DNA from: Bacteroidales bacterium | GTDB taxonomy: Bacteria; Bacteroidota; Bacteroidia; Bacteroidales; UBA10428 | DNA: 41,859 nucleotides | Direction of reading: 5' to 3' | Assembly (NCBI GenBank): GCA_016936215.1 | Contig: JAFGPL010000101.1 | Span: 1-41,859, forward strand | Shown: positions 1-41,859 of the stretch, one piece after another | How the letters are laid out: every line of letters begins with the position of its first letter | Position numbering within the stretch: position 1 is the first letter of the stretch | Position numbers and translations under genes: made by a program | Notes under the pieces: generated by a model | What the model was told of the DNA's origin: nothing | The model's input: the letters and a program-made list of their open reading frames with translations, nothing else | Databases searched by the model: none

Positions 1-246
1 ATGTCAATTGTCATACTGAACGAAGTGAAGAACATATTTCACGACCTAAGGGAGTAATCTTTATTCTTGAAATACAGATGTTTATTTTATGAGATCGCCT
101 GCCTGGATGAACCAGTCAGACAGGCTTCGCTTAGTTCGCTATCGCTCAACATGACAAAAGATGCCTGACTTGACACTAGTGTTAAGTCAGGCATCTTTTG
201 TCATATTAAGTCACGATGCATCGGGATTCAGTATGACAATTAACAT
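1..246. repeat. Intergenic palindromic repeat element (outer inverted repeat 1-20/227-246, inner 54-bp palindrome 151-204)
   Basis: atgtcaattgtcatactgaa (1-20) is the reverse complement of ttcagtatgacaattaacat (227-246) with one mismatch; atgacaaaagatgcctgacttgacact/agtgttaagtcaggcatcttttgtcat (151-177/178-204) is near-perfect with one G.T mismatch. Confidence 0.8.
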
Positions 247-309
247 GACACTAAGCATTAAACCTATTATCAAACCCAATTTATTGATTACCGGATAAAA
301 GCACTAAAA

Positions 310-3009
310 ATGAAACTGCGAACATTGGTTTTTATTTTACTCATTTTTGTCGGCTCTGTTTACAATACTAACGGACAGGACAGTATCCTTATCTCAGAGT
401 TTATGGCACTGAACAACAATACGCTGCAGGATGAAGACGGCAATTTCGAAGACTGGATTGAAATAAACAATGCAGGTTCTGTTGAAGTTAATCTTGCCGG
501 TTGGTCGCTGACTGATGAGGCAACAATATATACAAAATGGTTATTTCCTGATATTACTTTAGCACCGGGTGAATATCTTATAGTATTTGCTTCAGGCAAA
601 GACAGAAAAGTTGAAAAGAATAAGCTTCATACCAATTTTAAGCTGAGCGGCTCTGGTGAATTTCTGGGTTTGGGAAAGCCAGGAAGCAACTTGTTTATCT
701 CTTCATTCGTGCCTTCATTCCCGGTGCAGTATCCCGATGTTTCTTATGGAATGGTGAAAGATGTATTCACGTGGCTTTCTGTTCCCTCTCCCGGTGCAGA
801 AAATATGGACAGTACTTATTTGCCACCTCCCGTTTTTAGTGTGGAACATGGTTTTTTTGATGCCCCGTTTAACCTTAAATTGAGCACCGGGCTTGAAGAT
901 GCAGAAATTTATTTTACCACCGATGCAAGTACCCCGTCAAAAGAGAGTGGTCAAAAATATACCGAACCAATAAACATTGTAACCACAACAGTTGTTCGGG
1001 CTATTGCCGTGAAAGAAGGTACGGGGTCAGGAATTACCAAATCCCAGACCTATATTTTCCCCGAAGACGTTTTAAGTCAGCCTTCCAATCCGGCTGGTTA
1101 CCCCGAAACATGGCTGAGTCCAATACATGGTACCAATGACTATTTTGAAATTGCAGGAAATTACAATATGAAATCAGAATTTGTAAACCGTACGGATGTA
1201 AAAACTGTAATTATTGAATCTTTGAAAAGTCTGCCCGTAATGTCCATTGTCAGCGATATTGATAACTTTTTCTCTAAAAGCATGCATCCCGATTCAGGAG
1301 GTATCTATATGTACAATGGCGAACCCGACGGGCCTACCCGCGACCTCAAATATCATCTCGGACGGGGCTGGATACGTCCCGGGTCGGTTGAATATTTCAA
1401 TTCGGATGTTACAGACGGCTCACTTAATTATCAGGCCAATTGTGGTTTGAAAATACATGGTGGCGCCAGCCGCACAAGGGCAAAAACTGAGAAACACTCG
1501 TTTAAAATCGGATTTAAATCTGAATACGGCCCCTCGAAGCTTAAAGAACAGGTATTTGGTAAGGAATCGCCAAAACAATATGACTGGCTTATATTACGCG
1601 GAGGGTTTGCCCCACGTCTCGGTCTTCAGATAAGAGACCCCTGGGCCAAGGCAACATTCAGCGAAATGGGACAATATGCGGCAAAGAATAAGTTTGTACA
1701 TGTTTATTTAAACGGCCTCTACTGGGGAATGTATAATCTGAGCGAACAAATGGACGACAACTGTATGCGGGATAACCTTGGCGCTAGCGCTGACGATTAT
1801 GACATTTTAAAAGACTATTTTGAAATTGAAGCCGGTGACACCATTGCATGGACAAAATTGGTTGAAATGGCCGGTGACAATATCGAAAACGATGAAAACT
1901 ACCAGAAACTTCTTGGCAACAATGCCGATGGGTCACCAAATGCAGCTTATGAAAAATTGCTGAATGCTGAAAACCTGGTTGATTATATTATGATGAACTT
2001 TTATGCCGGAACCACAGATTGGGACCATCACAACTGGGTGGCAGCAAGAAGAAAAACAAATTCTGAAGGCTTTTATTTTATACCCTGGGACTGTGAAAGT
2101 GTATTGGGATCGGTAACCTATAACCGTACATTTACTGTAGGTCAGGAAAACCGTCCCTCAGGTATTTTTTCTGACCTGATGAAAAATTCCTCATTTAAAA
2201 ATCTGTTTATCAGTCATGTGAACAAACATTTTTTTGAAGGGGGCGCCCTGACCCCCAATCCCGGACTGGCGAGATACCAAAACCTGTTCGCGTCAATTGA
2301 CACTGCCCTGATTGCAGATCAGGCCCGGTGGGTATACAATAGCAATGATATCTGGAACAGCGGTTATCATAGCTTTATTTATAATTATTTTCCGCGAAGA
2401 AGTGAGATAGTATTCAATCAGCTTATAAATGCAGGGATGTACCCTGAAATTGAAGCCCCGGTATTCAATACCGCGGACAGCAGAATTCCTGAAGATTTTC
2501 AGTTAATGATGTCCGCACCCGATGGGGGTGAGATACGCTATTCTTTAAATGGTGCCGATCCGGGCCACTTTAGCATGGCTGTGAATAAATCAATCATGGT
2601 TTATGATAACAAGGCATTGCCGCTTTTATCAGATACTTTAAATATTTTGGCCAGGGTGAAAAAAGATACGCTGTGGTCCAGGCTGGTTACCAAACAGTTC
2701 ATTGTTGGCAACCATACAGGATTAACAAATGAACTAAGCTTGTCGGGCACAATGCATCTATACTGTTATCCCAATCCGGTGAAAGATATGGCACGTTTGG
2801 TATTTTCACTTACAGAAACTTCCGATATAAATTTGAGTATTTATTCTGTTACCGGTGAGTTAATCGCCCAACTTGAAAATGGTGTAAGACCGGCAGGTTG
2901 TTATACCATTAACCAGGATGTTGGGAATATTCCTTCGGGGCTTTATATCTGTGTACTGGAAAACAGGGTTACCTTTGAAATACTCAGGATTAAAATAATT
3001 AAGGAGTAG
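310..3009 (+). CDS. Secreted CotH-kinase family protein with N-terminal lamin-tail domain (LTD), CHB_HEX_C-type domain and C-terminal T9SS sorting domain
   Basis: Signal peptide; ISEFMALNNNTLQDEDGNFEDWIEINN...LAGWSLTD (LTD); VFSVEHGFFDAPFNLKLST...IYFTTDASTPS (CHB_HEX_C-like); CotH-like core (KIHGGASRTRAKTEKHSFKIGFKSEYG, NFYAGTTDWDHHNW); C-term YPNPVKDMARLVFSL...GLYICVLEN (T9SS type A). Confidence 0.85.
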   Translation: MKLRTLVFILLIFVGSVYNTNGQDSILISEFMALNNNTLQDEDGNFEDWIEINNAGSVEVNLAGWSLTDEATIYTKWLFPDITLAPGEYLIVFASGKDRKVEKNKLHTNFKLSGSGEFLGLGKPGSNLFISSFVPSFPVQYPDVSYGMVKDVFTWLSVPSPGAENMDSTYLPPPVFSVEHGFFDAPFNLKLSTGLEDAEIYFTTDASTPSKESGQKYTEPINIVTTTVVRAIAVKEGTGSGITKSQTYIFPEDVLSQPSNPAGYPETWLSPIHGTNDYFEIAGNYNMKSEFVNRTDVKTVIIESLKSLPVMSIVSDIDNFFSKSMHPDSGGIYMYNGEPDGPTRDLKYHLGRGWIRPGSVEYFNSDVTDGSLNYQANCGLKIHGGASRTRAKTEKHSFKIGFKSEYGPSKLKEQVFGKESPKQYDWLILRGGFAPRLGLQIRDPWAKATFSEMGQYAAKNKFVHVYLNGLYWGMYNLSEQMDDNCMRDNLGASADDYDILKDYFEIEAGDTIAWTKLVEMAGDNIENDENYQKLLGNNADGSPNAAYEKLLNAENLVDYIMMNFYAGTTDWDHHNWVAARRKTNSEGFYFIPWDCESVLGSVTYNRTFTVGQENRPSGIFSDLMKNSSFKNLFISHVNKHFFEGGALTPNPGLARYQNLFASIDTALIADQARWVYNSNDIWNSGYHSFIYNYFPRRSEIVFNQLINAGMYPEIEAPVFNTADSRIPEDFQLMMSAPDGGEIRYSLNGADPGHFSMAVNKSIMVYDNKALPLLSDTLNILARVKKDTLWSRLVTKQFIVGNHTGLTNELSLSGTMHLYCYPNPVKDMARLVFSLTETSDINLSIYSVTGELIAQLENGVRPAGCYTINQDVGNIPSGLYICVLENRVTFEILRIKIIKE

Positions 3010-3022
3010 CTTACTTTACATG

Positions 3023-4417
3023 TTATTTTGACGGTGCGGGCATAATGAGGTTTCTTTTCATCCTGTCCATTTTACTGTCTAATCGCTTTAAATCTGAAGT
3101 TTTGACTGTTTTTGCTGATTTAAAGGTCATACCGGTAATTTTCTCAATGGCGGTGGCAAGCATCGGGTCAGAGAGATCGCCGAAAGGTTTTGCCTCTATC
3201 AGGTTATCCTCCACCAAATAATCTGGTGCAATACCATCTTTAAAATCGGTATATCCCTGCGCATTCGCGTATTTCATTACAATAGGCATCATAGCCCAGT
3301 CGTGTGCAGGGGGTATATCAAAGTCGTAGATCAACCACGAACCACAATATTTTCCGAAAGTTGCTTCTCCGATCACCGTTACATTCATATAAGGTTCAAG
3401 TCCGACGATGAGCATCTCGCTGGCAGAGGCAGAATTTCCGGTGGTTAGGAAATAAACATTTGATAGGTTCAGATTATGTGAATTCTCCTGGTAGTTATAT
3501 TTAAGGTTCTCTGAGTCTGGGCCTTCGGTTGTTTCAAGGTAGTGTTGCAGTGAATCATTATATTGTATTGTCACAAAAATATTTGAACCGCTTAGTACAG
3601 AAGATGGTGCAATGGCCGAAGCCAGACGGGCGGCAGCTTTAAATTCACCCCCGGGGTTATAGCGCAAGTCTACAATCAGTTCTGTTACCTGACTGGTCTT
3701 AAAATTATCAAATAGCTGGTCGAGTTCGGTAAGATACTGCTCTTCATCACCCGAGATAAAATCTGTATATACCATGTAGCCTATTTTCTTTTCCCCTATA
3801 TTGAAAATGGTATTATAAACTAAAGGGTCTGCTTCAATCTGCGTGGCTGTGAGTGAAATGGTCCGTCCGGCAGGATAAATCGCATTCTGATAAAAACTTC
3901 CCAATTCAACCGAATAACTTGTCTGGCTGAATAGGTCATAGTAGTTCTCGGTATTCATCATTGTACCATTTATCTTAATGATGATGTCTCCGCGTTTCAG
4001 TCCGGCATTATCGGCAGGAGAATTGGGATAGACATACTCAACAATGATAAAGACATTGCCTTCGTTGCCAAGCAACCCGAAAGCCGGTGAATAACCCATT
4101 GAAACAGGCGTTCCCGAAAAATGATCTTTTAAAACACTGTACTCATCGGTGATATATGACCATTTATCCTCAGTTTCATAAACCAGTTCATCAAAAAAAT
4201 CAAAAGGTTTTGTCTTTTCTTCAACATTTATATCCCACGAAAAGGTATTGTTCCATAAATATGCATCTCTCATCCAGTAGTATATCCATCGCGATATTTC
4301 AATGTTTTTGAGGTCTTCGGCATTTTTTCCGGTATTATCTTTTTCACAGGATAGAATGAAAATTGCGATGAGTGAAAAGAAAAAGAGCTTGAAATTACTG
4401 AAAATAGATTTTTTCAT
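3023..4417 (-). CDS. S41 family (C-terminal processing) peptidase lipoprotein with PDZ domain
   Basis: Lipobox ...FILSCEKD; PDZ segment VYPNSPADNAGLKRGDIIIKINGT; LIVDLRYNPGGEF and TTGNSASASEM typical of S41 peptidases. Confidence 0.88.
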   Translation of the reverse strand: MKKSIFSNFKLFFFSLIAIFILSCEKDNTGKNAEDLKNIEISRWIYYWMRDAYLWNNTFSWDINVEEKTKPFDFFDELVYETEDKWSYITDEYSVLKDHFSGTPVSMGYSPAFGLLGNEGNVFIIVEYVYPNSPADNAGLKRGDIIIKINGTMMNTENYYDLFSQTSYSVELGSFYQNAIYPAGRTISLTATQIEADPLVYNTIFNIGEKKIGYMVYTDFISGDEEQYLTELDQLFDNFKTSQVTELIVDLRYNPGGEFKAAARLASAIAPSSVLSGSNIFVTIQYNDSLQHYLETTEGPDSENLKYNYQENSHNLNLSNVYFLTTGNSASASEMLIVGLEPYMNVTVIGEATFGKYCGSWLIYDFDIPPAHDWAMMPIVMKYANAQGYTDFKDGIAPDYLVEDNLIEAKPFGDLSDPMLATAIEKITGMTFKSAKTVKTSDLKRLDSKMDRMKRNLIMPAPSK

Positions 4418-4526
4418 GATTTTTACGGATTATGATGTTTAACAGGTTCTTACGAAATTGTATTGAAAATTGTTACTTGAATTTGTGAAAGTAAAAAAAC
4501 TCATGAAACCAAAAATGTTTTTCGAA

Positions 4527-5693
4527 CTATCGTGATATCGGCATGGCATAATCCTTTACGTCTTTTGCCGTAATTGTCTTATCGCACAGAATGATCAGGC
4601 GTTCCACCACATTTCTTAACTCTCTTATATTTCCGGTCCAGTTAATTTTTTGCAGCTCTTTAATCGCCTCATCATTAATGGTTACTTTCGGTCGGCCATA
4701 CTCATTGCAGATTTGGGTGATAAAATAATCAGTAAGCAACTCTATATCTTCTTTTCTTTCGTTAAGCGAAGGCACATGTATTAATATCACGCTCAGGCGG
4801 TGGTATAGGTCTTCGCGGAAATTTTTGTTTTCTATTTCAACTTTAAGGTCTTTATTGGTGGCAGCAATAATTCTCACATCCACCCGGATATCTTTATCAC
4901 TTCCCACGCGCGTGATTTTATTCTCCTGCAGCGCCCGGAGCACTTTTGCTTGTGCAGACAGGCTCATATCGCCAATTTCATCGAGGAAGATGGTTCCCCC
5001 GTTTGCCTGTTCAAATTTGCCGATACGTTGCTTAATAGCAGAAGTAAATGCGCCTTTTTCATGTCCGAACAATTCACTTTCAATAAGTTCTGAAGGAATC
5101 GCAGCACAGTTTACTTCCACAAAGGGCCCTGAAGCCCGTTCACTTTTTTCGTGGAGCCACCTGGCAACAAGTTCCTTGCCTGTACCGTTGCTCCCTGTTA
5201 TTAAAACACGTGCATCCGTGGGGGCAACGCGTTCAATCATCTCTTTAACCTTTTTAATTGGTTCAGATTCCCCCACAATTTCAAAGGTGCCATTTACCTT
5301 ACGTTTCAGTGTGCGGGTTTCAGTTACGAGATGGGTGCGCTCCATTGCATTGCGTATCGTTACCAGCAGGCGGTTAAGATCGAGGGGTTTTTCAATAAAG
5401 TCGTAAGCACCCTTTTTGATTGCTTCCACCGCGGTATCAATGTTCCCATGCCCCGAAATCATTATAACAGCGGCATCTGCCTGTTTTTCCATAAGTTTTT
5501 CGAGTACCTCGATACCGTCCATATCGGGCATTTTTATGTCGCAGAGAACAATATCATAGCTGTTTTTTTCAAAAAGCTCTAATCCATCGGGGCCATTGAC
5601 AGCCAGGTCTACTTTGTGCGATTCATATTCAAGGATTTCCTGCAATGTGTTGCGGATACTTTTTTCATCATCTATTACTAATATATTGGCCAT
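4527..5693 (-). CDS. Sigma-54-dependent response regulator (receiver + AAA+), no recognisable C-terminal HTH
   Basis: Receiver ILVIDDEKSIRNTL...LCDIKMPDMDG...K; AAA+ GSNGTGKELVARWLHEKS, ESELFGHEKGAFTSA, GGTIFLDEIGDM; protein ends soon after NWTGNIRELRNVVERLIIL. Confidence 0.92.
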   Translation of the reverse strand: MANILVIDDEKSIRNTLQEILEYESHKVDLAVNGPDGLELFEKNSYDIVLCDIKMPDMDGIEVLEKLMEKQADAAVIMISGHGNIDTAVEAIKKGAYDFIEKPLDLNRLLVTIRNAMERTHLVTETRTLKRKVNGTFEIVGESEPIKKVKEMIERVAPTDARVLITGSNGTGKELVARWLHEKSERASGPFVEVNCAAIPSELIESELFGHEKGAFTSAIKQRIGKFEQANGGTIFLDEIGDMSLSAQAKVLRALQENKITRVGSDKDIRVDVRIIAATNKDLKVEIENKNFREDLYHRLSVILIHVPSLNERKEDIELLTDYFITQICNEYGRPKVTINDEAIKELQKINWTGNIRELRNVVERLIILCDKTITAKDVKDYAMPISR

Positions 5694-5784
5694 TGTTCCG
5701 GTAAATGATTTGAAATTAAGGTTGAAAATAGCAATTTTTCCAATATCAGGGTAAAAAACCGGTTAAAAAAAGGATAGAATAATT

Positions 5785-5970
5785 GTGGGTGTTACTGGAT
5801 TATTTCATGATCCGGACTTTGGGAGATACATAACAATCAAAGTCCCTCACTATCGTTCGGTGCATTTTATTTTTATGTTTGCTTTTGAAAAAGTATTTTC
5901 AACGCGACCATAAAAATAAAATCCTTTCCTGATGGAAAGGACTTTGATTATTAGTGGGTGTTACTGGATT
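5785..5970. repeat. 17-bp direct repeat of the tRNA-Val 3' end (5785-5801 and 5954-5970) flanking an inverted-repeat element
   Basis: gtgggtgttactggatt occurs at 5785-5801 and 5954-5970; between them are inverted repeats aatcaaagtcc (5835-5845)/ggactttgatt (5939-5949), attttatttttatg (5864-5877)/cataaaaataaaat (5909-5922) and a cctttcc-tgat-ggaaagg hairpin (5923-5940). Confidence 0.8.
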
Positions 5971-6029
5971 CGAACCAGTGACCCCTACCCTGTCAAGGTA
6001 GTGCTCTAAACCAACTGAGCTAAACACCC
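5956..6029 (-). tRNA. tRNA-Val(GAC)
   Basis: Reverse complement GGGTGTTTAGCTCAGTTGGTTTAGAGCACTACCTTGACAGGGTAGGGGTCACTGGTTCGAATCCAGTAACACCC folds as a cloverleaf; anticodon loop TTGACAG gives anticodon GAC; T-loop GGTTCGAATCC. Confidence 0.95.
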
Positions 6030-6180
6030 GTAAAGTTTTATTATTTCATTTTAAAGAACCAGCGATTTTAACACAGCCTGCAGCGGATGGTGCTTTTAAC
6101 AAGTTGAACCCGGTGTGTTTTCTGTTTGCGTCAGCAATTCAAACAGGCAAAAACCCGAAAACATGTGCAAAGATACACGA

Positions 6181-6226
6181 AAAAAAGACTTACCAAAGGG
6201 TGATTTCCTGGTAAGTCCTTTTTTTT
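6181..6226. terminator. Bidirectional Rho-independent terminator (likely for the Yip1-family gene)
   Basis: aaaaaa-gacttacca ... tggtaagtc-cttttttt: 9-bp perfect stem (6187-6195/6209-6217) with A and T tracts on either side. Confidence 0.8.
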
Positions 6227-6246
6227 CACTCAAAACTGTTCAGCTT

Positions 6247-6834
6247 TCAGAATCCTGTAAGTGCCGGTCTGAGTATTACAGACGTAAGGATCAAAGATAT
6301 GATAAAATAAACAGCGATCATCACAATAAGGCTGACTATAAAATAGACTGTGACTTTATCATCCGGGGCCTGCATCATGGGTTTCAGGCCAATATAAAGA
6401 ATATAGAGGCCATAAAGTGATGCCAGCATAACAAGAAGCGCGAGTGGGGGATAAATGTATAAAACACCGGCAACCATCATGGGCGTTAAAGAATACACAA
6501 CCAGGCTGAATGCTTTGTCAAAATTTTTAACCGCCGAGAAAGTCGGGGCTAATGAATCAATTACAAAGGCAGTTACATACGCGCTGATTAACAAATTGAT
6601 AAACATGATTATAGCGTATTTGATACCGTAAGATACTGACGCAAAATGTCCGGCAAACGGCATATTACGGCCAATAAGCCCATACCCGATAAAACCTGCA
6701 ATTGTCGGAATCAATGCAAGCGGTATCAGATACTTCACAAGTAAATCGGTAGAAGAAGTTTTTTCCTGTTGAATGGTATTCCATTCAGTTTTTGGATTTA
6801 AAATAATCCCTTTCACGCGTTCAATCAGGTTCAT
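6247..6834 (-). CDS. Yip1-family integral membrane protein
   Basis: MNLIERVKGIILNPKTEWNTI...LLVKYLIPLALIPTIAGFIGYGLIG, multiple hydrophobic helices, typical of Bacteroidota Yip1/YIP1-like proteins. Confidence 0.8.
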   Translation of the reverse strand: MNLIERVKGIILNPKTEWNTIQQEKTSSTDLLVKYLIPLALIPTIAGFIGYGLIGRNMPFAGHFASVSYGIKYAIIMFINLLISAYVTAFVIDSLAPTFSAVKNFDKAFSLVVYSLTPMMVAGVLYIYPPLALLVMLASLYGLYILYIGLKPMMQAPDDKVTVYFIVSLIVMIAVYFIISLILTSVILRPALTGF

Positions 6835-7015
6835 AATTTTATATGGTTTTGGTTTGATGAGTAAAAATTAGTAATAATTCATGAATGTAAAAAATATTAA
6901 TTAATTTTTTATCAGGGTATTGAGTAATGAATGATACAAAATTCTTAATACCAAAAGCAAAATAATAAAATTCAATGATTATCTTAACGGCCTGAATAAT
7001 TAACTATTTAACTCT

Positions 7016-8326
7016 ATGGAAAACAATCACAATTCACGACTTGTCCCTTCCGGAATTATCTTTCCTTTTATATTGATAACCATTTTGTTTTTTCTCTGGG
7101 GGGTTGCCAATAACATGACTGACACACTGCTATCGGCTTTTAAAAGAATAATGAGCATGTCAGACTCACAAACCGCACTCATCCAGGTTGTATTCTATGG
7201 TGCCGGGTACGGCTTGCTAGCCATCCCGGCTGCTATTTTCATTAAGAAATATACTTATAAAGCAGGCATACTGCTCGGATTAGGTTTGTATTCAATAGGC
7301 GCCATATTGTTTTTTCCTGCGAAACTTACTGCAGATTATTTCTGGTTTCTGGCTGCCATCTGGATACTTTCAGCCGGATTATCAATTCTTGAAACTGCGG
7401 CAAATCCTTATATACTTAGCATGGGTTCGGACGAAACCGCAACCAGACGACTTAACTTTGCACAGTCTTTTAATCCGATAGGGTCTATAACAGGAATTCT
7501 TTTGAGCCAGCAGTTTATTTTGTCAAAACTAAATAAGGCCGGAGCAGCAGAACGTTCAGATATGAGCCCCGAGATGCTCAGACAAATCCAGAACGGAGAG
7601 TTAAATGCCGTTACAATGACTTATGTTTCGCTTGGATTATTATTAATCGTAATATGGGTTTTAATTGCCATCAACAGGAAGATGCCCAAAACCGCTGAGG
7701 CAGGAGGCCCTCTGAACTTCAGGTCTACCTTTGGAAGGTTATTTAAAAAGAAACATTATGCTTGGGGTGTGGTAGCGCAGTTTTTTTACGTGGGTGCCCA
7801 AATAGGGGTATGGTCCTTTACCATTCGTTATGTGATGAAAGAACTGAACCTCGAGCAGGTTGCGGCTGAAATTTCAGGTAAAACCGCTGAACAAATGGCA
7901 GCTACCTATTACATAGCGTCACTCGTGTTATTTACCTTATCACGTTTTATCTGTACCTGGCTGATGAAATATATTGCACCTGCACGGCTGCTGACCTCGC
8001 TTGCTTTGCTCGCGGTGGTATTTACTTCTCTTGTCATCTACGCGGGGGGGCATGTTGGTGTATATGCACTGGTCGGTATATCTGGTTGTATGTCGCTTAT
8101 GTTCCCGACAATCTTTGGCCTTGCCTGTCGCGGACTTGGTGAAGATACAAAACTGGGGGGCTCGGGACTTATACTTGCTATACTTGGAGGGGCCGTATTT
8201 ACACAGTTACAGGGATTTGTATCGGATGCAACAGGGAGTATCAACTTTGCATTCTGGGTACCCCTTATCTGTTTTGTCGTAATTGCCTGGTATGGAATAT
8301 TGGCAAAAAAGCATTCATTCAATTAA
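7016..8326 (+). CDS. fucP: MFS sugar transporter, FucP (L-fucose:H+ symporter)-like
   Basis: PFILITILFFLWGVANNMTDTLLSAFKRIMSMSDSQTALIQVVFYGAGYGLLAIPAA and LSILETAANPYILSMGSDETATRRLNFAQSFNPIGSITG, characteristic of the FucP/GluP group; substrate not determinable from sequence alone. Confidence 0.85.
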   Translation: MENNHNSRLVPSGIIFPFILITILFFLWGVANNMTDTLLSAFKRIMSMSDSQTALIQVVFYGAGYGLLAIPAAIFIKKYTYKAGILLGLGLYSIGAILFFPAKLTADYFWFLAAIWILSAGLSILETAANPYILSMGSDETATRRLNFAQSFNPIGSITGILLSQQFILSKLNKAGAAERSDMSPEMLRQIQNGELNAVTMTYVSLGLLLIVIWVLIAINRKMPKTAEAGGPLNFRSTFGRLFKKKHYAWGVVAQFFYVGAQIGVWSFTIRYVMKELNLEQVAAEISGKTAEQMAATYYIASLVLFTLSRFICTWLMKYIAPARLLTSLALLAVVFTSLVIYAGGHVGVYALVGISGCMSLMFPTIFGLACRGLGEDTKLGGSGLILAILGGAVFTQLQGFVSDATGSINFAFWVPLICFVVIAWYGILAKKHSFN

Positions 8327-8335
8327 TTCTATTTT

Positions 8336-8686
8336 ATGGAAAAACCATTTAAACGTTTCTGTAAAACATTGTCATTGAAAGACGATGCTGCACTTATAGA
8401 AGAATACAAAAATGCACATGCCCCCGGGGCTGTCTGGCCCGAAATTACCAAAGGGATGCACGAAGTGGGTATTGTAGATATGGAAATATATATTTCCGGG
8501 ACAATACTCTTTATGATAATGGATACAGTACCGGATTTTGACCACGATAAAGCGATGGCCATACTCGCAGAAAAACCCCGGCAGGCTGAATGGGAGGAAT
8601 ATGTCTCAAAGTTTCAGCATACTTCACATGATGCCACTGCCGGTGAAAAATGGAAACTTATGGAACAGATTTTTTCGATGGATTAA
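8336..8686 (+). CDS. L-rhamnose/L-fucose mutarotase family protein (RhaM-like)
   Basis: 116 aa; RFCKTLSLKDDAALIEEYKNAHAPGAVWPEITKGMHEVGIVDMEIYISGTILFMIMDT...KPRQAEWEEYVSKFQ; starts 9 bp after the FucP-like gene. Confidence 0.85.
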   Translation: MEKPFKRFCKTLSLKDDAALIEEYKNAHAPGAVWPEITKGMHEVGIVDMEIYISGTILFMIMDTVPDFDHDKAMAILAEKPRQAEWEEYVSKFQHTSHDATAGEKWKLMEQIFSMD

Positions 8687-8698
8687 TTGGTTAAAAAA

Positions 8699-8735
8699 AT
8701 GGTACTATAATGTTATGTAACATTACCATCTGCTT
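8699..8735 (+). terminator. Candidate terminator hairpin after the mutarotase gene
   Basis: atggta...taccat (8699-8704/8724-8729) enclosing aatgtta/taacatt, followed by ctgctttttt. Confidence 0.45.
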
Positions 8736-8834
8736 TTTTGATCAGACATTTTGTTATTAGCTGATAATCTTGAGTATAAATGCTCTTTTTCGATACAATG
8801 TTAAAGTTTTAAAAGTTAAAATAGTTTTTATTGC

Positions 8835-8865
8835 TTGTATATTTATTCCAAATTTACTAAGTTTG
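8835..8865 (+). promoter_or_regulatory. Candidate Bacteroidota-type promoter (-7 TAnnTTTG)
   Basis: TAAGTTTG at 8858-8865 fits TAnnTTTG, with TTG at 8835-8837 about 20 nt upstream; lies ~40 nt before the ATG at 8906. Confidence 0.4.
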
Positions 8866-8905
8866 ATACCGTTAAGATTTATTTCAAACTAAAATTTTAT
8901 AAAGT

Positions 8906-11900
8906 ATGAAACCAAAACTTTTACTATTATTTATGCTTATGTCTTTTGGTATCCTGCAGGCACAGGACACCATCAAGACCCTGATAATTACCGAGGCAAG
9001 GCTCGATGATGTTCGGGAATCTTATGTTGAATTAACAAATATGGGCGCCGATACCATTAATCTTGCCGAATTTGAGGTTGGTATAATAGGTGCATGGACT
9101 ACACCATGGGATCCGGGTGGAAATTATTGGATGATGTTACCCGAGAAGAAACTGGCCCCGGGCAATAGTTTTGTTATCGCTTCTGCCCATGAATGGACAC
9201 CCAGGCAATGGCTTAAAGACCCTACAGCTTATTCAAGGAGCCTTACAAAAGCAGAAATGTGGACTGTTGCCGACATGCTGCTCCATTTTCCAGAATCACC
9301 GGTTTCTGACCCTACAGACAGCATTTCTCCAAAGTACAGGATACTTGAAACCTGGAATGGAAGGGATTGTATTTATGTAAGGCACCATGTTTCTGAAACT
9401 GACTCGGCTGTCATTGATCAGGTCAATGGTGTATTTACAAATTCAGCAGGTCAGCGTTTTGACACCAAGGATGCATATGATGTTGCTGGAGTAACTGATG
9501 CAACCAATGAATGTACCCTAGTAAGAAAATTTAGTGTAAAAAAAGGTAACCTTGATTTTATTGGTGCAGCAGGACAAGACCTTGCTGAATCGGAGTGGAT
9601 ACCTATCCCGCATCAGCTTGGTCACTGGGAAGTTGCAGAAAACCTCAGGACACTTTTCTGGACTGTTGGTAACCATGGAAACTATGTTTTGGATCAAGCA
9701 ACTTTGGTTTCCACTACAATTGACATTAACTGGACAGACAGTATACTTACTGTACCCTGGGGAGTGAGAAACGACGACTCTATTATGAGCGAATTTAATA
9801 AAGTTCCGGGTATTGCATGGCACTACCATTATGCAAAGAACCATGAAGATTCTGCATTCATGTCTGCAAGAACTGGTGATATCCTAACAGTATACGCCTG
9901 CGGTGACGAAATGCAGAAAATTGATTTTGAAATACAGGTGGCAGCGCCAACCAGCGATGCCAATATTGTAATTCCAAAGTATCCCAAAAACGATGATGGT
10001 TTCTATGCCGCAGTTACTCCTTTCTGCCGTGTTACTGACGGAATCCCTGGAATGGATACAATTTATGAGATTCCTTACGCTTTACGTGTGGATACTTTAT
10101 TTAAATATCTGGAAAAAGCACCGCAAGCATCCTGGGAAATAGTATTTGTTGACGGTGTTACAAGGACAGACCTCAAAACTGGGGATAAATTAAAAGTTAC
10201 TGCAGGGAATAGTGCCATTAAGGAATACTACATTAAAACTAATCCTTACAGGCCAAGTCATCAGGCACGTTTGTCTTCTATTACCTGGCCGGATATACCG
10301 GAATTCTTGAAAGGTACTTTTGGATGGACAGGAGATACAATCCCGAGTTTTGATCCTTCGGCATACAATTATATTGTTACCTTGCCACTTGAAGTTGAGG
10401 AAATACCAGCTTTGGTTGCAAAAGCAATTGATGAGAATGCAGTAGTTGAAGTACAGACAGCTGTTAGCCTGGATGGAAATTCAACTCATAGGACAGTTAC
10501 ATTTACTGTTACTGCTGAGGATGATACCTCAGTTCGTGTATATAATGTACAATTTAATAAAGAGGAGGTCTCAACAAATATTCAACCGTGGGTAGGTGAT
10601 CCATTCATTTCACAATATGTTTTTCAGGATCAATGGGCAAATACATTTTTAGAAATTTGTAATCCTGGTACTGAACCTCTTGATTTGAGCAATTATATGT
10701 TCACCTTTGGATCAATATATGATCCTGCAGATGCTATACAAGCTTTCTCCCAAGCAGGAGACTGGATGTCAAGGTACCGCAAATATATTCCTGGTTACAA
10801 ATGGCAACCCCAGACAGATTGGGAAGTAACACCGGCTATTGCTGTTCAGGACCTGAATGTAAATTCTGTTGTTCAGGCAGGAGATGTATTTGTAATGGGA
10901 CATATTAATGGTACTGGACAAAGTGGTTATCCATGGTCTGCAAGTGAGGAGTGTGATATTGATTTTGGGCATAATCCTTGGGGCGAACATGACTCTACAA
11001 TTGTTAATACTGCATTGGCTGGATGGGAAGGTTCTGTGAGAGTGCTAATGTTCAAGATACTAAACGATTCTGTTAAGTCAGGAGACAAGCCCGCGACAGA
11101 TCCAGATGATTTTGAACTAATTGAATCATTTGGTGATCCGACTTCAACCTGGCCGATTATTGGCGGTTCGCAGATTCAACAGATTAATAGTTTTGTACGC
11201 AAACCTCAGTACTATAAGGGTACACCCGCACCATCCGAATCATTTGGTACAGATGCTGCCACAAGCCAGTGGATTATGACAGATAGAAATTATTATACCA
11301 ATCTTGGTTATGGATGGCCAGCTGATATTTTGGCAATTACCACTGGTATCGGAAGTCATTTTATGTATGAACCTACTGTTGGAAAATCAACTATAAAATC
11401 TTTATATTATAAGGTTAGTCCGGGTTATTCCATGGATGAATCAATTATTGGTGTTGTAACGGGGACTACTGCAAATGATTTCTTAAGCAGGATAATTAAG
11501 ATAGATGAAGGACAGACACTTACTGTTAAAAATGGTACTACCGGTGATGCAGTTACTGGCCTCGCATCTATATTAGATGGCGATACCCTGATTGTACTAT
11601 CTGCAGATGCTTCCAATACCACAAAATATTTACTTACTGTTGATGCAGAAGGATTGAGCGATGATGCACTTCTTACCTCTGCAACTTATACAATAACAGT
11701 GGATGGTGGTACAGGAACAGTAAGCGGCTTTGATTATGGTACGAAACTTTCAGCTATCGTTGCTGGTGTGACAGTCCCTGAAGGTGCCAAAATGAAAGTA
11801 ATTGATGATAAAGGTGCCTATATGCCATTTACAATGTTAAATTTTGATACACTTTATGTGGACGTACTTGTGAATGATAAGATATTTTTTGAAGTAACTG

Positions 11901-12718
11901 CAGAAAACTTTATTAATAAAATTACTTACCAGCTTCAACCTACTGCAACAGCTTCCGACGCATTTGTTACTTCAAGTGTGTTCAATGTTGACCAGGAGAC
12001 TTCTTTGATAGCGCTTGTACCGGATGGTATCACAGTTGAAGGCTTTATGAAGTATATTATACCGGCACCTGGAGCTGCAATAAAACTGGTTGACAAACTT
12101 GATCTTGACCGTACAGAAGGCTGGGTTGTTAAAGACGATAAACTCGTAGTAACTTCATCAGACGGGCAAACAACCAAAATATACTATCTGAATATGCTTG
12201 GTGAAATCCCGCAGTATCTTGCCTATGTTGTTTCTGATATCTATGCTGTTGACCAGGAAGGATATGTGATCTCTGGTGAGATTAACAGCGCAACCCTTGT
12301 TAGCGCATTCAAAGCCGGACTAACCCCTTCTCTTGGTGCAACTTTCAAAATTGTTGATGCATCTAATAATGAAAAAACTGATGGCTCACTTCATGCAGGT
12401 GATAAAGTTGTTGTGACAAGCGCCAACGGACTGGTGGTTAATGAATATGCCATTGATGTATTGACTTCTGTTCCCGATGACATATTTAACAATATCAGCC
12501 TCTATCCAAATCCTGCAAGCAGCAAAGTAACCATCTCAGGACTTGAAATAGGTTACCGCATACAGGTTTGGGATATTGTAGGCAATATGGTTACAGAAAC
12601 AATAGCCGAACAGGATATTCAGGTAATTTCTCTTGAAAATCAGCCAAAAGGGATTTATTTCATCATAGTTAGAAATGCTGACAATGCTCAGGGCCATTTC
12701 AAGCTGATTTTGAAATAA
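8906..12718 (+). CDS. Large secreted multidomain protein: LTD-like N-terminus, cadherin-like beta-sandwich, four tandem ~85-aa C-terminal modules, T9SS sorting domain
   Basis: Signal peptide ...SFGILQAQ; LIITEARLDDVRESYVELTNMGADTINLAEF (LTD-like); FDPSAYNYIVTLPLEVEEIPALVAKAID...TVTFTVTAEDDTSVRVYNVQF (cadherin-like); YPNPASSKVTISGLEIGYRIQVWDIVGNMV...GIYFIIV (T9SS). Confidence 0.75.
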   Translation: MKPKLLLLFMLMSFGILQAQDTIKTLIITEARLDDVRESYVELTNMGADTINLAEFEVGIIGAWTTPWDPGGNYWMMLPEKKLAPGNSFVIASAHEWTPRQWLKDPTAYSRSLTKAEMWTVADMLLHFPESPVSDPTDSISPKYRILETWNGRDCIYVRHHVSETDSAVIDQVNGVFTNSAGQRFDTKDAYDVAGVTDATNECTLVRKFSVKKGNLDFIGAAGQDLAESEWIPIPHQLGHWEVAENLRTLFWTVGNHGNYVLDQATLVSTTIDINWTDSILTVPWGVRNDDSIMSEFNKVPGIAWHYHYAKNHEDSAFMSARTGDILTVYACGDEMQKIDFEIQVAAPTSDANIVIPKYPKNDDGFYAAVTPFCRVTDGIPGMDTIYEIPYALRVDTLFKYLEKAPQASWEIVFVDGVTRTDLKTGDKLKVTAGNSAIKEYYIKTNPYRPSHQARLSSITWPDIPEFLKGTFGWTGDTIPSFDPSAYNYIVTLPLEVEEIPALVAKAIDENAVVEVQTAVSLDGNSTHRTVTFTVTAEDDTSVRVYNVQFNKEEVSTNIQPWVGDPFISQYVFQDQWANTFLEICNPGTEPLDLSNYMFTFGSIYDPADAIQAFSQAGDWMSRYRKYIPGYKWQPQTDWEVTPAIAVQDLNVNSVVQAGDVFVMGHINGTGQSGYPWSASEECDIDFGHNPWGEHDSTIVNTALAGWEGSVRVLMFKILNDSVKSGDKPATDPDDFELIESFGDPTSTWPIIGGSQIQQINSFVRKPQYYKGTPAPSESFGTDAATSQWIMTDRNYYTNLGYGWPADILAITTGIGSHFMYEPTVGKSTIKSLYYKVSPGYSMDESIIGVVTGTTANDFLSRIIKIDEGQTLTVKNGTTGDAVTGLASILDGDTLIVLSADASNTTKYLLTVDAEGLSDDALLTSATYTITVDGGTGTVSGFDYGTKLSAIVAGVTVPEGAKMKVIDDKGAYMPFTMLNFDTLYVDVLVNDKIFFEVTAENFINKITYQLQPTATASDAFVTSSVFNVDQETSLIALVPDGITVEGFMKYIIPAPGAAIKLVDKLDLDRTEGWVVKDDKLVVTSSDGQTTKIYYLNMLGEIPQYLAYVVSDIYAVDQEGYVISGEINSATLVSAFKAGLTPSLGATFKIVDASNNEKTDGSLHAGDKVVVTSANGLVVNEYAIDVLTSVPDDIFNNISLYPNPASSKVTISGLEIGYRIQVWDIVGNMVTETIAEQDIQVISLENQPKGIYFIIVRNADNAQGHFKLILK

Positions 12719-12731
12719 TAACATACACCAT

Positions 12732-12762
12732 AAATGAGAGCCTGCTGAACAGGCTCTCATTT
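12732..12762 (+). terminator. Rho-independent terminator
   Basis: aaatgagagcctg-ctgaa-caggctctcattt: 13-bp perfect stem with 5-nt loop, just after the stop codon of the 1270-aa gene. Confidence 0.85.
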
Positions 12763-13062
12763 ATTATTTAAAATGCATTTAACAAGGTGAAATGCTGTAT
12801 AGGTGAACCAAATGGAAAAGTGAAAAGTGGTTGTATTTATATAATTGTTTTATTGTTAATACAGTAACTTAAAAAATTCATATTGATAATCAGATAAGTG
12901 TTGCAGGGCATTATTATTAATGCTGCTGTTTTTTTTTTTTTGACAAGAGATGTAAATTATTTTGTTAAAAAATATTGCATATTAAGTAATTCTGATTATC
13001 ATTGTGTTCCACTTTTTTCCTCCTCACCATATAGATTAAGTTTCACAAACATTTGGTGTATC

Positions 13063-15060
13063 ATGTTTTCCCGGTTATCATTTACCTTGTATACTGCTAT
13101 GTTGTGGTTTCTTTTATCCGGCAGCACAGATGGTCAGGTTGCACCCTGGCAGGCCGATTCTGTGATAAAAAAAGGCATTAATCTTGGCAATACACTTGAG
13201 CCTCCGCTCGAAGGCGGCTGGAATAATCCTGCTGCACAGGAATACTATTTTGATATGTATCATGAAGCGGGTTTTGAATGTATCAGAATTCCTGTAAGGT
13301 GGGATGAACATACACAGGATTCTTATCCATACCATATTGACGAAAGCTGGATACAGAGAGTAAATGAAATAGTAGACTGGGGGCTGTCAAGAGGCCTGTA
13401 TATCATCATCAATGCCCACCATGAAGATTGGATAAAAACAAACTATTCCAATGCCGGTTACAGAGAAAGGTTCGACAGTATCTGGGCACAAATATCATAC
13501 AGGTTTAAGGATAAATCCGAAAAACTTTTTTACGAGATAATAAACGAACCCTACGGCCTTACCAAAGACCAGAATGATGAACTTCATCAGCGTATACTGA
13601 GTATTATCAGGAAGACAAACCCGACAAGAATTGTTATCATACAGGGCCACAATTGGGGCGGTTCTGATGAACTTGTTCAGATGGCAATCCCTGCCGACAC
13701 TTTTCTTATTGGTTCTTTTCATTCCTACGATCCTTATACTTTTGGACTTCTGGGCGAAGGCACCTGGGGTACCAGTTTTGATTATGCATTGCTCGAAAAT
13801 AAATTTTCGACGGTTAATAACTGGTCAGTCAGTAACAACATTCCGGTTATCCTTGGGGAATTTGGATCGCTGAGAAGCTGCGATTACAACTCGAGGATGA
13901 AACATTATAAAGCATATATGGAATTATCTCATAAATACGGTTTTATTCCCTGTGCCTGGGATGACGGAGGAGATTTTCGAATCATGGAAAGACAAGACCA
14001 TGCATGGGATGAGGTGAAGGATATTCTGGTGCATACATCAGCCTTTTCTCCAAAAAATCCTGCCTTATCGGTTTTTCAGGATACAATAATTCATCTAGAG
14101 TGGATCAATCCGGCTAATGATTATGACAGTATTTTTGTTGAGAGAAAAACCCCTGGCGGAACTTATTCCCGTGTGGCTTCAATAAAAGGAGATACGGCCA
14201 GCTTTTATGATATAAACCCCGTTCCTAATTCATATTATCATTACAGGGTTATTGCCCATTATGACTATGCCGACGACCTTTATTCCCATCCGGTGAGAAT
14301 TTATTTTCCGGCGTATGAACCAAAAGTCAGGTTACCGTTTTTAGGTTATAGCCATACAATTCCCGGGACCATTGAAGCTGAGGACTTTGATAAAGGGGGT
14401 GAGGGATTGTCTTATCACGATTCAGGCCCAACCAACCTGGCTGGTGCATATCGCCCTCTTGAAGCAGTAGATATATACGACCGGTTGGGCGATGGCTATC
14501 ATATTGGAAACGCGCTGCCTGACGAGTGGTACGAGTATTCTGTAAACATTGAAAAGGACAGCACTTATATGATTCAGGTCATGATTGCAACCACCCTGGG
14601 TGGGGGCAAATTTATTATTGCATTCGACAGCATTGTATCTGATACACTAACTGCTGTAAATACATACAGCCAGCTCAATACCACTGCAATTTCAACTATA
14701 ATGAACCTTCCCAAAGGTGAATATATCATGAGGTTCACCATTTTAGATGGCCCCATCTTCAATATTGATAAGTATACTATCATGGCATACAACACATTAT
14801 CCGCAAGCCTGAGAGAAGATATAAAATTTACAGGGGTTGCTGCTTACCAGAATTCAAATAAAGAGATAGTTATCCGGACTTCAGATATTTTCAGTTTTAA
14901 ACAAATAAAATTGTATTCATTAAGCGGAGAAATGATTTGTGCCGGGAATGAACCAGGAAACAGACTGAAAATGCCTTCAACCGGAATCAACCCGGGTTTA
15001 TACATAGTCCAGGCAATTGCCGGAACAGGTATTCTAACTAAAAAAATATTTATACAATGA
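13063..15060 (+). CDS. GH5 family glycoside hydrolase (GH5_4-like endo-beta-glucanase) with CBM6-like module and T9SS sorting domain
   Basis: KGINLGNTLEPPLEGGWNNP, FECIRIPVRWDEH, acid/base FYEIINEPYG, nucleophile PVILGEFGS; CBM6-like GTIEAEDFDKGGEGLSYHD...ALPDEWYEYSVNI; C-term KQIKLYSLSGEMI...GLYIVQAIAG. The track start at 12898 has no signal peptide; the ATG at 13063 (MFSRLSFTLYTAMLWFLLSG) does. Confidence 0.88.
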   Translation: MFSRLSFTLYTAMLWFLLSGSTDGQVAPWQADSVIKKGINLGNTLEPPLEGGWNNPAAQEYYFDMYHEAGFECIRIPVRWDEHTQDSYPYHIDESWIQRVNEIVDWGLSRGLYIIINAHHEDWIKTNYSNAGYRERFDSIWAQISYRFKDKSEKLFYEIINEPYGLTKDQNDELHQRILSIIRKTNPTRIVIIQGHNWGGSDELVQMAIPADTFLIGSFHSYDPYTFGLLGEGTWGTSFDYALLENKFSTVNNWSVSNNIPVILGEFGSLRSCDYNSRMKHYKAYMELSHKYGFIPCAWDDGGDFRIMERQDHAWDEVKDILVHTSAFSPKNPALSVFQDTIIHLEWINPANDYDSIFVERKTPGGTYSRVASIKGDTASFYDINPVPNSYYHYRVIAHYDYADDLYSHPVRIYFPAYEPKVRLPFLGYSHTIPGTIEAEDFDKGGEGLSYHDSGPTNLAGAYRPLEAVDIYDRLGDGYHIGNALPDEWYEYSVNIEKDSTYMIQVMIATTLGGGKFIIAFDSIVSDTLTAVNTYSQLNTTAISTIMNLPKGEYIMRFTILDGPIFNIDKYTIMAYNTLSASLREDIKFTGVAAYQNSNKEIVIRTSDIFSFKQIKLYSLSGEMICAGNEPGNRLKMPSTGINPGLYIVQAIAGTGILTKKIFIQ

Positions 15061-16058
15061 TAAACAACAGCATAAAAATCTATATTTTAAAAAGGAGAAT
15101 ACTTCTTTTTGCGGCAATTTTATTCGTTGGTATTTGTTTCGTTCAGGCACAGCCGGTAAAAAAACATGGAAAATTATCTGTAAATGGAACCGCATTAACA
15201 GATGAACATGGCGATACAGTAGTACTCTCCGGTGTTAGTTACGGATGGCATAACTGGTGGCCGAGATTTTACAATAAAGAGACGGTGAAATGGCTTGTTG
15301 ATGACTGGAATTGTACCGTGGTCAGGGCTGCCATGGGAGTAGAGCCCAAAAAAGGCTATCTTGACTCACCCGAATGGTCTAAAGAAAAAATCGAGGCTGT
15401 GATTGAAGGGGCTATTGAAAATGACATTTATGTGATAATTGATTGGCACAGTCATGGTTTGCAGATGAAAGGTGCGCTTGAATTTTTTGAAGAGATGGCC
15501 AAAAAATACGGGAAATATCCCCATATTATTTATGAGATATATAATGAACCCGATCACCAGTCATGGGATGAGGTAAAAGCATACTCAATCGAAGTGGTCA
15601 GCAAAATCCGTGAATTCGATCCGGACAATATTATACTGATTGGCACCCCGCACTGGGACCAGGACCTTCACCTTGCTGCGGATGATCCTTTAGAAGGGTT
15701 TAGTAACCTGATGTACACCCTTCATTTTTATGCTGCAACACACAAACAACAATTACGCGACCGGGGAGATTATGCCATGCAGAAGGGACTTGCCGTTTTT
15801 GTTTCCGAATGTGCCGGGATGTCTGCAAACGGAAACGGCCCCATAGATTATGATGAATGGAATAACTGGATTGAATGGATGCAGAAGAATAAAATCAGCT
15901 GGGTTTGCTGGTCGGTGGCCGACAAAAACGAAACATGTTCGATGCTTTATGAATCTGCCGGTTCAAAGGGTGGATGGACTGAAAATGATTTAAAAGAATC
16001 AGGGATTAAAACAAGGGAACTTTTGCGTACCGGGAAACTTACCCGTAACAGTGAATGA
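15057..16058 (+). CDS. GH5 family endoglucanase (GH5_2-like), signal peptide, no T9SS tail
   Basis: GKLSVNGTALTDEHGDTVVLSGVSYGWHNWWPRFYN, VVRAAMGVE, acid/base IYEIYNEPDHQSW, nucleophile FVSECAGMS; ATGA overlap with the preceding CDS. Confidence 0.9.
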   Translation: MINNSIKIYILKRRILLFAAILFVGICFVQAQPVKKHGKLSVNGTALTDEHGDTVVLSGVSYGWHNWWPRFYNKETVKWLVDDWNCTVVRAAMGVEPKKGYLDSPEWSKEKIEAVIEGAIENDIYVIIDWHSHGLQMKGALEFFEEMAKKYGKYPHIIYEIYNEPDHQSWDEVKAYSIEVVSKIREFDPDNIILIGTPHWDQDLHLAADDPLEGFSNLMYTLHFYAATHKQQLRDRGDYAMQKGLAVFVSECAGMSANGNGPIDYDEWNNWIEWMQKNKISWVCWSVADKNETCSMLYESAGSKGGWTENDLKESGIKTRELLRTGKLTRNSE

Positions 16059-19000
16059 TTTTAAGAATAATGAAGAAACTTTTCACCATCATATTATTTT
16101 CCAGTTTTATTTGTGTCTCTGCACAACAGGAGGTTACTATAAATATTGATATAAACCAGCAGGCAAGGCCAATATCGCCCTATATCTTCGGAAAAAACAA
16201 TTGCCTTTCCGACCGGCCGGGTAGTCCTTTGACTTCTGCGCAGTGGCAGAAACTGCGGGACCTGGGGATACAAATGTTCAGGGAGAACGGTGGCAACAAT
16301 GCCACAAAATACAACTGGAGACGAAAACTATCAAGCCACCCCAACTGGTACAACAATGTGTATGCTCACGACTGGGATTACGCTGCCCAAAGTCTTCAGT
16401 CCAACATTCCCCATGCGCAAGGCATGTGGGCATTTCAACTGGCCGGAAAGGCCGCCAAAACTATGGCCTATAATTTCAACGATTATAGTTATAATGGTTC
16501 TCAATGGTGGGAAGGTGTTGAGCAAAATGTTGCCGGCGGTGGACAGGTAAACACGGCAGGAGGCACCGAAGCGCTGGTAGAAGGTAATCCTTCGCTCTAT
16601 CTTGAAAGCTGGGACGCAGATTCAACCACGGGTATCCTTGACAGGTGGTTTGGCACAGGCGGAATCGGGCTCGATACATCGCGGATTATGTACTGGAGTA
16701 TGGACAACGAACCCGAAATATGGTCGGGTACACACGATGATATATGGCCGGTTCAACCTGATGCAGAAAGTTTTATGCAAATGTATTTTGCCACAGCGAA
16801 AAAGGCCAGGGCAAAATTTCCCGGGATCAAACTCGTCGGGCCAGTCCCGGCAAACGAGTGGCAATGGTATAACTGGAACGGCAATAAAGTTAGTTATAAC
16901 GGGAAACAATATGTCTGGCTTGAATATTTTATTTTACGTATAGCCGAAGAGCAACAGGCTACAGGAACCAGGCTGCTTGATGTACTTGATATACATTTTT
17001 ATCCCGGAGAAAAAAATCCTGCAGATATTGTACAGCTTCACAGGGTATTTTTTGATGAAACGTATGCCTATCCAGGGGCAAACGGGGTGAGGCGTTCAGG
17101 GACCGGTTCATGGGATGTTACGCTTAACAAAGAATATATTTTTAAAAGATGCAATAACTGGCTTGAACAATATATCGGTCCGGGACACGGGGTTACACTT
17201 TCGGTTTCTGAAACCGGTATAGAAGATACCCAGACAGATGTGACAGCTTCATGGTACGCCTCCAATATTGGAGAGTTTATGAAACAAGGGGTGGAGATTT
17301 TCACACCATGGACATGGAAAACCGGAATGAACGAAGTATTACACCTGTTCAGCCGCTATTCCAATAAATACTTCATTGACGCAATTTCTTCAAACGAACT
17401 ATATGTTTCAGCCTATACAACAGTTAATTCAACAAAAGATTCAATGACCGTTTTCCTGGTAAACCGTCATTTGACAGAATCAAGGAATATTGATCTGAAT
17501 ATCACCGGATTTCCTGTTAAGAACGGGCTGTATAATACCTTTCAGATATACGATTTGCCAGCAAGCGAAACATTTGTGTCGCATACTTCAAATGCTTTGA
17601 AAAAAAATAAACTGCTGATTGAAAACAATAAACCGCAAATACAGTTACCACCATTATCAGTTACTGCCCTGGTTCTGAAACGTGCAGATAATATTAAGAC
17701 ACAATTCGGATACCAGATAACAGAAGCAGAAGCTGAAAACGGTGTCTTTTCTGGAGTAACTGTATCCAATGCAGTCGCCGGGTATTCCGGTACAGGTTAT
17801 GTTACCGGTTTTGACAATTCCTCCGACAAAGTGACGGTTGAAGTCTATATCCCTGAAAAAAACCTCTTTAAACTGATGATTCGTTACAGGAGTGCTGATG
17901 GACAAAAATACCAGAACCTGTTGATTAACAATCAACCGGTTGCAAGCATCAGGTTTCTTGAATCTGAAACTTTTACCTATACGGACGCAGGCAGTTATAT
18001 CCTTGAAAAGGGGATTAATAATATTTCAATTTTAAGCAAATGGGGTTACACAGATATTGATAAGTTTGAAATCTATCCCGCTGCACAGAATATTTTTGAT
18101 CTTTCGCCAGGCCTGGTTGATACGGCAGCATCTGAAACTGCAAATGATGTGTATAGTTTTCTTTTAAACCAGTTTGGTGAACGGATTATCTCAGGCCAGA
18201 CACATGACTATTATAGCGAAGTAACGATAATTGCAGGTAAATCGCCGATGATAAGGGTTGCGGACTTTCAGCATTTTACTGAAGGATATCCCTATTTATG
18301 GTATAATGGAGGCCATACCTTTGGTAAGGACGATGACGGTTCGGTAAATGAACTGATAAACTGGTACAACAGCACCGGTAAAAAGGGCATCATTTCTTAC
18401 CAGTGGCACTGGCATTCTCCTTTCGGGGGTTCAGCGGGCACGAACACTTTTTATACCAGTTTAACAACATTCGATGTCAGCAAAGCTGTTATCCCGGGCA
18501 CACCAGAGTATGACTCGATAATAAGGGATATTGATGATATTGCTGCAGAATTAAAGAAGTTTCAGGATGCCGGTATCCCTGTGCTCTGGCGCCCTCTTCA
18601 CGAGGCAGGCGGAGGATGGTTCTGGTGGGGGGCTAAAGGTCCGGAACCATGCAAGGAATTATACAATATTCTTTTCGAGAGGCTTAAAAACCATCACCAT
18701 CTGCACAATCTTATATGGGTATGGTCAACACCTGAGGAGGAATGGTATCCTGGCAACGATAAAGTTGACATTATCGGGTATGATTCATATCCCGGTGAGT
18801 ATAATTACAGCAACCAGAAATATGCATTTGATGAGCTTTTCAGAATAACACAGGGGAAAAAGCTGATTGCCATGACTGAAAACGGACCAATACCCGATCC
18901 CACAGCATGTCTTACCGAAGGCGCCCCCTGGCTTTATTTTATGTCCTGGAGCGATCTTGTCACGCAACAAAACAGTACTGCCCATATTCAGGAAGTTTTT

Positions 19001-21589
19001 AACCATCCTGATGTAATTTCTCTTGAATCTGATAATGTTAAAACCTCACGGCAATGGCGTAGTTCTTTATACCCGGAGGACTGGAAACCGGGGTTTAAAG
19101 ACAGCGATGGAAGATTTTTACACGATTTCTCCTATGCAGGCTATCATTCAGGTGAAAAAAACCTGCCCGATATACAGGAAAATATTCTGAATGTTACCCT
19201 TCCACCTTATAATGCAGATAACACAGGTGTTGAAGATGTTACATCAGTAATTCAGAAAGCCATTGAAGATGCCGGGGCTTCCGGGGGCGGGGTAGTGTAC
19301 CTGCCCGAGGGAACATACAGGATAGTTGTACCTGATACTTCCGATGCAGCTTTATTAATTACAGGTGACAGCATTATTCTTCGCGGGGATGGCCCTGAGA
19401 AGACTTTTATTTTTCACGATCAGGATTCCATGCGGTTTAAAAGCATTATAAAATTTGGTTCTGAAGATGCTAACTGGTTTGAACCTAAAGGTTTTTCAGC
19501 CGCGTTAACCACCGATTTGCTTGAACCTTCACGTATTATACCTGTTGATTCGGTTTCCGGCTTCAAAACCGGCGATATGGTGGTAATAGCTTCGCAGCCT
19601 ACTGATGGTTTTATCGAAGACCATTTAATGACCGGGTATTGGACTGCCGGTGCTATAAAAGGAGTGGCATTTTTACGAAGAATAGATTCAGTTGACACTG
19701 AAAACAACCTGTTGTTTATTGATGCCCCAACCCGATATTTTCTTAAGACACGTGATCATTCCGCAGTATATCACGCAGGAAACCATATTTCTGAATGTGC
19801 TGTTGAAAATCTTTCAGTCGGCAACCGGCAAAATTCCAAATCAGGATGGGAGGAAGAGTCCTATTCTATAGATAGCACGGGCGCCTACGATGCCCACTTC
19901 TCTCAGGTCATTACATTCAGAAATGCTGTAAACTGCTGGCTGAAGAATGTTTCTACCTATAAACCTGCAACAAATACCGAAGATTTTCATGTTTTATCAA
20001 ATTGCCTGTTGCTCGATCAAAGTCGTTTCATTACAGTTGATTCATGCAACTTTCAGAAACCGCAATACGAAGGTGGAGGTGGAAACGGATACATGTATAC
20101 CCTGCAATCAAATGATTGCCTGATTAAGAACAGTATTGCCAATCATGCAAGGCATAATTACGATTTTAAATATCCTTACAGCAATGGCAATGTAATTCAC
20201 AACTGCCGTGCAGAGAATTCCAAATATGCCAGCGATTTTCATATGTACCTGAGTATGGCAAACCTGTTTGATGCCTGCACGGTGAGCGGGGATTACCTCG
20301 AATCTGCTTTCAGGCCCTGGGGTAGCAGCGCAATACACGGATACTCTTCAACACAATCTGTTTTTTATAACATAAAGGGAGAAGCTTATCATCCTGCCAG
20401 GGATTATATTGTTGAATCGCGCCAGTTTGGGAATGGATATATCATTGGTACTTCAGGAGAGGCAAACAAAATAGTGCTTGACCCGGCCGAAGGGATAATC
20501 AATGGATATTATTACAACACCATGCCCCGCGATTTTGCAGAAGGTGTAGGGAATGGTGACTTTATTGAACCAATATCTCTTTACCTCGACCAGCTTGAAA
20601 GAAGGATGAAGGATACTGTTGCCGGCAGGACATTTGAGGTAAATATTGTTATTAAGGATAAATCCTCAGATGATGTAATACCGGGATGCGAGGTAAAAAT
20701 CTACAATGAAACCATTATTTCGAACGAATCGGGCATAGCAGGCTTTTCCAATGTGCTTGAGGTTTTTGTAGCTGAGGCAAATCACACACTATACATCCCC
20801 ATGGAAAAGAAGCAAGTTGTGATTATCAGCGATACAACACTTACTTTCTATCTTGAAAAAAAAACTTTTAGTGTGGATGTGAAGCTATATAATGAGAATA
20901 CGAACATGATACTGGCCAGTTGCAATTTTACACTCAATGACATTACAAAAACCACCAATTCGGAGGGTCTGGTTTCATTTACTGTAACTGCTGGTATTTC
21001 TGACTATTCAGTACAAAAGAATTACTTCCAGTCGAGTGTCGGCACCTTTGAAATCATTTCAGATACTACCGTCAATTTTTACCTTCGGCAGATTCTTGCA
21101 GATGTAAAATTCAGGTTATATGAAGATGGCGTACCCTTAAACAATGCACTCGTAAAAGCCAAGGCAGATTCCATCATTACCAATTCTTTAGGACTGGCTT
21201 TGTTCAGAATGGTTACCGTGCCTTCCTGGTTTGAATATTCAATAACAAAAGAGGGCTATATTGCTATTGAAGATAATTTTTACCTGGTAACTGATACGAC
21301 CATAGAACTGAATATCCAAAAAGTGAATTTGACTAACAGGAATTTGGAAAATCCGGAAGCTATTCAGATATGGCCGAATCCGGCTGAAAGGCAACTTTAT
21401 TGCCATTTTCCGAAAGAGTTTACCGGCAGGTTTCTAAATATCGTTAATTTGCTAGGGAATGTAATTGGTGAATATAAAATTGATACTGAGGAGATGGTGA
21501 TAAATGTTGAAAACCTTGAATCAGGTCTGTACTTTATAAATACAGGTGCAAATGAAGAAAAGTATAATATGTATTTTATTAAAAAATAA
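16055..21589 (+). CDS. Multicatalytic enzyme: GH44 - CBM35-like - GH26 - right-handed beta-helix domain - three small beta-domains - T9SS sorting domain
   Basis: GH44-like SPYIFGKNN...RENGGNNATKYNWRRKLSSH and YWSMDNEPEIWSGTHDD; CBM35-like EAEAENGVFSGVTVSN...YSGTGYVTGF; GH26 VLWRPLHEAGGGWFWWG and IAMTENGPIPD; NADNTGVEDVTSVIQKAIEDAGASGGGVVYLPEGTYRI (beta-helix start); IWPNPAERQLYCHF...GLYFIN (T9SS). Real start may be ATG at 16070 (MKKLFTIILFSSFICVSAQ). Confidence 0.85.
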   Translation: MILRIMKKLFTIILFSSFICVSAQQEVTINIDINQQARPISPYIFGKNNCLSDRPGSPLTSAQWQKLRDLGIQMFRENGGNNATKYNWRRKLSSHPNWYNNVYAHDWDYAAQSLQSNIPHAQGMWAFQLAGKAAKTMAYNFNDYSYNGSQWWEGVEQNVAGGGQVNTAGGTEALVEGNPSLYLESWDADSTTGILDRWFGTGGIGLDTSRIMYWSMDNEPEIWSGTHDDIWPVQPDAESFMQMYFATAKKARAKFPGIKLVGPVPANEWQWYNWNGNKVSYNGKQYVWLEYFILRIAEEQQATGTRLLDVLDIHFYPGEKNPADIVQLHRVFFDETYAYPGANGVRRSGTGSWDVTLNKEYIFKRCNNWLEQYIGPGHGVTLSVSETGIEDTQTDVTASWYASNIGEFMKQGVEIFTPWTWKTGMNEVLHLFSRYSNKYFIDAISSNELYVSAYTTVNSTKDSMTVFLVNRHLTESRNIDLNITGFPVKNGLYNTFQIYDLPASETFVSHTSNALKKNKLLIENNKPQIQLPPLSVTALVLKRADNIKTQFGYQITEAEAENGVFSGVTVSNAVAGYSGTGYVTGFDNSSDKVTVEVYIPEKNLFKLMIRYRSADGQKYQNLLINNQPVASIRFLESETFTYTDAGSYILEKGINNISILSKWGYTDIDKFEIYPAAQNIFDLSPGLVDTAASETANDVYSFLLNQFGERIISGQTHDYYSEVTIIAGKSPMIRVADFQHFTEGYPYLWYNGGHTFGKDDDGSVNELINWYNSTGKKGIISYQWHWHSPFGGSAGTNTFYTSLTTFDVSKAVIPGTPEYDSIIRDIDDIAAELKKFQDAGIPVLWRPLHEAGGGWFWWGAKGPEPCKELYNILFERLKNHHHLHNLIWVWSTPEEEWYPGNDKVDIIGYDSYPGEYNYSNQKYAFDELFRITQGKKLIAMTENGPIPDPTACLTEGAPWLYFMSWSDLVTQQNSTAHIQEVFNHPDVISLESDNVKTSRQWRSSLYPEDWKPGFKDSDGRFLHDFSYAGYHSGEKNLPDIQENILNVTLPPYNADNTGVEDVTSVIQKAIEDAGASGGGVVYLPEGTYRIVVPDTSDAALLITGDSIILRGDGPEKTFIFHDQDSMRFKSIIKFGSEDANWFEPKGFSAALTTDLLEPSRIIPVDSVSGFKTGDMVVIASQPTDGFIEDHLMTGYWTAGAIKGVAFLRRIDSVDTENNLLFIDAPTRYFLKTRDHSAVYHAGNHISECAVENLSVGNRQNSKSGWEEESYSIDSTGAYDAHFSQVITFRNAVNCWLKNVSTYKPATNTEDFHVLSNCLLLDQSRFITVDSCNFQKPQYEGGGGNGYMYTLQSNDCLIKNSIANHARHNYDFKYPYSNGNVIHNCRAENSKYASDFHMYLSMANLFDACTVSGDYLESAFRPWGSSAIHGYSSTQSVFYNIKGEAYHPARDYIVESRQFGNGYIIGTSGEANKIVLDPAEGIINGYYYNTMPRDFAEGVGNGDFIEPISLYLDQLERRMKDTVAGRTFEVNIVIKDKSSDDVIPGCEVKIYNETIISNESGIAGFSNVLEVFVAEANHTLYIPMEKKQVVIISDTTLTFYLEKKTFSVDVKLYNENTNMILASCNFTLNDITKTTNSEGLVSFTVTAGISDYSVQKNYFQSSVGTFEIISDTTVNFYLRQILADVKFRLYEDGVPLNNALVKAKADSIITNSLGLALFRMVTVPSWFEYSITKEGYIAIEDNFYLVTDTTIELNIQKVNLTNRNLENPEAIQIWPNPAERQLYCHFPKEFTGRFLNIVNLLGNVIGEYKIDTEEMVINVENLESGLYFINTGANEEKYNMYFIKK

Positions 21590-21718
21590 ATGTTATGTAT
21601 TTAACAATTAATGTATTTACATTTTACACATCAGCAGGTTAAATAGATTTAAACTAATATTTTTTTTTATATGTTTGCAAAGATTATTAACGAGAGACCG
21701 AAGAAATATTCTAACAAA

Positions 21719-24016
21719 ATGACAAATAATAAACTACTGCTGATCATTGCAGGAATAGTGATTTTTTTCATAAGCTGCAATGATGAATTTGAACAGGATA
21801 AATACAAGCGGCCCGATTGGCTGGCCGGGAAACTGTATACACAGATCAAGGACAAGACAACGCTCTCTTTGTTTGCAAGATGTATTGAGCGGACTGGTTA
21901 TGATACCATCATTAATACGTCTGGTTCGTATACGGTCTTTGCACCCGACGACAATGCTTTTTCACTTTATTTTCAAAGCCATCCGCAATATACATCGGTT
22001 GAAGATATTCCCATTGAAGAACTCAGCAGGATTGTGAAATATCACATTATTCAGAATCCCTGGAGCAGGGAACAGCTTAGATCGCTTGATGTTTACGGGT
22101 GGATTGATACCCTGGATATCAATAACGATCAGCCCGCGGGATTCAAACGGGAAACCTTGTTGCGGGAGACTGACCAGAAATATGGAGTCGCAACTGATGC
22201 TGACAATAACTTTAAAATCGTTGATACCTTATTATCTCCATGGTACAGAAGAAACTATACAGATTCAAGAAAGTATGCCCCTGTGTTTTACCAGGACTAC
22301 CTAGATATATATGATTTAACTTCAGACGATTATGAATTCTATTTCGGAAGGCCTTTTGATAGTCCTGCCGATATGTACTATATGGGAGGGAAGATAACTG
22401 AAGGCGATATTTTTGCAGAAAATGGATTTATTCATGTAATAGACCGTGTAATAGAACCGCTTCAAAATGCAAGTCAGATACTTAGTACGGAGGTGGGTGA
22501 AAACTCATACTCCAAATTTTTTGACCTTGTTAATTATTTCCCCGAATTTACATACAATGAGGAAAGAACTTTTGATCAGCCAGGGGCAGAGTTAGGCTAC
22601 GAGGTTGACTCTCTTTTTGACATTTCCTATCCCGATCTCGCGTTTGATATTATAAATGAAAAGACCAAAGCCCCCAAAGGCACCATCGGGTTACCCTCTA
22701 ATGTATCCATTCGCTATCATCATGGTTTGGTTGCTCCCACCAATGAAGCGCTTGATGCTTTTGAAAATGAATATTTCGTCGGGGGGTTTCAATGGGGGAG
22801 CATCCGCAATGCACCTCGCCATTTGAAAAGAATGATTGTAAACACTTATATGTCAACGTATCCGATTTATCCGAAAGATTTTGCCGACGGTTTTATGAAC
22901 GGGGAATCAGACATTGTTTCTCTTGACCAGTCCTCGGTTGTTCAACAACAATATGGCAGCAATTGTACATTCATCGGGGTAGATCAGGCTATTGTCCCGC
23001 GTGCCTTCAGTAGCGTTACCGGACCGGTTTATCTTAACAGGGGATATTCTTATGCCATGTATGCCATCGAACGTGCAGGATTGATCTCGACTTTAAAAAA
23101 AGCTGACCGGGATTATCTACTGTTTGTGGAATCGGATGTGAATTGCCAGGATGACTCCTCTTTATTATATAATATATACACGGAGATTTTTTCTGGATTT
23201 TTGATTTCAGGTCAGTCTGCACAAAGGGTTAATTTTTCGACAAACGATTTAAGGATACTCCTGATGAACCATATTGGCACTGCCATTCCAAAGAAAATTG
23301 CCCGTAAAGAGTTTATTCCAAACCTTGCTGGTAATTTTATCATTTTTAACAACGAAACAGGCGAAGTATCCGGTAATGTTCAAACAACAGTAGGATATAA
23401 AGGTAGTAAACCTGTGGTTGTGATTCCCAATCAGATAAGTACAAATGCCGATAACGGATTCACTTACGATATCTCTAACTGGTTTGGATTTTCAGCTTCT
23501 TCTATTTTGATCAAATTACAGACTTCTTTCCCGGCATTTTTTTCATTGCTTCAACAGGCCGGATTGGCGACGAGTTCAAAAATTACATTTATTTCAGACA
23601 ACGAGAATTATACCGTTTTTGCCCCTAGTGCGGCTGCACTTGCCGCTTATAACACAGATACACTTACTACAGATGAGTTAAAAAAATTCCTGATGATGCA
23701 TTTTGTGCAGGGAACATTGATGTTTACAGATGGTAATCTGTCTTCCGGCTATTACGAGACTACCAGAATTGATGAAAAGTCCACTTCATTTGCCACCATA
23801 TTCACAAAAGTGTATATTGATCCCGGTATTGATCTCATTACCTTCCCTGACAAATCCAGCAATCCATACCTTGAAGTAAGTGAATCTGCTGTTACCAATA
23901 TTATTACCGGACGTACTTTAAGCGATGAGCAGTTTAATTTTCCGAATATAGTATCTAATGGCGTGATACACGAGATTGATAAAGTTTTACTATTCGATAT
24001 GCTGGATACCCAATAA
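21719..24016 (+). CDS. FAS1 (fasciclin) repeat lipoprotein, PUL-associated
   Basis: Lipobox IVIFFISCNDEFEQD from ATG at 21719; FAS1 motifs LSLFARCIERTGYDTIINTSGSYTVFAPDDNAF...YHII and ITFISDNENYTVFAPSAAALAAY...GVIHEIDKVL. Confidence 0.85.
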   Translation: MTNNKLLLIIAGIVIFFISCNDEFEQDKYKRPDWLAGKLYTQIKDKTTLSLFARCIERTGYDTIINTSGSYTVFAPDDNAFSLYFQSHPQYTSVEDIPIEELSRIVKYHIIQNPWSREQLRSLDVYGWIDTLDINNDQPAGFKRETLLRETDQKYGVATDADNNFKIVDTLLSPWYRRNYTDSRKYAPVFYQDYLDIYDLTSDDYEFYFGRPFDSPADMYYMGGKITEGDIFAENGFIHVIDRVIEPLQNASQILSTEVGENSYSKFFDLVNYFPEFTYNEERTFDQPGAELGYEVDSLFDISYPDLAFDIINEKTKAPKGTIGLPSNVSIRYHHGLVAPTNEALDAFENEYFVGGFQWGSIRNAPRHLKRMIVNTYMSTYPIYPKDFADGFMNGESDIVSLDQSSVVQQQYGSNCTFIGVDQAIVPRAFSSVTGPVYLNRGYSYAMYAIERAGLISTLKKADRDYLLFVESDVNCQDDSSLLYNIYTEIFSGFLISGQSAQRVNFSTNDLRILLMNHIGTAIPKKIARKEFIPNLAGNFIIFNNETGEVSGNVQTTVGYKGSKPVVVIPNQISTNADNGFTYDISNWFGFSASSILIKLQTSFPAFFSLLQQAGLATSSKITFISDNENYTVFAPSAAALAAYNTDTLTTDELKKFLMMHFVQGTLMFTDGNLSSGYYETTRIDEKSTSFATIFTKVYIDPGIDLITFPDKSSNPYLEVSESAVTNIITGRTLSDEQFNFPNIVSNGVIHEIDKVLLFDMLDTQ

Positions 24017-24058
24017 ACACTGAACCGAAACATATTTTAACAAAGATTTTTGTATAAA

Positions 24059-27000
24059 ATGAAAAACATAAGAAAACCAATTATACTTCTGCTGGCCCTA
24101 ATAAGCTGTCTGACTGCATACTCACAAAAGTCAATTCTGCGCGGCAGGGTATTTGATAAAAGTGACAATGCTACCATTGTAGGGGCCAATATCATTGAAT
24201 ACGATAAAGACAACCGTATTATCAACGGTACGATTACCGATGTGAATGGCGACTTTGTGCTTGAAATGCAGAATCCGGCAAATATTATAAAAGTCAGTCT
24301 TATTGGTTACGAAACAAAAGAGGTAAAACCCGATTTTTCTAAATCTATGGTGATCGTACTCGAAGTATCTGCCCAGGAGCTTGAGGAGGTTGTAGTTACC
24401 GCTCAGGCCAGGACTTTCAGGGGGCTTACCAATATTGACGACCGTGACAACGCTTCAGCCAGGGTCAAGGTTGACATGATGGATATGAAAGAATCCGGTG
24501 TTCTTACCGCCTCAGATGCACTGCAGGGGCGGGTAAGCGGCCTCGACATTATCGCTTCGTCAGGTGACCCGGGTTCGGGCTCGTCCTTGGTCATCAGGGG
24601 GTTAAGTTCAATCGGCAATAACAAACCGCTTATTGTTATTGACGGAATCCAGCAGGCAAGGATACCATCCGACTTTAATTTAAGTTCGGCAAATGCTGAA
24701 GATATTGGTAACCTGTTAAACATTGCCGTTCAGGACATCAAATCAATAGAAATTCTTAAAGATGCTGCATCCACCGCAGTATACGGTTCTGCAGGTGCCG
24801 ATGGGGTATTGCTTATCGAGACACAAAAAGGAAAACTGGGGAAAGTACAGTTCGACTATACCTACAAAAACAGTATCAATATTCAACCCCCCGCCATACC
24901 CATGCTTAACGGGGATGAGTATATAATGCTGCAGCTTGAAGAGTGGCACAACAGCCAGGGTATTTTTGAACTCCCCCCTGAGATCGCTTATGATAAAGAC
25001 TATGTTAATTTTTATAACTATTCAGCCAATACCGACTGGCTTGGGGCCATTACCAAAAATGGTGTCACCCACGACCACTATTTCAGCATTCAGGGAGGAG
25101 GCGAAAAAACACGTTACTTTACTTCAATAAGTTATATTGATGAAGGGGGGACTACCATTAACACCCGGTCAAAGCGTTTCTCAACCCGTGTGAACCTTGA
25201 TTATTATCTCTCCCGAAAGATGGTATTCTCTATACAGTTCAATTATACCTACAATAATACAAAAGGCAATTTTACTTTCAACAAGGGTGCCGATAATGAA
25301 ATGACTGTAAGGAAAATGGCCTATATCAAAGCCCCCAATATGAGCATATGGGAGCATGATGCATACGGAAACCTTACGGGGGAGTATTTTACACCTATCA
25401 ACAGTTACCAGGGAGGCGGAGATTCTTATTTTAATCCGGTAGCTGTGGCGGTGCTGGGCAAAGACGACCGGCTGGGCAATAATCTGAACAATGCCTTTAC
25501 CTTACGATACAATATTTTAGACTGGCTGGTGTTTAGGGAAACCATCTCATTCCAGTTTGACGGCAGCAAGTCCAACAATTTTCTTCCATACAATGCTCTG
25601 GGCTCAGACTGGTTGGCATGGACCGTGAACAAGGCTGAAGAAAGTAACAATATTTACCGGCAGATAAATACTGAAACACAACTTGCATTTGATTCGCCTT
25701 TTAAAAGCAAAACACATTTTCTCTCAGGGGCATTGACCTGGATTACCCAGCAATCTGGATATGAATGGATGAACATTCAAAGCAACAAAACACCGAGTAC
25801 CAATATCCAGGATCCTTCAATTGATGCCCAGATAAACTGGATTGGCGATGGATCTGGTGAACAAAGGTTACTTGGGGCACTTGCCAACCTGAATTATAAA
25901 TTTCATGACCGATACATGGTTCAGACGATTTTAAGGGCCGATGCACACTCCTCATTTGGTTCAAATAACCGCTGGGGCTTATTTAAAGGTGTTTCCGCCG
26001 GATGGCGTTTCTCCGACGAACCATTGCTAAAGGAGATGAGTTTTATGGGGGAAAGTATGCTGCGCGTAAGCTGGGGGGTATCTGGCCGGCAGCCGAGCGA
26101 TCCCTATGCCAGGTTTGCACGTTATGGGGGAAGCACCTCAGGCAACTATATTACTAATACTGCAATTGTACCGAGCCAAACACAGTTGAATAATTTAAAA
26201 TGGGAAAATATTTCGTCGACCGATATTGGCATAGAATTAAATATGTTCAATGACAGATTATACATTGAAGGTGATGTTTATCAAAAAATTACTACTGACC
26301 TACTTTTTAACAAATACGATATCCCCTGGTCGTCCGGATATGAACAATTCTTGTTTCTTAACGGTGGTAAGCTTGAAAACAAAGGATGGGAACTGATGAC
26401 GGAATACCGGTTTTTACGAAAAAATGATTTAAGATGGTCGGTTAATTTTAATATTTCTCAGAATATTAATTCATTTACAGAACTTCCTGAAAATTTTAAT
26501 CCTGAGCAATCTACTTCAATCGGAAACAAGGAGTATCCCATCCGGGTACTTGAAGGTGAACCCATCGGATCTTTTTTCGGGTTCAGGTACCAGGGGGTCT
26601 ATCCCACCGATGCCGATGCTGTGGCCAGGGATGCACAGGGGAATGTGATTTATGATAATGAAGGCATTCCGATACCAATGACTTATCTGAGTTCTTATGT
26701 TTTCAAAGGAGGTGACCCAATATATGAAGACGTTAATCATGACGGTAAAATTGACCTGAACGACGTGGTTTACCTTGGTGACGCCAATCCTCAGTACATA
26801 GGCGGGTTTGGTACTGCAGTGAGGTACAGAAATTTTGACCTTACCTGTGGTTTCCAGTACAGGCTTGGTTATGATATTATTAATGGTGTGGCCATGGATA
26901 CAGAGGGCATGAATGACAGGAACAATCAAAGTAAAGCTGTATTAAGCAGATGGCGTGTTCAGGGACAGGATGAACCGGGCATGCTGCCCCGTGCATACCT

Positions 27001-27292
27001 GAACAATCCTGCAAATAACCTGGGTTCGGACAGGTATGTTGAAAGGGGTGATTTTCTCAGGTTGCTGAATATCATGGTGAGTTACCGCGCTGGCAAAAAG
27101 GTTTGTGATATGTTAAATCTCAGAACTTTAACATTTGCTGCCAGTGCCAGAAAAATCCTGACTTTTACCAATTATTCCGGTCAGGACCCCGAAGTGCCTC
27201 AGAATGCAAGCAATCCTTTCTGGATAGGAGTTGATAAGGCCAATACACCACCTCCCAGGGTAATCACATTTACTGTATCTGTAGGTTTTTAA
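24059..27292 (+). CDS. SusC/RagA-family TonB-dependent outer-membrane transporter (pair 1)
   Basis: CarboxypepD_reg-like N-terminus LRGRVFDKSDNATIVGANI; LEEVVVTAQ; plug ALQGRVSGLDIIASSGDPGSGSSLVIRGLSSIGNNKPLIVIDGIQ; IEILKDAASTAVYGSAGADGVLLIETQKGK. Track start at 24050 is TTG; ATG is at 24059. Confidence 0.95.
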   Translation: MKNIRKPIILLLALISCLTAYSQKSILRGRVFDKSDNATIVGANIIEYDKDNRIINGTITDVNGDFVLEMQNPANIIKVSLIGYETKEVKPDFSKSMVIVLEVSAQELEEVVVTAQARTFRGLTNIDDRDNASARVKVDMMDMKESGVLTASDALQGRVSGLDIIASSGDPGSGSSLVIRGLSSIGNNKPLIVIDGIQQARIPSDFNLSSANAEDIGNLLNIAVQDIKSIEILKDAASTAVYGSAGADGVLLIETQKGKLGKVQFDYTYKNSINIQPPAIPMLNGDEYIMLQLEEWHNSQGIFELPPEIAYDKDYVNFYNYSANTDWLGAITKNGVTHDHYFSIQGGGEKTRYFTSISYIDEGGTTINTRSKRFSTRVNLDYYLSRKMVFSIQFNYTYNNTKGNFTFNKGADNEMTVRKMAYIKAPNMSIWEHDAYGNLTGEYFTPINSYQGGGDSYFNPVAVAVLGKDDRLGNNLNNAFTLRYNILDWLVFRETISFQFDGSKSNNFLPYNALGSDWLAWTVNKAEESNNIYRQINTETQLAFDSPFKSKTHFLSGALTWITQQSGYEWMNIQSNKTPSTNIQDPSIDAQINWIGDGSGEQRLLGALANLNYKFHDRYMVQTILRADAHSSFGSNNRWGLFKGVSAGWRFSDEPLLKEMSFMGESMLRVSWGVSGRQPSDPYARFARYGGSTSGNYITNTAIVPSQTQLNNLKWENISSTDIGIELNMFNDRLYIEGDVYQKITTDLLFNKYDIPWSSGYEQFLFLNGGKLENKGWELMTEYRFLRKNDLRWSVNFNISQNINSFTELPENFNPEQSTSIGNKEYPIRVLEGEPIGSFFGFRYQGVYPTDADAVARDAQGNVIYDNEGIPIPMTYLSSYVFKGGDPIYEDVNHDGKIDLNDVVYLGDANPQYIGGFGTAVRYRNFDLTCGFQYRLGYDIINGVAMDTEGMNDRNNQSKAVLSRWRVQGQDEPGMLPRAYLNNPANNLGSDRYVERGDFLRLLNIMVSYRAGKKVCDMLNLRTLTFAASARKILTFTNYSGQDPEVPQNASNPFWIGVDKANTPPPRVITFTVSVGF

Positions 27293-27312
27293 CATATTGT
27301 AAATTAATTAAA

Positions 27313-28779
27313 ATGAAAATAAGAATCCTTCTTTTAGCAATCTTAACAGCGCTGCAGTTTTCATGTAGCGACTGGATGGAGCTTATACCTCCGACAGGAC
27401 TTATCAGGGAAGAATACTGGCAGACCAAGGAAGATGTAAAGGCTGCCGTAATGGGGGCCTATGATTCATTTGCACAGCTTGACGGTTTACTGTTTAAATT
27501 CGGTGAGATGAGGGCAGACCTCGTGCAGGCCGATAATAACCTATCACTCGATGACCAGAAGGTAATGGAAGGAAATATCTACCCGGACAACTATTTGTGT
27601 AACTGGTTCGATTTTTACAAGGTTATAAATTATTGCAACGAAATATTGTTGTATGCACCAGGGGTTAAGGAAAAAGACAACACCTTTACCGATTATCAGT
27701 TGCAGGGTTATCTTTCTGAGGCTTATTTTCTCAGAAGCCTTACCTATTTTTACCTTGTAAGGATTTTCGGTGACGTGCCATTTGCAACAAAACCAACAGA
27801 AAGTGACGATGCAGATATTTACCTGCCAAAAACAAATAGTAATGAAATTTTAGAACAGATATTAAGCGATCTGAAATATGCACGCAGTTTTGCAACTGTT
27901 GACGGTTATCCCACTCTAAGGGAGAACAAGGGAAGGGCGACCAAGGCGGCTTTCGATGCTTTGCTTGCCGATATCTCATTGTGGACATTCGACTACGAGG
28001 CATGTATTACGTATGTCCAAAATATTGAATTATCAAAAAAATATGAACTGATGCCCGGTGACAGATGGTTCGAACTTTTTTATCCCGGCAACTCCCTTGA
28101 GGGCATTTTTGAATTGCAATATGACAATGCACTGAGCCAAAACAACCGGCTTTACGGACTTACCCAAAGGTACAGCTATAATTTTGATCCCAGCGAAAAA
28201 GCTCTTTACCTATTCGGGAAAGAATATGTCCGGGAGCTTAAAAGGGGTGAAGATGTCTCGATTAAAAAATATGCCGATGACGATTTTATTATCTGGAAAT
28301 ATGTCGGAAGAAGTGCTGATGGTTATACTGCCCGTACCGGAACAGACCAGAATAGCTGCAACTGGATAATTTACCGCCTTGCAGATGTTCTGCTAATGAA
28401 AGCTGAAGCATTATCCCAGATCGGCAGGTATACCGAAGCCTTGCAGATACTTAACGATATAAGGGATAGAGCTGATGTTCCCCTTTTGTTGAGCCTGGCG
28501 AATTCGGCCATGGCTTTTGAAGATGCTATACTTGAAGAAAGGGCACGTGAACTGGCCTTTGAAGGTAAACGATGGTTTGACCTGCTGAGAATGGGCAGGC
28601 GGAATAACTACAGCCGTAAAAGCAAACTGATTGAGGTTATCGTTGCCAATGTTCCGTCAACACAAAAACGTGTTCTGGCTGCCAAATTAACCAATCCGTT
28701 GGGCTGGTACCTGCCGATATACGAATCTGAAATTGAACGAAATAAAAACCTGGTGCAGAATCCTTATTATAACTTTTAA
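27313..28779 (+). CDS. SusD/RagB-family surface glycan-binding lipoprotein (pair 1)
   Basis: Lipobox ALQFSCSDW; QGYLSEAYFLRSLTYFYLVRIFGDVPFATKPT; IYRLADVLLMKAEAL; ILEERARELAFEGKRWFDLLRMGR. Confidence 0.95.
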   Translation: MKIRILLLAILTALQFSCSDWMELIPPTGLIREEYWQTKEDVKAAVMGAYDSFAQLDGLLFKFGEMRADLVQADNNLSLDDQKVMEGNIYPDNYLCNWFDFYKVINYCNEILLYAPGVKEKDNTFTDYQLQGYLSEAYFLRSLTYFYLVRIFGDVPFATKPTESDDADIYLPKTNSNEILEQILSDLKYARSFATVDGYPTLRENKGRATKAAFDALLADISLWTFDYEACITYVQNIELSKKYELMPGDRWFELFYPGNSLEGIFELQYDNALSQNNRLYGLTQRYSYNFDPSEKALYLFGKEYVRELKRGEDVSIKKYADDDFIIWKYVGRSADGYTARTGTDQNSCNWIIYRLADVLLMKAEALSQIGRYTEALQILNDIRDRADVPLLLSLANSAMAFEDAILEERARELAFEGKRWFDLLRMGRRNNYSRKSKLIEVIVANVPSTQKRVLAAKLTNPLGWYLPIYESEIERNKNLVQNPYYNF

Positions 28780-28782
28780 CAA

Positions 28783-30351
28783 ATGAAAGATCTGATAAAA
28801 ATATACGGTTTACTGGTTTTATCCTGCCTCTTCTCATCTTCCTGTAAGGAACCCGTTGTTGAGGCCGGTTTTGAAGATCAGGAAAAATTAACAATCTACG
28901 ATTACATTACAGAAAACAAAGATAATTACTCCAGTTTTCTCAGCATCCTTGAAAAAGGGGGTATTGATAAGACACTAACGGCATATAATCCCAATGGAAT
29001 TGGGTACACCCTGTTTCTTCCGACCAACAGCGCTGTAGACGAGTTTATTGCCCAAAACCCTCAATATAACACCTTACAGGATTTGCTTGCAGATGAAACC
29101 TATGTGAGGGTCCTATGCAGATATCATATTGTCAACATGGGTATTGAGTCTAATAGTTTCCCATTTGGAGCATTACCTGAATACACGCTTTCTGAAGACT
29201 TTCTTACAGTGGGTTTTGTTATTGAACAGGATACCTCTTATTATAAAATCAACAATGAAGCACCTGTTATTCAGCCGAATATTGAACTCTCCAACGGATA
29301 TATACATGTTATAAGTAATATGCTTAAGCCTGTGGTTTATACAACGTATAACTGGCTTGAACTTAATCCCGGATATTCGATTTTCAAGGCTGCTGTTGAT
29401 ACAACCGGTTTAAAAGAGGTATTCGACCTGAACATGAAGGAGGTTGAAGACATCGCTTTCAGGCCCTTTACGCTGCTTGTTGAGCACGACTCGGTCTTTA
29501 ACAAGAGAGGTATTGCCTCCATTCAAGACCTTATCAACCTCGTAAGCCCAGACAGGACAGATTATGCCAGTAACCTTAACCCGTTATATGGTTTTGTATC
29601 TTACCATCAACTTACCGAAACCATGTTTATGGATGATTTTGTTGACAATAATACCAACTACACTACCTATTCCGCTGTACCTTTGAACATTGACGGATTG
29701 GGCCTTGACATTGCTATCAATAAGGGAAAAGAGATTTTCGATACAATTATCAATACTCCCGATACCACCATTATTAATTATATAAGTTTTGATTACGATG
29801 CAAGCAATGTGCTTACACAGAGCGGTGTAATTCATTTTATTGACAGGGTCATGTTTCAGAAAACCCCTTCACGTGCTAACCAGGTTTTTGAATTCTACAA
29901 TGAGCCCCTCTTTAATGAATATCGTCTCGAACCGGGAGAATACCTCGTAGAAGACCCAACTGCATTACAGGTTGTTAAATGGACCGGCCCTGACCTGATA
30001 TTTGTTGAGACCGGCAATAATGAAAGCCCTGCCTGGAGCGCTGATTACCTTTATTTGAACGGTGATTTTACCATCTCATATACAATACCCAAAATTGTTC
30101 AGGGTAATTATACCGTGCTTCTGTATGCAGATGCATTTTATTATTTGAATGCGCTTATCGAGGTATATATAGACGGGAAAAAGGTTGGAGGATTGGTTGA
30201 CCTGACAACCGGAGGCTCATCATCAAATCCTTTTTTTGAATTCGAGATCGGTTCGGTAAACTTTTTAAAATATGAAGCACATACCGTTGAAATAAGGTCC
30301 CGCATCCCGGGTATTTTCATTTGGGATTATATACGTTTTGAACCATTGTAA
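28783..30351 (+). CDS. FAS1 domain lipoprotein with C-terminal beta-sandwich (CBM-like) domain
   Basis: Lipobox LFSSSCKEP; FSSFLSILEKGGIDKTLTAYNPNGIGYTLFLPTNSAVDEF (FAS1); HFIDRVM; C-terminal GEYLVEDPTALQVVKW...ALIEVYIDGKKVGG...HTVEIRSRIPGIFIWDYIRFEPL. Confidence 0.8.
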   Translation: MKDLIKIYGLLVLSCLFSSSCKEPVVEAGFEDQEKLTIYDYITENKDNYSSFLSILEKGGIDKTLTAYNPNGIGYTLFLPTNSAVDEFIAQNPQYNTLQDLLADETYVRVLCRYHIVNMGIESNSFPFGALPEYTLSEDFLTVGFVIEQDTSYYKINNEAPVIQPNIELSNGYIHVISNMLKPVVYTTYNWLELNPGYSIFKAAVDTTGLKEVFDLNMKEVEDIAFRPFTLLVEHDSVFNKRGIASIQDLINLVSPDRTDYASNLNPLYGFVSYHQLTETMFMDDFVDNNTNYTTYSAVPLNIDGLGLDIAINKGKEIFDTIINTPDTTIINYISFDYDASNVLTQSGVIHFIDRVMFQKTPSRANQVFEFYNEPLFNEYRLEPGEYLVEDPTALQVVKWTGPDLIFVETGNNESPAWSADYLYLNGDFTISYTIPKIVQGNYTVLLYADAFYYLNALIEVYIDGKKVGGLVDLTTGGSSSNPFFEFEIGSVNFLKYEAHTVEIRSRIPGIFIWDYIRFEPL

Positions 30352-30363
30352 AAAGCAAATAAC

Positions 30364-31908
30364 ATGAATTACAAAATTATAATTACAGGTTTGATTGTAT
30401 TCTTCGTTCTGTTTGGCTGTAAAAACGAATGGGACGAACATTACAACACAGTGCCGGAAACAATTGATATGAATGTATGGCAGGCGATTCAGAACGACAA
30501 CAATCTTTCATTGTTTGTCCAGTATGTTAAAGATTTGCAATTTGATACACTTTTTCTTACTGACCAGCCATACACAATTTTTGTCCCCGACAATGAGGCA
30601 TTTACAGGATTTCTTGATACGGCTGTTGTTTCGGCCAGGTTGCTGAATTATCATATTTCGGCTCATTTTATCCAGTCAAACCATATCAACGGTAAAAGAC
30701 GTATTCAGACTTTGGGTGAAAAATTTGCGCTCTTTGAGAATGACGGGCTGCAAGCAACCCTGGATGAAATCAATTTTAAATACGAGAGTCCTTTATATGT
30801 GAATGGCAAATATTATGTATTGGAAAAAGTAGCGTTGCCCAAACCAAATCTATATGAGTATTTTGAAGAAAGCAACCCGATATTGAAAGATTTTATTGAC
30901 AGTTACGATTCAACCATTATTGATAAGGAATTGAGCAGGCCGCTTGGATTTGACGAATTTGGCAATACAATATACGATACGGTTGCAATAGAGTTTAACC
31001 TTTTCGAAGCTATGGTATTTCCTGTAAGCGAGGAATTAAGGTACAATACAGCCACATTTGTTTTTCCGAAGGAAGAAGACTATAACAATGGTTTAACAGC
31101 CATGGCACAATCGCTGGGGCCTAATTTTCAGGACTACAAAGATATTCCGCTTGAGTGGCAGAATGATATTCTTATTCCATACCTGCTCGAATATGGAATA
31201 TTTGACAATATGCTCGAAGAAAGCGCTTTCCTGCCAAGGCCTGGCAGGGGTGATACCATCAGGTTGAAAAATATCCTTGGGGATAGCATTGATATTGAGT
31301 ACCAACCGGTAGAAAAGGCTTTGTGCAGCAACGGGTATGCTTATAATTATGCGAACTTTGTCGTGCCCGATACCTTATATAACAGTCCGTTAAGAATGGA
31401 AGGTGAATATCTTTTAAGGGATGTGGGTATCAATAAATATGCCTGGAATGAAGATGTGGATGTTTCAAGTACTGTTTCTTTTCAACCCTTGCAGGAGTTG
31501 ATATTGGGTACTGCTTCCAACGATTCAATCCTGAGAGTGGCATTTACAAAAAATTATACCGGCTCATTTACAGTTGAGTTCAATATTGACTATGTCTTTC
31601 CGCGTAAATATCTGATGGTGGTCCGCACGCATATGTACATGGGTGGAAAATACAATATTTACATGAACGATCAGTTGGTTAAAACAATAGATTACTACGA
31701 TTATACCCTGAACCGTGGGGCTTACTGGAGTGTCACAGGCAAAAGATATTTTCCCGAAGGCGCTTATAACAGGTTTGATTGCTGGGTGGAGAACCTTACC
31801 GAGTACGGTGTTACAAAAGTAAAATTTGAATATATAGGATATAGTAACAGTACCCTGATAAACAGCGGTTTAGCTATTGATTATATTGACCTGATACCCT
31901 ACAACTAA
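30364..31908 (+). CDS. FAS1 domain lipoprotein with C-terminal beta-sandwich (CBM-like) domain
   Basis: Lipobox FFVLFGCKNEWDE; LSLFVQYVKDLQFDTLFLTDQPYTIFVPDNEAF (FAS1); C-terminal GEYLLRDVGINKY...KYNIYMNDQLVKTIDY...VTKVKFEYIGYSNSTLINSGLAIDYIDLIPYN. Confidence 0.8.
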   Translation: MNYKIIITGLIVFFVLFGCKNEWDEHYNTVPETIDMNVWQAIQNDNNLSLFVQYVKDLQFDTLFLTDQPYTIFVPDNEAFTGFLDTAVVSARLLNYHISAHFIQSNHINGKRRIQTLGEKFALFENDGLQATLDEINFKYESPLYVNGKYYVLEKVALPKPNLYEYFEESNPILKDFIDSYDSTIIDKELSRPLGFDEFGNTIYDTVAIEFNLFEAMVFPVSEELRYNTATFVFPKEEDYNNGLTAMAQSLGPNFQDYKDIPLEWQNDILIPYLLEYGIFDNMLEESAFLPRPGRGDTIRLKNILGDSIDIEYQPVEKALCSNGYAYNYANFVVPDTLYNSPLRMEGEYLLRDVGINKYAWNEDVDVSSTVSFQPLQELILGTASNDSILRVAFTKNYTGSFTVEFNIDYVFPRKYLMVVRTHMYMGGKYNIYMNDQLVKTIDYYDYTLNRGAYWSVTGKRYFPEGAYNRFDCWVENLTEYGVTKVKFEYIGYSNSTLINSGLAIDYIDLIPYN

Positions 31909-31935
31909 TAATATTTAATCTGATAATAACCAGAA

Positions 31936-34900
31936 ATGAGAAACTATCTGAATATAAAAAACCGAAGCTTCAAGACAACCGGTATAATGTCAAAAAAAAT
32001 TATAAAACTTGCTTTGTTTGTTTGCTTGTTGATGACGGCAGTTTATACTGCTGATGCACAGGATTCACTAATGATAAAAGGTGTTGTTTTATCCGAGACA
32101 GGAAAACCACTCGCCAATGTTACTGTAAGCATTGAAGGTTCATCAGAGCTTCCTGTGTTTACAAACGAAACAGGCGAATTTACCTTAAAATCTGCAACAG
32201 GTGATGACTGGATTACTGTTTCGCCAACCGGAGGTTTTAAAACCAAAAGGGTATTCTTAAACCAGCGAACAGAACTAAAGATTTACCTTACACCCTTGAA
32301 CCTTGCAGCGGGCAATGATAAACTCTCGATACTTTCGCAACAGATTGATAAGAAGAATTTTATTTCATCTTTTACAGAAGTTAATACTTCAGGCATACAC
32401 CTGTCACCTGCGGTATCCATCGAGCAGTTTATGCAGGGTAAAACGGCAGGCACAATGGTTGTTAACAGGTCTGGGATGCCTTCAAGCGGTGCTGTTACAA
32501 GTATCAGGGGGGTTCATTCTATCAATGCTTCGAGCAGTCCGTTATATGTCGTAGATGGTATCCCCGTTACACCTTTCAATACATTCGGGTCTAATCTTCA
32601 GGGATATGACTATAATCCGCTTGTTGCCATTAATCCTTTTGATGTATCTTCACTTACCGTTGTTAAAGACCCTTTAATTGCTTCTACCTATGGTTCAAAA
32701 GGTTCTAACGGATTGGTGCTTATCGAAACACTCGATCCCAGTGTTACCGAAACTACTATTGAACTTGACCTTCGGAGCGGACTTTCATTATCCCCCGAAA
32801 GGCTTATCCCCCAGCTTGATGCAGGCCAGCATAAAACACTGATGAATGAAATGCTTTATTCCTCGGGTATGATGGAAGAAGAAATCCTATACAGGTATCC
32901 TTCACTTTTCTTTACACCCGAAGATGACGGCTATATTGACTACCAGCATAATACTGACTGGCAGCAATTGATTTTCAGAAATGCATCTTTCAACCATATC
33001 AATTTAAATGTTAAAGGCGGTGATGAGATTGCCAGGTATGGTCTTTCTTTTGGTTACCTCAATAACAAGGGTATTATTAAGAACACCGGTTACCAGGGAT
33101 ATAACCTGAGGTTTGTGAGCCGTCTGAATATTTTCAGGTGGCTGAGGATGAATGCTGGCGTTTCACTGCATTATAATACTGCACAGTTAAAAGAAGCTGC
33201 TACAGTGAAAGAAACAAGCCCAATCAGGACAGCTTTGGGAAAATCACCCCTGCTCAATCCCTATCAGTATGATGTTGATGGTAACCTTACATCGCTTATT
33301 GCCGAAGTGGATGATATAGGAGTGAGTAATCCGCTTGCTGTTAACGACAACTACGAGGCAAAAAATAACAACGTGGGTTTTGTGGCTATGGCAAATGTCG
33401 AAGCTTCACTGAACAAAAACCTCACCTTGAACAGCAAATTCAGTCTTACTTATGGTATGCTGAAAGAGCAGATTTTCATGCCCAACCATGGTATGGAGCA
33501 CTATTATGAAGATGAAGCAATTAATGTTGCAAAAGGTACCAACAATGACCTGAAATCAATATACAGCAACACTTTTCTGAGGTTTGAAAAAAATTACGGG
33601 CCATTTCATCATGTTTCATCCAATACAGGGATAAATGTTCAGACCAACCGGTTTGAACTCGACTGGGGTTTAACAAAAAATGCCCACCAAAATGACCAGT
33701 ACCGCAACTTACAGGATGGTCAGAATAACCTCAGGGAAATTGGGGGACAAAACAGGAGTTGGAACTGGATGTCGGTCTATGAAAATGTTTTCTATTCATA
33801 TAAAGACAAATACCTTGCGTCTGCAAGTATTTCAATGGATGGTTCATCAAGGGTGGGTAAAAATGCTGACAATACGCTCAAACTGGCATCCTATCCCTTT
33901 GGATTGTTCTATTCCGCCGGAATAGCCTGGAGGATTTCCAATGAACCGTTCCTGAAAAATGTTTCCTGGCTTGAAGAACTCAAACTTAGGGTTACAACGG
34001 GGAAAACAGGCAATGATGATATTGGTGAATCTACAGCAACCAACTATTACCAGGCAGTTAAGTTTCGTGAAACCGTGGGCCTCTATCCTGCTGTTTTGCC
34101 AAATGGAAATCTCACCTATGAAACCACCCAACAGGTTAATGCCGGACTTGACTTATCACTTTGGGGAAACAGGGTTACCGCGGGCTTAGATTATTTCACT
34201 TCCAATACAAAAAACCTGCTGATATATACCCCGGTGGAAGCATACCTGGGATACAACCTGCGTGCAGAGAATGCAGGCCAGTTAAAGAACAACGGTATCG
34301 AAGCCAGCCTGTTCCTAAGGGTATTTGACATTCAGTCATTCAAATGGGATGTTATGGCCAGCTTTACCACTTTCAGCAATGAAATTACCGAAATGAAAGG
34401 CAACAAACTGGTGACTGAAATTGAGGGGGCTGAACTGGTGAATGCTGTCGGTTCTCCTGTTAACAGCTTTTATGGATATATTTTTAAAGGGGTTTTTGCC
34501 ACGCAGGAAGATGCCAATGCAGCAAATCTTGTCAACGACCGTGATATGCCTTTCAGGGCCGGGGATGCAATATACGAAGACATATCAGGGCCGGCAGGGG
34601 TTCCAGATGGGATTATCAATGATTTTGACAAAACCTCTATCGGATCGCCGATTCCCGATTATTTTGGCGGACTTGTAAATACATTTTCATATAAAAGATG
34701 GACTTTGAGCGCTGCCCTGCAATTTTCTTTCGGCAACGAGATATTCAATTATGTAAGATATAAAAATGAAAGCATGACCGGTCTGGAGAATCAGAGCCGT
34801 GTTGTATTGAACAGATGGCAGTATGATGGACAGGTAACGAACATTCCACGGGCCCTTTGGGACGATGCACAAGGCAATACAGCATTTTCAACCCGTTGGA

Positions 34901-35142
34901 TAGAAGATGGTTCTTACCTCAGGGTTAAGAATATTTCCCTGAGTTACAGAATCCCGGAAAAGTTTCTTGTGTTCAGAAACGCCGAATTTTATGTTTCGGC
35001 AAATAACCTGTTTACTTTTACCAATTATCTGGGTTACGATCCTGAGTTTGCCTATTCTCAAATACAGATATATCAGGGTATTGATTACGGGCAATGTCCG
35101 CAGACAAGACAATTTATTGCAGGTATAAAAATCGGATTATAA
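31936..35142 (+). CDS. SusC/RagA-family TonB-dependent transporter (pair 2), atypical N-terminus
   Basis: MIKGVVLSETGKPLANVTVSIEGS (CarboxypepD_reg-like); MQGKTAGTMVVNRSGMPSSGAVTSIRGVHSINASSSPLYVVDGIP (plug); C-term SYLRVKNISLSYRIPEKFL...FYVSANNLFTFTNYLGYDPEF. ATG at 31987 is an alternative start. Confidence 0.92.
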   Translation: MRNYLNIKNRSFKTTGIMSKKIIKLALFVCLLMTAVYTADAQDSLMIKGVVLSETGKPLANVTVSIEGSSELPVFTNETGEFTLKSATGDDWITVSPTGGFKTKRVFLNQRTELKIYLTPLNLAAGNDKLSILSQQIDKKNFISSFTEVNTSGIHLSPAVSIEQFMQGKTAGTMVVNRSGMPSSGAVTSIRGVHSINASSSPLYVVDGIPVTPFNTFGSNLQGYDYNPLVAINPFDVSSLTVVKDPLIASTYGSKGSNGLVLIETLDPSVTETTIELDLRSGLSLSPERLIPQLDAGQHKTLMNEMLYSSGMMEEEILYRYPSLFFTPEDDGYIDYQHNTDWQQLIFRNASFNHINLNVKGGDEIARYGLSFGYLNNKGIIKNTGYQGYNLRFVSRLNIFRWLRMNAGVSLHYNTAQLKEAATVKETSPIRTALGKSPLLNPYQYDVDGNLTSLIAEVDDIGVSNPLAVNDNYEAKNNNVGFVAMANVEASLNKNLTLNSKFSLTYGMLKEQIFMPNHGMEHYYEDEAINVAKGTNNDLKSIYSNTFLRFEKNYGPFHHVSSNTGINVQTNRFELDWGLTKNAHQNDQYRNLQDGQNNLREIGGQNRSWNWMSVYENVFYSYKDKYLASASISMDGSSRVGKNADNTLKLASYPFGLFYSAGIAWRISNEPFLKNVSWLEELKLRVTTGKTGNDDIGESTATNYYQAVKFRETVGLYPAVLPNGNLTYETTQQVNAGLDLSLWGNRVTAGLDYFTSNTKNLLIYTPVEAYLGYNLRAENAGQLKNNGIEASLFLRVFDIQSFKWDVMASFTTFSNEITEMKGNKLVTEIEGAELVNAVGSPVNSFYGYIFKGVFATQEDANAANLVNDRDMPFRAGDAIYEDISGPAGVPDGIINDFDKTSIGSPIPDYFGGLVNTFSYKRWTLSAALQFSFGNEIFNYVRYKNESMTGLENQSRVVLNRWQYDGQVTNIPRALWDDAQGNTAFSTRWIEDGSYLRVKNISLSYRIPEKFLVFRNAEFYVSANNLFTFTNYLGYDPEFAYSQIQIYQGIDYGQCPQTRQFIAGIKIGL

Positions 35143-35154
35143 ATATTTTTAGCT

Positions 35155-37020
35155 ATGATAAAGTTACACACTCCTATAAAGCATTTGTTCAGGTTTACCG
35201 GGATATTGTTTTTTGCATGGTTTATTGTTTCATGCGAAGACTTTTTTGACCCGCAGCAGGACCTTAGCATCACCGAAGACAAATTGTATGACGACTGGTA
35301 CGAATACCGCGCAGTTGCCATGGGAATGTATGGCCTGCAGCAACAATTGGTTGAACAGTTGCTTATTCTTGGTGAACTGCGGGCAGATCTTCTCACCATA
35401 ACACCAAATGCCGATGCGGATATGGTGGAAATATACAATTTCAATGTTTCAAAAGAGAACAAATACGCATCACCAACCAATTTTTTCAAATTAATTGCTG
35501 CCTGCAACAATTTTCTCAGGATACTTGAAACCAACCATCCGGAGGTTCTCGATCCTGAAGTACCTGTTACCAATTACGACAGGTTATATGGTGAGGCGCT
35601 TTGCATGAGGGCCTGGGCATATTTTAATGCAGTAAGGATTTACGGTAAGGTTCCGTACATCCACGAATCGCTCGTTACAATTGAGGAAATTGAAGAATAC
35701 ATTAACTCCCCCGGTGAGTATATTGATGATGTTTATATAAATTTTTCAAAAGACGGATATTACAATGATACGATTTATAATCAGCCTGTTACGCTTGAAA
35801 AGAAATACTTTGATTTACCTTTGATGATTGATGTGTTTACAAATCAACTTGAAAAAGAAATGAAAGCTGTTGGGGTGAATCATTATATTAACAACAACGA
35901 TGACACCTGGGAGGTAACCATTTGGAATAATTGGGCAGCATCTGCGTTGCTGGGACAAATGTATTTAACACAGGGAAACCTGGCAAAAGCTTCTGCATAT
36001 TTCGGAAATGTCATTTTCAATAGTACTGAAAACAGAAGATATCAGCTTGACAACAGTTTTTCGTATGGCAGTTGGGGAACTATCTTTACCGGAATAGATA
36101 ACCGGGAACATATCTATACAATATGGTTTAACAAGGCAAATTTTCAGCAAAACAGGTTGCAGGAATTTTTTGAACCGTTTGCCCCGGCTAAGTATATGCT
36201 TAAGCCTACACACAGGGCAATTAATATTTGGGAAACTGTTTGGCGATATCAGGTTTTAGATGAAAACTTATCTAATCCGGGTCTTACAGAAATGTCTTTT
36301 GCAGGAGTACCAAGTGATTTTTACAGGGGATTTGGATCATCCTATCTTTACATAAAAAATGGAGGAATATTACCTTCATCTGATTATGAAAATATGCTCA
36401 CCCTGAGGGCAGAAGGTGACGATCGTAATTCAAGGATCATAATGGAAGGTGCTGATACCATTGTTATTAAGTACTCAATCGGCCAAAACCAATATGATCA
36501 TGACGCCAATTACATTATTTATCGTGCAGCCTCTATCCATTTGTATATGGCAGAAATCTATACCTATTATGCATGGGAGCAAAACGGCATTATTCGCACC
36601 AATACCACTGTTGCCCTTGGCTTGGTAAATGACGGGAGCAATTATGATATTTCAGCCAACAGGGAACAACGTGGCGTTAGGGGTAGAGTAGGATTAGGAA
36701 ATGATGCCGATGCTGTAAAAATCAATAATATCATTTATAAGCATGACCCTTATACAAATGAAATTACCGGTTATACAGATTATAGTGGAAATTTTCCCGC
36801 AAAGCAAAAATATCTTGAAGAACAAATACTTGACGAGCGTGCCCGCGAACTTGCTTATGAAGGTGAACGATTTTACGACCTGATGCGGGTTGCCAAAAGA
36901 AGGAACGACCCCTCATTCCTTGCAAATATTGTGTCTTCGAAATACCCTGCCGGCAAACGTGAACAGATATACAACTACCTGCTCGATGAGAATAACTGGT
37001 ATATAAAGTATTTTGAATAA
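35155..37020 (+). CDS. SusD/RagB-family lipoprotein (pair 2, long form of 621 aa)
   Basis: Lipobox WFIVSCEDFFDPQ; YGEALCMRAWAYFNAVRIYGKVPYI; ASIHLYMAEIYTYYAWEQN; ILDERARELAYEGERFYDLMRVAKRRNDPSFLA. Confidence 0.93.
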   Translation: MIKLHTPIKHLFRFTGILFFAWFIVSCEDFFDPQQDLSITEDKLYDDWYEYRAVAMGMYGLQQQLVEQLLILGELRADLLTITPNADADMVEIYNFNVSKENKYASPTNFFKLIAACNNFLRILETNHPEVLDPEVPVTNYDRLYGEALCMRAWAYFNAVRIYGKVPYIHESLVTIEEIEEYINSPGEYIDDVYINFSKDGYYNDTIYNQPVTLEKKYFDLPLMIDVFTNQLEKEMKAVGVNHYINNNDDTWEVTIWNNWAASALLGQMYLTQGNLAKASAYFGNVIFNSTENRRYQLDNSFSYGSWGTIFTGIDNREHIYTIWFNKANFQQNRLQEFFEPFAPAKYMLKPTHRAINIWETVWRYQVLDENLSNPGLTEMSFAGVPSDFYRGFGSSYLYIKNGGILPSSDYENMLTLRAEGDDRNSRIIMEGADTIVIKYSIGQNQYDHDANYIIYRAASIHLYMAEIYTYYAWEQNGIIRTNTTVALGLVNDGSNYDISANREQRGVRGRVGLGNDADAVKINNIIYKHDPYTNEITGYTDYSGNFPAKQKYLEEQILDERARELAYEGERFYDLMRVAKRRNDPSFLANIVSSKYPAGKREQIYNYLLDENNWYIKYFE

Positions 37021-37040
37021 AAGACGCTGTTTTAAAGAAA

Positions 37041-37943
37041 ACACCTCCCCCATTCGGAATGTTACTTGGCGAAAGCACCGGTGAGACATACAGTAATAAG
37101 TACCGGTATAACGGTAAGGAAAACCTTACCCTGGTGCATGCCGGCAATAAAGTTGACCTCAACTGATACGTATACGGGGCAAGGATGTATGATGCGCAGC
37201 TGGGGAGGAGGAATAGCATAGATCTAATGGCTGAAATGGGGCATTACGATAATACTCCTTATGCTTATAATAATCCCATACATTCAATTGATCCTTTAGG
37301 ATTAGATACAATTTTAGTCAATTCCAAATCTGGCGAATTAATAGATACAAAAGAAGGAGGGGAGGATTATGTTTTTGTAACTAATAAAAATAAGGCAAGT
37401 GAAAAAGCTTGGAAAAAAAGTAAGCAGTTATTTTATGCTCTTAATATTAATGGTGAATCGGGTGGGACACCAAATAAAAAAGGCGATCCCGTTATCTGGT
37501 CAGCTTTAAAAGATCAAACAGAATCATTTAATGCTTTATTAAATCAAGTTACTGATCAGTTTGAGCTTGAAAAAGCAAAAATCGAGGGAAATGATTATTC
37601 TGTTTCAGGTAATGAGGCAGCTTTAAAAAGGGATTATGAAGATCAATATTTTGATGATAATCAACCATTAGATATAAAACAGCATCTATATCATCCAAAG
37701 AGAATCGGAGAATGGTCATGGTACAATGGAAGGTTAGCCAGATATGATGACTATGGTAATTTACTATATGGGAGTGCTGGTTCTGCAATTGGATTGTCTA
37801 AATCAACTTTAACAACAGCTGCCGAAATTAACTAATGGGGTAAATTAGGAACTGATAGTGGCAGAGATAAATTTCAAATTCAGCAAGGTATTATCTTATA
37901 TCAGAATTATTTAAATAAGCTAACTATAATAAAAAACAAATGA
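37041..37943 (+). pseudogene. Degraded Rhs core plus C-terminal polymorphic toxin domain (two in-frame stops)
   Basis: Frame 3 reads TPPPFGMLLGESTGETYSNKYRYNGKENLTLVHAGNKVDLN*YVYGARMYDAQLGRRNSIDLMAEMGHYDNTPYAYNNPIHSIDPLGLD..., TGA at 37164-37166; C-terminal part ...WSWYNGRLARYDDYGNLLYGSAGSAIGLSKSTLTTAAEIN*WGKLGTDSGRDKFQIQQGIILYQNYLNK, TAA at 37833-37835; frame closes with TGA at 37941-37943. Confidence 0.85.
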
Positions 37944-38344
37944 AATCATTTTTTATAAATTTCTTTTCATTTTTTTTATACATACCATTAATTTTTTCTG
38001 TACAAATTATATTTAATTTGAATACCTCAATTGAATTAAATGAAATATTAAAATTTTCTATTAAATGGTTTTTAATAATTAGTATCCCTATACTAATCAT
38101 AGAAATAATTTATTCTTCCATTCTATACCTAAAAAGAAAAAATAAGGAAAATGATAGCATTATTTTTAAATATAAATATGGAATTTTCCCATTTGTTGCC
38201 CTCTTGTTTTTAATTCTTTATATTTATACAGTTACCCCAAGAATAGAATTAGAATCTTTAATTATACTTGTTTTCATAGTGCTACTTGGAGAATTTTTAA
38301 GAACAAGAATAAGAAATAAAATATTATATGGTAAATTTTTTTAG
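37940..38344 (+). CDS. Small integral membrane protein, candidate cognate immunity protein
   Basis: 134 aa with several hydrophobic helices (FFINFFSFFLYIPLIFSVQIIF, FLIISIPILIIEIIYSSILYL, FPFVALLFLILYIYTV, LIILVFIVLLGEFL); ATG overlaps the TGA of the toxin frame (ATGA, 37940-37943). Confidence 0.6.
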   Translation: MKSFFINFFSFFLYIPLIFSVQIIFNLNTSIELNEILKFSIKWFLIISIPILIIEIIYSSILYLKRKNKENDSIIFKYKYGIFPFVALLFLILYIYTVTPRIELESLIILVFIVLLGEFLRTRIRNKILYGKFF

Positions 38345-38373
38345 TATAAGAATTATATCATAGAAGTCCCTCA

Positions 38374-38490
38374 AATAACCCAAGACTGTAAGAGACAAAA
38401 ACCAGCCCCTCTGAATAGTCCAAGGCTGTATGGGAAAAACAAAAACTAGCCCCCAATAGTCCAAGCTTATAAAAAACAAAAACTAGCGCC
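38374..38490. repeat. Three degenerate tandem copies of a ~40-bp unit
   Basis: Units begin at 38374, 38414 and 38455: aataacccaagactgta...caaaaaccagcccc / aatagtccaaggctgta...caaaaactagcccc / aatagtccaagcttata...caaaaactagcgcc. Confidence 0.7.
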
Positions 38491-38510
38491 AGCGTCCGCT
38501 GGTGCTTTTT
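38485..38510. terminator. Bidirectional hairpin terminator at the end of the toxin-antitoxin operon
   Basis: agcgccagcg-tc-cgctggtgct followed by ttttttg on +, and agtttttgtttttt on the - strand. Confidence 0.7.
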
Positions 38511-38516
38511 TGTTTT

Positions 38517-38849
38517 TTACAGCAACCCGGTCAATAGAAGTAGTTCATCGAGTTCTTTGTCAGAAATATTTTCCTTATCGGATTTATCGTAAATGACAAG
38601 CAGGTAAACATCTTGGTCAACAACCTTAACACAGTTAATAACGCGTGAACCGCTGCTTTTACCTTTACCTTTGCCGGTAATGGCCATACGTACTTTAAAA
38701 CAGTTCTGGCCTAATGGTTCGCCTTGCTATGGGTTTTGTTCAAGGGAAACAACAAGGGCTTCAATGTCGGCTTTAAGAGAACGATGTTTTTTACCAATGC
38801 GTTTGGCATGTTTTTTAAAACCCGTGGTGACGATTACATTAAAGCTCAT
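38517..38849 (-). pseudogene. RelE/ParE-family toxin interrupted by an in-frame TAG
   Basis: Minus strand reads MSFNVIVTTGFKKHAKRIGKKHRSLKADIEALVVSLEQNP*QGEPLGQNCFKVRMAITGKGKGKSSGSRVINCVKVVDQDVYLLVIYDKSDKENISDKELDELLLLTGLL; TAG at 38729-38727; absent from the ORF track because it is split. Confidence 0.85.
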
Positions 38850-39060
38850 TGTACAACTGGTCAGCGGTTTTTAACTTTATCTCGCCTTTCAAATGCCGTT
38901 CTACCTGTTCGAGAGAATTTTTAGTCCCTTCCACAAACTCTTTTTGTTTTTTGTCCAACTTAATTTCTTCTGGCACTTTAACAAAACCAAGGCTTTTTAC
39001 CAGTTCCATAAAGAAAAGGTATTTATTGTCCGGAATATTTAATACTATTTGTTTCATCAT
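38839..39060 (-). CDS. Antitoxin of a type II TA pair (partner of the disrupted RelE/ParE-family toxin)
   Basis: 73 aa MMKQIVLNIPDNKYLFFMELVKSLGFVKV...; stop overlaps the toxin start by 11 nt (38839-38849), the usual antitoxin-then-toxin order. Confidence 0.75.
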   Translation of the reverse strand: MMKQIVLNIPDNKYLFFMELVKSLGFVKVPEEIKLDKKQKEFVEGTKNSLEQVERHLKGEIKLKTADQLYNEL

Positions 39061-39780
39061 ATTTTTTTACAAAAATAAAAAAACAGGTTCTTTTTCAATA
39101 TTTCAGCACCCAACTCATTCAAACTTTTGATAATCAAAAACTGCTTTGTGCGCCGTTCTGACAGCTAAGGCAGGTAAACCTGGGTCTTTTTGTTTTTCAT
39201 TATTTGATAAAAGTGATCTGGATTATTAATTAGAAATGCCTGTCACATAATATCAATTAGGTCTGAATAACTATAACCATTTAACACGGTAACAATTATT
39301 TTTAACAGGTTATTTTTTTTGAAGGTACCATTTGGGTTGATTCAAAATTTATTTTAATTGTCAATCTTTTTATATTAACAAAGCCAATAGTTATAATTAT
39401 CGCTTTGTCAATAAATGCTTCCCGGAGAACCTTAAATAACCTGCAACAGATGCACAGACAGATTAATGAAAATACTCTTCTGAAACAAAACCAATTATGA
39501 ATTAAAAGCTCTTTTTTGATACCCTGTATGCATATGGCAGATTATACATTTAACCATCCTCCTATGATAGAAATTTTATAACATTTGAAAGATATTTTAT
39601 ACTCCTCACAAAGAATTAAAGCTATTTTTATCCGGTTGGTATTTCAGAAAAAAGTATCACGAAATAAAAGCAGACTATTATTATAAAATTGTTTAGAGAA
39701 ATTTTCGTAATTATTGCGATATTTATAAATGGTATTACCAGATGCTCCAAAAATTCAATAATGCCTGCTCCGTTAAGATT

Positions 39781-39867
39781 TGACATTTTTCCCGTGATAC
39801 CATAGACGGCAGAATTGAAACTGTTTATTTCAATTTCAAACCTATGGGTTCGTTGTGAAAAATGTCA
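39781..39867. repeat. ~87-nt nested imperfect inverted repeat / stem-loop upstream of GH43
   Basis: tgacatttttc (39781-39791)/gaaaaatgtca (39857-39867); ccatag (39800-39805)/ctatgg (39842-39847); aattgaaa (39813-39820)/tttcaatt (39828-39835); 7-nt loop ctgttta. Confidence 0.75.
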
Positions 39868-40023
39868 GATAAACATCACATTCATTTTCTGTAGGCAGAA
39901 GATAAACCCTGATGACAGAAGCTACCAGGAAATGAATATATGGCCGGTCACTTAAACAGTTTCGAATATTTACTTTTATAATAACCATTAGTCAAAACAA
40001 ATATTAATTTTTATACGCCGAAT

Positions 40024-41760
40024 ATGTTAAAAAGAAGAAAATTAGTCCTGGTCACTTTATTGTTGACTGTGTTGTCATTTGCACCATCAATTGGCGGCCA
40101 TAATCCCGAAGATAAAAAAACCGCCGCTGCCCCTGTATTTTCTCAGTTTGTTTATCAGGGAGACGACCCGGTGTATCATAACTATCCGTTGAAACCGGGT
40201 GAGTTTTACAATCCCGTTTTGCAGGGTTGCTATCCAGACCCCAGCATAACCCGAAAAGGTGATGATTACTACCTGGTATGTTCTTCGTTTGCGATGTTTC
40301 CGGGGGTGCCCGTTTTTCATTCGAAAGATTTGGTGAACTGGAAGCAAATCGGTCATGTACTGGACAGGCCGTCACAGCTTAAAGTTACGCATAGCGGCAT
40401 TAGCGAAGGAATATATGCCCCCCAGGTTATTTATAATCCTCATAATGATTATTTCTATATGATCACAACCCAATTTGCCGAAGATATCGGAAATATGGTT
40501 GTTAAGACAAAAGACCCGTTTAAAGGTTGGAGCGATCCCATAAGGCTGGAATTTAGTGGCATAGATCCCTCTCTGTTCTTCGACGATGACGGCAAAGGAT
40601 ATGTTGTTCACAATGATGCCCCCGACTCCGGAAAAGAGCTGTATAACGGGCACCGTGTAATTAAAGTCTGGGAGTATGATACAGAAAAAGATAGGGTGGT
40701 CCCTGGTACAGACAAAGTCATTGTAGACGGGGGTGTGGATATTTCCAAAAAACCAATCTGGATTGAGGCCCCGCATATCTACAAAATGAAAAACCGTTAT
40801 TATTTAATGTGCGCCGAAGGTGGAACCGGCGGCTGGCATAGCGAAGTGATTTTTATTAGCGACAATCCCAAAGGGCCTTATAAACCGGCCCCCGGCAATC
40901 CTATCTTAAGTCAGAGGTATCTTTTTGAAAAAAGGGAAAATAAGGTGGATTGGGCCGGCCATGCCGATCTGGTACAAGGGCCCGATGGAAAATATTATGG
41001 CGTTTTTCTTGCTGTACGCCCTAATGAGAAGGACAGGGTGAATACGGGGCGTGAAACTTTTATTTTGCCGGTTGACTGGAGCGGTGAGTTTCCTGTTTTT
41101 GAAAACGGCCTGATACCTTTAGAGCCTAAACTAAAAATACCTGAAGGGATTACAGAAAATAAAACCGGTGAAGATGGTTTCTTCCCCAATGGCAACTTCA
41201 CATTTACCGATAATTTTACATCTGAAATGCTTGATTATCGCTGGATAGGATTGAGAGGCCCCCGTGAAAATTTTATTTCAATAAGCAAAAAAGGATTGGT
41301 AATCAGTCCATTCAAAGTAAATATAAAGGAGGTTAAACCCACTTCTGCAGTTTTTTACCGTCAGCAGCATAATCATTTCACTTTCGCCGTAACAATAGAT
41401 TATAAGCCTCAATCAGAGAATGACCTGGCAGGTATTACCTGTCTTCAAAGCGAAAAGTTCAACTACGTATTTGGCATTACTAAGAAAGCAGATGCGTATT
41501 ACCTGTTGCTGGAACGGACTGCAAAAGCACAATCAAAAATTATTGCCGGCATCGGAATTGACCTTAAGAATCCTGTCCGACTGCAGGTAAAAGCAATGGG
41601 AGACAATTACGAATTCAGTTATTCGACCGATGGTACAAATTTTATAAATCTTGGGGGCACTGTATCGGGCGATATCCTCTCAACAAATGTTGCTGGCGGG
41701 TTTACAGGATGTTTGCTTGGATTGTACGCGACATCGGCCAATGATGCCAAACCGGAATAA
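40024..41760 (+). CDS. GH43 family glycoside hydrolase (beta-xylosidase/arabinofuranosidase-like) with C-terminal concanavalin-like domain
   Basis: FYNPVLQGCYPDPSITRKGDDYYLVCSSFAMFPGVPVFHSKDLVNWKQIGHVLDR; SGIDPSLFFDDDGKGYVVHND; WIEAPHIYKMKNRYYLMCAEGGTG; C-terminal FYRQQHNHFTFAVTIDYKP...FSYSTDGTNFINLGG. Confidence 0.92.
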   Translation: MLKRRKLVLVTLLLTVLSFAPSIGGHNPEDKKTAAAPVFSQFVYQGDDPVYHNYPLKPGEFYNPVLQGCYPDPSITRKGDDYYLVCSSFAMFPGVPVFHSKDLVNWKQIGHVLDRPSQLKVTHSGISEGIYAPQVIYNPHNDYFYMITTQFAEDIGNMVVKTKDPFKGWSDPIRLEFSGIDPSLFFDDDGKGYVVHNDAPDSGKELYNGHRVIKVWEYDTEKDRVVPGTDKVIVDGGVDISKKPIWIEAPHIYKMKNRYYLMCAEGGTGGWHSEVIFISDNPKGPYKPAPGNPILSQRYLFEKRENKVDWAGHADLVQGPDGKYYGVFLAVRPNEKDRVNTGRETFILPVDWSGEFPVFENGLIPLEPKLKIPEGITENKTGEDGFFPNGNFTFTDNFTSEMLDYRWIGLRGPRENFISISKKGLVISPFKVNIKEVKPTSAVFYRQQHNHFTFAVTIDYKPQSENDLAGITCLQSEKFNYVFGITKKADAYYLLLERTAKAQSKIIAGIGIDLKNPVRLQVKAMGDNYEFSYSTDGTNFINLGGTVSGDILSTNVAGGFTGCLLGLYATSANDAKPE

Positions 41761-41782
41761 GAAGAACGAATGATGAAACGAA

Positions 41783-41837
41783 CATGAACTTTTTTAATCA
41801 AAAATTTCAAAAACAAGCATGATTAAAAAAGTTCATG
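41783..41837. terminator. Inverted repeat / candidate bidirectional terminator after GH43
   Basis: catgaacttttttaatca (41783-41800) is the perfect reverse complement of tgattaaaaaagttcatg (41820-41837). Confidence 0.65.
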
Positions 41838-41859
41838 TGAGAGCGGAGCGGTTACATCC

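Follow-up and report, generated by a model that had tools for sequence, protein, structure and literature searches.

A GH44-CBM35-GH26 protein with a PL29-related beta-helix, a putative polysaccharide lyase, in a SusC/D locus of a Bacteroidales bacterium

The stretch of Bacteroidales DNA analysed here (41,859 nucleotides, hereafter the window) contains a SusC/D polysaccharide utilization locus with two SusC/D pairs and two GH5 genes, and the features described below all lie on its + strand. The locus includes a T9SS protein of 1270 aa with a lamin-tail domain (8906..12718), recognised by Pfam and conserved upstream in homologous loci. This is followed by an endoglucanase-like GH5 + CBM6 protein (12898..15060; Pfam, and PDB 4u3a, Endoglucanase H, E=1e-86) and by a cellulase-like GH5 endoglucanase (15057..16058; Pfam, and PDB 5i2u, Cellulase, E=6e-119), whose gene overlaps by 4 bases the 5′ end of a large open reading frame (16055..21589), the subject of this work. 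Downstream, Pfam and synteny place a fasciclin-domain protein (21671..24016), the SusC1-SusD1 pair (24050..28779), two more fasciclin-domain proteins (28783..31908) and the SusC2-SusD2 pair (31936..37020). The same gene set is kept in two other genomes (G001 and G007), and membership of the large protein in this locus is directly established.

The large frame encodes a multimodular secreted protein of 1844 aa and runs as a single stretch with no interruption, although an in-frame ATG at 16070 is as good a start as the one at 16055. The protein is conserved over its full length in G001 (68%) and G020 (59%), and a homologue in a genome of another family (G566) is likewise conserved up to the point where the contig ends. 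Because of these three homologues, an assembly chimera can be ruled out. Judged by eye, the N-terminus is hydrophobic, MKKLFTIILFSSFICVSAQ, which suggests a candidate signal peptide.

The first catalytic module belongs to GH44 (aa 21-545; 16115..17689). Its Pfam match (PF12891) covers aa 104-317 with E=6.9e-22 and 78.9 bits, the cut-off being 25.1, and aa 26-541 can be aligned to structure 3ii1. The putative acid/base, E219 (16709-16711), aligns to the DNEP motif of 3ii1, and the putative nucleophile, E386 (17210-17212), is assigned from its motif and conservation, the HMMER alignment being offset by two residues against 3ii1; both are invariant in all homologues covering them. The module is predicted to be an endo-beta-1,4-glucanase/xyloglucanase. 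It is followed by a CBM35 (aa 558-673; 17726..18073; PF16990, E=1.9e-21, 77.1 bits with a gathering cut-off of 28), which aligns with the CBM35 of 3zm8, and by a GH26 module (aa 688-989; 18116..19021; PF02156, E=7.2e-61, 206.7 bits with a gathering cut-off of 20.2). The putative GH26 acid/base in the HE motif, E850 (18602-18604), and the putative nucleophile, E942 (18878-18880), are kept in every homologue covering them. The pair CBM35-GH26 aligns end to end with PaMan26A of Podospora anserina (3zm8, E=1.6e-91), and the closest solved relatives of the GH26 module are mannanases; the module is a predicted endo-beta-1,4-mannanase.

A right-handed beta-helix occupies aa 1000-1522 (19052..20620), supported by an AlphaFold2 model (pLDDT 96.4), a 67-member alignment and hhalign comparisons. 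A Pfam match to Pect-lyase_RHGA_epim lies inside it (aa 1052-1106, E=4.9e-8). The chain then continues with three tandem beta-domains of about 75-85 aa (aa 1531-1768; 20645..21358), whose pairwise scores of 50-59, with shuffles at ~25 +/- 4.7, mark them as true tandem repeats, and it ends in a sorting domain for Type IX secretion (aa 1772-1844; 21368..21586). The latter is recognised both by Por_Secre_tail (PF18962; aa 1772-1836, E=9.3e-9, 35.9 bits with a cut-off of 27) and by TIGR04183 (25.5 bits with a cut-off of 23), so that the protein is probably secreted by the T9SS and would be anchored at the cell surface. The original prediction, which had read GH44, a CBM35-like module, GH26, a beta-helix, three ~80-aa beta-domains and a T9SS tail in one unbroken frame, is thus confirmed in its observations, the HMM searches placing GH44 and GH26 above the Pfam cut-offs; the bounds that it gave for the beta-helix (about 19190-20520), however, were too narrow.

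The beta-helix family is strongly conserved: its 67 aligned members, from several phyla, share 43-73% identity across the whole 520 aa and 41 invariant columns, in which His, Asp and Arg are included (among the invariant positions are H1367, D1394, H1396, D1406, R1420, H1428 and N1439). One pattern scan confirmed 174 relatives. The family is represented in Bacteroidota, Paenibacillus, Lachnospiraceae and Verrucomicrobia, and we know of no established activity for any relative above 40% identity. Solved structures did not provide a family name. A Foldseek search of the PDB with the model found no close structure (best TM 0.45-0.47), the matches being distant phage depolymerases and lyases below a TM of 0.5, and PDB sequence matches cover only the N-terminal GGG motif. 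In a viral structure library, the best match (TM 0.63) was a mimivirus protein without clear function.

A profile relationship to polysaccharide lyase family PL29 is, by contrast with the control families, extensive and directly established. Against members of the curated BT3328/PL29 family, hhalign aligned 454 columns (99.9%, E=2.4e-31), whereas the GH28 control matched in just 76 N-terminal columns and the PL6 control gave no match, which rules out generic beta-helix similarity as the cause. The founder of PL29, BT3328 of Bacteroides thetaiotaomicron, cleaves HA/CS/DS as an endo-acting lyase (PMC9067506). Both groups have in common a full-length homologous core, a DFSYAGY motif, a C-terminal SLYxxQL helix and a set of invariant His, Arg, Asp and Asn residues; positions invariant in both include D1024, W1196, H1396, D1406, R1420 and N1439. 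They differ in that identity is only 21-24%, the beta-helix has no counterpart of the ~300 aa at the N-terminus of the PL29 model, and the loci and neighbours are not the same. Membership in PL29 itself was rejected (40.5 bits with a cut-off of 1100, NF058554), and we keep the relationship as clan-level kinship: the beta-helix is homologous to the PL29 catalytic beta-helix and belongs, on sequence grounds, to a family that is akin to PL29 and seems not to have been described. That it could be a third catalytic unit of unassigned family had been proposed before; the PL29 homology and the neighbouring genes of its relatives support this well and narrow it to a putative lyase, which most likely cuts a uronic-acid-containing polymer by beta-elimination.

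The genomic surroundings of these relatives are consistent with such an activity. GH88/GH105, KduI and KDPG aldolase consume the products of lyases. In G010, a stand-alone beta-helix adjoins genes for GH88, DUF4861 (a literature search on which yielded no paper), KduI, a KduD-like SDR and KDPG aldolase, and GH105-like genes stand immediately before the beta-helix in Pedobacter and two Hymenobacter. Among 12 Paenibacillus genomes, 8 carry a GH88-family gene within ~5 kb of the beta-helix, with ~0.4 expected from gene counts, a count that is not of independent events, as these loci are mostly orthologous. In G814, the GH88-family gene near the beta-helix is the only one in the genome. No GH88/GH105 gene occurs in the window, and the six of the genome all lie elsewhere, so the local locus itself lacks a lyase-product pathway. 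Across 81 neighbour proteins the Pfam tally is mixed (LacI 5, 2-hydroxyacid dehydrogenase 4, GH88 3, altronate dehydratase 1, alginate lyase 1); the signals of uronate metabolism in it are weak, and it thus does not fix GlcA or GalA. In Lachnospiraceae the beta-helix is fused to GH18 and CBM6, which points to a different substrate there, and in many genomes it stands alone, a secretion tail being its sole companion. As a separate lead only, GH44-like genes that score under the Pfam cut-off are found next to the beta-helix in Pedobacter and Hymenobacter.

The presence of GH44 and GH26 in one chain is already known. According to PMC5473887 (citing Cho et al. 2006), Cel44C-Man26A of Paenibacillus polymyxa combines both, endoglucanase, xylanase, lichenase and mannanase being its listed activities, and strain A18 (WP_017427072.1) has GH44, GH26, CBM3 and CBM35. 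As described there, this enzyme shares with the 1844-aa protein a single secreted chain with GH44, GH26 and CBM35, but it has a CBM3, no reported beta-helix and, being from a Gram-positive, no T9SS tail. Moreover, the Cel44C structure (2yih) matches the GH44 of the window only at E=2e-11, as a separate GH44 lineage. PaMan26A has the same order and spacing of CBM35 and GH26 but is a fungal enzyme without the other modules. An independent CBM35-GH26-GH44 chain of ~3195 aa occurs in another Bacteroidales family (locus L165, genome G712), with the same three module families in reversed order, no beta-helix, and GH26 and GH44 of different clades. The architecture, thought unfamiliar in the original prediction, is consequently not new as to GH44 and GH26, while in the literature searched we found no chain that joins them to a beta-helix lyase, which is no proof of absence.

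Comparison of otherwise matching loci indicates which part of the protein is constant. The beta-helix is kept where GH44 is absent (L063, L065, L066), L065 having a CBM35-GH26-beta-helix chain, and where both GH44 and GH26 are absent (L058, L060), and one genus (G007) encodes a GH44-beta-helix chain without GH26. The beta-helix is the conserved core, and GH44 and GH26 come and go; GH44 was joined to it once and CBM35-GH26 at least twice. An earlier description of the protein as a self-contained glucomannan depolymerase therefore placed the weight on the wrong part.

Taken together, we consider it probable that this is a T9SS-secreted protein of a SusC/D locus with three catalytic units, namely GH44, CBM35-GH26 and a putative lyase akin to PL29. 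The two hydrolases would open a beta-1,4-glucan/mannan matrix, assisted by the two adjoining GH5 endoglucanases, the lyase would cut an acidic, uronic-acid polymer within the same material, and the released fragments may be taken in through the two SusC/D pairs. A bolder form of this reading, which we put forward tentatively and hold to be possible, is that the beta-helix defines a new family of polysaccharide lyases extending over the four groups named above, and that the protein is a hydrolase-hydrolase-lyase aimed at one composite polymer of beta-1,4-Glc/Man and uronic acid, for instance an exopolysaccharide of bacterial or algal origin instead of plant glucomannan.

Other readings have to be weighed against a lyase. 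GH28, GH110 and the AlgE epimerases also use a beta-helix fold, the GGG motif is common to the beta-helix, AlgE and GH28, and together with the GH18 fusion of Lachnospiraceae this could make the domain a glycoside hydrolase or epimerase, in which case the chain would combine three hydrolases directed at a mixed matrix of plant cell walls. We regard this as unlikely, as past the N-terminal motif the profile homology extends to PL29 but to neither control family (GH28, PL6), and the neighbours of stand-alone relatives are genes of the unsaturated-uronate pathway. It is less probable still that the domain has no catalytic role and serves as a binding or scaffold module that keeps GH44 and GH26 attached to an acidic polymer: its invariant residues could line a groove for binding, and, like a binding module, it is found fused to several different enzymes, but in many genomes it occurs alone with a secretion tail, it also occurs beside GH88/KduI, and its invariant columns exceed the usual conservation of a binding module. 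Finally, the GH44, GH26 and GH5 enzymes are all predicted to act on beta-glucan or mannan, and the closeness of CBM35-GH26 to PaMan26A would likewise fit a depolymerase of glucomannan or beta-mannan only, with an auxiliary beta-helix and no acidic substrate; retention of the beta-helix where either or both hydrolases are missing makes this very improbable.

The new part of the protein is the beta-helix, a probable undescribed lyase family, large and apparently uncharacterised, with a testable prediction of activity and candidate catalytic residues common to PL29. The matching loci offer a natural series of chains (beta-helix alone, GH26-beta-helix, GH44-beta-helix and GH44-GH26-beta-helix), which bears on the question of why bacteria fuse hydrolases to a lyase.

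At the core of the multimodular enzyme encoded at 16055-21589 (+) lies a beta-helix module (BH) that probably represents an undescribed lyase family. The single open frame in the window yields 1844 aa, in which hmmscan placed GH44, CBM35, GH26 and the T9SS tail where the original prediction had them, and the three beta-domains near the tail were borne out as tandem repeats. The GH44 module (aa 26 to 541) is alignable to the solved enzyme 3ii1, and CBM35-GH26 aligns end to end with the Podospora mannanase 3zm8. The putative catalytic glutamate pairs of GH44 (E219 and E386) and GH26 (E850 and E942) are present here and in every homologue covering them. BH is also present as a whole domain, although its first proposed extent was too small: it spans about 520 aa (aa 1000-1522; 19052-20620), with a pectate-lyase-like motif (hmmscan) at its N-terminus, in the region already marked.

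Pfam and PDB sequence searches with BH matched only its N-terminal GGG-type motif, and an NCBIfam search gave a weak match to the family of BT3328 from Bacteroides thetaiotaomicron, the founder of PL29 and a lyase that acts endolytically on HA, CS and DS (PMC9067506). Against a PL29 profile of aligned BT3328-family members, one of which exceeds the curated cut-off, BH gave 99.9% probability (E=2.4e-31) over 454 aligned columns spanning the whole domain. This kinship is specific, since a control GH28 profile aligned over 76 N-terminal columns only and a PL6 profile matched nothing. Membership in PL29 was rejected: BH scores far under the family cut-off and counts as its kin only. D1024, W1196, H1396, D1406, R1420 and N1439 are among the residues that stay invariant across 67 beta-helices, drawn from several phyla, and across four PL29-type proteins. 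H1367, D1394/H1396 and R1420 are spaced by 26-29 residues, about one helical turn, and from this spacing and the predicted strands they are expected to form a ladder along one helix face.

This kinship, together with stand-alone relatives near genes using lyase products, makes BH a probable, still putative, lyase. One such relative (G010) lies beside GH88, KduI, a KduD-like SDR, KDPG aldolase and DUF4861, and another (G008) is accompanied by DUF4861. GH105-like genes lie immediately upstream of BH in Pedobacter and Hymenobacter. In Paenibacillus, a GH88-family gene occurs within about 5 kb of BH in 8/12 genomes (GH88-family gene numbers would predict about 0.4), a signal weaker than this count suggests because the loci are mostly orthologous; in G814 that gene is the genome's sole one. 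GH88/GH105 genes are absent from the window's own locus, and six occur elsewhere in its genome. The DUF4861 proteins, twice alongside stand-alone BH genes (L050:11177-12370; L051:5105-6367), are possible partners in the breakdown of uronate oligosaccharides. The window's genome also carries a distant BH paralogue (27%; L002, G000:C286:1381-2598), whose contig has a GH88-family gene about 13 kb away.

Among 23 genomes of the window's family and a sample of 393 from the order, the complete GH44-CBM35-GH26-BH order occurs in four (G000, the window's own, G001, G020 and G566), representing two families. Other matching loci carry CBM35-GH26-BH (L065, L066, L082), GH26-BH (L063, L067) or BH alone (L058, L060), and G007 has GH44-BH without GH26, joined at aa 540/546. 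A second CBM35-GH26-BH type is found in Mariniphaga and relatives (L059, L061, L064; CBM35 checked in L061 only). The gene in L082 (8579-12534) is broken into two overlapping frames, by an assembly frameshift or as a pseudogene. In trees, the five BH-fused GH44 modules form one clade (100/99), as do the BH modules of the matching loci (99/99), where G007 groups with L062 and G566 (95/99). Window-type GH26 modules cluster with stand-alone CBM35-GH26 from other families (100/99), and the Mariniphaga-type GH26 falls in a separate clade with G026. Module trees and chain variants together indicate that GH44 was joined to BH once and CBM35-GH26 at least twice; for G007, loss of the GH26 cassette is the simplest explanation. 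BH is the constant part of these chains. A Lachnospiraceae genome (L122:9803-13879) carries a member of this BH family joined to CBM6 and GH18, which hints at another substrate there.

The architecture had been unfamiliar to the original prediction, which holds in part. A published account (PMC5473887, citing Cho et al. 2006) already places GH44 and GH26 on one chain in Paenibacillus polymyxa. Another Bacteroidales family has chains of about 2000-3200 aa, one GH44-containing (L164:221-6199) and one CBM35-GH26-GH44 (L165:3-6887), the latter an independently arisen union. For the three-part GH44-GH26-beta-helix chain no report was found in the literature searched, nor was a characterised protein close to BH; thus, the multimodular enzyme is of a known kind and its BH version appears new.

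The locus is a polysaccharide utilization locus (PUL) with secreted enzymes. Upstream of the ORF lie two GH5 endoglucanase-like genes and a 1270-aa lamin-tail-domain T9SS protein without a catalytic Pfam domain (8906-12718), a constant PUL component whose counterparts (43-60% identity) occupy the upstream position in the majority of homologous loci. Downstream, three fasciclin-domain proteins (21671-24016, 28783-31908), unusual PUL partners retained across genera, alternate with two SusC/D pairs. G001 conserves the order of this gene set and G007 keeps it rearranged. Directly past the PUL, a 216-aa ORF (37185-37835) has a C-terminus weakly matching Ntox44 (bacterial toxin 44) in Pfam.

Most likely, the chain would be exported via T9SS and retained at the cell surface, with CBM35, a family with reported ligands among beta-mannans, uronic acids or alpha-galactosyl groups (PMC6048861), and the other modules keeping it attached to the substrate. 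GH44 and GH26 would cleave beta-1,4-glucan and mannan, BH would cleave a uronic-acid polymer through beta-elimination, and the two SusC/D systems would take up the products. The targets of these three activities may be a single composite polymer or different polymers within the same cell wall.

Follow-up and report, generated by a model that had tools for sequence, protein, structure and literature searches.

The feeding of Bacteroidota on plant, algal and host glycans is determined by PULs. In canonical SusCD PULs with SusE/SusF-type SGBPs (the Sus system of B. theta and the levan PUL Bt1754-65), SusC and SusD are followed by surface lipoproteins and accompanied by glycoside hydrolases. We analyzed a locus built from similar elements in a 41,859-nucleotide stretch of DNA from a Bacteroidales bacterium (hereafter, the window). 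Its first SusC has the NTE, TonB box and plug of the canonical SusC of the Sus and levan PULs. The locus departs from these systems in that three FAS1-based lipoproteins replace SusE/F, a second SusCD pair with a box-less SusC is present, and the seven genes form a fixed unit.

Pfam and NCBIfam identified the genes, all on the + strand, in the order FasA–SusC1–SusD1–FasB–FasC–SusC2–SusD2 (Table 1), with intergenic gaps of 33, 20, 3, 12, 27 and 12 nt; the FAS1-SusC-SusD-FAS1-FAS1-SusC-SusD order and common orientation described in the earlier note are thus borne out. The longest ORF of FasA spans 21671-24016, and translation probably begins at ATG 21719, as given previously; the SusC1 ORF (24050-27292) likely starts at ATG 24059. 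Both SusC proteins belong to SusC/RagA: SusC1 scores 688 bits with TIGR04056 (cut-off 368) and has an NTE, a TonB box (ELEEVVVTA) and a plug, and SusC2 scores above the same cut-off with CarboxypepD_reg and Plug present, its TIGR04057 signature being below cut-off. SusD1 and SusD2 are SusD/RagB proteins by their domains, their lipoprotein signals and their location directly 3' of a SusC. The SusD matches of SusD2 are weak yet above curated cut-offs, and the protein is found at the orthologous position in every complete cassette.

Table 1. Cassette genes, predicted C-terminal domains and upstream enzymes, in window coordinates.
Feature	Position	Strand	Evidence
Upstream GH5 enzyme with CBM6, probably in the same operon	12898..15060	+	PF00150 4e-56, PF03422; 4 nt overlap with next gene
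Second GH5 enzyme	15057..16058	+	PF00150 2e-56
1844-aa multidomain enzyme (GH44-like, CBM35, GH26, T9SS tail), directly 5' of FasA	16055..21589	+	PF12891, PF16990, PF02156 7e-61, PF18962
FasA, large FAS1 lipoprotein, ~4 FAS1 repeats, cassette gene 1	21719..24016	+	PF02469 9e-30
SusC1, TonB-dependent SusC: NTE (CarbopepD_reg_2), TonB box, plug	24059..27292	+	TIGR04056 688 bits; PF13715, PF07715
SusD1, SusD-family lipoprotein	27313..28779	+	PF07980 4e-37, PF14322 7e-18
FasB, two FAS1 repeats, then predicted CBM6/35-like jelly-roll at the C-terminus, DUF5108-related	28783..30351	+	PF02469 4e-24, two stretches
FasB C-terminal jelly-roll domain (predicted)	29854..30351	+	AlphaFold2 pLDDT 94.0, pTM 0.88
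FasC, one clear and one weak FAS1 repeat, then predicted jelly-roll at the C-terminus	30364..31908	+	PF02469 5e-9
FasC C-terminal jelly-roll domain (predicted)	31366..31908	+	AlphaFold2 pLDDT 75.5, pTM 0.75 (moderate confidence)
SusC2, second SusC, NTE + plug kept, TonB box absent	31936..35142	+	TIGR04056 623 bits
SusD2, divergent SusD-family lipoprotein	35155..37020	+	PF14322 2e-7, PF07980 4e-7

This arrangement is no local oddity, and the earlier note understated it. The same genome has two further, diverged copies, making three cassettes in total, which contain nine of its ten FAS1 genes. Our collection comprises 89 distinct cassettes, drawn from the Flavobacteriales, Chitinophagales/Sphingobacteriales, Cytophagales, Marinilabiliales and Bacteroidales; in 45 of them all seven genes are present, always in identical order. 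The neighbourhood of FAS1 with SusCD, which had been proposed as a check, is therefore conserved at large scale across the phylum, and its recurrence there and within the genome rules out that FAS1 genes came to lie here by chance or were shuffled locally. Three seeding routes (the SusC1 plug, the FAS_B/FAS_C profiles and Pfam DUF5108) agreed: the FAS_B and FAS_C profiles retrieved the identical 11 strong loci (E<1e-40, except one FasC with 9e-22), and 17/17 loci fetched with the DUF5108 seed were complete. Evolutionary distances correlate for all 21 gene pairs (Mantel r 0.87–0.94), and therefore the seven genes have been inherited as a unit; the block is ancient and Bacteroidota-wide. One of the additional copies in this genome (copy Y) and a Geofilum cassette (L125) are mutual best matches for 7/7 genes, and each has a PF11790 (GH128-type) enzyme next to it. 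In Paraprevotella clara, up to seven copies occur in one genome. Not every part is always needed, since some loci (L055, L067) keep FasA-SusC1-SusD1(-FasB) alone and five lack FasB. Outside subscription journals, our literature search found no paper describing the cassette, only passing mentions.

The locus is a PUL, with GH5, GH5 and GH26/GH44 enzymes directly upstream of the cassette, joined by overlaps or an 81-nt gap. The window cassette is coupled to mannan/glucomannan-type enzymes, and glucomannan, the substrate named in the earlier note, is plausible for this copy; it does not carry over to other copies, which adjoin pectin, rhamnogalacturonan or GH128-type enzymes. Since the adjacent enzymes vary (mannanases in the window; PL11, PL1, GH28 or GH128 at other loci), we regard the cassette as a general chassis for uptake, to which different sets of enzymes are coupled. 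A PL9 lyase was rejected as locus marker, the adjacent lyases being PL1-like instead.

Lipobox-type signal peptides were identified in FasA (ISC|NDEFEQ), FasB, FasC, SusD1 and SusD2, and the lipobox survey found acidic lipoprotein N-termini (CKNEWDEHY in FasC). All three FAS proteins exceed the PF02469 gathering score of 22 bits (FasA 103.8, FasB 85.6, FasC 36.8); in FasA the matches fall in two stretches, with weaker middle repeats. The idea that FAS1 proteins occupy the place of SusE/SusF-like SGBPs holds for FasB and FasC, which are lipoproteins encoded after SusD1, and does not for FasA, which lies upstream of SusC1. The top PDB sequence matches are the eukaryotic FAS1 proteins TGFBI and periostin, which share the tandem FAS1 repeats. 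Unlike these, the cassette proteins are bacterial lipoproteins in PUL operons with predicted C-terminal jelly-rolls, and we found no evidence in them for collagen- or integrin-type adhesion.

The C-terminus of FasB matched in Foldseek the solved structures 7ehg MiXBM (E 3e-7, TM by target 0.81), CBM6 8j3x and CBM35 2w1w (E 3e-5), and the result for FasC was similar (7ehg MiXBM and CBM35 2w1w/2w47), so that both termini are predicted to adopt a CBM6/35-like jelly-roll fold. No CBM6/35 Pfam match (PF03422/PF16990) was found in FasB or FasC of the window, and by sequence they fall outside the family proper. PF17133 (DUF5108) matched 14/47 FasB orthologues (E<0.1), including those of Bacteroides and Prevotella cassettes; it gave no match above the gathering score in window FasB, which is too divergent and whose fold we assign to the CBM6/35-like jelly-rolls. 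The cassette thereby suggests a function for DUF5108. Since FasB and FasC end in such a predicted domain, glycan binding is probably seated there, with FAS1 probably acting as spacer or dock. CBM6/35-like jelly-rolls are also known from proteins unrelated to carbohydrates, and Eph receptors were among the matches of the FasC domain; this counts against a carbohydrate-binding reading. As for the FAS1-based accessory binding class proposed earlier, the conserved lipoproteins in SGBP position are there; on the predicted folds, the likely binder is the jelly-roll rather than FAS1 itself. The FAS1 lipoproteins could instead serve mainly adhesion or cell-cell contact and be mere hitch-hikers in the PUL: FAS1 proteins are classically adhesive, and a highly expressed FAS1 gene has been read in this way (PMC10199937). 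However, their positions inside the operon are fixed, they are co-inherited with SusCD over divergent lineages and their C-terminal domains are CBM-like, and we consider this explanation very improbable.

The second SusC differs from the first in its TonB box. The box is present in SusC1 of 78/79 cassettes and in 28/28 of the remaining SusCs in this genome; in alignments, it was found at the box position, between NTE and plug, in 0 of 78 SusC2s, whose TonB-box PSSM scores equal those of shuffled sequence. Window SusC2 has NLAAGNDKLSILSQQ at this position, with no recognisable box. A box displaced elsewhere in the N-terminus was ruled out: PSSM scores stayed at background across residues 60-230, and the N-terminal consensus has no conserved alternative. 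SusC2 is not a decaying pseudogene either, as it is an intact ORF of ~1050 aa wherever complete in a seven-gene cassette and is co-inherited. SusCDs are dimers, and a SusC whose TonB box is deleted or mutated is inactive (PMC7782687). By sequence, SusC2 would not count as a functional TonB-dependent transporter; the term "dual transporter" used in the earlier note is therefore doubtful, and SusC2D2 resembles a conserved partner that is not energised.

Two independent SusCD importers, each handling a different size class or branch of the same polysaccharide, with the FAS1 proteins as SGBPs and SusC2 energised through an unconventional TonB contact, would agree with tandem SusCD pairs being a known PUL layout and with the well conserved barrel and plug of SusC2; a review also calls both B. 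theta RG-I SusCDs transporters (PMC8002723). At the box position, 28/78 SusC2s have a clade-conserved Y-x(3-6)-[LMVIF]-P motif that might be an unusual TonB contact. However, this motif contains a proline, found in 0/88 SusC1 boxes, it is deleted in Prevotellaceae, and no motif is common to all SusC2s at this position. Together with the loss of function in TonB-box mutants and the strict co-inheritance, which independent importers do not need, this makes two importers rather unlikely. Alternatively, SusC2D2 could act without SusC1 as its partner, either as a receptor or sensor that is not energised or as a passive channel that lets oligosaccharides through or delivers enzymes or lipoproteins. 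A missing TonB box beside an intact plug and barrel is consistent with this, as is another SusC2-like protein, degenerate and lacking the NTE, at one locus (L018). We nevertheless judge it unlikely: Pfam finds no signalling (STN) domain in SusC2, plug conservation would not be expected in a passive pore, and SusC2 is tightly co-inherited with SusC1.

We favour a model in which the products of the seven genes, inherited together, would form a single apparatus for glycan uptake at the outer membrane. The TonB-energised importer would be SusC1-SusD1, and FasB, FasC and probably FasA would act as SGBPs at the surface, the jelly-rolls of FasB and FasC binding polysaccharide and the FAS1 repeats spacing them or docking onto the SusCD complex or one another. 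SusC2-SusD2 is a conserved pair; as its SusC has lost the TonB box, it would probably import nothing alone. It most likely replaces the usual second identical SusCD copy beside SusC1D1, giving an asymmetric C1D1-C2D2 complex that may hold or present substrate and anchor the FAS lipoproteins. Taken as a whole, we find this mechanism about evenly balanced between right and wrong. More tentatively, and inclining somewhat to doubt, we propose a phylum-wide asymmetric machine, in which an energised and a permanently non-energised SusCD form an obligate hetero-complex with the three FAS1 lipoproteins; if true, a SusC has taken on a new role as a subunit that does not transport but is structural or holds substrate. 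This fixed set of seven genes, which serves several polysaccharides and has FAS1-CBM lipoproteins swapped in for SusE/F, would break the rule that every SusC acts as an energised importer, and makes testable why two SusCD pairs occur in many PULs.

Among known systems, GH20/NagB loci (L065, L078, L083, L086, L099) likewise combine FAS1 and a CBM on one lipoprotein directly 3' of SusD, but each has only one SusCD, whose TonB box is normal, and one FAS protein, with CBM96 rather than a CBM6/35-like domain. Tandem SusCD PULs (xylan Xus-type; B. theta RG-I PUL BT4164-BT4169) share with the cassette two SusCD pairs with lipoproteins between them. To our knowledge, neither FAS1 lipoproteins nor a missing TonB box have been reported in Xus systems. 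A DUF5108 protein is encoded in the B. theta RG-I PUL (PMC10434189); the literature examined calls both SusCD pairs of this PUL transporters, with no mention of FAS1 or of a missing box. Going by PMC10434189 and PMC8002723, this PUL is probably a member of the cassette family, in which case a tractable model is at hand.

All seven genes of the earlier note, three FAS1 lipoproteins (FasA to FasC) interleaved with two SusC/SusD importer pairs, were confirmed in the window, closely spaced and in the same orientation. Upstream of FasA lie two GH5 enzymes, followed by a protein of 1844 aa that combines GH44-like, CBM35 and GH26 parts with a T9SS tail. Since these three enzyme genes overlap one another and 81 nt separate the last from the longest FasA ORF, the operon probably spans about 12898 to 37020. 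The 1844-aa protein also has pectin-lyase-like segments beside its GH44-like, CBM35, GH26 and T9SS sorting parts, and the cassette is immediately followed by an Rhs-type C-terminal fragment that partially matches Ntox44.

Features of the cassette and its surroundings (window positions)
Feature	Position	Orientation
1844-aa protein	16055-21589	
FasA	21719-24016	co-oriented
SusC1	24059-27292	co-oriented
SusD1	27313-28779	co-oriented
FasB	28783-30351	co-oriented
FasC	30364-31908	co-oriented
SusC2	31936-35142	co-oriented
SusD2	35155-37020	co-oriented
Rhs-type fragment	37185-37835	

FAS1 matches in the same genome fell on the window (C164), on contigs C30 and C125, both with the identical seven-gene order, and on a contig-edge fragment in C255. 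The three copies are old, with low identities among them (SusC1, 36-38%; SusC2, 32-35%; FAS proteins, 22-30%); SusC1 and SusC2 share about 26%. The window copy neighbours GH5/GH26/GH44, the C30 copy a PL11 rhamnogalacturonan lyase and a hybrid two-component regulator (the latter assigned from its sequence), and the C125 copy a PF11790 GH128-type enzyme. The enzymes flanking cassettes vary (PL11, PL1-like, GH28, GH2, GH115, GH43, GH97, GH128-type), which argues against a cassette specific to glucomannan.

A conserved FAS1-SusCD neighbourhood is present elsewhere in the phylum: seeded sampling yielded 89 distinct cassettes (80 + 9), which are not phylogenetically independent of one another. All seven genes were visible in 45, most of the others being cut by the end of the stretch examined; intergenic gaps were short (medians 8-21 nt). 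Three independent seeds agree on the cassette. The named-genome scan, seeded with the SusC1 plug only, its loci then classified by profiles of all seven genes, found the block in Flavobacterium alvei, Salegentibacter, Algibacter miyuki, Niabella aurantiaca, Thermoflavifilum, Chitinophaga sp. CB10, Pedobacter frigiditerrae, Belliella calami, Geofilum rhodophaeum, Prolixibacteraceae, Paraprevotella clara (seven copies), Prevotella communis and many rumen Bacteroidaceae. The FasB and FasC profiles, run separately over 295 class genomes, converged on the same 11 full-length loci, above generic FAS1 background, and the Pfam model DUF5108 (PF17133) led to a complete cassette in 17/17 loci examined (in L106, SusD1 was hidden by a spurious overlapping ORF in ORF prediction). 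Found in about 7 of the 295 class genomes, once as a shortened variant, the cassette is uncommon there yet widely scattered.

Other layouts were also seen. L018:1-12349 (G002) is a shortened relative, FasA-SusC1-SusD1-FasB-SusC2-SusD2, whose 919-aa SusC2 has neither N-terminal extension (NTE) nor TonB box. Five loci (L054, L063, L064, L072, L093) have a six-gene form without FasB, and L055 and L067 keep just FasA-SusC1-SusD1(-FasB). In Flavobacteria, Sphingobacterium, Marinoscillum and Gramella, a different order (L065, L078, L083, L086, L099), SusC-SusD-FAS1 fusion-small lipoprotein-NagB-like-GH20(-SSF), looks like an amino-sugar PUL; its FAS1 protein also carries CBM96 and a cadherin-like domain (domain make-up tested in L099 and L083). 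L073, with SusCD genes on a contig labelled Paenibacillus, is probably a misbinned metagenome contig.

Lipobox-type N-termini are near-universal among the FAS proteins. Acidic residues follow the lipobox cysteine, FasC being the most striking case (C-S-D-x-W-D-D-H-Y). The FAS1 repeats number about four in FasA and two in FasB, whereas FasC has one that is clear and a second that is weak. In FasB, the C-terminal third is a predicted jelly-roll of high confidence (pLDDT 94), nearest to 7ehg (MiXBM), CBM6 and CBM35 among solved structures, and matches DUF5108 in 14/47 orthologues; the less certain C-terminal jelly-roll of FasC (75.5) matched the same group. PDB sequence searches returned generic FAS1 proteins only, and no structure from the cassette FAS family.

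The two SusCs differ at the TonB box, the energy-coupling motif. In an N-terminal alignment, SusC1 and unrelated SusCs carry the box E-V-x-[VI] in the stretch that links the NTE to the plug; it was not found there in SusC2. A matrix built from unrelated SusCs scored above 8 bits in 27/29 controls, 45/61 SusC1 and 1/49 SusC2, the single SusC2 match sitting within the plug region; the SusC2 median equalled that of shuffled sequences. A linker-fitted motif matched 78/79 SusC1 and 26/29 controls (the three misses have boxes by eye, of the LEETVVVGYG type); its six matches in SusC2 were all off the box position. The box is present in 28/28 other SusCs of the same genome with the region available, against 0/3 SusC2, and in 16/18 against 0/7 in Paraprevotella clara. 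At the box position, 28/78 SusC2 carry Y-x(3-6)-[LMVIF]-P and most Prevotellaceae SusC2 have a deletion; proline is absent from every SusC1 box. The closest solved structures to SusC2 are ordinary SusC/RagA proteins. Because the box is missing, and because its deletion or alanine replacement in Bt1763 renders that SusC non-functional (PMC7782687), we infer that SusC2 is not energised in the usual way. Two Paraprevotella clara SusCs outside FAS1 cassettes, L197 (G379:C5:66250-68955) and L194 (G379:C65:28962-31574), also have no recognisable box; the lack of a box may extend to SusCs more widely.

For any two of the seven genes, pairwise distances across 36 complete cassettes correlate (r = 0.87-0.94), values to which relatedness alone contributes in part and which none of 500 permutations reached. 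Paralogous cassettes within one genome often track cassette lineage rather than host: copy Y of the window's genome and Geofilum L125 pair up for every one of the seven genes, with a PF11790 enzyme beside each. The seven genes are thus inherited together.

Throughout, we infer function. On the simplest reading the cassette would be a single apparatus, with SusC1D1 as its energised importer and a non-energised SusC2D2 standing in for one of the two identical halves that usually make up a SusCD dimer, the Bt1763 complex being a dimer (PMC7782687). Co-inheritance and the missing SusC2 box point to such an asymmetric complex. The FAS1-CBM lipoproteins would be surface glycan-binding proteins (SGBPs), glycan binding being suggested by predicted fold and gene position.

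In the freely accessible literature, we found no description of the cassette or of the missing SusC2 box, and passing mentions only. A Gramella cellulose/hemicellulose PUL figure labels a "FAS1 domain protein" (PMC4891872); a Urechidicola symbiont that has SusCD pairs strongly transcribes a FAS1 gene, which was interpreted as serving adhesion (PMC10199937); a DUF5108 protein is among BT4164-69 (PMC10434189); and the B. theta RG-I PUL has two SusCDs and the SGBP BT4167 (PMC8002723). Gene order in related Bacteroides loci suggests a putative mapping of FasA to BT4169, SusC1 to BT4168, SusD1 to BT4167, FasB to BT4166, FasC to BT4165, SusC2 to BT4164 and SusD2 to BT4163, which disagrees with the SusCD pairing in the review (PMC8002723).
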